From Brachionus manjavacas (Eukaryota; Rotifera; Eurotatoria; Ploima; Brachionidae), in assembly GCA_019054805.1 (NCBI GenBank), contig JAHQIY010000001.1, forward strand, positions 5,222,501-5,286,500: a DNA stretch of 64,000 nucleotides. Reading direction: 5' to 3'. The notes beneath the pieces are model-generated. The model did not search any database. It was not told the origin of the DNA and was given only the letters and a program-made list of their open reading frames with translations. Shown here piece by piece: positions 1 through 64,000 of this stretch. Position numbers and translations under genes: made by a program. Each line of letters opens with the position of its first letter. Within the stretch, counting starts at the first letter, position 1.

Positions 1-540
1 GAAAAGAACAGAACCAAGTCCTGATCCTTTAGGAACGTCGCTTGTAACCGGCACCCATTCCGAAATATTTCACCGATCATGACTCGCTGCTTGGGATTGC
101 TAAGGAAAAATTGGATCTACTTAATGAATAAGTCTGGATGAACCAAATGCAGCTAGTTTAAGTAGTATTGATGACATCTTCACAATGTAGTCCTTGATGA
201 GCGACTCCATGATATTTCATGGAACAGAGATCAGAGAGACCGGGCGATAGTTGCTTACCATTTTTCTGTTACCCTTCTTAAGAATTGGCGTCACATTAGC
301 TACTTTTCACTTGGTGGATCCTACGAGATCAAGGACTGCTCGAAGATGAAAGAGAGAGGCTCTGCTAGTGATTCTACACACATCTTGAGAGCATGCTTAC
401 TCTTGTCAACTCTAGCTTTGCTTAAGTTTTGCTTATACCTTATCAGAGATCACTACATCCTCAATTGAAAAACTTAGATCAGGTCTAGCTTTTACATTGA
501 AATTAGCCTCCGCGGTCCAGCATCTCGAAAAACAAAGTAT
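1..540 (-). mobile_element. Decayed non-LTR retrotransposon, reverse transcriptase fragment
   Basis: The minus strand reads as a reverse transcriptase with frameshifts and stops. Around 350-210 it gives PPSEWKVANVTPILKKGN after changing frame once, then SNYRPVSLISVP and a stop. This is the usual RT start in which a weak linker is followed by P-I-x-K-K-G and NYRPVSL. Nearer position 1 a shifted frame gives EWVPVTSDVPKGSGLGSVLF, the equivalent of the VPQGSVLGP motif just before the catalytic YADD, which lies outside the window. The base composition is clearly less AT-rich than the surroundings. The element is dead and truncated by the window edge. The clade (CR1/Jockey-like) is inferred from motif style only. 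Confidence 0.85.
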
Positions 541-962
541 TTTTGTCATTGATACCAATGCTGCTTTAGATTAAAAGATACAGATGAAAAATATAAAATT
601 AGAATAGCATCAAAACTAAAATAAATAAAATTTAAATTTAAGTAACGAAGGGTACTACATGTCTATGTTCATTTCAAAAAATAAATGTATAAAAGAAAAT
701 TATTACGAAAATCTTTAATTTAATATTTTTTTTTGACTTTTTTTTAATAATTAAGTGTAATATTTTTATACGGTAAAATTTCAGAGTTTCAGAGAGTTAA
801 ATATTCTCTTAAATATTGACCCTAAAAAGTGTTAAATACTTTGAAGGAATTGTCAAAAGTTAAGTATTTTATTTTCAAAAACCGTGATAAGTGTTAGAAA
901 GTAAGCTTACTTTTTTCACGCTTGTTTTTTTTTAAATAGTAAGATGTGCATTTACTTTATTC
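541..962. other. Gene-free AT-rich spacer
   Basis: Low-complexity A/T-rich sequence between the retrotransposon relic and the inverted-repeat element. I see no ORF, splice pattern or RNA-like structure. Confidence 0.5.
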
Positions 963-1471
963 GATATAGACAGACTTGTTTTTAAGTCACAGTTTTAAGT
1001 CTAAGTCACATAAATTTAAGTAAAAGTTATGACTTAAAATTTTTTTTTTTAGTGAAGTTTAGTCAAGTCAACTAATTTTCCGATTTTAAAACTAAAAAAT
1101 AAATATGATTCTTTAATTAATCCAAAAAAAAATCATTAATAATTTTTATAATTTTAAATAGAGCTTTAAAAAAATTTTGTTCCTAAACAAATAAAAGAGC
1201 TTTTTATTATTTAAAAATTTCAAAATTTTTGAAAATTTTAGAAAAAATTATAAATAAAAATCATCTGAATACATACATTTGAAAAAAGAAATAAACACTT
1301 GCTTGGAATTTCGTTCAGTGGATGAAAGTGTGAACTTGGTTTCTGCCGAAGAGCTGCTGAGCTCGGCTCCGCAGGAGATCAACAAACCGTAAGTAATAAG
1401 CAATGAAAAAAAAATTTTAAGTCATTGACTTGACTTAAGACTTATGACTTAAAAACAACTCTGGATATAGA
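963..1471. repeat. Short TIR element (MITE) with 8-bp target duplication
   Basis: The element spans 971-1463. Its ends are CAGACTTGTTTTTAAGTCA and the reverse complement of CAGAGTTGTTTTTAAGTCAT, continuing as imperfect inverted repeats rich in the word AAGTCA. It is flanked by an exact 8-bp direct repeat, GATATAGA, at 963-970 and 1464-1471. An 8-bp duplication and CAG-starting TIRs fit a non-autonomous hAT element. A second copy in opposite orientation lies at 49963-50321, and a truncated copy near 56592. Unlike the second copy, this one holds a GC-richer stretch near 1300-1390 that reads as protein for about 29 codons. Confidence 0.78.
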
Positions 1472-1789
1472 TTAAATTTTTTTAAAGTAATCATTTTCTG
1501 AGTTTTCTAAATAAAGAAAATTAAAAATCTGATAAGGTATATAAATTTTATCACAGTAACTCATAAACTCGAATTTTATAAAAATTTAAGGTTAAGTTAA
1601 GTTAAATTAAAAATTAAAAATTTTATGTTCATTCAAAAGTGAATGCTAAAAATGAAAATATTTTTTCAAAGAAAAATTTCACAATTTAGGTGAAATTAAT
1701 ATTTCAAAACAATGATTTGATTTATAAATTTACTTTAAATATTAACAATTCGACAATGCATTTTAAACAAGATATTTAGGATAATTATA

Positions 1790-2413
1790 ATGGCTTCTAG
1801 GAGAACAAAATTTTCAAAAGATGTACAGATTTCAAAAGCAATGAGCTTTATTTTACGTCATGGTGCCGAAGAAGAAGGCATCGAAATAAACTCGGATGGT
1901 TTTGTAGAAGTAAATGAACTGCTGTTACATAAATCAATGAAGAATGCAAGCGTTGAGGATGTCTTAAAAATAGTTGAAAATTGTCCGAAGAAAAGATTTT
2001 TTCTCAAAAAAGAATTTGATGAAGAAAAATTAAAGGAAAATATTTTTATAAGAGCAAATCAAGGTCATAGCATAACAAATGTTACCATTGATATGGAAGA
2101 AATAATAAATGCAGATGAATTTAAGACAATAGTCCATGGTACTTATTTAAAATTTTGGGATAAAATAAAAACCGAGGGTTTGAGCAAAATGAATCGACAG
2201 CACATTCACTTTAGCAATGGTCTGCCAAGCTCAAACGAAGTTATTAGTGGAATGCGGTCAAATTGTCAATTAGCTATTTATATTGACTTAGAAAAAGCGA
2301 TTAAAGATGGTATCAAATTTTACAAGTCAGCTAATAATGTCATTTTGTCACCAGGCAATAGCGAAGGTTTTTTGCCACCAAAATATTTTTTGAAAGTTGT
2401 TAACCTAAAATAA
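1790..2413 (+). CDS. TRPT1: tRNA 2'-phosphotransferase (Tpt1/KptA family)
   Basis: Single-exon gene for a 207-residue protein. The family removes the 2'-phosphate left at the splice junction after tRNA ligation, passing it to NAD+ and giving ADP-ribose 1'',2''-cyclic phosphate. The conserved core is visible: SKAMSFILRHGA with R23 and H24, IRANQGHS with R88 and H93, VHGTYLKFWDKI, the HIHFS segment, SGMR with R156, and the C-terminal VILSPGNSEGFLPPKYF. R23, H24, R88 and R156 match the Arg-His-Arg-Arg catalytic set known for Tpt1. Length is normal for the family. The ATG at 1790 is the first in frame; an AG acceptor-like site at 1778-1779 (ATATTTAG) lies 10 bases upstream and suggests a spliced leader or 5'UTR intron. 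Identification is secure; function is from family knowledge. Confidence 0.94.
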   Translation: MASRRTKFSKDVQISKAMSFILRHGAEEEGIEINSDGFVEVNELLLHKSMKNASVEDVLKIVENCPKKRFFLKKEFDEEKLKENIFIRANQGHSITNVTIDMEEIINADEFKTIVHGTYLKFWDKIKTEGLSKMNRQHIHFSNGLPSSNEVISGMRSNCQLAIYIDLEKAIKDGIKFYKSANNVILSPGNSEGFLPPKYFLKVVNLK

Positions 2414-5102
2414 ATTATTTATTTAAAATCAAAATTAAATTCATAAAAAAATATTCCAAAAAATAATAGTAGTTTAAGATAAAATAAAAAATAAAATTTT
2501 TTATTAGATATCATCATGATAGTTAACTTATTTAAAAATTAAAAAAAAATTTATAGATTTAATCCTTTTACCAGCATTTTTCATCAATTATTTCCATAAT
2601 TAGCATCATTTTCACAAAATTTTACCAAATTTCCCGAGAATTTGTTTAATTTTTAGGCAAAAAGAAGTGAAATCCCATTAATTCCTTTAAACATGAAAAA
2701 AATTAAGAAACAATTGTAAAACTCTAAAAGTTTTCTTGGAGTATCAAAAAATATCAAATGCCATTTTTATCTAAACGCAAATTTGTCTTAAAATAAAATT
2801 TCAACTCAAAACTTAAAGTTAAATTTTTAAAGAGAAATCGATTAATTTGGATTAAAATTAAAATAATTTTCGATATTACTTATTTTTTCTTTAAAATTTG
2901 TTTTTCAACTTTTGTGTTTAAAAAAGCAAAAAATATCCCAAAATAAATAAGTTAAAAAAAAAATATTTCAAGGTTTCGTGAAATTCAATCAAAATCAATT
3001 GAAAAAAATGATAAACTTGTTAAGAATTTTGATCGTTTAGTTCAGTTCTGTTGTTTCAAATTTCACAAGACCTACACTGTTCAATTTTTTCCACGAAAAA
3101 ATTTCAAAAACAAACGAAAATAGTTAGATTAATAAGCAACATGTTGTAAGCTTATTCAATCACTCTGCAAAATAATCTAGACTAAAAACTTAAAACTAAA
3201 TTGTTGATTAAGTTGAAGAGTTTTTCTGAGTATAACAACTCATTGAAAATTGTTTGTTTTAAATTTAAATAAAAAAATTCGATATACAGTCAAATACTTT
3301 AAAAACTAAACTTTTAAAATTTTGAAAAGCATTTAACATATTGATATTTATTTAATAAATTTTAGTCAAAATAATCAAGAATATTTTTCAAACTTTTCCT
3401 TAAATTTTAGAATCCAATAAACTTAAATGAGTCTACATGAGAAAATTTTTATTTTTTTTACAAAATGAGTGTTTGAGGATGAAGTCTTCGTTTCGATTCT
3501 TTTAGCCTTTTGTAAGAGTTTTTTTGATTTGACCGAAAACCTTCAAAAATAATCATAAATATCTTAAAACTAATTTTCTTGACTTGTCTTTCAAAAAATA
3601 CATAAAATATTTTAACTGAATTTTTTTATTTAAAAGAATAATATCAATTAAAGCATTGAACTCCAACCCAGACAATTTTATTATTCACATGGCTCAGACT
3701 AATGTTCTTGTCACTTGATAGCAGTCAATTCATATATATATATTAAAAATTTATGATATATATTTAAAATTTAATATATATATATATATATATATGAATT
3801 GATTGATTGATTCCTATAGCGCCTGAGATAATACATCCAATTTTCATTAGGATCATTAATTTTTCTTTTTCTACAATATCAAGCCAAAGATTAAACGATC
3901 GTTGCATTCAATTATTTGACAATTTTAGGTTTCTGAAAATTTATTAGATCTGTTTTAAAATTGTCATAAATTTTTTTCAAAAACTTATCGAAAATAGATC
4001 TTTCTGAAATATTTCTTTTTCATTTTAAAGCCAAAATCAGCAGTATTATATTTCTTTATTATGCTTTATTATATATAAAACTGGAAAGGTTTTGTCCACT
4101 ATTATCGTAAACCAAGCTTAAAATTTGTACCATATTTTATTGTTGACCCGTAGTTAATAATTTCTTTTGTTTTTTTGGTAAATTTAAGAATTATTAAATC
4201 ATATTTTTTGATATTAAATGTGAAATGTAATTAGAGTTTTTTGTGCGAATCATAACAAAAAACTATGAAGAAGATAAAATTTATGTTTAAAATTTACTTT
4301 CATTTTATAATGATTTTTCACCGACAAACATTAAAAAACTCAATTCGATCACAATTAATTATTTAAAACATTTAAAAATAATTTTATTTATTTTTAATTT
4401 CGAATTTATTTAAGTTTGAAAGATTTAAAAAATTTCTTATTTTTTAGCGATTTGCTTGAAAAGTAAAGTCTAAAAATCAAGAGTTTGTGTTTTTTTTTAA
4501 AAATAAGTAAGCGTTAATTAACAAAAGAATTTTCTTTAGGAACAATAAATAAATTGTTCGATTTTCTGATTGTTTTTTTTTGAATAATTTTATTATTCAA
4601 ATTAAATATATTTAAAAAAATATAATTCCAAAAAAAATTTAAAGTTAACCATAATTTGTATAAATTCAATTAATGTGAATATAAATGCTACCTTTACGCT
4701 TTACTTTTACATACACATTCTTAAGTAAATTACAAAATTAAAATCTGGTAAATAATTAAATTTAAATGGCTTCAAAGGTTGCTTATTAGCTATTACTTAA
4801 TTATAATAAAAAAAAAACAATTAATCTTGTTACTGTAACTAATGCAACCACTATTAGTTTATTGTCGATTTAACAAATTGTTAGAGTTTTTGAAAACTTT
4901 AAATAATAATCTTGATAAAATAAATAAAAAGGTAATTTTACCATTACTTTAAAGGAATCATTCAATTTTTGATTTACAAAGAATGACGATTAAATGTAAT
5001 CTAATTTTAAGAAGCCTTTAAATAATAATTAAGACCATAAAGTTTTGATTATTTAGAAAAAAAATTCGAATAAAATTAAATTAATTAATTTTTTAATTTT
5101 AG
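2414..5102. other. Gene-free AT-rich intergenic region
   Basis: About 2.7 kb with no supported exon on either strand. It is dominated by short A/T runs and contains one AT-dinucleotide palindrome (listed separately). The last bases run into an acceptor-like TTTTAATTTTAG at 5091-5102 just before the next gene. Confidence 0.55.
3725..3802. repeat. AT-dinucleotide palindrome
   Basis: TCAATTCATATATATATATT on the left is mirrored by a longer (AT)n run ending ATGAATTGA on the right, around a short A/T-rich centre. It is a microsatellite with an inverted-repeat arrangement, followed by three GATT units. Possible cruciform; no evidence of function. Confidence 0.7.
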
Positions 5103-5118
5103 ATACTCAGGATTTAGA

Positions 5119-6683
5119 ATGGACAAAACAAATTCAAAAATCGCTCCGGATGAAAAGTTGAGTCATGCAGAATTAATCCGTGAGTCATCAACACTTTTTA
5201 AAGATCCTAAATTGGTATTTACATTACTTTTTTCAAATTTATCTAAGAAAATTTCCCTAGAAAACAAAAAATATCCAAATTAAAACATTTTTTTGCTAAT
5301 AAAGTAAGATAGAAATACATTTCAGTCTTAATTAATTTTTAGAAAATATTTTTTAAATATTTTTATTTAACAAAATTAATCTAGACTCGTCGTAAAATAT
5401 CAGATAGCTATGAAAAACCTGTTTCAGGTAGAGAATCCTGGTGGCGCTGTAACATAAAAGTATATTGTTTTTTGTTAATAAAATAATGAAAGTTTTTTAT
5501 CAATATAAAGGAGACTCCGTTGCCTGGAAAGTATAATTTGCCTAATTTTATAAATGATCTGGTGAAGCGACCGAACACTTATCGGTTTAAATCAGACGGC
5601 AGGCGTCATGAACCACTGCCTCAGATAGGAAAAGGAGATTTTCTTCTGCCTGGTGCTTATTCATATGAAGACTTTTCTCAGCGCATAAAAAAACTCAACA
5701 TGTCATACAGTTTTAAAAATCATACACCTTTCGATAAAAATAAGCTAGGAATATCAACAGTAAATTTTTTTTTAATTTATTTAAAATTTATTCTGTTCAT
5801 GCAGATAATGTGATCGAATTTTCACATATTTTGTGATCAATGGGATCATGCTAACTCTGATAAAAGAAAAAGTAATTAAATTTCAAAATGCAGCCTTGGA
5901 AATTCCAAAGGTATCAGAAGAAATAAAATTGTTAAAAAAAGTTAAAGTAGATATTTCAATAAAATAAGCAAAACAATTGAAAAAATTTTAAAAAGAATAT
6001 TATTAAAATTTATTTATTTTTATTTTTTAATTATTCGCAACTTTGCACAAAATCTTTTTTCTTGGTCATGTAAAAATATTGGTTTGTAATTTTTGTAAAG
6101 AAGTAATGCTTTCTATTAATATAATGTAATGAAGGTTTGGTGTTCATTTATGAAGACAAAGTTGGCGTGATTCAACTGATCTCAAATCACTGTTCCAATT
6201 TTCCCACATGACCCACAAATTTTCTATTTTAAATTACTTAAGGGTCCAGAACTTAGCCCATTGAGCTACGACACTGCCGGATACATGACAATCGACTCTT
6301 CTCTTGAGCCAGTCAAGTATTTTTCTAATTAAAATTTCAAATTTAAAGTTAAATTTTCTTTTTTAGACATTCGTTTTTTAAATCGAAAGGAAAGCGTAAT
6401 GTGTTTGTGGCCAAAGACGGTCCATCTCCTGGCGAGTATGAGCCAGTAATAACTGAAACTAAAAAAGAAATTTCTTCTTGTTTTAAATCAAAAAATGGCC
6501 GATTTCAAAATTTAGATAATGTAAATAAATTTAAATTTTTAATTGTGGCTCATCATTCTAATTTAGAAAATTCCGGGCCCAGGCACTTATGAACCGATCT
6601 CAGCATGGATAAACTCGAAGCAATCGCAGCATTTTAGCAGCAAAGGAGTTTTTTTTACACCGTCTGCCAAGGTACTAACATGA
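5119..6683 (+). CDS. Sperm-tail PG-rich repeat protein, STPG1/MAPO2-like
   Basis: Six exons, all in phase: 5119-5214, 5385-5459, 5511-5759, 6243-6316, 6367-6520 and 6567-6683 (stop TGA), giving 254 residues. The protein carries several proline-glycine repeats typical of the SHIPPO/STPG family: ETPLPGKYNLPNF, GDFLLPGAYSYEDF, DGPSPGEYEPV and KIPGPGTYEPIS. The GRESWWRC segment before the first repeat and the overall order resemble STPG1 (MAPO2), though it is somewhat shorter than the vertebrate protein as I recall it. Such proteins associate with axonemal microtubules; MAPO2 was named for a role in alkylation-induced apoptosis. Four of the five introns are 46-170 bp; intron 3 is 483 bp. An acceptor-like TTTTAG precedes the ATG by 16 bases. 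Residue-level function is not known, so none is assigned. Confidence 0.82.
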
Positions 6684-7275
6684 GATAGGAAATGAGAAGG
6701 CTTTGTTTTGCTCAAGATCATAATTATTTTCGGAAAAAAATTATAAATGATATAAAACTCGGATTCATTGATTTTATCAAATTTTAATAAAATTTTTAAA
6801 TTAGTTGTTTTTGGCTCAAATTATTGATTTTTTAATACTAGAGGAACAATAATGGATGTGTAACTAAGATATAACCAGGAATTCAATTAGAATTTTAATT
6901 ACGACGTAATTATTTTTACAAGAGACATGGATTCGTGCTGGTGATGATATGGGATGAAACGTCAGTGTTTGGAAATTTTATTTATAAGCTCATTTGGCCA
7001 ATCATGTTGTTTTCAGGATGTTGGTTTTAATAAAATAAGGCAGAGAATTTTATCTCAATAAAAAATTAGTAGTAGTTTGACACAAAATTTGACAAAAATT
7101 CATTTATTTTTATCAGCTTAATCTGTTTTCAACCAAGCACACAAAAACACGGAAAATTAGGTTTTTTAATTTTTAATGAGATGTTTTTTTTCTTTCACTT
7201 TTTTGAATGTCGTACTTTTAATTATTTTTTTTAGAATTTCTTAAAAGTTTGATTTTTCTTAATTGTGAATTTGTC
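6684..7275. other. Intergenic spacer and probable 5'UTR of the next gene
   Basis: No ORF supported. ATTATTTTTTTTAG at 7221-7234 is a good 3' splice site 41 bases before the next ATG, so the right-hand end is probably leader sequence. Confidence 0.5.
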
Positions 7276-8643
7276 ATGGATAAAAAGGATATCGAAGGTG
7301 AGTACTGTTTTTCAGGTTTTTTTTGTTTACTTTAAATATATTAATAATGTTTTTCTTATTCAAAGATTAACATTTAAGCATAAAAGAATTATTGCTATTT
7401 TTTTTCAAATATTTATACAGAATTAATAAACAACTTGTTCTATCCTAAAAATTAACAAAACAGGTTAACTGTGAAGCAAGCTTTTGCTTTAAGAATTTTT
7501 TTTTTTAAATTTTCATTTATTTAATATTTAAAATATTTATTTAAAAAAATTTAAGAGAGAATTTTGTAAAAGTTTAAAAAAATAATTCAAAGTACTCAAA
7601 ATTGAACGCCACACTAAAATTCTTGACAATATCGACTTAGATATTAACGACAAAAAGTATCACATAACTTCACAAAATTCATCTTTACTTGATATTGAAA
7701 AATTTGATTTACTAAAATTATTTTAAATATATATTTTCAAATTATAATTGAAAATAAATATTTTTTAAAATTATCAAATGATTTAAAAAACATATTTAAT
7801 TAAAAACAAGAGCACCAAACTAAAAAAATTAAGAATGGTTAGCCAAAAAAAATTAATTTTTTATTTTTAGAGCTAATAATGGTTTTTATGTCTATTATAA
7901 TTATAAAAATTAATTTTGGCTTATAAATCTCGATGAAAAAATTGAGTGCTTTTAGTATTTTTCTAATCTTAAATCATTTGATTGAAAGAAAATGTTTTTA
8001 ATTAGTAAAAAATTACTTAAGATTTCAAAGAAGCATTTTTGATGTTGGACAGAGGTAATTCTTAGTAAAATATGTTTTGAATATTTTTAAAATTAATTAA
8101 AAATCAGACGGTGATGGTCGAATATCTTGGGAAGAACTCGGCTATGTAATGAAAACATTGGGCCACAGAGTTTCCGAAAATCAATTGAAGGAGATTATGA
8201 AATTAATTGATGAAAATGGTTTGCTTTTATTCCATCAAGATAAATTTTATAGGGCTTTGTTTTTAGGTAATGGAGTGATTGACTTTGATGAGTTTACAGA
8301 CATGCTAGATAAGACAAAATCAATTGCTGATCCAGAGGCAGATTTAAAAGAAGCGTTCAAAGTGTTCGACTTGGATGGAGATGGAATAATTACTGCTAAA
8401 GAACTAAAATTAGTCATGCATTCTCTAGGTCAGCCTGTAAGCGGATCAGACATTGATGACATGATCAAAGAAGCTGATCAAAATTGTAATTTTATTTAAA
8501 AAATTAAATAAAAGTTTTTAAGCTATTTTTTCCTAGCGGATGGCAAAGTTGATTTTGGAGGTAAAATTTTAAAAAACATGTCTATCAATCTATAATAAAT
8601 ATTTTTTATATAAGATTTTGTAGCGATGATGTCCAAAAAATAA
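7276..8643 (+). CDS. Calmodulin-like protein, four EF-hands
   Basis: Six exons: 7276-7297, 8022-8054, 8108-8218, 8267-8485, 8537-8560 and 8615-8643 (TAA). All five introns are phase 1. The 145-residue product has calmodulin's length and order. Its loops are DRDGDGRISWEE, DENGNGVIDFDE, DLDGDGIITAKE and DQNSDGKVDFGD. The first three are canonical Ca2+ loops. The fourth ends in Asp rather than Glu at position 12, which in EF-hands usually weakens Ca2+ over Mg2+. The start MDKKDIEDFKEAF and the end FVAMMSKK are also calmodulin-like, but the sequence is too diverged to be calmodulin itself. Expected to be a cytosolic calcium sensor. Intron 1 is about 724 bp, the others 48-54 bp. The last intron splits the codon for loop position 12, as in two other EF-hand genes of this window. 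Confidence 0.9.
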
Positions 8644-9732
8644 TTTACTTGAATAATTTAAAATAGATTTTAGATTTTTTTGCTCATCTTTAGACACATA
8701 ATATTTTTAGTTAACTCAAAAATGTAAATAGTTTACCGTTTTAATTGTATACGTGTCGAATACTCACTCAACAACATCTATTACTGTCTAAACACTAATT
8801 TACTTACTAAAAAATTCATATTAATTAGTTTTTAATAATGATACAAATATGCGATTTGATATTAACAAAAAATTGTATTTTTCAATCGAAGACTTTCAAC
8901 TATATTTCAAATTTTTTTTTTAAACTGAAGCGAAAAAATAAAGTATTTAAAACAACCTTTTTTTTTATTGACCAGCAACTTATCTTCTATTTGAAATTTA
9001 GGAAAAAGTGTACAATTATTTATCTGATATTTATAAATAGTGAAAATCTGAACTTTAAGTTTATTAATTAAACTTGATTAATCAATCAAAAATATTGGAA
9101 CCTTTTGAATGATATCGTAGCAACTTAAAAATAATATTGAAACAAATTTCTATTTTTATCAAATTGGCAAAAAATTTAAAGAATCTAGACAGTCTCAAAT
9201 TTCCCTATTATTTTACACTTTAATTAAAAATAGAAACTTTTTGAAAAATTAATTAATTTAAAACTAAATTGGTTCAATTAAAAACTGTGACGTTAGATTT
9301 TGAGACATTTTTTTCAAAAATCATTATAACTTGCCAAATTTTAATTTATAAAGATATTCATCCGGAACATTTTAATTTTTTTTGCCTTCCATTCTAGTTA
9401 AATAATTACAATAAAAGACTATTTTTGGAATTCTAATTAAATTTGGAATTCAAAAAAAGTAAATAAATGCACCAAAACTTTTAAACACAAGCTATCAGAT
9501 TTTTCTTGTAAAACTTTTTATCAATCCTAATCAAAATTCATTTTATTTTATTTTATTTAAAAAAAATAAATTTATTTTTTTATAAAAAAATCTTGACTTA
9601 GGCAGAGTCTTAATCAAGATTATTAAATCGAAGTATTTTTGGATTATCTACTCAAACCTTAACTATTTTAAAACTGTTACATATTTTAATTTTGTTCAAG
9701 TAATTAAAAAAATTGAAAGATTCTTTTTTTAG
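8644..9732. other. Gene-free AT-rich spacer
   Basis: Nothing supported on either strand. The short open stretch around 8838-9071 is low-complexity Phe/Lys/Asn-rich and looks like chance. TTCTTTTTTTAG at 9721-9732 is a strong acceptor leading into the next gene. Confidence 0.5.
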
Positions 9733-9769
9733 ATTATTTCCGAATTACTTCATCAATTGACTTTGCAAA

Positions 9770-12700
9770 ATGAAAATTCCTGCTGATATTAAAAGTAATA
9801 AATATTTGATTAAAATCAAGTTTTTTTTAGCTTTTGAAATATTTTTATTTTGTACACATTTAAATTCGGTTTGCGCCGAGAAAAAAAAATTGTGTTTACT
9901 TTTGGCAATTTAATACCTTGATTAGCGTCATAGGTAAATTTTTACTTTTAGTTTACGTCATGAATTTTTTAGTAGAAATTATACGATTTTAAATATCAAT
10001 TAATAAATTTAATGCTGGAGAGTTTGTAAAAATGGTAATAGAATCTTGAGCTGAAGAGATAGAGTAATTTTAAATGAGTATTTAAAATATTAAATGTTAT
10101 GCAATAAAAATCGATTTTACTAAGGAAATAAAAACAAGAGTGAGTAAAATGCTGTTGTTCTTAAAGCAGTTGCTTTAAGAATCCATAAAAGCAAACTTAA
10201 TTAGAAAATTGCCATTTGTGTTTGTGTTTTTTGTTTATTGTCGTCCTCCCATACTCCCTTGTTGATAATAGTTTTCTCGAAAATTTTAGACTTTTTTTTA
10301 TTCTTAATTAAAAATTTTCTATATTTTATAAAATTATAATAATAAAATAAATTATCGATCGAATTAATAAATTTGGCAAATTTTCACGTTTAGTTGAAGT
10401 TAAATTCTGTTTCATTTATCTTGACCTATACTTAATAATTGCTGAAAAAAATTCATTATGTTATTCATAATTTTTTTCAAAACTTAAGTAATAAGTAAAA
10501 CCTTTAGTCAAAAATTAAATTTAAATAAGATGATTAAACGTTTGTAAATAATTCTGCTGATTATATGAAGAATTTTTTTAGATTTAGGATTTAAATTTCT
10601 GGTTTCGAAAGATTTGAAATTGATTAGTAATTGGATTTAAAAATATAATTTTTTTGGCATCCAAAATTTCCATTTATCAGGTAAATTTTTTTAATTATAT
10701 TTATTATGAATAATGATTTGGGATCTCTCTTAGTCTGTTTGGTATGACCTAGGTCTTCTTTCACTCCATGATAGTGAGTTCATTAAAAAAAAAAACTGTT
10801 ATGACACAAAAGGATATGAAATAAATAAAAATATAGAACAAGTTTTAATTTTAGGTAAATTTCTGATATTTCTAATAACAATTATAATCTTAATTTAAAT
10901 GACAATTCAAATTGGCGCTTTTTATTTTCTTTTTAAAAGCTTGTAATTTTAAAGAATCGTATATTTTTTATTTGTAAAAATAAGTTCTCCATTATATATT
11001 ATTTTATTTTGAAAAAATTTTATAGAAATTCAATAAAAAAATACTTAAATAAAAAATAATTAGAGATAAAAAACAAAATAAAGGTAAAAAATAATTTTTT
11101 TATTGTCAGTTTGATTTATTCGTACGTCGCTTAAATTTGATAATTTCAATTTTAGATAATTAACCAGTTCAAAAGAGAAGATAAAAAAATTCTCTTTTTG
11201 AATTAAAAAGGTCATCTAATTTTTTTTTCATATTATTTTTATGTGTAAAAATTTAACATCGTTTTTTATTTTATAATTTTTTTCTTAAAAATTATTTTTA
11301 AAGTTAATTTTTCTTATAGCGAAAATTAACTAATTCAACTAGCAAATTCAACTTGTAAATAACTATATAGGATGTAAAGTCAATTTTTTAAAAAATAAGT
11401 CTGAAATTAAAATTAAAATTAAATTCAAACTATAATGCTGGCTTCTTCGACTAAGATAAAATTTAAATGTGAAACACTTTAGTTTTAATATTAAAAATTA
11501 AAAAAAATGTCAGTTATTTAATTACCTTTTGCTGAAAATTTAAAATAAATTCAAAGCAACCATCGCAGAATGCTTTTGATTATTATTTTTTTAAGTTAAG
11601 ACTATTTTCAGAAGTTAATTTTTTGTAGTGGGAGTACTATTTTTATATTCTATGTTTTTCTATAATAAATGATTATTTCAGAATTTGTTTTTACAAGTCT
11701 AAAAAATAATCCATAAAAAGCCCGAGGAGTTTTGATGCAAACTTTAATGAATATTATAAAAGAACAATTTTTTTTTCTAATTCAATTCCCAGGTCTAGTT
11801 TAATCTATGAAAAAAAATGGAAATTTTGGAATAAATGTTAAGCGGAAAAAATTACATAAGAACGAGATTTTGTAAAAGGGAAATGAGACTGTTAGATTTT
11901 TTTTCAGTAAATAGATCAATAAAACTTAATTTAAATGCAAAATCTAGTAATTAAAATCTGAATATTTCAGCACAAGTGTTTTCACCAGAGTGCAATTTAC
12001 ATACAGTTGCAATTTTAAGTGCTTGGTTAGGGAATTTATGTTTTAACTAAATTGAATAAAGGCATATCATAAATTTTTTGCTCAGCCATACTAATAAATT
12101 TTTTTTAGAATTTGAGAAATTTTTTAGAAGAAATTTATGTAACGTGCAATCACATTACATAAACTTCTCGAAATATGTTCAATAATTAAAATTAAAAAAT
12201 AATGTTAAAAAGCTCTAGATTTACAGACTAATTTTGAATCTAATTAAGCTTGTTTTGAAATTTTTGATTTCTGAAAAAGATTAGTTTATCTAGAATTCGT
12301 CATTAATATTTTAACAAGCTAATGTTCATTTATCTATAAACCTAAGCTTCGAAAATTCAAGTTGAGCTTAATTATCATCTTCAATTTCAGCTTCTAATTC
12401 CATTTGGTAAAAAATCATATAAAATCAAAACAATTTTTCTTGAATGAGACTTGAGAAATCCATTTATTATGGCATCCAGCAGACAAAATCATCAAGTTTA
12501 ATAAGCTATAGCTAAGTAAACCTGTAAGCCAAAAATGGTTAAGTACACATAGTTTTTTTTTTAATTTTGAAACAAACTCTGTATTACAGAAAATTTTATT
12601 TAGAAAAGAAAAGAAAAAGAAAATTAGAAAAGTTTATTTTTTGGCGAAACCATCCATTAAGTGTAAGTGCTTAAGTCTTCATTCTTGATGAACGAACCTT

Positions 12701-15700
12701 GATTGAAGCGAAAATATTTAAAGCAAAAAATCACAAACAATACTATCTTGACCATCATCTTCAAATTTTGTTTTGGATTTTTCAGGTTGCCAATTTTTAT
12801 AAATTGAATGAATGAGACTGAAAATAATCATTCTTCTTCAAAATTGACTTTAATTACTTTGATGAGTCACATTCTTTTTTTCTGAGCCACTGCAAGTTGA
12901 TTTAATAAATTCTTTTTCATTATTAGTTATTTTAAGAATTAAAGGATTTAAGCATTGAAGAGTTCAATTATAATATTTTATTTCAAAAAAGTTCTCATAA
13001 AAATTTAAATTCAAAACAAGTTAGTTACTACAAGAGAAGATAATTCATCCATCAATTGAACTGAAATATAATTTTCCAACTAAATCATTTATTTATTTTA
13101 TTTTTATTTTTTGTTTGGCAAAAATTGTTCTGATCTGTATCGATAAAATTACCATGTGGCACAATAAAATAAATAAAAGATTAATTTTATAAAATTTGAA
13201 GTTTAATTTTTACTTTCATTTGAATCAGTCTATTTTCATTAAAGAAAAAAAAGTTGCTCAATAAAATTTTAATAGAAAAAAACAACATCTTCGGATAATA
13301 CTGATGGATGTCAAACCAAACATTCATAAAATAAGGTAAGCAGCTCTATTAAAAAATGTTGCCCTCGCATCACTTGGATTAGGCTGCTGGTTCAAATTGA
13401 CTAGTGTCTGAGGCCTTGAGGCCTTATTTCAAATTGAATATTCGTTTTTTTTCTCAACACATTATCAAACTAAGTAGTTAAGACGGAAAAAACAGTTTTG
13501 AACATAGACATGACATGTTCCTGAAAGCGATTTTTAGACAATAATAATTACATTTAGATTGGAAAGCAAGATCATATTTTAGATATATTTTTTAATTATA
13601 ATAAATGAAAGGATTAAGGCAATGTAAATTATTGATTTTTGATGCAAATTTAGAGCCAAACAAGTAAAACGTTTAGGCATAAGAATAACTTGGTGCTTGG
13701 TGGACTCATTTGGCAGGATTATTTGAGCTTAGTTAATAAAACCATGCACTAAACTGATAGTAAAAAAAATTGTATTTAGATGATTAGTGAAGTTAACTGA
13801 AATGCTTGGCTCTTAGATGAGCGTTCTCAAAAAAGTATAATTTATTCAAAAGCGACAGTATCTAAAGGTGAACAATTGGCATAAAGTGAAAATTAGCATT
13901 CCTCCAACAATAAAAAAAAAGCTTTTTATCATTTAGTTATATAACCAAGCATTTTTACTTTCTCTGTTTGAACTTAATTTAGACAATGATTTATCTTACC
14001 TTTAAAAGATAAGATTAACAAAACGCTTTCAAAATGATAGTTGTTTTGAAAGCGTTCTCAACAAGGATTTAGCTTATTCGCAAATCTGAATTATTTTTTG
14101 TATTCAAGTGTCTATGCATTATGATATAGATAATCGGATAAACAAGAGCAAAATTGTTAATGGTCTGCATTGTAATGGTACAACTAGGGTTTATTATGAA
14201 ATTGGTAGAATGAATGTGAAAGAAAACGGCATGCAAGAATTGAAGCCAGGTGACGAGTCTGCCAAGAGCAAAAAATCTTACCGGCATAGCACCGAAAATT
14301 TGAGTAATAAGTCCCTATTTACATCATTTGATCACTTGATGTCGAATTTTAATCTACGAAAAAACAAAGCCAACTCAAACACACATTTGTCTTACGCCAA
14401 TAAAGTTAATAATTTTAATCGAAATGAAAAATTTAGTGTAGATAAGAAAACAAATATAAAAAGTCAAGTGCACAGCTCTCGAAAAAGCTCTAATCCAAAC
14501 AACATGATGAAATCGGAAATAATGGACCGTTCTGACTCCAGACCGAAAGCAAACAGCTTCATAAAACGCTTGAGCTTTAGATTCAAGTCAAATTCAACCG
14601 ACTCACCACAAATCTCTCAAGCACAGAAAAATTGTATTGACTACACCACGTCCACTTTCAAAGGCTCCAAATCATTATCCATTGAATCTAATCAAAAGTC
14701 CGCACAAGAACAAGCTAATTTAAATTTAGAGAGTAAATAATTTTTTTCTTTTATTACTTAATCTTTATTGTCTCTATTTATTAAAGCTTACTCTACTTAA
14801 GATTATTATTTAAAGAACATTTGGCACATAAAAGGTGAAAAGACATTTTATTATTTCAGGGTTTTGAGAAAAATCTTTTTATTTATTTGTTTCGATGATC
14901 GGTTTTGAACTGTAGCTTCTTCAGAATAATAAAAATATTAAATAAAACAAAGGATATTGGATCTGGAAAAGTTGATTATTTCGAATGATACCAAAGTTCA
15001 AAAGTGAGGTTGAAATTATGAAAGTTGAAGATACGAGGCCTCATAATTTCTTGGAAGTTTTTTTTTCATTTTGCAGTGATAATTACGAAATATTCATTTT
15101 TTTTTCATTTAGTTTAAATGATGCTTTGCACGCTAGGGAAGTTCATGCAACTGTTGATCCAATTTATTTTTTGAGACAATTTATAGTCAAACATTAATAT
15201 TTATATTTTTACACGGTACATTTAATACATTTAATATTTTTTTTTTAAGAAAAGTGAAAGAAAAATCTTCTTTTAATTTATCTAAAAATTTTTACTTTTA
15301 AAAATAAGATTTTTCTTACAACTAAATTTTTCGAAATGAAAACTAAAACAAGGTTCAATTTTTAAAAATTATCACAAAAAGTACAAAAAGGAACAGGGCC
15401 AAATAAAATAATTAGAAAAAGTACAAAAAGTACAGAAAGTAACAGGACCAAATAAAATAATATTCTGAAAAAGTACAAAAAGTACAGAAAGGTAAATGAT
15501 TTTTTAAAAGCTTGATTTTATTGTCTATCCATGTATTTCTTGGCTTCAAATCCAAATGGAAAAAAAGTTGCCTAATAACCAGATGGTTTAATTTGTATCT
15601 TTTTTGTTTTTTTTTACAACATAAAAACTATTTTAAGAAGGAAAAGAAGAACATTGGAATAATAAGGTGTGATATTTGCTCGAACACGTTTCGTAGACTT

Positions 15701-18700
15701 AAAAAATTGATGTAACATAGTTTTTTGCACCATTTAGCACTTTCAGAACAAATTTTCAACAACTAGAAATGATTATTTAATGATTAAAAATTTGATTCAC
15801 AATTTTATCAAAATTCATTTGATAATTTAACTTTAAAAAAATTATATAAAGGGGTTTATTCCAGTGTTCATGTACAAAAGTTCTTACTCAAACTTACTAG
15901 CTTTCTGAAACCCTTTTCCCTGAAAATAGTTGAAGCCACAGATCAATTTGTTGTACCATCTCTTCTCCCTTCCTTCTTTAAAAAATTCCATTGCCTTCCA
16001 AGCGAAAGTTTAAAAAAAACTGTCTGATTAAATTTCATTCTTAGCCTTTTTTAGATTTGTTATGTCAATCGAAATACTTTTTTTTAAAAAAAAATTATTT
16101 GAGGTTATCATGGAATATTCATACAATAATTTCAAAAATAAATCTTTAGAAGTATGACAATTTATGAGTAAAATATTTGATTTGATACATCAAAAATTTT
16201 TATTTTTTAGATATTTAATGATAAGCTTTCTATATTTTCTTTTCAAGAATATAAATTCATTTGGACAAATTAAGATAGAGTTGTTTTTAAATCCTTGTAA
16301 ATAACTAAAATGTTTGAATTGTATTTTTTATCTTTTAACTTAAAGATTTTAAGTTGAAATGATAATAAATCTTCAAAACTTCAATGATTTATAATGGATT
16401 CCTCGAAATTTTAGTTTAAAAAAAATGCATTAAAATTAGTAAAAAAAATTAAATGCTTAATTTAGATAGCGCTTAGCTAATTACTTTTTAAATAATTAAT
16501 TTAAATGAAAAAAATCGAAGTCATGATTATTTTCATAAATAAAACTATGAGACAATAAAGTTTCTAAAAAATTTGACTAATTTTTTTTTAAGCACTGAAT
16601 AAAGTTTTTCATATTTTCGATCGAGATCATGATGGATCAATAACTATCGATGACGTACAAGCAGTAATGAATTCTTTTCAATTTTTGCAAAATGAACTTG
16701 AAATGCCGTCACTTGAACAAATACGGGTAGCATTTGAAAAATTTGATGACAATAGTAAGTAAAAATTGAATTTTATAAATTTTTTAGAGTCAATATAACA
16801 AAATAATCAAACCCAATATTATTTTTTTCATTTAACAATTTTATGGCATACCCCAGACAATAGAGAGTACTAAGCTAGCTTTGTAGTCTAAAAAGTGATT
16901 AGAACATAATAAAAAAAAACAAATCAACATAAGTTTAAATAAAAAAATATTACTAGTTAAACAAAAATAATGGCAAAAAAATTTTTTTATCTTTATCGAG
17001 CCTTTATTCCTTAATTTAAAACAGGAACCAAAATTAGCAATAAATTTTATATAAACGAAAACTAAAAAATTGAAAATGAATATCTCTTATAACTCTTACA
17101 CCATAAATAAGTTTGCTTTGAAATAATTTATCAAAAAAATAATAATTTATTTTTAGTTAGTTTTGGCAAATAAATTACAATGGTATTTTAAAAGTCAATA
17201 TTATATTCGTTTTTGAAAAAAATTTACAATTTAGTTTTAATTTATTTGATTAATTAATTTTGTAGGTTTTTCGTCAATTCCAAAAGATTCCTTTAAAAAA
17301 AAAACGACATCGTGACTCAATTTGACAATATTTTAATTGAGATTTATTTTAAAAGTCATTTATTTAAATTAATGCTGCTATTAAAAATCTGCAATTCTGA
17401 GGACTTTCTACAATTCATCTTTCTTATTCATTCAATCTGGTAATCTGTTAATATACATATATAAAAAGATAAGTTTTAAACAGCTTTCTCTTTTTTGATA
17501 TGATTAGAAAATAATGTAATTGAAGCATTAATTAAAAACAAATGAAATAGATTAAAATAAATAAAAAATTTGATTCACGCTAAAACATAAAATTTTTAAT
17601 TCAAAATTTTGACAAATGCATAAAAAAAGATAATCAAAATGAGAAAATCACAAAAATTAATTTTTCGAATCAGATACAAATCCTATTATTAATTACTAGA
17701 AAAAAATTTATTTTTATTAATTATTTTAACTTTTTGCTCTGTTCTTTTGTACCAAACTTGACAAAACATTAGTTTTTGCAGAAGTTAATTTTATTTAAAC
17801 ACTTTTATTTTATATATTGAACCTTGAGAACAAATTTTATAATGCTTTTGTTGATATGTTGTTTCTTTCTTCCATTAATTTCAAGATTTATTACAATTAA
17901 CTGAAATGGTCAGAAAAAAAGTTAAATTTATTGAGGTTAAATTTGATTCAAAAAAAATCTTTCTACTCCGATGATCGATGCAATTAAAAAACGCTATGAC
18001 TCAATATTTAATTTAATAAAATCTTAAAAAAAGATTTATTTTTAAAACAGTATAATGGATATTTTAAATTACAAATTATCTAATTATTTTTTAACTAAGA
18101 GAATGGAGCTATAGAGTTTGATGAGTTTATGAATATTCTTAAAAGCGCGGGCTCTAGTCAAAAAATGTCACCAAGTGGAACTAGTCAAGACTTTTCTTTT
18201 TCAAAGAATGGATCCAAGCTTTCACAACAAAACAGCCACGAATCAAATGTTGACTATGACATAAACAAATTTCGTAATGATTATTCTGATTTGGTCATGT
18301 CCAATATGAAGCTTATTTTCGAACAATTCGACAAAGATAATGATGGCAAAATAACCAAGCACGAGCTAACTTTTGTTATGCGCAATCTTTTCCCTGATGA
18401 AGAGATCACTGAAAAAGATATAAGTCACATGCTCAAAGCAGCCGATCTTGATAATAATGGTTTTATCGATTTTGAAGGTGAGTAAAATTAAATCAATTTT
18501 TTTTATGAATGAATCATCAAATTTCATATTTAATGACTAACCAATGCAGCTTTATTAGTTCCGAATTTTTCTTTTAAATTATTTTAAAAATTTCAAAATG
18601 AAAATTTTTACTTACGAAATTCAACTATTTCTAAATAAAAAACGTAAGTACAGTTTTAATCAGACAATTATCTTAATTACGTCTTAGGCATGACTATGTA

Positions 18701-19836
18701 TGTGAGAATTTTTTAAGTATAAAAAAAATAAACTAACACCAAGATTTAATTAAAAATGACTCGAATTTGTTTTGGAAGTAAAAAAAATAAAAATTCAAAA
18801 AAAAATTTTTTTTTTTCAATAATAATTTTTTCTTTTTTTTCAAGAATTTGCAAATATGTTCAATTTGTATAAAAAAAATCCTCCAAGTGAAACTTTAACC
18901 AGGTAAATAATTTATTTAGTTGCTATAAAATTTTTTTTTACTTTTTTTTTGTTTACTCACGACTCTTGGTCCTAGAGTTAAGTTAATATTGAAATAAAGA
19001 GTGAGAAAAATATTTAAAATTCAAAGAATTTTTACAATTAAGTTAAATTTTCATTTTTTTACAAAAGCAGTGAGTTTTGCTCGCCTAGTCCAAAGTTGAG
19101 ATCTAGTGTCAAAATCCGCAAAGACATAAGCCCTTCAAACAAGTCAATAAACAGCAAGTTAAATTCAAGAAATAGCAGTAAAGAACCTGGCAAACGAAGT
19201 CGTTCCCTGTCCCAGTCTAATTCAGCTAGTCAGTCACCAAATATAGCCAATTATCGCAAGTTTGTGCAGCTATTTACCACGTCTCAGCTGATGGGTAAAA
19301 TAAACTTTCAAGTTATTAATCAATTTACTTTGAATTTTTTCAAAAGATTTAAAGGCAGCGTTCACCATGTTCGATAAGAACGGAGATCACAAGATATCCG
19401 AAAGTGAGCTATTTCAGGTGATGAAATACCTGGGCTTAAAGACCACAGAAAAAGAGGTGAAGGCAATGATACAAGTAGTTGATAAGAACCAGAATGGTTA
19501 TGTCGATTATGATGAATTTATTCAAATGATGACTCAAACCAATATTAAGCCTCCTAATGCCGAAGATGAAGTCAAAAAAACTTTTGATATATTTGATATT
19601 GATGGCAATGGGTACATTTCAGCTGATGAAATAAAAAAGACCATGCAAAATATTGGTGAAAATTTGACTGATGACGAAGTCAAAGATATGATTAAGGCTG
19701 CAGATAAGAACGGCGATGGAAAAATCGATATCACAGGTATAATTTTCAATATTTGTTATAAAAAATTTTAAATGAAATTTTTTTAAATTTAGAATTCAGC
19801 GGGCTCCTGAGTGGAACAAATATTTTTCAATCCTAA
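9770..19836 (+). CDS. Eight-EF-hand calcium-binding protein with long disordered N-terminus
   Basis: Reconstructed from eight exons with matching phases: 9770-9794, 14109-14732, 16593-16754, 18100-18477, 18845-18902, 19068-19294, 19347-19736 and 19793-19836 (TAA), giving 635 residues. Residues about 10-216 (exon 2) are basic, Ser/Asn/Lys-rich and probably disordered. Then come EF loops DRDHDGSITIDD, DDNKNGAIEFDE, a Ser-rich linker, DKDNDGKITKHE, DLDNNGFIDFEE, a second Ser/Arg-rich linker, and a calmodulin-like C-terminal half with DKNGDHKISESE, DKNQNGYVDYDE, DIDGNGYISADE and DKNGDGKIDITE. Loop 5 has His where Gly is usual at position 6. The first tiny exon (MKIPADIK) is the weakest part: translation could instead start at the ATG at 14114, which follows an in-frame stop and a good acceptor. 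Exons 3-8 are well supported. Probably a calcium sensor; partner unknown. Confidence 0.75.
9795..14108. other. Long first intron, no other gene seen
   Basis: About 4.3 kb of A/T-rich sequence between the small first exon and the large second exon of the EF-hand gene. I find no nested ORF or RNA. A slightly GC-richer patch near 13360-13430 contains GGTTCAAATT, which resembles a tRNA B-box, but it does not fold as a tRNA T-arm. Confidence 0.45.
15374..15491. repeat. Short tandem array in intron 2 of the EF-hand gene
   Basis: Three imperfect copies built on AAAAAGTACAAAAAGTACAG, the first two followed by AACAGGrCCAAATAAAATAA. Period is about 50-60 bp and the last copy is cut short. Local slippage or unequal-exchange product. 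Confidence 0.7.
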
Positions 19837-20929
19837 AAACAAAGTCAAAATTATTGTGTATTTTAAATTCCATTAAAACTAATTTATCTATAGCAATTAG
19901 ATTATAAATTAATTACCTTATTTTAAAACTTTGTAAAATTTTATTTTTCTTCTAGAATTTTATTGAAGTTAATTATTTGACTTTAAAAATTTAAATAAAC
20001 TTGATTTATTGATTTTGAATTTTGCTAGTAATTGAGTGATTATTCCTAAAAGACGACTGATTAGCAAATTATAGTAAATTAAGCCATCATTTTCTTAGAG
20101 CTTATATCGTTAATTATAATTAGAGTGTATTTTTGTTAAAGTAGACATTTAAAAATCTTTGGAAAAATAGCAATTCTATTTTATTCTGAAGGAGCTCCAG
20201 TTCCGTACAGGAAACAAATAAATAAATTATTCTGATATATATGATAAATTACACCACAGTTAAAGATAAGTTCCAGAATGGAACTTTGAAAAAAAAAATG
20301 GCGTCAGTTTGCTCATTCAAAAATTTGATATTGCTAAATTTTATTATTAAAAAATTTTTTTTTGTTTTCAATTAAATTTTCATCTAATACTGTGATTCTT
20401 AATTTTTAAAAATTAAATTATTCGTTTTAATTCTAATTCCGCCAAAAAATTCTCTTAAACAAATAAAGAAAGTCTATTCAAAATTAAATCACAAATAAAT
20501 TGAACCTTTAAACAAAAAAAAAGTAATTTTTAGTATACTAAATCGTTAATAACTAGATTAAATTTCAGATCATCAAAATCCTAGCTACAATCACTTACCC
20601 AAGAATTTTATGATATAAGATGATTCTTTGGTTGTTGGAATATCACCATTTTTAAATTTTTTAAATAACTAATTTTATTCAAATTTTTTATTGATGCTCA
20701 AGTTCAAGTCAAAGTCTTTAATTTTACCTAACTCTTAGGATTTTTCTGCAACATGGTTCCAAATTCACTACAATAAAGACCTAATATTTTAAGTCAAAAC
20801 TTCATCTCATGTTGTTAATGGCGTGTTTTTGTGGGTTTAAATTATCTTTTTTAAATTATTTAATTTTTTTCGTTTCGTTTTGTTTTTGGTTTAAGATCAA
20901 GCTTTGTTAGTTTATTGAAGTGAATTTTT
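19837..20929. other. Intergenic region with one retrotransposon 3' tail
   Basis: No gene. At 20187-20230 the words GAAGGAGCTCCAGTTCCGTAC and AAACAAATAAATAAAT match the end of the non-LTR element at 59690-59731 (GAAGGAGCATTAGTTCGGTA then AAACAAATAAATAAAT), so this is an isolated 3' tail of that family on the plus strand. Confidence 0.6.
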
Positions 20930-20959
20930 TTGATTAAAAAATTTATAAAATTAATAAAA

Positions 20960-21375
20960 AGAGTAATAGTAAAAAGATTTAGAAATGAAAAGTTTCATCC
21001 GAAGTTCTGTTTACCAAGGTTAGAAAACGGTGCCGGTATCTGGGGATGCATTTCTTGCAAAGGCAGTGGCAAATGTAACATTTATACAGGACAAATTAAT
21101 CAATTTGTCTACACATACGGCTCACTCAGTAAGCGACTAGTTCAAAAGACAGAACATTGAGGTTCTGCCATGGCGTACCCGTTCACTAGATCTCAACCCA
21201 ACCGATACATTTGGGTCATACTTGGATGCCAAAATGGTAAGCACTAAAGTAACCAGTAATGAGCATCCTAAAATAGGTTTTACACAAAGAGTGGTAAAAG
21301 ATTCCGACTGAGTACGTAAAAAAATTGATCGAATCTAAGCTAAAAAGAGTTTTTGCTTATTTTTAAGATTGTACA
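20960..21375 (+). mobile_element. Tc1/mariner-type transposase relic
   Basis: Broken reading frames reproduce the middle and end of a Tc1-like transposase: RNEKFHPKFCLP, ENGAGIWGCISCKGSGK (for the usual G-x-VMVWGCIS), then in another frame THTAHSVSD, FKRQNIEVLPW, SLDLNPTDTFGSYLDAKM (for SPDLNPIENLWGYLDRKV) and finally YVKKLIESKLKRVFAY. The catalytic DLNPIE reads LNPTD, the second catalytic Asp is not recognisable, and there are at least one frameshift and one stop. No terminal inverted repeats were found nearby. The copy is dead. Confidence 0.85.
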
Positions 21376-22104
21376 AATTTTTACCGTTTTTATTTTTAAT
21401 TAATTATACCCATTTTTTCTTTTTGTATTTTTTTTTTTGGTTTTTTGTTTATAGATTGATGACAAATAAAAGTAATATGCAATGAAAATTTCTTAATTTT
21501 TATGAATTTGAAAGTTTCAAAAACTATAGAGTTTTAGAAAATGAAGTTAAATTGGTATTTATTTTCTAAATTTAAAATTTTTTAATTCATGGTCAGAGAC
21601 TATTTAATTTAAATTTTTATTTACAAATAAATAATTTAAAAAAAAAATTGTTTGATATTTTTTCTTTTTTTACATTCAAATTTGCATAAAAGTCTCAAGT
21701 GCAAGTCATTTGTTTCACTTGTTGAGAAAATTTTTTCTTAGATTAATTAAATATATGCAAGCGATAAAACTTGAAAAGTTTTGAAACCAAATTAAATTTT
21801 TTAATGAAAAAGCTATCGATTATTTTATCTTTAACTAGCATTTAAAATAATCCGATATTTTATGAATTTTGTAAACCTTCAATTTTTTTGACTTAAACCA
21901 CTTGGACTTATGCACAAATCTGTTTACATGGCAAAACAAATTTTCAGAATTTAAAATATTTTAATAAAAAAAATTTTTTTCAAACAAATTAACAAGCTAA
22001 CAGACTATCTAAAATAAAATTTAGCTGAATTTCTATAAAAACATAACATAAATAAAAAGCATTGATTTTTTCTCTCGAATTTCTTTGTCTAATTATTAAG
22101 TTAA
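21376..22104. other. Gene-free spacer
   Basis: A/T-rich sequence without supported exons between the transposase relic and the 3' end of the minus-strand chitinase-like gene. Confidence 0.5.
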
Positions 22105-25100
22105 TTACCAACAAGGATAACTTATATGATTTGGTATTTTACAATTTCTGTTTACAGGCCAGTCACATCTACAAATGTTCACATTGAAATGCAGGCCATG
22201 AGGACATTTAAACTCATGCGTTAATATCTTGGCATTATTAGACATTGGCTGACAGTAGTAAAACCTGGTACAATCGAGCGGATCAGGATAAGTTCCCTGT
22301 TGCTTGTTAGAACATGTAAAAGATTCACTCTTTGTAAATTCTTGTTGGAATTGTTGCGTTACCATTGTCGACAGCAAAATTGATTTTGTGGTCGGATTTA
22401 TTTTAGTTGGTTTAATGGAAATTATGGGTTTGGTAAAAATTTCATTTTCCTTAATTTTTTTGATGTCAGTCGCTTTGCAAAGGGTTTCTAAAAGTGGCAT
22501 AACACAAGGTGAGTCGATTTGTGGCCAGTCACAGGTGCAGTCACGCATGCTAAATATCAGACCATCCGGGCATCGAAATTCGTGCAATACTTTTTGAGCT
22601 TTACTTTCACATACATAAAATGAACTACAGTCGTTTTCTTCACGGTAAATGCCATTCACTTTGCCATCACATTTTTTTTTTGAACTAACTGTCATATTTT
22701 TTACCTTATTTTGATTTTGGACTGGTTTTTCTGGATGAAAATTTTGCACAGAATCTGAAATTAATTTTAAAGCTACTGGTGACATGTCAGCTTCATCTAA
22801 TATTTCCACAGATGTAAACGTATTTAAAACAGAAATAATCGGGCCTTGTTTTGGCCGATCAAGCAATGGAGAAAATTTTTTTGCCAAGCTAGTTTCATTA
22901 GTTTTGGATGTTTCAAACTTTGTTGTGGACATTTTTTCATTTTTTATCTTTTCAATTTTTTCGCTCTCTCTTTTGTAAGTGTTGGACTTTTTTTCAATCG
23001 GCCTTGGAGTTATTAAAATGTAGGAAATTTTTGGTGTGGCTTCATGTTTTTCTTCGCTTTTTTCATCGCTTGAATTTAAATTCAAAGATAGTGTCATTTT
23101 TTTAAGCATTTTAGATCTGGATTCATTCCAAATTGATATTTTAGTTTTGAATTTTGGCTCTGTAATATTATTCAACACTTCATTAGGTGGAGATATTTGG
23201 ATTGTGTCCTTTTTTGGTTTTCGAAGCCATGTGGCCAATAAACCTAATGACATCTTCAAAAACGGATATGAGCCCTTTTTACAAAATAATCCTCTAAAGT
23301 CATCCAAATCAATCGAATAAACACAAGCACCAGCAAGATTATTAGTTTTTACAAAATCAATCTTAACAAAAATAATTTTTTTTTTATTTTAAAAATAATC
23401 TTAAAATACTTTTTTTGCCAAGCTCTCTTTATTTTCGTATGATATCCATTCGGTTTGATGGTACATGAAAGGAACTTGAGCCAAAGAATGCCATTTTTCA
23501 GTCCATTTACCATGCTTTGTAGCCTCACACAGTTCATAATAAGACAGCATTCCGTTAGTCTTTGTGAAGCTTCCGCTAAAGCCATTTCCTGAGGTTAAAT
23601 CATTTATTCGATTTGCCATAGGATGTTGTAGAGTGAAGCTCCTGGAATAGGCAGCCAAGCCGAGTACAATTTTTTCCATTGAAAGACCTAATGATTTCAA
23701 ATAGCCCATTGTACCTTCTATATTCATGTATGTTTCTAATAAAATTTGTTCATTCATTTTTCCCAGTGGTGACATCAAGCCGGTTTTCTTATTCCACGGA
23801 CCGTAATAATCAAATGCTTCAACATTGACGTAATCGACTAAATTATTTATTTCAAGCAGATTGTATGACTGGATTCGTTCAGTTAATGGCGACATAACAA
23901 TACCAATTATATGTTTGTTAGAAAGTTTAAATTTCAAATCCTAAATTAAAATTTTTTTTAAATTTTTGGAAAAAAAGTTTTTTTGTAGAATTGTATTATT
24001 AAATTCAGCTAGATGTAAACTTAGAAAAATATTTAAAAAATTCGAATTATGGGTCTTAATAACAAATAAAAATATTTTTTTGAGTCTGGTAACGACGTCT
24101 AAAGGGGTTATGTGTTAATAGGGTGGCCAAATTTGAAAAACTGCTATATCTTCTTCATTTTAAGATATATTTTCAATTTTTATTTTTAGGCCTTAAAGGG
24201 TTAAACAGATTTAACCCAAAAAGTCAAAAAAATCACCCAATTACTCCAAATATTTTTCTATTTAATCCATTTAACCGTATTAGACTATAGAGATGCTAGT
24301 TTTTTAATAATTAAAGATACATTATCTCTTTCTCGCTCTCATAAAATTTTCTCTTATCAAAAAAAGTGTTTAAGACAAACTCTTGTTAATCATTGAATTG
24401 GACGATATAAATCAACTGATGTGGGGTGTTCAGCAGCTTTCATTAAACAAGAAGAAGAAAAAGTGATGTTGCACATGTTACTTTCTTCTTTAATTAAAAC
24501 TTCTTTTAAATTCACTCTTGTTTTATTTCGTTTTTTCTTTTCGTTTTTTAACTTTTTACATATTGTTATAGAATGAAATAAAATTGTAAAAGCTTAGTTT
24601 ATTTTGTACAAAATAATAATTTAACAATCAATTAAATAATCGCTACATAAATTTATTGAAAAATTAAAAAAATTATTCCTTAATGGGTTAAGTGGGTAAA
24701 AGAAGTTAAAATTTAGGGTAATAATATACAATATTAGGTGTAATCTGGTAAAACCACACACCATTACCACCGGGGGTAAAGGGGTGACTAAAAAAATTTT
24801 GGGAAATTGGGTGAATATTTTTGAAGTTTTTGAACAAAAATGGGTGCGAAATATTCATTAAAAAAAAGAGTACCCGGTTAGAATTGGTAAGTTTATAAAA
24901 TTTTAAATTTACGAAAAAAAATGTTATACTATTCAGTAATTCAATGAAATTTTTGTCTAAAACATTTTGGAAATGGCTTAAAAATTACAGCTAAAAAGAT
25001 GTTTATAATTTAGCTTATTATAATTTCTGGTTAAAACAAACGAAATGAGGTATAAAATGGACAAGTTAAATCCAAGTCATTTAAAAAAAGAAAAAAAATC

Positions 25101-27056
25101 AAAAATTTTTTTTAAAAAAAAGCTTTTAAAGTTTATGATTATTTTTTGATGCTCACTCAAATGATAAAATAAAGTTCAAACTATGAAATAATTTTTGTTT
25201 CTTAATAGAATTTATGCCGAGATACTTTTTGGATTTAACATACCATGTTAAATAAAATCATTTGAGCATCAAGAAATAATCATTAACTTTAAAAGCTTTT
25301 TTTTTTTTAATTTTTGATTTTTTTTTCTTTTTTTTAAATGACTTGGATTTAGCCTGTTCATTTTATAGTGATTTAAATAAGGCTTTATGGAAACGTTGTT
25401 CAAGGTCTAGTAAAAGTACTTACTCAAAATTTTTTTCATAATTCAAGTTTTTAAAAATTCAAATTAAATTTCACTTTAAAAATTTTTTGAATATTATTAA
25501 AAAGTTGAAAAGCCCTATTCCTTAGTATTCAAAAATGTAATAAATCATATTTTATCAAATTGCAATATTTCAAAAAAATCAATTCTATAAATATCCATTA
25601 AATAGAACTTAATTTGTTCTTTCTATCATGGACTTGAATTTTGAGGAGTATATTAAGTTCAAGAACGCACTCCTTAAACATGTTTGAATCTTAAACATGT
25701 GTGCACCTTTGATCATTGATTTCAATTTTTCGTTTTAATTTTTTTTATAATTTATTTAAACTTATTTTACTTTTACTAAATATTAGTTTAAATTTAAATT
25801 ATATTTTATTTTGTTATTTTTTGATTTTATTTTTAATCTAAAGGAATCTTAGCTCGGCACAGACAAACAAATTAATAAATAGAGCTTATTTATTTTATTC
25901 AACAATGGAATAAAATTATTTTTCTTTCGAAGAAATAAAATTTTGTTTTGAAATTTTTGTATAAAAATTCACAATGCCCTCGCAAGATTAATGATTCATA
26001 ATTTGTTTTGTTTTTTAGAACCTTTTTTAAATAAATTTATATTGTTGGTTACTTTATGTGAGCTAATGCGGTTTTTCCACACTCAATAAACTTACTTAAA
26101 ATTCACAAAATCTTTTTTAACTTTTTTGTTCTGTATTGATTTTTTTGTAAGAAAAATGAATCAGAAATAATTTCTATTAATATTTACTTTTAGTAGAAGA
26201 ATAAAATTTTCTTTGTCAGCTGGAATTCCTGACGGTCCTGCCGGCCATCGCCACTCTATTTCAGCGCCATCAAATCCATTATCTTGCAAATATTCAAGTA
26301 CATTTTGGCAAAAATTCAATCTTGTATCAAAGCTCTTGGATAATTTTGAATAAACACGGCCATTTTCATCAGTTATTCGAAGAATTAACTTTAAAGAGGG
26401 ATTTTGCTTTTTTAAAGCCCTCAGTTTATAATACAAATCCATTTCGTTATGTTGCACAGCTTGTATTTCGAATTCCTCTGAATCATAATAGTCATACTCG
26501 GCTTCCACTACCCTTACTGAAGCATAAATAACATAATTACAAAGAGTCGAATCTATAAAGTCAAAGCTAAATCTTCCACGGCCCGGCCGAAATTGGGACC
26601 AATTTGTAACAACGCACATTCGCTTGTAAGTGCTGCCGTCATCAGCATTGTCCTCTATTATGTATTCGCTGGACTCTGTTTCTTTTATTTGATCTTTTCT
26701 AGACTGGACTAAAGAAGAGAATTTTTTCTTGTTGATATTACTGTGATCGGACAAGTACTTGGCTAAAATTATACACTGAAAGTCTTCGATTGAAATAGCT
26801 GGTACACATTTTTGAAAATCTTCACTAAATACCGAATTATTGGAACATTCTCCAAAACTTTGTTGATCATCAATGCATGAATGATAAGCCTGACAATTTA
26901 AGGGATCTCGACATAGTTTTGAATTTCCTAAACAAAACAAATTAAATACATTTTAATTGAGTGAATTATTTTACTTTTTGATAATACAATGGGAAAAAGA
27001 ATCAAAATCAGAATTGCACTGATTTTTGTATAATTTTGTTTTTTTGATTTAATCAT
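22105..27056 (-). CDS. Chitinase-like protein (GH18 with CBM14 domains), catalytic site lost
   Basis: Four minus-strand exons join in phase: 27056-26975, 26927-26188, 23940-23410 and 23361-22105, giving 869 residues. Order: hydrophobic signal segment (ISAILILILFPIVLS), CBM14 chitin-binding domain (about 30-80), linker, GH18 barrel starting KRMCVVTNWSQFRPG, long Lys/Ser/Thr-rich linker, then two C-terminal CBM14 domains, each with the six-Cys pattern (GIYREENDCSSFYVC and GTYPDPLDCTRFYYC). The GH18 signature DGxDxDxE reads FDGAEIEWRWPAG: the proton-donor Glu is Arg (about residue 254) and both inner Asp are Glu. The SxGG strand, LAIGGW in the paralogue, reads LRITDENG. The rest of the barrel is kept (VEAFDYYGPW, GLAAYSRSF, YSIDLDDFRG). 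I infer a secreted, non-hydrolytic chitin-binding protein. Intron 2 is 2.2 kb and carries a foldback repeat; the other two are 47-48 bp. No frameshift suggests a pseudogene. Confidence 0.88.
25051..25367. repeat. Foldback element inside a chitinase-like intron
   Basis: Arms of about 110 bp face each other. The left reads TATAAAATGGACAAGTTAAA onward through AATCCAAGTCATTT to GATTATTTTTTGATGCTCA. The right is its reverse complement with few changes, ending TAGCCTGTTCATTTTATAG. The centre is about 90 bp. It looks like a palindromic MITE. I could not identify a clear target duplication. Confidence 0.8.
25840..25880 (+). mobile_element. Isolated 3' tail of a non-LTR element
   Basis: AAAGGAATCTTAGCTCGGCAC followed by AGACAAACAAATTAATAAAT matches the terminal words of the element ending near 59731. 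Only the tail and some upstream A/T-rich sequence are present. Confidence 0.55.
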
Positions 27057-28789
27057 TATTGATTAAATTTTGATTTTTTAAAAGTTTGAAAATATTGGGT
27101 CCGATTTATTTATTTTATTGTAAGAGCTAAAACTATTGTGCAAAGATGAAGTTCAGTGATTTAATAATATAATATTGTCCTTATATGTTTTTGGTTTAAT
27201 CACATTTGGGAAGATAAATTTTTTATTTGGATTTAGAATATTCAAATTAGGACAGTGCTATTCTACAAACACAGCGTTGGTCAAATCTTGTTTTCCTGTA
27301 TGCTTAAAACTCGAGGATTAATTGCTTTTGTATGCAAATTAAAAATCACCGAAATACAGACCTATTTTGGTTAGGATTAGATAAGCCAAGTTTGTTTGCA
27401 TTCATTTGGTTGTTTGGCAAAGATGAAACTTGATTGTTTATAAACAATTGTTCAAATATAGACATCTATAAGTTAAACATTCAGGCAATGAATGTTGGTC
27501 AAACCTTACATGGCCCAAAATCTAATTCAATAAATACTCAGTATTCAAACAATAAAATATGGTGAAATGCAAATGAAAGATTAGCAATGAGCAAGATTAA
27601 TTGAAATAAAACTTTGAAAAAAACACAAAAGTTTCCATAGATCCTTTTAAGACTTTTTATAAATCGGAAATATAAAAGCTCATTATTTCATCGTTTGAAA
27701 AAATAACAAATAAAGTAAAGTCTTTCAAAGAACAAGTTTGCACTGATATTATTCATAAAATGGTACGATATTTTAAGTAATGAAAGCTTCAAACCACCAT
27801 TTTTTTTTTCAATTTTCTCATTTATTTTTTTTCTGAAATTTTTTCAATTTTAAATAATTTTCTCTTTTTGACGATTTGGTAAGCCGATAAAAATATTAAA
27901 AGGAAATATTTAATTTATCATTTTTTACTTAACAATTCAGCATTAAAACCGAACAAAAAAATTTAAAATAATTGACTTAATCGATATGCAATAATATTTG
28001 ATCAAATTTGTAATTTTTTAAAATTATTTGGAGGCCTATGAGTGTAAGTTTTGCACTAAAAAGACTTATCTATTGTAGTTCAACTTGAACGAAGTTTATT
28101 CGTAGATAATTTGCGTTCTGAAAAAATGAGAATGACAATTCCTAACCCTTAAATGCACTTACAAATATTCTTTAATAATTTATAGTATATATACTTGTTT
28201 CGTTTATATCCTTGTCTTGTATATATTAATATAAACCAATGCATTCCTTTAACACTAACCTAAAAATAATTTCTTCAATTCTCCAATTGTTATCTATGTG
28301 TAAATTTAAGAAATAACCCTGATTTCTTTTTTACTAAAAATTTTCTTTATCTTAAATTTGAACTTAAATTTCTTTATGATGAAAGAAGGGCATTCTGCCT
28401 TTAAGCAACTGGTCATATTTTAAAAAAAATATAAATCTGATTTAAGTAAAAGCTGGACGCCCTGAATTTTCTTTATTACTTAAGACAAATAAATAGCTAA
28501 AGACCTTGGAGGAAAATAATTTTTTATTTTGGAGATTAGACGTCGGTTTAAGTAATATTACGTAAGGCAATGTGGGATTATAATTTTTTATTTCGAACTA
28601 ATGTTCCTTTTTAATTTTTATAATTTTATTTTTATGTAATAATTTTTCATTATTTAAAAAAAAACACAAAAAACAAAAATTTATTTTTATTTTACTCTCC
28701 TTAAAGGAGGTTAATTCAATTCACTAAATAAATAAATTATACAGAAAGACAAAATATAGTAAAATTAATAGAAATCAAAACATCGAATT
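27057..28789. other. Gene-free region upstream of the chitinase-like gene
   Basis: Upstream flank of the minus-strand chitinase-like gene. No ORF or RNA gene is supported. Any promoter of the divergent chitinase pair would lie somewhere in 27.1-32.8 kb, but I recognise no core-promoter motif. Confidence 0.45.
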
Positions 28790-29222
28790 TACTTGGAAAA
28801 AAAATTTAGATTCACCCTTCACCATTTAGTAAATTATTACCTATACCTTTTAAAACTGATTCAATATTCTCACTTCTATAATCTGTCACTTATCGTAAAA
28901 TTCTCAAATTAGTCTCATGATTGTCTTTTTTTGGTTTAAATTGTTCACCGTTTTTGATTCTAAGCTTATCTAAATCAACTTTATTTTGCTCTTTCCTGAA
29001 TAATTCAACAACTTTTGGAACAATAACATTAGTTTTTAATTTAAAGTTTTAGCCAAAGTCTCTATTTTTTTTTCCATAATTAAAATTTTCTATATTTTGT
29101 CTTTCTATATTTTTAAAAAAATTCCACATTTCGTCATTTTCGTCTTCCATAACTGAACGCAATACTTTCAAAATTCGAAAATTAAAAGCAATTGTGTTGA
29201 AAAATTGTATTTCCGGGGCCAT
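28790..29222 (-). pseudogene. Decayed minus-strand reading frame of unknown origin
   Basis: Read on the minus strand from the ATG at 29222 there is a long frame beginning MAPEIQFFNTIAFNF and running through MEDENDEMWNFFKNIE. It is interrupted by stops but stays readable as LRIKNGEQFKPKKDN, then VTDYRSENIESVLKGIG. Composition is charged and ordinary for protein, unlike the flanking A/T noise. I do not recognise the family. It could be the first ORF of a retroelement or a dead host gene. Confidence 0.45.
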
Positions 29223-29399
29223 TAAAAAAAATAATAATGATTGAAAATTGATCCAGAATTAGTTTCTTGACTTAATGTTTCGAGCTAATCCACAACATTG
29301 TCATAAAAGTTTAATTTAATAAAAATGCACTTGACTAGCACTTAACGATGAGTTAAAGTAAAGAAATAAAAATACCAAAACTTTTTTGTGAATACTTCA

Positions 29400-29650
29400 T
29401 TCTTTTTGGCAAAGTAAAATTTTTGTTCAATTTTCAATTTGCTCTTTTTGCTCAAAAATTTTAAATTCGCAATTTAATTGCATTTCAGTTTACACAGTTT
29501 TTTCAAAAAACTGTTAGTAACTTTTAAAGCTTTCAAATTTCAATTTAAAATTAATGCAAATATGCAATGCAATTAAATTGCGCATTTAAAATTTTTGAGC
29601 AAAAAGAGTAAATTGAAAATTGAACAAAAATTTTACTTTGCCTTCTTTTT
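29400..29650. repeat. Palindromic MITE with 8-bp target duplication
   Basis: Element 29408-29642 (235 bp). The left arm begins GGCAAAGTAAAATTTTTGTT and the right end is almost its exact reverse complement, with arms of about 75 bp extending to GCAATTTAATTGCAT. It is bordered by the direct repeat TTCTTTTT at 29400-29407 and 29643-29650. High arm identity suggests a fairly recent insertion. Confidence 0.82.
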
Positions 29651-29926
29651 TATGATATAAAAAAAAATTTTTTTTGTAAATAAACAATTATTGCTACTTT
29701 TTGTCATAAAAAAAAATGTTTGTTATTATTATAAAAAAAATTGTCAGTAGCTTCTATAATTTTGTTATCCTTTTTATTTTTATTTTGTCAGTTAATAAAA
29801 GAAAAATTTTCCATATACTTTCTATAAATTTGTCATATGAATAAAATATAGCGTTAATTATGTAGCTCAATTTTTTAATTGACCAAAAATTGGCCGTTTT
29901 TGTCGAATTCTTTAAGCAAAAAAGTA

Positions 29927-30130
29927 ATGTTAAAATATTCAATCAAATATTTTTTCGGAATATTTTATTTGTTTTTTCTGGTTTATGTAATTTTCATTTT
30001 GAATTCTATTGAATTTTTTTATTATACGAGTCGCTCTCTCATTCATTTAAATGAAAACTACATGAAAACTTCATTCAATTTTGACAGTTCTTATTCAATT
30101 GAGAAGATAATAAATTCATTATTTAAATGA
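29927..30130 (+). CDS. Possible small membrane protein or first exon
   Basis: An ATG-started frame of 67 codons encodes a short basic head, a strongly hydrophobic stretch (FGIFYLFFLVYVIFIL) and a hydrophilic tail, the layout of a type II membrane anchor. No family match is recognised, and A/T-rich DNA readily produces Phe/Ile/Leu-rich frames. It could be the N-terminal exon of an enzyme whose other exons I cannot find, or chance. Confidence 0.2.
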   Translation: MLKYSIKYFFGIFYLFFLVYVIFILNSIEFFYYTSRSLIHLNENYMKTSFNFDSSYSIEKIINSLFK

Positions 30131-30617
30131 TAATTAATGCCTTTAAAAAATCAAACTAAAATATAACTATTGAATCATAAATACATAGCCTTGTCCATAT
30201 ATATATATAGAGAAAAAAATCACTTTTGTAAAATATTTGCTTTAAAATAAAATTGAGGGTCAAAAAAAATTAAATTTTTAGGCTCAATAAAAGGAATCTA
30301 AACAATAAAGATATAATTTTGAACATTTTTACCAAAAAAATCAAAAAAGAGTTTCATTAATTGAGAAAAAAGAAAAAAAAACTTAACATTTTGTACTGTT
30401 TCTATCAGTTTTCGATCTTACCTTCAAAATATAGAGAATTTTTTGCTTTTTCTTTACGTTTTAAAATCATTTTTAAAAATGTTAAACATTTATTTTTGGA
30501 AAATTTGCTAATAATTGAAATAAAACAGGTGTTCAATTTAATAAAGCATATTTTGCAACAATTTTTGCTCCAAACTTCACCTTCGCCTTTCTTGTGTCTG
30601 AATTTTTTATTAGAGAC

Positions 30618-30851
30618 GAACATTTTAAAAAAATACAAGTCTTACAAAACTCAACAGTCCGATATATACTTGAACTAATATAATATACTAATATTGATAC
30701 TCCTTCCAAAATTGTGCATCAGGAAGCCTTTAATAAACTTAAAATCTTGGCTATCTCAATTCAAGTTTTTGAATTGAGCGAAAGATATGTAGAGGGAGAA
30801 CTGAGTCACTTTGTTCGAGTGGTTAATAGAACAAAGTGACTCAGTCCTCCC
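30618..30851 (+). mobile_element. 3' fragment of a non-LTR retrotransposon ending in a hairpin
   Basis: The plus strand reads VRYILELI, a stop, then TPSKIVHQEAFNKLKILA and VFELSERYVEGELSHFVR. This is the same C-terminal segment as at 59281-59450 (TPSNIVHQEAFN, LFELSERYVRAGLNHSV). The fragment ends in an inverted repeat with arms 30794-30816 and 30829-30851 (23 bp, one mismatch; the inner 17 bp perfect) around a 12-base loop. Confidence 0.85.
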
Positions 30852-32779
30852 TAGACTGTTGGATTATATAAATTAATTAGATTTTTCAATTTCTTTTAAA
30901 TTTGTGCATCGAAATGTAAAAAAAAAATTCAATTACAATTTTTGGGATAAACATTATTTTTAAATGCAAAAAATAAACAAATAAAAAATTGGTTTAAATT
31001 TATTTATTTATTTTTAATATGTATCAAGCGAAAAAAAAATCTAGAAATTTTTTTTCTAATTTCGTTTATTTAAATAAATGATGCAAATAAAAATTTTTAA
31101 GTATTAATTAAGAATTATCAAAAATTTAAAACAACCAAAAATGAATTGATTTATTTAAATTTAAAGGCATAAATTCAAAGCAAATTGAATAAAAATTTTA
31201 TTTTTATATATTATTCACTTCAATTTCAAAAATACTTTTTACAAATAAAATAAATAAAAAGAAAAAATTAAGACTTTTAAATCAATTGAAAAAAAATCAG
31301 TTCACGATAAATTTGATCCTGACATCAAATAAAAAAAGTAAGCTTAACTTGATTCGACTGTTTGCACATCATGATTGTTGTCCTTTTTATTGCTCGATTG
31401 ATCACTCATTTGTTTAAGCTATTAAAGTTTTGTCACAGAACAACAACAAACATGCCTCAGCTATTCGAATAAAAATTTAAGATATGGATTCAAATTTACA
31501 GTATCTATTTTATGTGATTGTAAAAATCAGTCACTTAATTTAAACAAATTTTTCAAGCATCCATCCTTTTATTTAAAACTGAAAATTCTGATTTTTTACA
31601 TCATTTAAATAATAAAAAATTTTATTTTGCTAAGTAATTTAAATGAGCACTAACAAATATTCGAAAATCAAACACTTTCAGAAGCTAAGTATTAAATATA
31701 AAAATATAGAAAGATGCAGCGTAAAATGATTTATTTTTATTTATTTTAGAATTTCCTTTCATTACATTTCCATTCTTAAATGTAAAATATAATTTAGTAA
31801 CAAAAAGTAATAAGAAACAAATTTAGAATAAAGCTTTTAAAAATTTTAAAATTTTAAAAGATTTTTAGGGATAAAAAATATTTTCGTAGTGGAGACTCAA
31901 TTTCAGATTATTAACAATCAAGATAATTTATAAAAATTTTAAAATTTAAAAAGATTTTTAGGGATAAAGAATATTTTCGTAGTTAGGACTCAATTTCAGA
32001 TTATTAACAATCAAGATAATTTATAAAAATTTCTATTTAATATTTTTTAAAATAAAAAATAATTTAATAATTATTCTGTTTATTTATTAATTTATTTATC
32101 AAGCCTATTGAATTCTCAATATGTTTAAAACACAAATATTTGATCAAATAAGGATAATACAAAACATGGTTAAATTTGTATAGTTGTATTTTATTATGAA
32201 ATTTATGAGATTTATATTCAAAAAAAAAGTAATCACATGAATTAATTAAATTGAAAATCTCTAATTATCATTGTGTGACAATGAAGCTAATTCATTAATA
32301 TTTTTTATTGAGCTATTAGAATTACATAAACTTCAAAGAAATAGATTAGTACATAATATATCAAAAATAATTTTTGCTTAGATAAACTTTTCGACGAATC
32401 GAAAAGATTAGTACTATTGAAATTTTTAATCAACTCTTACTTAATTAAAATTCTAAATATCATTTTTTTAGTAAAGATCAAATGAACTAGGGGACTAGTT
32501 TTCATATATTAGGACTGATCAGATAGATTAGATATTTGCATTCGAGATTTAGCAAGAAAAAATTTAGATTGATGTTAATAATTTACTATGCCAGGCTCTC
32601 AAGTATTTACAATTGAATTAATTAATTGATTAAAATACTTAAGTTAATACCTGATTTTCCTTATATAAATATTTACTTGATTTCCTTCATTTTGTAAAAT
32701 AATTTAACATTTTTAGGACTCAAATTGATCATTAATTTTGAATTCAACAAATTCTAGAAGACTTGACTTGTGTGGTAAC
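30852..32779. other. Gene-free region upstream of the active chitinase
   Basis: No gene supported. It contains the 93-bp duplication listed next. ACATTTTTAG at 32707-32716 is an acceptor-like site 63 bases before the chitinase ATG. Confidence 0.45.
31840..32032. repeat. Two tandem copies of a 93-bp unit
   Basis: The unit containing GATTTTTAGGGATAAA, ATATTTTCGTAGT and CTCAATTTCAGATTATTAAC occurs twice, 93 bp apart, with only a few differences (for example GTGGAGACTC against GTTAGGACTC). A recent local duplication. Confidence 0.85.
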
Positions 32780-35700
32780 ATGGCACAATTGTTTGAATTG
32801 TATATTATTTTCATATGGCTTATAATAAATGCTGCGGGCCAGCATAAATTCAACACATTTTATCTTCAAAAGCATCTCAGTAAATTTTCGATTTTTTTGT
32901 CATATTTAAAAATAATTTTATTCATAAAAAGAATCAGAATTTAAGAGTTTGATGTGTATAAATAACGCTGGGCCGTGCTACTACCAACTTTGCAATCCAA
33001 ATGGTCAATCATCTACGAGTAAAGTATTTAAGTGTGCTCGTGGTTTAATTTTTGACGAAAAATTTCAAAAATGTGTATGGTCATTGCCGTGGCATGCGTG
33101 TCAGTCAGATATTGAAACAACTACCACAAGTTTATCTACAGTTTCAACTAAACAAATAATCAATGAGCTCAAATTTCGTCCTGGAGATAAGAAGCTAGTT
33201 ACCTTGTTTGCTAAAGACTTGCCTGAAAAAATTAGAGAGTTTCGTTCCTCTAATGACAGTATAGATTTGATCAGTAGTGATCAGAGTGAGTATGCCTACA
33301 TAGTTGTTCCGATCAAGTTGAATAGAAATCAAAAGATGAGTGTACCAAAGATAAAATTGAAAAAAAAAAATCGAAAAAATAAAAATAAAAGACCTATGGT
33401 CAATTTAGAACAATTGTACAAATATAAAAAAATATGCTATGTTACTAATTGGAGTCAGTATAGACCAGGTGCGGCGCGATTTCTTCCTGAAAATGTAGAT
33501 CCATTTTTATGTACACACATAATTTTTGCGTTTGCTTATATTGATAAAAATACGCTAACAGTTCGAACAATTGAGGAGAATGACGAAGAAATGTACAAAA
33601 GAATTAATGATTTGAAATTCAAAAATCCCAAACTAAAGACTATGCTTGCTATAGGTGGTTGGAAGTATTTATGATTATATTTTTAAGATTTTCAAAATTA
33701 AAAAAAAATTAATAAAGTATGGCTAGCGATGAATTCAGTGCTATGGTTAAAAAAAGACATACAAGAAAAAATTTTATTATTCATGCCATCCGATTTCTTC
33801 GATTTTATAATTTTGATGGAATCGATTTGGGTAAGTAGTCTAAAATACTAAATATTTAGTAAATATATTCGAAAGATAAGAGAGATAAATTTTTATTTTA
33901 AATTTTTAAATTTTTTTTAGCTGAATAAATAATTAGTTTAATTATTAATTAAAATGTCAATAAAAAATATATATACTTTATTTAATTCTTTTTTAACTCA
34001 AGTTAAGTAGAATCTTTGAATTAAATATTTAATTCATGAAGCTTTAATAAAGATATAGATTTGACAAATTTAAAAATACCACTATTTTTTAGAAAATGCT
34101 AAAGGGTTAAGAAATAGACCAGAAATAGGAACAGATCTATAAAATTATTGAATTCTTTTGTGAAAATGATTAAGTTGTTTCTATAATTATTTTTTTCTTT
34201 TCATTACGATATTTTTAATTAACACTTTATCAAAAAATTTAATTTTTGATAATAAAAATTAATTTTTAAGACACTTAAATTTTAAGAGATACATTGATTT
34301 TTCAATTATGAATAATTAGGAAAATTAAAAAAAAACCGTATTTAAATTATAGATGATACTCTTAAATGGTCTAAATTTCCAATTATATGATAAAAAGAAT
34401 CTCTTTTAAAAAAATTCGAGCTCAAAATTCATTTCTTAATTTAAATGCTTAATAAAAATAAATTTTGAATTATATTTATTCTTTTAGATTGGGAGTTTCC
34501 AGGAGATAGAGGAGGTGATGCCACTGATAAGCCAAATTTTACCAAATTGATTAAAGAATTTCGGCAGGCAATTATTGATGAATCGATCGATCAAGACCAG
34601 GATCAACTTATTTTATCAATAGCAGTTGCAGCCGGTAAAAAGAGAATCGACCAGGGCTATGAAGTCAAAAAAATTTCTGGTGAATTAGACTTTGTAAATT
34701 TGATGGCGTAAGTTTTCTTTATTAAGAGCCTCGAACCATAAATCTTAGTTTTCAAATTTAAAAAGATTTAAAGAGAACAGAAAATTTATCAAGAAAATTA
34801 ATAATTAATTTTTATCTAGATTTAAGTTTAAAAGTAAAACTAAGATTTTAAAATTTTAACAACCTAAATAACTTTTTTTTTAATTTAAATATTTTTTTTT
34901 AGATTTGATTTTCATGGTAATTGGTAAGCAGAATAAGAAATACATCGAAGATAAATTTTTTTAATTCGTTTTTAAAAGGGATGATAAAACGGGCCTGAAT
35001 GCACCATTGTATAATCACGAAAATGCTACTGGAAGTGAAACACAATTCAATCAGGACTGGGCTGTGACATATTGGTAAGAAAATTTCAAATGGCATTTAT
35101 TTTATTTTAAGTGTTTAAATTTAAAGGATCAAAAATGGATGCCCTCCTCATAAACTTGTTTTAGGTTTTTATATTTTAAAATAAATTTTTGAACTATTTG
35201 CATTAATTTTGTTTAACAGGTCTTCCTGCTTACGGCCGCTCTTTTCATTTAAGAGACCAAAAAAAATCTGGACTTTTGTCTGAAACTATACAAAATGACG
35301 TTTTATCTGGAAGTTTCACACAAACTGCGGGATTTTTGAGCTTTTATGAAATCTGTGATCTAAAAAAATCCCAAAATTGGACCCAAGTGTGGCAATCACA
35401 AAGCAAAAGTCATTATCTTCATCAAAATTTTGACTGGATTAGTTATGACGATATCAAAAGCTTTCAATTAAGGGTAATCTTAAAATTAAGTTTACATTCT
35501 TCTATAAAAAACAATAATTTTTTAGACAGCGTATGTGGTGGCTAAAAAGTTGGGCGGAATATTCATCTGGTCAATAGACATGGATGACTTTAGTGGGAAG
35601 TTTTGTAATCAAGGTTCTTATCCGCTTGTAAAAAATAGTATGTCACTTTTAATGGACTATTTACCAGAGTGGTACTCGTCAAATGTCAATAAAAAAGAAA

Positions 35701-36131
35701 AAATGATGCTGAAAAATTCCAGAATAAAAACTTCAGTAAATGCTAATGTTTTTTATGTGTTGAAGGAAGAAGTTAATTTGCTTGATGAGTCTGATGCCGA
35801 TTTTGAGCTAGTTAAACAAAATCGAATCAGAAATGATCTCTTGCTGTTACTTAGTCATCAGCCAGAGAAGTTTTTTTCACTAAGTCTGAGCGAATCGTTC
35901 AATTGTGCCAAAAAAAAGAAAGGTCTTTATCGAGATCCATTAGACTGCTCGAAATACTACTTTTGTGATGAGGAAAACATAAGTGGAAAAGAGATTACCA
36001 AAGCGCTCAAGTGCCAAATGAATGGTTTTTTTGATTTGAAATCGTGTAGCTGCTTGAAAAGATCAGCATTTACCAAATGTGAAAATTTAATCGAAACCTA
36101 CTGTGATTTGAAAAAATTTAAAAAATTATGA
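32780..36131 (+). CDS. Chitinase, GH18 with intact active site and CBM14 domains
   Basis: Nine exons join in phase: 32780-32879, 32938-33664, 33718-33830, 34488-34707, 34903-34923, 34979-35074, 35127-35164, 35220-35473 and 35526-36131, for 724 residues. Signal peptide (MAQLFELYIIFIWLIINAAG), N-terminal CBM14-like Cys-rich domain, basic linker, GH18 barrel from KICYVTNWSQYRPG, and a C-terminal CBM14 (GLYRDPLDCSKYYFC) with extra cysteines. The barrel keeps the SxGG strand as MLAIGGWN, the catalytic motif FDGIDLDWEFPG (proton donor about E316), MAFDFHGNW, GLPAYGRSF and the final IFIWSIDMDDF. It should hydrolyse chitin beta-1,4 bonds outside the cell, for example in cuticle or feeding. Exon 5 is only 21 nt and codes FDFHGN plus part of W, lining the active site. 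AATAAA at 36181 is a likely polyadenylation signal. Paralogue of the minus-strand gene at 22-27 kb. Confidence 0.92.
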
Positions 36132-36380
36132 TTTGTACAGTGTAAAGTGTTTGCATTAAGCCATTTTAAGATTTTTATTCAATAAAATTTTACAAAATTT
36201 GATTTTTTGATCGCTTCTTCTTCTTTGGCTTCAAGAACACTGTTCAGAATAGTCTAGAAACAAAAAATAGTGTTTTTTTTATTGAATAGCTTTCAAAAAG
36301 ACTATAAATAAGAAATTTTTGCTTTCTAATTTTATTTAACTTAGACTCCACTTCAAATAAAGCTTTTTTAAATTTTCATC

Positions 36381-36968
36381 ATGTTGAAATTGGCAATTTT
36401 TTTGTTTGCTACTTTTTGTTATGTAAACAGTCAAAGTTTTCCAATTAATGCAGTAGCCATTATTGGTGGTGGGATAATGAATCCTGGAATGCGAGAACCA
36501 GTAATGGCTTTTGGCGATGCCAAATTTACACAGAGGTCACAAAGAGATCCAGTCGTTGTTCGTTTGAATGTAACTTTTATGCCAGCTAACAGTCCAATTG
36601 TAAACCAAGTCCGCGGTGTTCATATTCATACATTTGGCATATCTGGTGGCATGATTGATCCCTCACAAGTATGCAACACTGCTGGTCCTCACTGGAATCC
36701 AACCGGAGTTCTTCATGGTTCAGTTCTAAACCCCAACAGTCATGCCGGAGACTTAGGTAATGTTCAAACTATAAATGGAAGAATCATCACCACAATTACA
36801 AGCTCTAAATTGCAATTGTTTGGACCAAACTCAATTATTGGTCGATCAATCGTTTTACACGAAAATGTTGATGATCAAGGAATGGGAAATCATCAAGAGA
36901 GTCTGAAAAGCGGAAATAGTGGCAGTCGTATTGCATGTGGTACTATTGGAATCGTCAATTCTTTATAA
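36381..36968 (+). CDS. Secreted Cu/Zn superoxide dismutase
   Basis: Intronless, 195 residues. A signal peptide (about 1-17, hydrophobic LAIFLFATFCYV) marks it as extracellular. All Cu/Zn ligands of the family are in place: H81 and H83 in GVHIHTFG, H104 and H112 in AGPHWNPTGVLHG, H121 and D124 in HAGDLGNV, and H160 in IVLHENVDD. C98 and C186 can form the conserved disulphide, and R183 in GSRIACGTIGI is the substrate-guiding Arg. The N-terminal part before H81 is longer and less typical than in cytosolic SOD1. The enzyme converts superoxide to H2O2 and O2. A good acceptor, TTTATTTAACTTAG, ends 36 bases before the ATG. Confidence 0.95.
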   Translation: MLKLAIFLFATFCYVNSQSFPINAVAIIGGGIMNPGMREPVMAFGDAKFTQRSQRDPVVVRLNVTFMPANSPIVNQVRGVHIHTFGISGGMIDPSQVCNTAGPHWNPTGVLHGSVLNPNSHAGDLGNVQTINGRIITTITSSKLQLFGPNSIIGRSIVLHENVDDQGMGNHQESLKSGNSGSRIACGTIGIVNSL

Positions 36969-38345
36969 ATTAATTCTTTTTTAGTCTAATTCATATTTTA
37001 AATCGTATTTAATTTTTTTAGTGAATATCGAAATTTTAAAATTAGTAAAGATTAAATAAATTTTCAAATATTATATTTATTAAAAAAAATTTTTAAATTT
37101 TAAATGTAAAATCCTAAAAGCAAAGCCAAGTAGGACAAAAAAAAGAAGAAATATAAAGAAGTTTCTCAAATTAAAAATAAACTTAATAGTCATTTTAAAT
37201 TTCAAAAAAATTAAGAAAAATTGATCATTCAGTCAAATAATTTTGAATGCAATATTTATGATCATTGATGAATACTCTTAAATTTATCGGTTTTTCGATC
37301 GAAAAACGATGAGATCAAATTAGCTTTTTATTAAATTAAATTAACGTTTTTAAAAAAAAAAACATTTGCAAAATAACTAATGCAAAATGATGAATTGTAA
37401 CACTTGTCGTCGATGTTACATTGAATAAGTTTACTGTACATCTATCCTCTCATTTGTTCCGCTAATTTCAATTAATTGTTAACTTTGATTTTATTTTGAT
37501 TTTTTCTTTTTTAATCACCCATGGGTGGCTAAGTGGAATTAAAAAAAATAATAATCTCATGTTCTAATTTTTCATGATGCTTGAATTAGATTTAATAAAA
37601 AAATTATTTGTATATAAGCTATCCAAAAATATTAAAACGATGCAACTATTCGATTAAAATTAAAAAATATAATAGGAAAAACATTTATTAATTTAAAAAT
37701 TCTAAATATTTTCAGTAAAATTTGAATTTTTTCCCAGTTAACTGAGAAGTTCTTTGGTCACGATTTTAAACAGAACTGATTTTACAAAATGAAAAAATTA
37801 TCTAAAAAATTTAAAAATTTGACAATTCTTTTTAGAAATACAAGTACTATTCACTCTATTCTACTAACTGCCCTGCCTTATTATAGAAAACTAAGTTACC
37901 TTATTTTTAACCTAATTTACTTTATTAATTAATTATATTTTAAATGAGGCAGCCCAAGTCAATCACAAGCATTTTATTTTAATTTCGAATAATTTGATTT
38001 CGTTGAAGTTTGGATGACATTGAGTAACTAAACTCTTTTTGCTATTAATCAAATTATCTGAATAAGTTTCACTAAAATAGATATCACATAATTTTCAATC
38101 CCATTAAGTTACAATAATAAATAATCAATTTAAATTGCCGTAAATTCGCGTTGTAGACTCTAAGAGTAAGCTCAAATCCTACTTTTTTTCTTTTAGAGTT
38201 AATTACTTAGTTTCTATGTTATAAACAATTTAAATTAAATTATCTGGAAAATGCTTTGAATACGGGATATTTTCCAACAATAAAACCAATTTTTTTTTTT
38301 TTAATTATGAAATAAATTGTTATATCTTAATATAATAAATGCAAA
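36969..38345. other. Gene-free spacer
   Basis: A/T-rich sequence between the dismutase gene and the TIR element. There are two weak tRNA-like words (GGTGGCTAAGTGGAA near 37525 and CTCAAATCC near 38170) but no foldable tRNA. Confidence 0.5.
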
Positions 38346-39090
38346 GGTACATTGGGTCTTGTCACCCGACCGGACAATTGTCCGGGACAATTTGATCATG
38401 TCATTTACCTAGACATTTTGAATTGACTAATTAAATTAGAATTTTTTACCTGGACAATTCAATTATTCTCGCACAATAAAGTTAATGACTGGACAAATAA
38501 TTGTTAAGACAATAAAATAAATTTATTTAGATAAAAAATATTTATAATTTCGAAAATAAATTCATATAAGAAAAACGGTTATTTTTGGGTTTTTTTATTT
38601 CTTAAATTATATTTTTTTTGAATCTGTCTCTAAAATTTTATTTGAAGTTGCTTCAATAGAATCAGATGCAACTTTTTTTGGACGCCCTCTTTTCTTTTTA
38701 GGGGCAGCATTATCATTTGGTACAGAGTTCAAAACTTCTTCAACTGCAACACTTACAGGAATCGTATCTGTACTCGTCTTAAACAAAGTCTTAAACTCTA
38801 AATCGGCTTAGTATTCAAATCCATTTTACTACACTCAAAATCATAAAATTACAAACAGTGAAAGATATTTTTCATTGACACTTGTTCAAATAAAATTTAA
38901 ATTGTGCTAATTAATGTTATGAAATGAAATTGTAAAAATAAGGAAACTTTATTTTTATATGGACAATTGAAAAAATTGATGGACAACTTTATTTTTATGT
39001 AGACAATTAACAAATTAAAATGTCCAGGTAAATGACATGATCATATTGTCCCGGACAATTGTCCGGTCGGGTGACAAAACCTGGTACATT
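38346..39090 (-). mobile_element. TIR DNA transposon remnant with AT-hook tail
   Basis: Element 38354-39082 (729 bp), flanked by the 8-bp direct repeat GGTACATT at 38346-38353 and 39083-39090. The terminal inverted repeats are about 75 bp and nearly identical, carrying CACCCGACCGGACAATTGTC, which includes the palindrome GGACAATTGTCC; more GGACAA words lie inside, possible transposase-binding sites. On the minus strand, about 38820-38615, an open frame encodes a C-terminal tail with an AT-hook (PKKKRGRPKKVAS) and a stop. The same type of RKKGRPKK tail ends the MULE-like transposase relic at 52119-52886. I infer an internally deleted Mutator-like or hAT-like element that retains the 3' end of its transposase gene. 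Confidence 0.82.
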
Positions 39091-40031
39091 ATTGAATTTA
39101 AAATTCTTTGTTAAATCTTAAGGAAAAAATCAAAATGCACATTGCAGATCGCACACCATCTAAATAGTACTATTGTAAGTGAGATGATTTTGCAGATTTT
39201 TGCAGACTTTCGCAGAGTTTACCATTTAACAAGGAATGATAAATCCAATTATGCATTAATTCCATTTAGAAAATAACAATTCATTTCATGATTAAAATAT
39301 GGTTTGATCCTTTTGAGCACCAAAAATTAATCATAAACTTCAAAATGCCATTGTAATGGGCTACTTAATGTCCTGTGTCATTAAATTTCCTAAATTCCCA
39401 TAGAGTAATTTTGGAGTAAATTCATACACGATCTCAAAAGAATTTACAATATATAAAATTTTTTATAACTATTTGATTAAACCCAACCACAATAAATAAT
39501 TTTTTATTAAATAGTGTTAAAATTAGATTACAAAACTTTCCTATCGGAACAAATATTTGAATTTTAAATAAATTTTACTATCAAATTTTTATTTCAAGCT
39601 TTTAAAGAATGTTTTTGCTTCACTAATTGATATTTTTTAAAAGTATTTTTAAAGAGAAATAATCGAATGGTGATTAGAATTACATTGTTGAAAAAAATTG
39701 TAAATTTAGATATTTTTTTTTGGATTCATTTGAATAGCCTTTGTTGCTTCATTTGGCATTTCATATTTTTTCAAAATTTAGTAAAAGAATTTTCATTAAT
39801 TTTATTGAAATCAAGTAAAAACATGTAATTAATAATACATAAACTTTTATCAAGCCGATTAAGTTATATAAAATAGGACATGATTATTCTATTTGATTTT
39901 TGGCGACAATTAGTAAATAAATTACCTTCAAATTTTATTTAATCTTAAGTGAAAATATTCATCTACGAAATTGCTCCTAGAGTTTTACATTATTTGTTAA
40001 AACCATAAAACTTAAACACCGAAATAATAAA
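39091..40031. other. Gene-free spacer
   Basis: No exon supported. A short cluster of TGCAGA words near 39135-39220 resembles stretches at 44480-44560 and 55690-55760, so it may be another decayed repeat. Confidence 0.45.
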
Positions 40032-40331
40032 ATGAATAGAATTATTTTACTTTTTATTCAAATTAAAGTCTTTGCTGATAAAATTAAATCTCCTACATAT
40101 TTGGGTGAGTTGAATGTTTCCATTTTTAGAAAAAAATTAAATCACTGTTACCACGTAGATCTTGATCAAATATTTAAATTTGAGCAACTAAGGTTTATTT
40201 GCATGTTAAATAGACAACCTTTAAAGCAAATTTTGAAAAATGGAGATTTGAATAATTACGGTATTTTTTCCAAATTTATTCTCCAAAGTCTTGACTATCC
40301 TGGCTCGTTCAAACTTGAATATCTAATTTAA
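40032..40331 (+). CDS. Hypothetical small protein, possible signal peptide
   Basis: ATG-started frame of 99 codons. The N-terminus MNRIILLFIQIKVFA could be a signal peptide; the remainder is mixed, with charged and aromatic residues and no recognisable domain. An AATAAA lies directly after the stop (40335), consistent with a very short transcript end, but A/T-rich DNA makes this common. No family recognised. Confidence 0.3.
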   Translation: MNRIILLFIQIKVFADKIKSPTYLGELNVSIFRKKLNHCYHVDLDQIFKFEQLRFICMLNRQPLKQILKNGDLNNYGIFSKFILQSLDYPGSFKLEYLI

Positions 40332-40753
40332 AAAATAAAGCTAAAATTTATTGCTCAGCTATTAATAATAATGTTTATCTACCTGTTTAAAATAAAAAAA
40401 AAGATTAAAGAAATTTTTATAGCGTTTACCTCGGTACCCTGAATTGCTATAACGAATATGGCTCTTAAGAGTTACGATTAAAAGCAATTCAATCTTATCT
40501 TAGTTAAGTTACAAATATATCTTATTTGTTTTATTAATATTTAAATTGTGCCATATAAAAGAACAAATTTTAAGCTTAAATATAATTTAAATGTATTAGG
40601 CTTTTAAAATTGTCAGGATTCCGAAAATAGTAAGCTTTAATTTTGAAAATTTAAAATTTAAGCTTTTTGACAGGCATTTTTTAAATTTTAGATGTATAGT
40701 TTATAAAAAGCTTATCTAATTAAATTGAATTAATTTTAAGATATAAAAATAAA

Positions 40754-43303
40754 ATGGCAAATTTTGCAGCCCAGTCGCTGAGAGCAGCAGCTTCTTTGGT
40801 TACAGCATCCAAGCCAGAGGTTGAAAGCTTCACTGCCATGGAACAGTATACGAAAAATGCAGTCCTCAAACTGAAAAATAGTAATATGACCGAAAAAAAT
40901 GAGCTTAAAAAACTCAATGCCCAACTTCACAGCTATTTGGAAAATGTGCGAGCACTGGAGGCGCTCAATAAGCATTTGATTTCTGAAGTAGACAGAGCTA
41001 GAGGTTTTCATTTTCCAACTTTGGCCAACAAAAATTCTGCGGATCAAGAAGTTCAAAGAGTTCGGGCGAATCTCGAGAATGAATCTTACAATTGTGTAAA
41101 GCATCAGACAAGAATTCTTGAAAGTGAAGGGTTAATCAACGAGCTGAACCAGAGAATCAAATTTTTCCAAACTGAATCTGAAGCTCAGAGACAAAAAATT
41201 AGCGCTCTGCAAAACCAATTGGATGCATTTAAGGAACAGCGCGAAAGTCTAGTTCGTTCGGCTCTAGTTGCCGAAGATGACATCGCTCGCGAACAAGGCA
41301 AGCAGTTAAAAGCTGAAAAAGACTTGGATAATCTGAGATCATCGCTAAAAGATAACCGACTAAAGAATAAAGGCCTTGAATTTGAGATTCAGACTCTACT
41401 AGATGAATTGTCTTTCCGAAAAGCTGTTTATAATGAAGAAATAACTGAATTAAGATCAAAGCCAGAGGGAACTATACTAAACCCAATTGATTTGAGCAAT
41501 TTTTACAAAAATGAATTGATAACTGCAGTAAAACAGATAAGATCAGATTTTAAGCATTTAAGTGAGCAACAGATAAAAGACTACAAGGAGCACAAAGAAA
41601 ATGAATTGTCCGTGGTCGTTCAAGCGGCTGAGTATGAAAAAGTGATGTCTGAAAGAGCCAAGTCTAAGCTAGAGGCTTCAATAGATATAGAAAATTACAA
41701 TGTGTCCGAGTTGCATTCAAGTTTGAATTCATCAAAAAGTGAGATTACTTTGTTGAGTCAAAGAAACAATGACCTTGTTAAAAAATTGTCCAGCCTTGAA
41801 AATGGTAAATATGAATTCATTTTAAAATTTTGATCTCTATCATGTATATCCAATTGAGTTGTATAGATGAAGAAAACATCTATTTTTCTTTCGTTGACGA
41901 TATTGAAGTTCCTCTCTTGATACCTGTAAGGCGAGCAATTCATTATGGAAATTTGTTTGGATTATTCAAATTTTAAACTTTATGAATTTTAACTAAATTA
42001 AGAAGGAAAAAAATAGGTTGAAAATGGCTCATTAAAAATTTTTTTTCAGTGACTTTCTTTTGAAAGGAAAACAAAAATTGAAAAGCTAAATCTCTTATTT
42101 ATTTATTTAAAAAATTATTTAGGAAAATACCCAAAGCATTTCCGAACGAAAAAAATCAAAATAATGTGTACATAAAATTACTATGAAAGCCAAAGACATT
42201 TGTTGTTTGAAAACTAGCAAAAAATTCAAAAATTGTTAGTTATTTTACTTTTTCTATAGGATTTATAATTAAATTAATTAATTAAATTGATAAAAAAAAT
42301 TGATTTTCCGTTTTTAAAAAACACAAAAAATTAAAATGAAAATTTTAAAACTTAAATTATTTTTAATTAAATCTTTTTTTCTTTAGTAAAGTTAAAATAG
42401 TTGCTCCTATAATTGTTTTCCTCAATAATATACATGAATTTGAATTTATCTAAATTCAAATTATTTTGTAGTACTATCAAATTATTTTTAATTTTTAGGT
42501 CTAATGGATATTAAATTAAAGAATAAAGAAAAATTGGAGCGGCTACAAAACGAAATTGACAAGTTGGTCCTTGAAAATGACTCATATGCAAATGATATTG
42601 AATACTGGGACACTGTTACTAGAACAAAATTAGAATCTGAAATTCAAACTTATCGTAGTATATTAAATTGTCAGATAAAATTGATGCAAAATTCAAATCT
42701 ATCTTATGAAACATACCTGAATAAAACATCGACCACCACGACATCAAGCACAGAGTCCGAGTCAATCAACAGTAAGATTCAATTTGTTTAAAAATTAAAC
42801 TGACTAATTTTTTTTGTTAAGTTTTACGACAAGTTTTCAATTATTTTGATGCAGACAAGAGTGGAACAATCAATGTTGCTGAAATAGATAGAATCTTAGA
42901 AAGACTAAATGTAAAATTAAGCAGGGATGCTTATCAAAAATTGATGCGCGAAGTGGACAGGAACGGAAGTAGAGATCTTGATTTCAATGAGTTCTGTAGA
43001 CTTATGCTACCTGTATTTACCGGAAAATTTGATGATGACGACCTATGGTATGCGTTTAAAAAGTTCGATCTGGACGGGTCAGGATACATAACTGTGGGCG
43101 AGCTAAAGAAAATCCTGGCAAATATCGGACAACACTTTTCTGAATACGAAATTGAAAGTATGATTAGAAAAGTAGATTCGAATTTTGATGGGAAATTGAG
43201 TTATCAAGGTTTGTTCAGATTACAAAATTTCAACGAATTTTTTTCTAAAAATTTTCTTTTTTTAGAATTTTGCCGTTTGATGAAGTCTCCTGCTTTTAAA
43301 TAA
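40754..43303 (+). CDS. Intermediate-filament rod fused to a calmodulin-like EF-hand domain
   Basis: Four exons join in phase: 40754-41804, 42499-42771, 42822-43208 and 43266-43303 (TAA), all introns phase 1, giving 582 residues. Exons 1-2 encode an intermediate-filament rod. Coil 1A is LKKLNAQLHSYLENVRALEA (family LNDRLASYIEKVRxLE), followed by long heptad coiled coil, and the rod-end motif is DTVTRTKLESEIQTYRSIL (family LLDxKxxLDxEIxxYRKLLEG). After a Thr/Ser-rich joint (about 430-441), exons 3-4 encode four EF-hands with loops DADKSGTINVAE, DRNGSRDLDFNE, DLDGSGYITVGE and DSNFDGKLSYQE. All keep acidic positions 1 and 12; loop 2 lacks the position-6 Gly. The usual lamin-tail domain is absent. 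A 50-bp intron joins the halves and the EF part has no in-frame ATG near its start, so separate genes are unlikely. Without that splice, translation would stop at 42789-42791 and give a plain filament protein. Role inferred: calcium-responsive cytoskeletal filament. Confidence 0.85.
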
Positions 43304-44224
43304 AAAGGAACACATTCCTTCCATAATTTTACTAGTTTAGCATTAGGTTCTTGCTTAATAGATGAGATTAATCAATTAAGTTAAATATTTTTTTAATAAA
43401 AATATCATAAAATTTTATTCTTTTATTTTCAATGAAAAAAAAAGTAAAAATTTAATAAATTGTTACCAATTTTTGAAAGAAAAAAAAAAAGAAAAAATCT
43501 GAACTGATAAAGAATAAACTCTTATATAATTTTATTTTTGAAATTGGTCTTAACTTCAATAGACATTTGCAATTTTCAATTCATAATTGAAATTTAGTTT
43601 TAAAGGTGTAAAATTTTATTTTGTGGATTTTATCTATGTTTTTATTTCAATATGGTTTTGATTTTTTGTTTTTGAATTAAAAAATTATTTTTTCAGTTTC
43701 AAATAAAAAAATAATTTTAAGTTAAAATTGCAAATATTTAAATAGAATGAGTTTAATTTTTGTTTGTAAATTAGAAAAAAATATTGAAAATTCTTTTTTA
43801 ACTTTGAAACAATTCATTAATTTATTTTTTACCGAGCAAATGCTCCTTAGGAACAAAAACACATTAAAAAACTAAAAATAAAGTTAAATAATATAAAATT
43901 AAAAAAAAATAAATAAAATGAAAAAAAATAAATATAATTCATTCAGATTAAATTTTAAATTCAATCGTTGAAAAACTGGGTCTAGTTGATTAGGTGAATT
44001 AGTTATTTTCCGATTTTGTGATATGTTCTCAGATTTTGTGAACTTTTGGTCACCCAATTTTTTTGTTCAAAATAGAATTAAGGTGAAATAAAACAGAATA
44101 AGAAGAACAATTTTAATATTAAGTGAACAAATTGAATAAAGCTATTTAATAGAATGCCTTATTCTCGAAACTGATATAAAAACTAGTTAATAATTATTTG
44201 ATTTTTAATTTGAAGGAGCTTTAG
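43304..44224. other. Gene-free spacer
   Basis: A/T-rich flank between the filament gene and the retrotransposon; nothing supported. AATAAA-like words near 43396 could end the filament transcript. Confidence 0.45.
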
Positions 44225-47200
44225 AAACACAGGAGCGCACACGCACAAACAATTTCAGACCCGAAGCTTTTCGAATGCGCAAACTGCGGTGGAAAGCATG
44301 CAGCTTGCTCAAAAAGCTGTCCAGACATTATGAAAGAAGCTAAAAAAGGTTTTGTGAAGTTCAGTACAAAAGAACAGAACAAAGTATTAAAAAATTTAAT
44401 AACTTTTTATCTAAAAGTTTAAAATAAATTCTGTAAATGCAGCATGGTGCAACATTCAAAGTTGCATCAACTGCAAAAGTCTGCTAATGGTGTGCAGAAT
44501 CTCTGCAAAATGCACCACGCTCGATTATATTGAAATTTAATTTCTGCATAACTCTGCAAATTTAGCAGGCTTTGATATTTGATACAGCTTTGAAAGTTGC
44601 ACCATATTGCATTTACAGAACTAAGTTTAAACCTTTAGAAAAAAAGTTATTCAATTTTTTTACATTTTTTCTGTTCTTTTTTTCATTTTGTACTGAATTT
44701 CACAGAACCCTAAAAAAACGAAAAGAGAAAAGAGGAACGAATAAAATAGCAATTAAATTCTGAAAAGCGAATTATCTACTCCTCGCAAAATAGTAGTAAC
44801 CTTAGCTCATTTAACACAATAAATCTACTCAAGTTTATCAACGAACTAATCCGAAACTTGCGAAACGTCTTAAGCGAAATCCACACTGATCCCAGTCCAA
44901 TAATTAAATTAATTCAAGAAAACTTCGACAGCCACGTAAGTAGTGAAATTCAAAATACTCTTTTAACAAGTGAAATTGATCGAGATCCTCACATGTCTAA
45001 TTTAATGGATGATTAATCAATCATTATACAAGGAAGAAATCATTATATTAATCATTATACAAATTTAATCAGCTCTGAATTAGTCAAGAAAAGTTTTTTA
45101 ATAAAAAACAAATGTAAAAAAAATTTCCTTTCTTTTATCTTTTTTTTTATGTTAAAAAAATCAGTAATTTCTTCTTTTTTTTATACGTATTTAATCAAAT
45201 TAAATTAGCTAAATGTAATTTTTTTTTTATTCTTACCATTTTTATTCAAACAATTCAAATTTATTTTTTTTTTTCTACTATTTATTTAAACCTTCACGGG
45301 ACTGAAAGGAAGGCCAAAAAGGCCATTCCGACCTGCCTGGGAATATTCCCAAACTATTTTTTAAATGAAAATAAAAAAATACAAATTTAATGCAACTAAA
45401 TTGTAGATCATATCTAAGTGATGGAAAAAAATTCAATTAAATCATCTATTAAAAAATTATTATCCAGATTTTGTCAGCCTAAATCAGACCTTTATAAAAG
45501 CTTCTCAAAACATAAGCGTTCCATATTATCAAATTATCAGATCAAATCGAATAGGAAAAGCAGGTGGATGTACAGCTCTTTGTATTAAAAAGTCCATTAA
45601 AGGTAAAGAAATCAATACTAGCAACTTTGAAGAGACCACAGGTTTCAAAACAATTTTAAACCAAAATATCGAAATAGCCATTTTCTCTATTTATTCTAGC
45701 CCAAGCGGCAACCTAAATGAATTTTTTTTTGACTATGTTGCAGAAAAATTTAAATAATTTATTATAATTGGCGATTTAAATGCTAAAAATTTTAACTGTC
45801 ATGTAAAACCACTAACCAAAAAAGAAGATCCTTGATAAAATCTTTTCTAAACATAACCTCTTTTCTGAACAACTCCGATCCAACCTTTTAGCGCGGAGGA
45901 AGTGTTATAGACTTATCAATTTGTTCAGCAAATTTGACGAGCTATTTAAATCCTTTCGAGTACTGAAGGAAAAAATTAGTGACCATGAGCCCACCCTGAC
46001 CTATTTCAAAGATTTTAAGATCGAAACAAAAACTTTTGAAAAAATAGATTGGAATAAACTTAAATCCTTGCTTTCCTCTTGTCCTGGTGATTACCCTTAA
46101 ATACAAAAGCCTAGTGATTTGGACTTCGTTGTTGCAAAATTGACGAGTGAGATATCAAATTCTTTAAAGAAATCAACAATTAATTACAACACAAAAAACC
46201 CAAAACAAACAAATACTCACAGTACCAGACGACATTCTAAAATTAATTAAACTAAAAAGGAAGCTTAAAAGGTTATGCACAGGGTCAAATAATCCAACTC
46301 TATAAAAAACTCCATCAAAAATCTCGTCAAATAATCAAATAATTTTATTGAAAGAAATTTAAACAAAAAACTTTAAACAAAAAACTAAAATTAGACAGAA
46401 AAGCTAGAGGACGACCTAAACACTATAAAAAATTTTAACACTTCATCAAGTTAGCACTGGAACTTAATCACAAAAATTGAAAAGGGTGATTGTACCAAAT
46501 CTAGCAGATCAATTACAATCAAAGTTAATATTTAATTGAAAACAGATGACTCAGATCTGATCTCAAATATTTTTGCTGACAATCTTGAATCCATATTTTC
46601 AACCGATAAATTCGTGGGAGAGCCGGATAATTGACCCTCATTGAAGACAATCACACAGATTCTTCAATCACCGAAAGCGAACTTCTGGAAAGTCTTAAGA
46701 AATTAAACTCAAAAGTAGCGTGTGGATTCGGCCGCATATCGAATAAAGTTCTAAAAAATTTTCCAAACAATAAAATTTTACTAATTCTAAAAATTTTCAA
46801 TTTCTCACTAAAATTTGGTTACTTACCTGATCAGTGGAAAAAAGCGAAAATAATTGTGATCATTAAAAAGACAAACCTCCAAACGAAATTTCCTCATTTA
46901 GACCAATTTCACTTTGTAACCCTTTGGGCTGAAAATGAGGAAATATTCCCAGAATGTCAATCAGGCTTCCGACAGAAGAGAAGTACTTAAAACCACATTT
47001 TTAAAATTAACCAATCGATCGTAAATGGATTCAATACAAAGTAAATAACCGATGCAGTATTTTTTGATCTAATAGTGAAAAAAATCCAAGCTTTGGGAAT
47101 TAAAAAAAGTTTGTTAAGCTGCATTAAGAATTTTCTGCAAAATCGAACTTTTCAAGTTTTTAAAAGTGGCTCATTGTCCAAACTCAAGCCAATCCGGGCC

Positions 47201-47420
47201 GGTGTTCCACAAGGGAGCTGCCTTTCACCTACAATCTTCATATTATATTTTAATGATATTGGAAAAAGTCTTCCGCCAGAAATACAAGTTGCACTTCTCT
47301 TACTGCTTCGTTATTCTAAAATCTGGCACTCAAAAAATTAAAAAAGATCTGCAAATTTTTCAAAACAAAATTCTAGGAATAATTAAATTTTTTCCACTTC
47401 CACAAAACGCTTAGAAAAAA
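44225..47420 (+). mobile_element. Nearly full-length but decayed non-LTR retrotransposon
   Basis: ORF1 remnant at 44225-45017: zinc knuckle CANCGGKHAACSKSCP near 44270, then, after the inserted palindrome, a C-terminal part with NLINELIRNLRNVLSEIHTD ending in a stop at about 45017. ORF2 follows from about 45400: endonuclease segments PDFVSLNQTFIKASQNIS, IGKAGGCTALCIKKSI, IIIGDLNAKN and SDHEPTLTYF, then reverse transcriptase from 46631 with KKLNSKVACGFGRISNKVLK, YLPDQWKKAKIIVIIKK, CQSGFRQKRST and AGVPQGSCLSPTIFILYFND. Many stops and frameshifts; the YADD box is not readable. The ORF1-ORF2 (EN-RT) order is that of Jockey/CR1-type elements. A 14-bp palindrome (TGGGAATATTCCCA) and a hairpin lie between the ORFs at about 45310-45355. 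Confidence 0.88.
44341..44717. repeat. Palindromic MITE inserted in retrotransposon ORF1
   Basis: Element 44348-44710 (363 bp). The left end GGTTTTGTGAAGTTCAGTAC is mirrored at the right by the complement of GGGTTCTGTGAAATTCAGTA. Arms are about 135-145 bp and share TTCTGTAAATGCAxxATGGT. The 7-bp repeat TAAAAAA lies on both sides (44341-44347, 44711-44717). It splits the zinc-knuckle part of ORF1 from its C-terminal part, so it inserted after the retrotransposon. Confidence 0.8.
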
Positions 47421-47449
47421 TTGATGAGAGAACTTTTTGCATCAATAAG

Positions 47450-47850
47450 CCTTAAATTTATTTATTTGTTTATTTGCAACGAGCTTTATCTGTATAAAAA
47501 CCTTCTTCAAATTATATTAAAAAATTCACAAATAAATAAAGCAAAATATAAAGCCAAATACATTAAAAATATTAAAATATAAAATATAACATAAAACTTT
47601 TCAAATAATAAAATACAACTTTTCAACAGAAATTTTTATTTTTGATAAGTCATTCTCGATTTATCACTTTTTTAAGACTCTTGTTCTTGTTAAAAATAAA
47701 AAATGTAGCCAAGTAATGGCTGTTTGTTTTTTTTTGGTATGTCTCTTGAATAAGTAAGCTATTTCTCTCAAGAAAATTTTATATTCTTGTTTAAATAACG
47801 TTTAAGTTAGTTTCCGAGACACTTTGTCCTAGATTAACATAGATTTAAAT
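47450..47850 (-). mobile_element. Deleted minus-strand non-LTR copy
   Basis: At 47735-47850 the sequence matches 52010-52105, the minus-strand RT segment that precedes a YRKHRRTADNLYFL-type motif. At 47450-47500 the reverse complement gives AAGCTCGTTGCAAATAAACA plus AATAAATAAAT, the family tail. So this is a copy with its middle lost, facing the element at 44.2-47.4 kb. Confidence 0.6.
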
Positions 47851-48189
47851 TTAATTTTTTGACAAATATCGAATAAAAATGCAAATTACAAAAAATATAA
47901 TGTTATAATCAGCTTTTGGGTGTTTTTGAAAAGTTTATGAGGGTGTTTTATATTTTTTATTTCATTTGAAATTTTAAGTTGATGATAATTTTTTTTGGAT
48001 GAAAATGGGTGCACAAAATGAAATTTAGATAATTCGGAATAAATGTATCAAAAAAATTTGAACTATTATAGAAATTTTGGTGATTTACATCCAGTGTTGA
48101 TTTTTCAAAATCTTAATGAGTTTCCTTTAAAAAATAACTAAAATGCAAAAAATCTTTATTAAAATAAATTTAAGATTTCAAATAAAAGT

Positions 48190-49593
48190 CTATAGCACTC
48201 CGCATACCATTGATTCATCGCCGGTAAAAATGGCATCTGATTTGGAAACACCGCTTTTAGATTTAATCCAACATGTGCCACCATTGTAAGCAGTCCATGT
48301 AAAATGAGTGCAACCGGGTGTTTGAGCGCACCGTCCACCACATTCTTCTCCAGTTGATTTTTCATTTTTAAGATCATTATCTTTAAAATCACAAGCAAGA
48401 GCCCAATTTCCTTTCCAATCTATTTTAGCATCAGCCTCAGATCTAACAACTCCGCAAACCATTGACTTATCATATGTATAAAACGCATCTGATTTAGCAA
48501 TGCCATTTTTTGATTTCATCCAGCACATTCCGCCATTAAAAGTAGTCCAAGTAAAATGAGTACACGAGGGTGTTTGAGCGCACCGTCCACCACATTCTTC
48601 TCCTTTCAGAGACTCAAATTTAATATTTTCACCTCCAAAATCACAAGCATGAGCCCAGTTATCTTTCCATTCGATCAATTTTTTTTCTTGTTCAGTCAAC
48701 CATTTTCCATATTCGCTTGACTTATTTTTTATTAATAACTTTCTGTCTGGTACTTGTACATTAGAGTCATAATCACTTGGTTTGTGTATTGGAATCGATT
48801 CTTTTTTGGGAATATGAGTCCATTCATATTCTTTTACGTAGTATCCTTCATTATGGCCGCAGTAAATTCCATCAATATCGACAATAAATCGATTGTAGCG
48901 ACCCCAGCATCTAGCATCTGGACTAATCACATCAAATTCAACCTGAAAAAATCCAAATTCCTCGTTACCGTAGACTATTTTGGCTCTAACTCGATTTAGT
49001 ATTCTATTCACAAATACTCCTCTTCTTTCCTCAAAAGTGATCATCTCTCCATATTTCATTGTGAACCAATCGTCCTCTGTTCCATCTTCAAACAACTTTA
49101 TCTCCATGTCAAAACCAAGATTATTCCATACACCCATTTCTGGTCTATTTGACAATGAGCCGCCAAATAACTTTGCAACTTGAATTTAGAGTTAGTTTTA
49201 ATGTCTCTTAAAATGTCTGACATTGTAAATTTTAGAATGAAAAAATGGCGCAAGAAAAGCCTCTTTTAAATTGAAAAAATCTAAACAGGCTCTATAAATT
49301 CAGCCACTAGATCATATGCAAAAAAAATCTTAGGAATTTTCTCATATTAAATGCATGAAAATTAATTTTCAGAGTATTTCCATGACCAATTTTAGACCTT
49401 CCTCGAAAATTTTTTTAATATTTTCAAGAATTTATTGTTTTTTTCTGTTCTAAAACTCACAATGTCCAGAATCGATTGACATCTTACTGAAGCCTTTATA
49501 ACCTGATACAAAAAAACCTATTATATATGAATGAACAACATTTTGGATTATGGCTAAAATAAGGAAAAAATAAAGAATATTTTTCAACTTCAT
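48190..49593 (-). CDS. Secreted protein with two PAN/apple-like domains
   Basis: Two minus-strand exons: 49593-49461 and 49178-48190, phase 1, 373 residues. The first exon supplies a signal peptide (LKNILYFFLILAIIQNVVHS). Residues about 55-200 form a domain I do not recognise, rich in aromatic and acidic residues (DDWFTMKYGEMITFEERRG, CWGRYNRFIVDIDGIYCG). Two repeats follow at about 215-288 and 299-373, each with a W-x-C-DF start, EECGGRCAQTPxCTHFTWT and GGxCWxKSK, ending MVCGV. They are about three-quarters identical and resemble PAN_4-type domains that bind protein or carbohydrate. They end exactly at the stop. The upstream exon is inferred from phase, donor TT|GTGAGT and acceptor TTCAAG; the second exon alone lacks a signal peptide. 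Likely extracellular; partner unknown. Confidence 0.85.
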
Positions 49594-49962
49594 TTTTTAT
49601 AAAAATTTTTCTTGAATATTCTATGCCTTTTTATATGACTTGAATCATGTTTTTTATTTTCAGAAATTAAATTTCTATTAAACCTTAAATGTTTTGTTTT
49701 CATTAGAAGATATAAATAGGTATTTACATTAAAGAAACATTTTTTCAAGCAAGCCATGCTTTTATTTTACATTAGTTTTTAAACTGTCATACTAAATTAG
49801 ATTTGTGTTTAGAAATGAATGACTTTTAGTTAGCATTGTTAAATTCAGTAAACCAGAAAGTTAAAAAAAATTCTAATCAATTTTCTATTAGTTAAATTTA
49901 ATTCTGTTATTAGAAAAATTTAATGGTAATTTTAACTGATTGTTTTAACTTAGTATCCATTC
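49594..49962. other. Gene-free spacer
   Basis: Upstream flank of the PAN-domain gene. A TTCAAG acceptor-like site lies 22 bases before its ATG on the minus strand. Nothing else seen. Confidence 0.45.
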
Positions 49963-50321
49963 CAGAGTTGTTTTTAAGTCACAAGTCTTAGGTCAAGTCA
50001 AGTCAATGACTTAAAATTTTTTTTCAATTGCTTATTACTTACGGTTTGTTGATCTCCTGCTGCTTTATTTTTTAAATTTTCAAAAATTTTGAAATTTTTA
50101 AATAATAAAAAGCTCTTTTATTGGTCTTTTACAAAATTTATTTAAATTTCTATTAAAAGCTCTATTTAAATTCATAAAAATTTTTAATGATTTTTTATTG
50201 GATTAATTAAAGAATTTATTTTTAAGTTTTAAAATCAGAAAATTAATTGACTTGACTTAACTTCACTAAAAAAAAAAAAAAAAAAATTTTAAGTCATGAC
50301 TTTGATTTAAAAACAAGTCTG
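49963..50321. repeat. Second copy of the CAGAGTTGTTTTTAAGTCA element
   Basis: Inverse orientation relative to the copy at 971-1463, sharing both ends (CAGAGTTGTTTTTAAGTCAC and AAAACAAGTCTG) and the interior words TTACGGTTTGTTGATCTCCT and TAATAAAAAGCTCTTT. It lacks about 130 bp that the other copy has after the GATCTCCT word. Flanks ATCCATTC and ATCTATAA agree at only five of eight positions, so the target duplication has decayed. Confidence 0.8.
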
Positions 50322-50449
50322 ATCTATAATTCATCCAAAAAAAAAACTATTGAAAAAAATCTTTACATGATATAAAATATATTATATATTTTTTTTTGTT
50401 ATTAAAAAAATAAGAAATTAGTTTTGTATAAACAAAATAAATTTATAGC

Positions 50450-50735
50450 TGCCCCTTTTCTATCCTAGCGAATAATGGAAAGGCGATCATTTCCTTCTAT
50501 GGTACCTTCTTAATTAATGGCTCCGATCTGACAGAGAAATTAGTGCATCGAGTTGATCATCTAAACCACAATTATTACCCAGTCGAAACCGGTCTCTTCA
50601 TTTTTATGATGAAAGGGGTTTAAACATTCGCACCGTATTGCAGAGATATTTTGAAGATTTTTCTACTCTCAGCGGGTTTTGAACCCTCGATCCTCTGCTT
50701 GCATGATTAAAACACAAACCATTCGATTATAAATA
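50450..50735 (-). repeat. Candidate tRNA-derived SINE
   Basis: On the minus strand from about 50735 the sequence resembles a tRNA: ATCGAATGGTTTGTG in the D-arm/A-box place, a possible anticodon stem TGTTT/AAGCA, then GAGGGTTCAAAACCCGC, a T-arm with four of five pairs and a B-box like GGTTCAAAACC. It is followed by about 200 bp of GC-richer unrelated body ending near AGGGGCAGCTATAAATTTAT. Only one copy is in the window, so SINE status is unproven. Confidence 0.45.
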
Positions 50736-50889
50736 AATTTACTTTGTAAAAATTCTACATGAATTTAGAATAATTTATCTTTTAAACAGTACTGATTTGC
50801 TACGAGATTCTGATAAAATTTTACGTAAATTAAGGTTTTTTACGTTAAAAATGTAATTTTGCGATTAAGCAAAGGAAATTTGAAAAAAA

Positions 50890-52110
50890 ATTGCCACAGT
50901 CACCGCATTTTTGTTTCAGTTTAGAGCAGTGTTTTCTAAAATGATCAAGTGAATTGCAAATGAAGCAGTTGGATTTCTTCCCGACTTACAAGTTACAAGG
51001 ATCTTCCAATCTTTGAATTTTGTTACACCAATGATATTTTGAATCGTTGATTTTTTCAAATATTTGATTTTTATTCTAATTCTACCATTTTCAACTTTAA
51101 TTGGTCAGTGTCCTCAAGTACTATTTCGCTTTTATCCCTTGAAATGTTTTCTGTTTCAAGTCTGTTTTCTTGATTCTTTCCTAAACCATTTTCAATAAAA
51201 TTTTTACTTCATTCAAGTCAGGAATTTTCCACATTTTCAAGGAAAATTTCGAAAGGGAGTTCAATATTTGGTGGATTGTAAAGACAAAAAAATGTGTATT
51301 TTTTAAGCTTATCTTGATGCAAAGAAGTTCTGCAGAATATGATGCATTATGTTGGAGGGAGTATCATATTTTTGAGTCTAATGAAATTCCTAAGAACTTT
51401 AATTTTTCTTTTAAATTTAAAATGTTTTCATATAATTTTAGGTCAAGATTAGTTTTTTTCTAGAGTTTTTTTCAAAGATCGTGAAGCATGACTTTTCAAT
51501 AGACATTTTCATTTTCCATTTTAAAAGCCATTTTTCAATTTCTTTCAAGTACTTATTAATTAAACTCTCGATATTTCCTTTCTTTTTAAAAATATAAAAA
51601 GTGAGCTAAGTCATCTGTAAAAAGAAGAGAGTATTGGCTATTGTTCTTATTTCTTTTAGGTATGTCATTAATGAAAATGCTGAAAAGAAGCGGACTAATT
51701 ACTAATCCTTGTGGAACCACTGCTTTAATTAAGTATTGGTCACTCAAATGTCAGTTTACTTTTACTATAAAAGATCTGGAATCGAGAAATGATCTGATCC
51801 AGTAAATAAGATTAGGAGGAAGATTAGTTTTAGTTTTAATTAGCTTATAAATTAGTCCATCATGCCAAACTCTATCGAAGGCTTTAGAAATGTCAAAATA
51901 TAAACAGCAGACTTTTTTCTTTCTATTAAAAGATTCTGCTACTTTTTGTATAAGAAAATAAAGATTATCCGCTGTGCGCCTATGTTTTCTATATTCTGCT
52001 TGCTCATTTATAAGTAGGTTATTTCTTTCAATGAAATGTTATATTCTTGTATAAATAATACGTTCAAGTAACTTACCAAGGTGACTTGTCCTGAGATTAT
52101 ATCTGCTGGT
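50890..52110 (-). mobile_element. Rearranged non-LTR retrotransposon
   Basis: Reading the minus strand from 52060 downwards: RT with EYRKHRRTADNLYFLIQK, CCLYFDISKAFDRVWHDGL, AVVPQGLVISPLLFSIFIND and a YADD equivalent LLFTDDLA; then EKWLLKWKMKMSIEKSC; then near 51345 the RT tail (DTPSNIMHH) runs directly into an endonuclease piece (ILQNFFASR, then YNPPNIELPFEIFLE), which normally lies upstream of RT; finally near 50960 a zinc knuckle CFICNSLDHFRKHC, which normally lies in ORF1. The same family occurs on the plus strand at 57.2-59.7 kb. Confidence 0.85.
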
Positions 52111-52118
52111 TTGCATTA

Positions 52119-52886
52119 TGTCAAAACGGTTGGTTCGTAGGATACGCTTCTGGTTTGCCTAGAACAAGTAACGCGCTAGAGTCGGTTCATGATAAAATCA
52201 AGAAAGTATTAGACAAAAAACGACAAGGTTTGATTCCATTTTTGAATGTATGTAGAAATAATATCATAAAAGAGTGGACTGTTGAACGTTCACCAACTCT
52301 CGTGTTACAAGATTCAAGTACAAACGAAGTCAGAAATGTCGAAAATTTGAATCAAAAAGTATTCAATTATCATCCAATTATAGCTAAATCAGATTTAGTT
52401 AAAGATTAAAAGTGGAATAACCAAAATAAAACAATTATTTATTTCAAAGATGATAATTATTATTATTTTAGCTCTAGCGACAAATCTGACATTTCGAAAA
52501 ACGATTGCAAATCGTTTAATCAAGCGTTAAATGGCAAAAAGTGGTCGAATTTCGACTAGATGATGAATCAAATTTACAGCATTCACTGAGTGAAATACGA
52601 CGAAAACGACTGGACGTTAAGCTCTTGTACTTGTTGGTTTTGGCTTAAACACTATAAATGTCATCATCAAATTGCAATCGCAGCACGCAAGAAAAAGTGT
52701 AATTTTGACCCTGTCGGTATCGATATCCCAATTCAATCAAATCGAAAAAAAGGAAGACCAAAAAAAACACTAAAGGCTCTCCTTTTTCAACCAAGCGATT
52801 CACAAGCTTCAAGTTTGTCTCCAAAGGGATTTAAAAATAATATAGTTTTTTTTAATAGATGTGTTTTTTTAATAAATATGTGTTGA
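52119..52886 (+). mobile_element. MULE-type transposase relic, C-terminal part with SWIM zinc finger
   Basis: Plus-strand frames read CQNGWFVGYASGLPRTSNAL, the C-terminal motif of Mutator-like transposases (W-x-x-G-x-AS-x-x-PxTNNALE). Further on is a SWIM finger SSCTCWFWLKHYKCHHQIA (CxCx8CxH) and a tail with RKKGRPKKTLKAL, an AT-hook. Stops and a frameshift lie between (about 52410 and 52560), and the catalytic DDE part is missing. It is bounded on the left by the retroelement near 52110. Confidence 0.85.
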
Positions 52887-53657
52887 AATATAAATAAAAA
52901 TTTCAACACATTTTTTTTTCAACAGTTTTTTAACAGTTTTTTCTTAATTTTAATGGATATTTTTATTAATTGTGGTTTTTTTAATAAAATTCTGGTATTT
53001 TATTAAAAAATTGTGGTATCAAAAATGATTTCGGATAAATGAACTTCTTTCAGTTTTATTTGTGACAGATTGACCATCAACTTATTCCAAAAAATGTATG
53101 GATATTTCAACAATAATAAACTTATTGCTTTTCTGATTGTGATAATTTAGCGATACTTTCTTTTCTTTGACCAAAACCAAAGTTTAGCTTTCATCTTGTT
53201 ATGCAAAATTGAAATAATGAAAAAAAAATAAATCAGAAAAGAAAATTAAACAAAAAAAATAAAAAAATTTGGCACGAAATAAATAAGAAATTTCCGAAAC
53301 CTATTACCGTATTTTTTCAGATAATACTCCTCTGAAATTAAAGGAAACAAATTTTATATCTCAAAGGGCACTATTAACGTAATTTTGAAAATTATGGACT
53401 TAATGTATTAGCACTTTATAATTAAACTGAGTCTTTTCCCAAATTAATTCCTTGATTCTTTATTTTTTTAAAGATATTTGCTTATTGAATAATTAGCCTT
53501 AGTATATAAATTTTGGATTATTTTTAAATTTAATGATTCATTTATAAATGTATCAAAAAAATCATTTATTATTTTTAAACAAAAATTCTATCAGAATTAA
53601 AAATAAAATTCTTGAAAATATTTTTTGAATGAAAAAATTTCTTTATTTATTCAAAAC
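52887..53657. other. Gene-free spacer with a possible transposon end
   Basis: A/T-rich. TTACCGTATTTTTTCAGATA at 53305-53324 resembles a widespread TACCGTATTTTTC-type terminal repeat, but no partner end is visible. No gene seen. Confidence 0.4.
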
Positions 53658-55403
53658 TTAAAAATTAATGTAAATTTTTTTATAATTCATAATCCATGAA
53701 ACTAATAGCCAAACACAAACCCAATAGATCGAATTCGTTAAGAGTAAAAAATGAGAATATCCAAAATTGAAATTTGGAAAATAATTTCCAAAAACTAAAT
53801 GACCAATATAGATGACTATTGAATTTCTTCCCATATATAAAAACGGAGTGCCTGAGTACCAGTCAAGCATGTCCACAAGAACAAACAATAAGCTTAAACT
53901 AAAAAGTCCTAAGGAAGCCATCACAAGGATAAAACTTAATGACCACAAATTCTTATTAATAGGAATCCATCCATCATTTATGCTAAACTTGCACAATATT
54001 AATCCAATAAGTCCAAAAATTATTCCATAAAAAATAAATTTTAAAACTATTTTTTTCTTTTGATCATGATGCAAAATAATGTGTCCAGTCATTACCCCTA
54101 AATAAGTTAGTACACAACTTGTTAAGCATCCAAGTAAGCCTTCAGGATCATAAGGAATTTGATTTTTGTAAATAAATTTACATGTTGGATCTTGATACAT
54201 GTGACTTGTGCCTAAAATTTTACGATCTACAAAGCCTGCAGCACCTCCTGTACAATTGAAGTGCGAGCCATTTTCATGTAAGCCACCAGGTCCAAGATAG
54301 CCTGATTGACAATTGTCCAATGGCAGCAGAAATGTGAAAAGTATCCATAAAAACAGAAAAAATGAGCTTACTAGCCATTGAATCCAGTAATGAAATATTT
54401 CAACAAATTTTCTCTGATTGTTCAGCAAAAAGTTATACTCATAATTATTAAGCTTTATATTTAATAGCTCTAATAACGCCATAAAAAAGTAGGATATGGA
54501 AAATCGTTGCAAAACTCCCATTATTCGTAATTCACTCAATTTTAAATCTGATGAGTTCGAAGTTACAAGACCAAAAAAAAACAGCAGCAAAGCTCTCCTG
54601 ACAATTTTAATGATGACATTTGATAATTGAAAATTATTCTGTCTAAAAATGCTTTTGAACGACAGAGGTATCGATACACCCATGAGAAATATGAATATGG
54701 GAAACACAGTATCTGCCAATTTAAGTCCATTCCAAACTGAATGATCCAGTACTGAATAACCTCCAGCTCCAAAATTAACAAAAATCATTATGCTAAGACA
54801 CATACCACGTAGAACATCAATACTTTTAATTCTGTTTGGTCTTGTACATTGTCTCAAGATACCTTCTTGGTCTTCATTTATTACTATTCGATCTGTGCCA
54901 GTTTCTGGTCCATCAATTAATCTATTTTTAAATTTTATAAAAATAAACTTTACTAAAAAATAGCACAAATATAAAAAAGATAGAATGCATGAGACAATAA
55001 TCAATGGCTGGTACTTATTTGGCTTTCCATTATCTACAATGATGAAATAGCAATTAAATTTAAAGTTGTAATAATCTATTCGGACTCTAATGACAGATTT
55101 TTCGTTTAATGAGACCACTTTTTGCGATAATGATTCACATATGAATTCATCAGTAGCAAGCGACTTGAAATAAAAATAATAACTTGGATAAAATGTGTCC
55201 AAAGAAATTGAGTTATTTAAGAAGTTATTAAATTGGCCGTAATTGACTGCTTTACATTTATCACATTCAATATTTCTTATCCTGACATTTATGCTTTTTG
55301 TTGAATTGGTTTCGAATAAAACTGTGGAATTTTGGTTGTTTTGAGCATTTATTTTGGTAAATAAAAAATTCAAGACAGCAACTATAATTAGCATAGAATT
55401 CAT
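53658..55403 (-). CDS. HGSNAT: Heparan-alpha-glucosaminide N-acetyltransferase-like membrane protein
   Basis: Single exon, 581 residues. N-terminal signal peptide (SMLIIVAVLNFLFTKINA), a lumenal domain of about 110 residues with cysteines, then a transmembrane segment (PLIIVSCILSFLYLCYFLV) and a multi-span region. Family motifs: IKSIDVLRGMCLSIMIFVNF, HSVWNGLKLADTVFPIFIFL with H221 at the place of the active-site His, and GPGGLHENGSHFNCTGGAAG. Near the end are DWYSGTPFLYMGRNSI and YIGH. In animals HGSNAT carries acetyl groups from cytosolic acetyl-CoA across the lysosomal membrane to heparan sulphate glucosamine. Length and order fit, so lysosomal heparan degradation is the likely role, though other acyltransferase-3/YeiB-like relatives exist. 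No intron despite the size. A TAG lies 17 bases before the ATG but has a purine-rich lead, so it is a poor acceptor. Confidence 0.92.
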   Translation of the reverse strand: MNSMLIIVAVLNFLFTKINAQNNQNSTVLFETNSTKSINVRIRNIECDKCKAVNYGQFNNFLNNSISLDTFYPSYYFYFKSLATDEFICESLSQKVVSLNEKSVIRVRIDYYNFKFNCYFIIVDNGKPNKYQPLIIVSCILSFLYLCYFLVKFIFIKFKNRLIDGPETGTDRIVINEDQEGILRQCTRPNRIKSIDVLRGMCLSIMIFVNFGAGGYSVLDHSVWNGLKLADTVFPIFIFLMGVSIPLSFKSIFRQNNFQLSNVIIKIVRRALLLFFFGLVTSNSSDLKLSELRIMGVLQRFSISYFFMALLELLNIKLNNYEYNFLLNNQRKFVEIFHYWIQWLVSSFFLFLWILFTFLLPLDNCQSGYLGPGGLHENGSHFNCTGGAAGFVDRKILGTSHMYQDPTCKFIYKNQIPYDPEGLLGCLTSCVLTYLGVMTGHIILHHDQKKKIVLKFIFYGIIFGLIGLILCKFSINDGWIPINKNLWSLSFILVMASLGLFSLSLLFVLVDMLDWYSGTPFLYMGRNSIVIYIGHLVFGNYFPNFNFGYSHFLLLTNSIYWVCVWLLVSWIMNYKKIYINF

Positions 55404-56320
55404 TTTTTTAATTGAATCTATTTTTTTTTTTCATTTGAAGTGATTAGATAAAGTTAGAGAATTAATTAAGATGAGATCAAAATTTCTAACAAGGTGTTCA
55501 CATTTAAAAGATTCAAAGGACTTTTAACTTAATTTAAGTTAATAATGCATTTTGAATTTTTAACTTGCAATGGATTAAAATTCAGTTTATCAATCATTTT
55601 GATTTAGATAATTTTTTTGAAGAAAAATTGAAATTTTGCAGGAAACTGCACGTCATTAAAAAGTAATTAATTCAACTGCGAAATTTAATTGAGGAGTTTT
55701 TGCAGAGCTTTATCTAATATTTAGCATGATTTTTGCATTAGTTAGCATTTTGCAGAGAGATTTGATCAAATACCATTCAAAAATTAAAAAAAAATACTTT
55801 TTTATCCTAAACTTCAAGATGCCATGAGGCGCGAGCATAAATAGTGTTTCATCAATGAAAAATAATATTTTTCATTTATTAAGTTTTTGACAATAATTTA
55901 TTGTGAGTTTCAATTTTACATCATTTTTATAAAATTTAAGTTTTTTAGACGAATTTTTGAAACTTTAATATTTTTTATAATATTGATCGTATTATTTAGA
56001 CCCTCAAAATTCTGTTTTATTTATTTTTTAAACCGTTTAAGAGTTTTTCCTGTGAAAAAAATTTTAGTTTTTTATCTATTTAGACTTAAACAAAGCGATT
56101 TTAGTTAACAAAAAAATATTAAACAAAAAAAGTTTGTGCTTTAATCCTTTTCGGATAATATTTGATAAACTGCTATATTTTTAAATTGCTTATGTAAGAA
56201 ATATTATTCAAGCAAAATCGTTTTTGAAAAGCTCATTCTCTTTTAATTTAGAATAATCTAAAAAAATCTCTTCTTAATTAATTAAATAATTAAACCTTGT
56301 TGTGCAAAGCCAAAAAAAGA
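55404..56320. other. Gene-free spacer
   Basis: No exon supported. TTTTGCAGA-type words at 55690-55760 recall those near 39200 and 44500. The open stretch at 55887-56108 is low-complexity Phe/Ile/Leu and probably chance. Confidence 0.45.
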
Positions 56321-56592
56321 GTTAACGTATTTTCTCGAATTTACCGACATGTAGGTATGTACATAACGACATGTCGTTAAATAATCTTTTTAATGTTATA
56401 AGACTCTGTCGTTAAAATCGAGCAATTACGTTAAACATTTTTTGAAAATTCAGTGATAACGTAATCATCCGAATTGAGTGACATGTCTTTAAAATAGAGT
56501 ACTCTATTTTTATGACACTCTGTAATAACATGTAAATAATTCTATAGTGACATGTAACTAAAAAATTTAATAATTCGGATAATTACGTTATT
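56321..56592. repeat. Cluster of interleaved inverted repeats
   Basis: The ends TTAACGTATTTTCTCGAATT and the complement of AATAACGTAATTATCCGAAT face each other. Inside, GACATGT occurs several times in both orientations with GTCGTTAA/TTAACGAC and an AGAGTACTCT palindrome. It looks like a short TIR element or decayed satellite with nested palindromes. Confidence 0.6.
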
Positions 56593-56700
56593 TTGACTAG
56601 ACTTGTTTTTAAGTCACAGGGTTAAGTCAAAGTCACTAAAATTAAACTCAAATATTTCATATGACTTGACTCGAAATAATTCAATTTTTGCATCGAAATA
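56592..56700. repeat. Truncated third copy of the AAGTCA-type MITE
   Basis: TAGACTTGTTTTTAAGTCAC and the following GTTAAGTCAAAGTCACTAAA match the left end of the element at 971-1463; the rest is missing or diverged. Confidence 0.65.
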
Positions 56701-56810
56701 ATTTAAGTATATATAGCAACAGTCTTTTTTGAATTCGAAATTCTTGGAACCGTCCAAAAAGCTCGTTTTAAATTGAAAGACTTGTTGAAAACTTTAGCTT
56801 AAGATTAAAT

Positions 56811-56872
56811 ACAGTCAAACCTCATCAATCCGATCCTCTTTAACTCGAAATTCTCGCTTATCCGATCAAATT
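56811..56872. repeat. Pogo/Tigger-like terminal repeat fragment
   Basis: TA followed by CAGTCAAACCTCATCAATCC and then CTCGCTTATCCGATC has the character of pogo-type (Tc1/mariner superfamily) ends, which begin CAGT and insert at TA. No opposite end is seen, so it is a fragment. Confidence 0.4.
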
Positions 56873-56911
56873 TTGTGAAAAAAAAGCTGTTTCCTAATTT
56901 TTGATTCTATA

Positions 56912-57191
56912 TGTTACCCTGAACAATAACTTATTCATCAGCTTGTCAACTGATGCACAAAGATAATTGTCACGTATCTCAGAAGTTAGACGCTTCGAAA
57001 TGCTGACAGATACGTTAAGTTAAGCACTTAGCTTACATCTTGACTTAATTATAAGCTCGTGTTCTTGACACGAACATATAGGTATAAATAAGAATTCCAT
57101 TCTTAGAACTTCATAACGTTCAATAACTTAAATAAAGCTTTTAAAGGATTAAACATTGTTTATTATAGACCGGTTACAATTGGTAGCAGCG
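56912..57191 (+). mobile_element. Candidate solo LTR with primer-binding site
   Basis: The segment 56912-57178 starts TGTTACCCTG and ends CCGGTTACA, the TG...CA pattern of an LTR. It contains TATAAATAAG near 57082 and AATAAA near 57131. Two bases after its end is TGGTAGCAGCG (57181-57191), close to the complement of an initiator Met tRNA 3' end (TGGTAGCAGAG). No gag or pol follows; non-LTR sequence begins at once. It may be the 5' remnant of an LTR retrotransposon truncated by the next element. Confidence 0.5.
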
Positions 57192-57194
57192 ATA

Positions 57195-59731
57195 AAAAGA
57201 TGATATTTTTCATGCCACCCATTCGCCACGACATTGTTCTCCTTAATGAGATAAAAGTAAATCTTGTGAAATAGACTTCTACTTTAATTTTAAAAACTAT
57301 GTATCATTAGTTAAGGCTCGAAATAAACATGATGGGGGAGTAGTTGTTTTAGTAAAAGAAGGAATTGAATTTAAACAAGAAAATTAATTTGATAAGTATT
57401 CTGCAGAACTTCTTTGCATCAAGATAAGCTTAAAAAATACACATTTTTTTGTCTTTACAATCCACCAAATATTGAACTCCCTTTCGAACTTTTCCTTGAA
57501 ATATCTAGGCAATGTGGAAAATTCCTAATAGGAGGTGATCTGAATGGGAAGACAAAAAGCTTAGGTTGTTTGAGACTAGTGAGTTTGGCCTTAGTTAAGA
57601 GAAAATTATTAACAGGCTCAATCTTTCAGTTATTAACGATAAGACACCAACATATATAGATTTTAGACGGAATATTATGAAGTCATTGATATTTTTTTGA
57701 TCCCGTCTTCACTCTCAGATAGAGTTCAGGACTTTAAGGTTCTTATAGATGATGATATGTTGAGTGATCATTTTCCTATTCAAGCGTTCATTTCAGTTGA
57801 GCATACAATCACAGTTAATTGTTCGAATTCTAATTTTAATTTTAAAAAAGCGAATTGGGGACTCTATCAAGATCTACTTAAGTCTTCAAGTCAACACAAT
57901 AATTATAAGGAAAATATTGACGAGCTTAATGAACACATCTCAAAAAATATCATTAATGCTGCTCAAAAAAGTATACCACTCTACTCTCAAAAGTTTTTTA
58001 AATCTAGCTTACCAAAAAATATTGTAATATTAATTAAAGAACGAAGGAAAATGAGAAAAATTTTCCAAAAATCAAGATGTCCTTCTCCAAAGGTATCATT
58101 TAATAAGCTTACATCCGAGCTACGTCTCGGTCTTAAAGAATTTTGGAATCAAAACTAGCTCGAGTTTATGAATAAAATAGGAAAAAATCCACTTTCAAGT
58201 AGACCTTTTTGGAGGAAAATAAATAAGTTCAGGACAAAAAAACCTACAAGACAAATACCGTCTTTAGTTAAAGATGGCAAAGAATAAAATTTAGACACAG
58301 ATTTTTGGTAATCTTTTAGCCACAACCTTTAGTCCTCATCTTGATTTTGTTGAATCTGATGATAATTGTGAAGTTTCACAAACAATAAGGGACATAGTAA
58401 AAAATAAATAAAATAATCTATATGAACCTATCACTCTCTTAGAAATTACAAAAGCTTTAAAAAAACATAAAGAAATATGGGGGTCTGGTCTCGATCGTAT
58501 CCACAACCTTATGTTAAAAAATTTACCTACAGAGACTTTATTTGAAATGAGTCTACTCTTTAATAAGAGTATGAAACTAGGCCAGGTTCCATAATCCTGA
58601 AAAATAGCAAGCATAACCATGATCCCTAAGAAATCTTTTCCTACTCAAGACCCTAACTACTATCGTCAAATTAGTATGACAAATTGTCGTGGAAAACTAC
58701 TTGAACGTATTATTTACACCAGAATATATAATTTTCTTGAGAACAATAAATTACTGATACATGAGCAATCAGGATTTAGAAAACACAGACGCACTGCAGA
58801 TAATCTTTATTTTCTCATTCAAAAATTCGTAGAGTCTTTTAAAAGAAAGAAAAAAGTCTGGTGTCTATATTTTGACATTTCTAAAGCTTTTGATAAAGTT
58901 TGGCATGATGGACTAATTTACAAGCTAATAAGAATTAATCTACCTCCTTATCTTATCTGTTGGATAATATCGTTTCTGCAGTTAAGATTTTTTAAAGTAA
59001 ATATAAACGGTCATTTAAGTGATCAATACCCTATTAAAGAAAGGAAATCTCGAGAGTTTAATTAATAAGTACTTATAAGAAATTGAAAAATGGCTTTTCA
59101 AATGGAAAATGAAAATTTCTACTGAAAAGTCATGTAACATGATCTTTGAGAAAATAACTAAATTTAAAACCAAAAACATTAGGTAATCTTTACAAATCCT
59201 TGATAGGATCAATCTTGGATTATTCTTTTCCTTATTTAAATTCATTCTCAGAAACTAACATAAAAAAAATACAAGTAATTCAAAATTCAGCAGTTCGATC
59301 TATTTTGAAGCTGAAATATGATACACCCTCCAATATTGTGCACCAAGAGGCCTTCAATTAACTTAAACTACTAACAGTTACAAATCGACTTTTTGAGTTG
59401 AGTGAGAGATATGTCAGGGCAGGATTGAATCATTCTGTTCCACTGGTCGTCAGACTAGTACAGAGAAGGTTTCGAATCAAGATATATCGAATATCCAACT
59501 CCATTGTGTAATTGCTACCTTACTATTTCCTCCTTTTTTCCTGAATTTTAAAATATTTAAACATGTCTAACCTCTAAAATTAAAAATCAATTTATTACAT
59601 ATCTTTTCTTTTTTTTAATTTCGTTTATTATTTTCCTTTTTATTTTATTTTATTTTATTTTACATTATTTACTTTTTTTTTTAAACATTGAAGGAGCATT
59701 AGTTCGGTACTGATAAACAAATAAATAAATA
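57195..59731 (+). mobile_element. Non-LTR retrotransposon copy, internally deleted
   Basis: Endonuclease: IVLLNEIKVNLV, KHDGGVVVLVKEGIEFKQE, YNPPNIELPFELFLE, LIGGDLNGKTKSLG, DDDMLSDHFPIQ. Linker and RT: KANWGLYQDLLKSSSQHNN, HKEIWGSGLDRIHNLMLKN, MIPKKSFPTQDPNYYRQISM, GFRKHRRTADNLYFLIQKF, LYFDISKAFDKVWHDGLIYK. Near 59041 the sequence jumps from YPIKE straight to a later segment (IEKWLFKWKMKISTEKS), removing VPQGS and YADD. The C-terminal part TPSNIVHQEAFN and LFELSERYVRAGLNHSV follows, then a 3'UTR ending GGAGCATTAGTTCGGTACTG and AAATAAATAAAT. Stops are present, so it is inactive. The minus-strand copy at 50.9-52.1 kb and the fragment at 30.6 kb belong to the same family. Confidence 0.9.
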
Positions 59732-59947
59732 ACACCATTCAAAGCCAATTCAGAAAAAAAATTGCAGCTAGAGAACCAAATATTGAAAAAATGCAACTTC
59801 ATTGAAAAGAAAATTAAAATAAAAAAGATAAAAAAATTTTAAAATTTTTTTTGAATTTCTATTAATTTCTATTTTATTTCTAATTTTTTATTCAAATATT
59901 GTGAAAATTTAATTTTAATGCAACTTTTGTTCAAATTCCTTGTAAAA

Positions 59948-60451
59948 TTATTGCAATTTCATTTTGCGGTTTAAAATTTTTTCTAAAGAACAGCTATTTG
60001 TTCTTTCCATTTGAATTAAGGCTCTACAAAAGTTTTGATGCATTCGAATCTTGGGTCGTGACCTGTGAACCAATTCATATGCAGTATTAAGATCAAATTT
60101 TAAATTTTAAATTAAATATGATATAACAATAAACGGTGAACGACTTAAACCAGCGCGGCAATGAATATAAACTCGATTTGAGGAATTTTGACGAGAACTT
60201 TCGATAAATTCACATATTGTTTGAATTTTTTCGATAATTTCTTCTTCAGTTGAACCATCTTTAAAGTGAAATATTCCATAGGTAAATTCTGATGGAAATT
60301 GACATTTGCCAGCTAAGACAATGATATGTGTAATTTTAAGAGATTTAAGTCCATCTAAATTATTTGCCGATTGATGACTACCGATAAATAAAAAGTTTTC
60401 TATTATTTCTGAATAATCCAGAGATTTAATGAAAATTTTAGATTTTGACAT
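59948..60451 (-). pseudogene. Dual-specificity phosphatase with an in-frame stop
   Basis: From the ATG at 60451 the minus strand encodes 114 residues of a small dual-specificity phosphatase: LDYSEIIENFLFIGSHQSAN, THIIVLAG, a general-acid candidate D65 in HFKDGS, and the P-loop IHCRAGLSRS with catalytic C98 and R104. A TAA at 60107-60109 follows SYLI. The same frame stays open to 59948 and still encodes the expected C-terminal helices (LNTAYELVHRSRPKIRMHQN then FCRALIQMER). No GT-AG pair removes the stop without losing the frame. So it is a fresh pseudogene, a truncated but perhaps folded enzyme, readthrough, or an assembly error. No introns seen. Confidence 0.75.
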
Positions 60452-60899
60452 ATTAAATTTGAAGAAACAAAAATTTGCGAAAAAAATTTTGAAAATTACG
60501 AAATCATAATTGTGAAATTGTTAGATTAAAAAAGTTTAGCTAAACGTTGAAAAGTTTTAAAATCGACTTTACAAAATTCTACTTTTTAGCTTTTTTTTTT
60601 TAAATTGTTTATTTATTATTTAAATAGATTTTGAGTAATGAAACTCCTTTAGTTATTGTTCGTATATTAAAAGAAAGTGAAACAGATATATAGTATTACA
60701 AAGTTGGGTTCACAATTTTTAAAAACATACAGTTCGATATGGTAATATTAAGAAAGGGAAACTTCTAGAAAATTGAAAGATTTGGCTGTTGCAAGTCACT
60801 CACGTGGAAATTCATGGACAAAAATTTATATGGGAGACTTTTTTTCACGATCTCTTGAGCTCTCAACGAAAACATCTTCAAAGTCCTTAATGAGTGATA
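60452..60899. other. Gene-free spacer
   Basis: No gene supported. The right end passes into the 3' part of the minus-strand retrotransposon. Confidence 0.4.
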
Positions 60900-62060
60900 A
60901 ATTAACTCATTTTTGAAGAGAAAGCAGTTTTTAGCATATGTTATAATGAGTTTTTAAAACCTGATTTTGATTGTGTCAATTTTTTGATTTTCAAGAAAAA
61001 ATAAGAAAATTTCTGAGGTTTTTTTATTTGAGAGGTGATAAATCGCCTTATAGGATATATTTTGAAATACTTGTAATTTATGAGAATTATTATGTGAAGC
61101 TAAACTAAAGATGAAGAAGCTGTAATCAATTAAAGACCCTATTAGAGCATTATAAATACCTCGATAGTGTTTTTTTATTTAAATTCCAAGATTTGTGTGA
61201 AAGAATTTTTATTATATTTATCCTGTCATGACATCTAGGTCGAATAAATTCAATATGTGGTTTAAAGCGTAAGTTTTCGTCAAATTTAATCGCAAGGAAG
61301 ATTGGACAGTCACTATATGAAATTAGTTTATCGAAAAGGCTTAAATTTAGTTTTTGAATTTTGGAGGGATTCCCTGAAAAAATTTTATAATTGCATTTTC
61401 AGGAGACATCCTAAGCATCCATTTTTTTAACCAAATTTCGATGTTTTTAAGGTAACTATTTGACTGCTTTGAAAGGTTTCCATATTTTTTGAAAATGAAA
61501 AAGGTTACTAGATCATCAGCAAACAAGAGAGAGTATGAGATATTTTTTGAGCTTTGCTTAGGTATATCGTTGATAAAAATTGAAAATAGAAGAGGACTTA
61601 TTACCGAACCCTGAGTGACACCGGTTTCAATATTAACATGATCAGATTCATAGTTATTGAGATTTACAAAGAACTTACGATTATTTAGGACATTTTTTAC
61701 CAATTCTATGATATATAGAGGAGCTTCAGTTTTAATAAGTCTATTAATGATACCAATATGCCAAACTTTGTCAAAGGCATTAGAAATATCAAAAAAAAAA
61801 GAGAACAAGCTTTTTTCTTGTTAGTGTTTCCGAAACTTTTTGTGTTTGGAAAACAAGATTATCGGAAGTTCGACGATGCTGTCTGAAACCAGATTGTTCC
61901 TTACAAATTAAACCTTTATTTTCTAGAATGATGTAAAGCCTTTTAGTGATTATTCTTTCTAGAATTTTTTCTTATCTACTTGTAACACTAATTGGACGGT
62001 AGTTAGCCGGGTCGATAAACTAGCTTGGTAAAAAATTATCTTTTAAATAGAAGAATTTGA
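60900..62060 (-). mobile_element. Non-LTR reverse transcriptase fragment, RT to C-terminal domain
   Basis: On the minus strand: ERIITKRLYIILENKGLICK, EQSGFRQHRRTSDNLVFQ, FFDISNAFDKVWHIGIINRL, ETGVTQGSVISPLLFSIFIN and the catalytic box as SLLFADDLV, then IEIWLKKWMLRMSPEN and a C-terminal region with FDENLRFKPHIEFIRPRCHD. Frames shift at about 61808 and 61347. Related to, but distinct from, the family at 57-59 kb; it keeps the VTQGS and FADD motifs that copy lost. Confidence 0.88.
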
Positions 62061-62885
62061 TCTTAACTAATGCAAAAAGTCTTCTTCAATATTTTCTCTC
62101 AATCAATAACGCAATGTTATATGGAATTCAGACTTGAGCAAAAATCAAAGGAGTCATTGTAAGGCTTCAATTTTTGAATTTTTGATTTTAATGTCTTAAT
62201 GCTGTTTTTTTTTTAATAAATTAATTAAATGAATGGTCAAATCAAGTGAATTCAATTGCAAACAAAGAGAACTTAATTTTAAGCCAAACTTGTTTAAGAG
62301 TCCTATAAAAGTAATGATTTTGACTCGTTAAAAAAATGTTTGCTAAGTTCACACTTCACTTCTGGTATACTAGAATTAATTTTTATTTTTATTTAAACTT
62401 TATTCGGATTGAAAGCTTGATAACTGAAGAGTGATATGCATAATAGTGTGTGTATAAAAAGTTAATGTTGAGATGAGAAATGTTTCTTAATAATAATATA
62501 TATAAAATTTTTATATTAATATTTTTATAATGTAAACAATGCTACCCTAAAGACAAGTTAGCCTACAACATAATGAATAGAAAATTATAAGTCGGCAACT
62601 GGTCTGCACTGAACCTTACTAATTATTAGGAATTATATTATATTAAAAGCTGAATCTAATTTCTCTTTTTGGAGTTTAACCATTTCTTTTTTTTAGATTT
62701 TCTCAATTCTGCATTAAAATGAATTAAATCGCCATAACAAGGAATCGTTGGTAAGAATATACGGTAATTTGTTACTGTATAAAAAAAAATTTTTAAGCTT
62801 ATTATATTTTTAGGTTTGGAAATCAGTAAAATATATTTCTCATATTTTGCTTCTAAAGAACAAAACTTAAACTGTATAACTTTTC
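62061..62885. other. Gene-free spacer
   Basis: A/T-rich with a short AT-dinucleotide stretch near 62495-62520. Nothing else supported. Confidence 0.45.
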
Positions 62886-62889
62886 AGTA

Positions 62890-63080
62890 ACAGCAGCGCT
62901 GATATACGAAAGCAAATGATATGGAATGTGTTCCAGAGTAGAAGTCTGAGGAGGATTCTCGTGATAAATTGGCCTGAGACATTTTCGAAAGTTAGGACGA
63001 TCATAGAGCGTCAACATGCAGTAACATGGAGGTTAACAATCACCAAAGAACTCACCAAAATGGGAATGAGAAATTAAAAA
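62890..63080 (+). mobile_element. C-terminal fragment of another non-LTR element
   Basis: The plus strand reads DIRKQMIWNVFQSRSLRRIL then VINWPETFSKVRTIIERQHA, matching the typical post-RT segment of some non-LTR polyproteins (FQxRCLRRILxIxWPDKISN). It ends in a stop near 63076, and only this end is present. Confidence 0.7.
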
Positions 63081-63368
63081 TTAAAAATTAAAAATCATTT
63101 TTTAATTTAAAAAAAAAATCTTTATAAATAATTTATTCAATATTTAAATTAATATTTTTAATGTTTTTTAAACAATTGATAATTCTAAAATAAAAAAACA
63201 AATTTGAAAGAAAATTATTTTTATTTAGCATAGAATATAAATTAATCATTGTCAATTGAGTGAGAAAAAAAATAAATTCAAACAATATTTTATCAATATT
63301 TTTTCGAGAATTTTACAATTAATTAGGCAACAAAATTTCTTCTTATAGAGTAAATAAAATCTCTACAT

Positions 63369-64000
63369 TTAACTTGCATAAATAATATCTTCAACTAACT
63401 TTAACAATTCTTTACCATATTCTAAAGCTTGCTCTGCTTTAGCTAAAAATTTTAAAATTAAATCATATTGAAAAATATTTATTTTTAAAAATTAAAACTT
63501 ACTCAATGGGAAAACCTCATTTGGTGTTTTTCCAAATCTCGCAATTCCCGGATATTGCATAGAATTAGCTTCGTTGCCAATAAAATTACAAAATCTAAAC
63601 GCTATGTCCCTAATGTTTGTATCAACTCCGAGCAATAAGCCATGAATGTCACTCGCTGGTAGCTTACCGTTTCCTTTAAAATAATGGTATGCTCGTAGTG
63701 CCTTTTCTACAGCACGATAGCATTTGTAACAAACCCATTCGTAGGCTGGCTTGCCCGTTAAAGGATGCATGTCATTATTTGCTGATTCAAGATCTGCCTT
63801 TGCTTGGGTGAACCAAAGACCTGCATCCATTTGAGTGAAATCAGTTCCACGACGTCTTGCAGACGACGGACTGCTTCGATCTCCTATGATAGAAAAAAAA
63901 TAATTATTTGTAACTAAATAAAGATCAAGATTTAAAAGGGAAGAATCCAAAAAGCCACTCGAAAAAACACGGAGTAAAACAATTACCCATATAATGATCT
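63369..64000 (-). CDS. Sacsin-like HEPN-domain protein, 3' end only
   Basis: Minus-strand exons 63883-63503 and 63442-63369 (stop) join in phase 1 and end KLVEDIIYAS. An upstream exon ending at a donor near 63986 (ATGG|GTAATT) probably runs off the window. The coded part is a HEPN domain: DAGLWFTQAKADLESANND, YEWVCYKCYRAVEKALRAYH, HGLLLGVDTNIRDIAFRFCN and ARFGKTPNEVFPL. A HEPN domain of this kind closes sacsin and sacsin-like chaperone proteins, where it mediates dimerisation and nucleotide binding; here too it is at the C-terminus. The preceding RRRGTDFTQMD is a short linker. The N-terminal domains are unseen, so the protein could also be a smaller HEPN protein. Confidence 0.8.

Follow-up and report, generated by a model that had tools for sequence, protein, structure and literature searches.

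Analysis of a 64,000-nucleotide stretch of DNA (the window) identified a forward-strand gene at positions 40754-43303 with a predicted product of 582 aa (calculated mass ~67 kDa), in which a Ser/Thr linker connects an intermediate filament (IF) rod to a calmodulin-like domain with four EF-hands (Table 1). In translation, the gene comprises four exons, and its three introns (694, 50, and 57 bp) all have GT-AG ends and are in phase 1. The rod and EF parts can be assigned with good confidence to one fused gene, since the EF exon is startless, the introns fall at codons shared with paralogues, and the splice-site scores are compatible with the join. In the interpretation considered probable here, a single gene encodes a non-nuclear IF rod that gained a calmodulin-like tail by capture of 3' exons, and this tail would work as a tethered calcium sensor. 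Confidence in the function of the fusion protein is moderate.

Table 1. Predicted features of the fused gene, with positions given in the window.
Feature	Position	Strand	Basis
Exon 1: head (residues 1-46), coil 1A, coil 1B, L12, coil 2 start	40754..41804	+	
Coil 1A start motif LKKLNAQLHSYLENVRALEALNKHL, residues 51-75	40904..40978	+	phmmer alignment to vimentin, lamin A
Intron 1, 694 bp, phase 1	41805..42498	+	GT-AG
Exon 2: coil 2 end and Ser/Thr linker	42499..42771	+	Extends PF00038 match
Rod-end motif IEYWDTVTRTKLESEIQTYRSILN, residues 384-407	42597..42668	+	Aligned to vimentin rod end
Linker, residues 409-441, containing TSTTTTSSTESES	42672..42770	+	Translation
Intron 2 (junction), 50 bp, phase 1	42772..42821	+	GT-AG; TAA at 42818 in EF frame
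Exon 3: EF1, EF2, EF3, most of EF4	42822..43208	+	Pfam, PDB sequence, predicted fold
EF1 loop DADKSGTINVAE	42848..42883	+	EF-loop pattern match
EF2 loop DRNGSRDLDFNE	42956..42991	+	EF-loop pattern match; without Gly at position 6
EF3 loop DLDGSGYITVGE	43067..43102	+	EF-loop pattern match
EF4 loop DSNFDGKLSYQE, last codon split by intron 3	43175..43267	+	Translation
Intron 3, 57 bp, phase 1, stopless, multiple of three	43209..43265	+	GT-AG
Exon 4: final EF helix EFCRLMKSPAFK and stop	43266..43303	+	Translation

The initial annotation proposed a filament rod with a coil 1A motif, and this was borne out: the Pfam Filament profile (PF00038) matched residues 47-408 of the product with E 1.6e-21 and 77.7 bits (gathering score 40), and LKKLNAQLHSYLENVRALEALNKHL aligned to both vimentin and lamin A. 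Exon 1 alone matched profile positions 2-247 (E 1.3e-18, 68.1 bits), and exon 2 alone matched no Pfam family at E 0.001. Together, exons 1 and 2 scored 78.8 bits with the match reaching profile position 308 of 313, whereas exon 1 followed by shuffled exon 2 scored 61.5-67.7 bits and ended at positions 253-278 in each of four shuffles. Since the real exon 2 extends the match, adding ~11 bits, and none of the four shuffled versions does so, exon 2 appears to belong to the rod and to carry its end. The rod end reads L-x-x-EI-x-x-YR-x-I-L in the vimentin alignment. Of the previously annotated rod-end motif, EI-x-x-YR is present and GEE, a part of the usual IF rod-end consensus, is absent. A home-made heptad score, a weak measure, exceeded shuffled sequence at residues 46-83, 127-179, and 357-388 but not over the whole rod.

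Comparison of the rod with PDB sequences yielded vimentin and lamin A (three different sequences with E no higher than 0.001). In phmmer, query residues 41-290 aligned to lamin A residues 29-276 with almost no net gap. The vimentin match fell into two weak pieces, and query residues 86-137 (52 residues) stood against 8 of vimentin, a difference of 44. Lamins and protostome cytoplasmic IFs have in common 42 residues of coil 1B (PMC4829535), and the ~44-residue surplus over vimentin, taken with the nearly gapless lamin A match, fits this long coil 1B. No lamin tail domain (LTD) occurred among the 11 Pfam families matching the product at E 0.001, no NLS-like basic cluster was detected in the product by a simple pattern, and the C-terminus, KSPAFK, is not a CaaX end. 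A search of the product against NCBIfam returned only matches under the curated cut-offs. The coil 1A motif, the long coil 1B, the EI-x-x-YR rod end, and the lack of an NLS-like stretch or CaaX are features in common with protostome cytoplasmic IFs, which consist of a rod and an Ig-like lamin tail domain (PMC4448529). In contrast to these, the fused protein has a calmodulin-like domain instead of the lamin tail domain and a rod end without GEE. It shares a rod of lamin length with the nuclear lamins but differs from them in lacking an NLS-like stretch, CaaX, and LTD.

The EF part matched EF-hand_7 as two pairs (E 8.8e-33), and the best PDB sequence matches to residues 442-582 were calmodulins, the top chain being a calmodulin-calcineurin construct. 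Identity to calmodulin was 43 of 134 aligned residues, and identity to the product of a calmodulin-like gene elsewhere in the window (gene A, described below) was 43 of 126 residues. Three of the four loops fit an EF-loop pattern; EF4 misses it, by eye only through an unusual Phe at position 4. All four loops have Asp at position 1 and Glu at position 12. Furthermore, all nine Met positions in the aligned stretch of calmodulin are occupied by Leu, Met, or Phe in the EF part. Several of these positions line the target pocket of calmodulin, and the retention of hydrophobic residues at all nine makes target binding plausible. An AlphaFold2 model of exon 3, of modest confidence (mean pLDDT 72, pTM 0.44, 4 sequences, from the window only), had three EF-hands in full and the initial helix of a fourth; the final helix is missing from it because the input was the unspliced letters. 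A structure search with this model returned calmodulin and centrin among its closest structures, with TM scores of about 0.4-0.5 to the listed chains. The model shows the EF fold, though not the arrangement of the lobes. The EF-hand domain behind the Ser/Thr joint, as first described, is upheld by the EF-hand_7 score, the calmodulin matches, and the predicted fold.

Two further calmodulin-like loci in the window provided a reference for the intron positions of the fused gene. Gene A (7276-8643, +) has six exons, with all five introns in phase 1, and its calmodulin-like product is 145 aa long; the first exon is tiny (MDKKDIE and one base) and is followed by an intron of 724 bp. Gene B (about 14090-19838, +), which is probably one gene, contains two calmodulin-like modules with eight EF-hands and a Ser-rich linker between the modules; the assignment of an ORF at 14090-14740 as its N-terminal part is a guess. 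Phase-1 introns lie at the codons before FKEAF and FVAMM (EF4) in gene A and before LKAAF and FSGLL in module 2 of gene B. In module 1 of gene B, the EF4 intron is likewise in phase 1 and falls at the codon preceding FANMF. The codon preceding LNKVF has an acceptor whose phase is assumed, and the exon upstream of it was not found. In the fused gene, LRQVF is preceded by the codon of intron 2 and FCRLM by that of intron 3. Codon and phase of the junction intron are common to gene A and module 2 of gene B, and those of the EF4 intron to gene A and both modules of gene B. The simplest explanation of the junction intron is that it belongs to the introns native to the calmodulin family. Two exon-2 reverse primers printed for abalone calmodulin (PMC6171432) seem to stop after the first base of codon 11, which would fit the same intron in that gene; this is our own reading of the primers and not that of the paper.

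The 50-bp phase-1 intron said to connect the rod and EF parts is present with GT-AG ends. The earlier gene structure was correct in this respect and had overlooked intron 3, which completes EF4. Because intron 3 is stopless and a multiple of three in length, the frame stays open even when it is kept. Only its removal supplies EF4 with the position-12 Glu and the helix behind the loop. In the unspliced form, EF4 is without this Glu and 19 residues are added, so retention would keep the frame and yield an isoform in which the fourth EF-hand is broken. GC content in exon 1 was 0.379, compared with 0.221 upstream and 0.205 in intron 1, and the intron 1 donor and acceptor ranked in the top 0.7% and top 9% of window sites, respectively, with a small matrix. 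Rfam (at gathering score) and tRNA scans gave no matches. An assembly chimera or a decaying gene is an alternative reading of the locus, and exon 2, with GC nearly flat across the three codon positions (0.322/0.300/0.322), lacks the pattern seen in exon 1 (0.486/0.297/0.351) and in the EF part (0.447/0.291/0.326). This alternative is nevertheless very improbable, given that all four exons have open frames that connect without a shift, that GC varies among codon positions both in exon 1 and in the EF part, and that a join at the paralogues' intron position is not expected of a chimera.

Evidence at the junction itself also favors a single gene. Upstream of exon 3, the EF frame continues for one codon before TAA at 42818; no in-frame start codon precedes EF1 in the EF exon, and the first downstream in-frame ATG lies past EF1. 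Scored with matrices built from nine paralogue donors and ten paralogue acceptors, the junction donor ranked within the highest 14% of window sites and the acceptor within the highest 10%, which is moderate only. At 4.3, the donor score is within the span obtained for the nine paralogue donors when each was left out in turn (2.1-8.9), and the 50-bp length resembles that of the six short introns (48-56 bp) among nine paralogue introns. Around the junction, 18 of 96 donor-acceptor pairs keep the whole frame, and the pair 42772/42821 ranked first, sharing this rank with another whose use would remove the rod end. In tblastn searches of the window, no second rod was found, and the EF part matched at 8.1-8.5 and 19.3-19.7 kb, with the module near 18.1-18.5 kb unlisted. 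Scans of viral contigs for relatives of the fused protein gave no match, and a scan of prokaryotic genome contigs gave only one EF-hand match, of 52 residues at 39%, in the EF1-EF2 region. The proposal of one gene with a rod and four EF-hands is supported by the domain scores, the missing EF start, and the phase-1 introns at shared codons.

Retention of intron 2 would yield a rod-only protein ending SKIQFV before a clean stop, as would be found if two neighboring genes were present, the first a rod gene with this end and the second a calmodulin-like gene with a distant short first exon, for example in intron 1. Gene A illustrates how a private start exon of this kind could easily be missed, given its own tiny first exon and long first intron. 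The separate EF start exon raised as a possibility in the initial annotation was sought accordingly: none adjoins the EF exon, and one candidate with a fair donor occurs in intron 1 (42183-42234), a count equal to chance, since 300 random 694-bp stretches of the window contained a mean of 1.03 and 48% of them held at least one. Between the exon-2 read-through stop (end 42791) and the EF exon there are 30 bp, which is tight for both a terminator and a promoter; of two types of polyadenylation hexamer tested, one ATTAAA (42794) occurs in this interval. Two separate genes are thus considered unlikely. Only slightly less unlikely is one locus with its halves made mainly apart, the rod by retention of intron 2 and the EF domain from an internal start or by spliced-leader (SL) trans-splicing. 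In-frame ATGs in exon 2 (42504 and 42684) would permit EF-only products, and more than half of transcripts are trans-spliced in bdelloid rotifers (PMC1925144). However, a leader spliced to 42822 would give no in-frame ATG before EF1 unless it carried the AUG itself, and the same source reports no trans-spliced leader in a small EST library of the monogonont Brachionus plicatilis (PMC1925144). Rod-only and EF-only products are possible alongside the fusion.

The fusion itself probably arose by exon shuffling, in which calmodulin-family 3' exons, starting at the phase-1 intron before the first EF-hand, would have been placed behind the exons of a rod. Across the junction the sequence runs ...STESESIN[I]LRQVF, and most of the calmodulin matches listed by phmmer reach back to query residue 437 or 438, 4-5 residues before the intron. 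Because these matches extend past the intron, the join may lie inside exon 2, with the intron arriving together with the EF exons; the stretch provides a hint of this and is too short for proof. In gene B, nearby, a module of this type seems likewise to have been attached in duplicate to a different protein. Exon shuffling can be tested in relatives through the phase-1 introns that flank the EF modules of the window at common codons.

For the fusion protein, we infer co-transcription of the two parts, filament assembly, calcium binding, and an effect of calcium. The rod would dimerize as a coiled coil and presumably build filaments, with the calmodulin-like domain standing where a lamin-type Ig tail would be. 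A flexible Ser/Thr linker could let the EF domain swing free, such that each filament subunit would display a tethered calcium sensor. A rise in calcium would then cause the EF domain to open and grip helical targets, candidates for which are membrane proteins, junction proteins, or neighboring rods, and binding of these may alter the bundling or anchorage of the filaments. The closest functional parallel is alpha-actinin, in which calcium acting through the calmodulin-like end controls actin cross-linking. With Asp and Glu at loop positions 1 and 12 in 4/4 loops, calcium sensing by the filament itself is plausible. IF regulation generally proceeds through phosphorylation and through partner proteins, and four calcium-binding loops built into a rod protein would give the IF network a direct calcium input. 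The rotifer epidermis has a dense intracytoplasmic lamina (PMC13403294), which would be one possible site of the fusion protein if the organism is a rotifer.

The fusion may be a calcium-switched IF whose built-in sensor alters assembly, bundling, or anchorage without a separate regulator, the module consisting of phase-1-intron-bounded calmodulin-family 3' exons moved behind the rod; this stronger proposal is a possibility that falls short of probable. Alternatively, the fusion is expressed and the EF domain serves only as a structural or binding tail or as a calcium buffer, with no part in regulating assembly. IFs with switchless binding tails provide a precedent for this alternative, and calcium-dependent assembly cannot be read from sequence; on the other hand, the Asp and Glu at loop positions 1 and 12 in every loop and the hydrophobic residues at all nine calmodulin Met positions speak against it. 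Such a role is a substantial possibility, but a doubtful one, and a tethered calcium sensor is still the reading preferred here.

The combination of an IF rod with EF-hands was compared with published IFs and with other EF-hand proteins of the cytoskeleton. The main text of PMC4448529, a survey in which 305 genomes were searched and 892 lamins and cytoplasmic IFs were treated, contains none of the terms EF-hand, EF hand, or calcium. Likewise, the main text of PMC10125929, on lophotrochozoan lamins including those of rotifers, mentions neither EF-hand nor calcium, and EF-hand is not mentioned in the main text of PMC4829535. No protein with an IF rod and EF-hands was recognised among the matches listed for the open-access literature, as far as the available texts go. 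The initial claim of novelty holds to this extent, its reach being the literature and not predicted proteins; 'undescribed' in the open-access literature is a safer term for the rod and four-EF-hand architecture than 'unique', eukaryotic sequence databases being outside the scope of the statement. Novel domain pairs can be prediction errors (PMC4967905).

Unusual IFs have been described, including, in Adineta vaga, one lamin that lacks the Ig domain and, as a reported odd case, a PDZ-carrying lamin in the salmon louse (PMC4448529). These resemble the fused protein in that rods can drop their tails or acquire a foreign domain, although the foreign domain of the fused protein, in contrast to that of the PDZ lamin, is an EF-hand domain and C-terminal. 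The fusion would add an EF-hand tail to such odd IF fusions in print (PMC4448529). Calmodulin-like proteins, genes A and B included, likewise have four EF-hands, and two phase-1 introns are at the same codons in gene A and module 2 of gene B; the EF part of the fused gene differs in being tethered behind a filament rod and in lacking a start of its own. Spectraplakins are rod-like cytoskeletal proteins ending in EF-hands, and filaggrin and trichohyalin are S100-fused proteins that bind IFs. The latter two also join EF-hands to filament-associated sequence but have no IF rod, and their EF-hands are N-terminal. Alpha-actinin, which has a calmodulin-like end (PMC5775757), and the spectraplakins are comparable as rod-like proteins with terminal EF-hands, and are unlike the fused protein in being composed of spectrin repeats and an actin-binding domain and not of a self-assembling IF rod.

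The window contains several additional genes and gene pieces. Chitinase-type pieces occur at 22105-26952 (-), with CBM14 and GH18 Pfam matches, and at 32928-36131 (+), with a GH18 match at 32928-33674; by eye, these represent two genes. A Cu/Zn superoxide dismutase is encoded by a single ORF at 36372-36968 (+; Sod_Cu E 5.6e-32), one ORF at 48190-49185 (-) has two PAN domains, and a dual-specificity phosphatase piece lies at 60107-60520 (-; DSPc E 6.7e-15). The ORF at 53658-55430 (-), with no Pfam match at E 0.001, resembles by eye a heparan-alpha-glucosaminide N-acetyltransferase-like membrane protein. Also by eye, an ORF at 1739-2413 (+) resembles tRNA 2'-phosphotransferase, and ORFs at 45.4-47.0, 57.7-59.1, and 61.3-61.8 kb resemble pieces of LINE-type reverse transcriptase/endonuclease.
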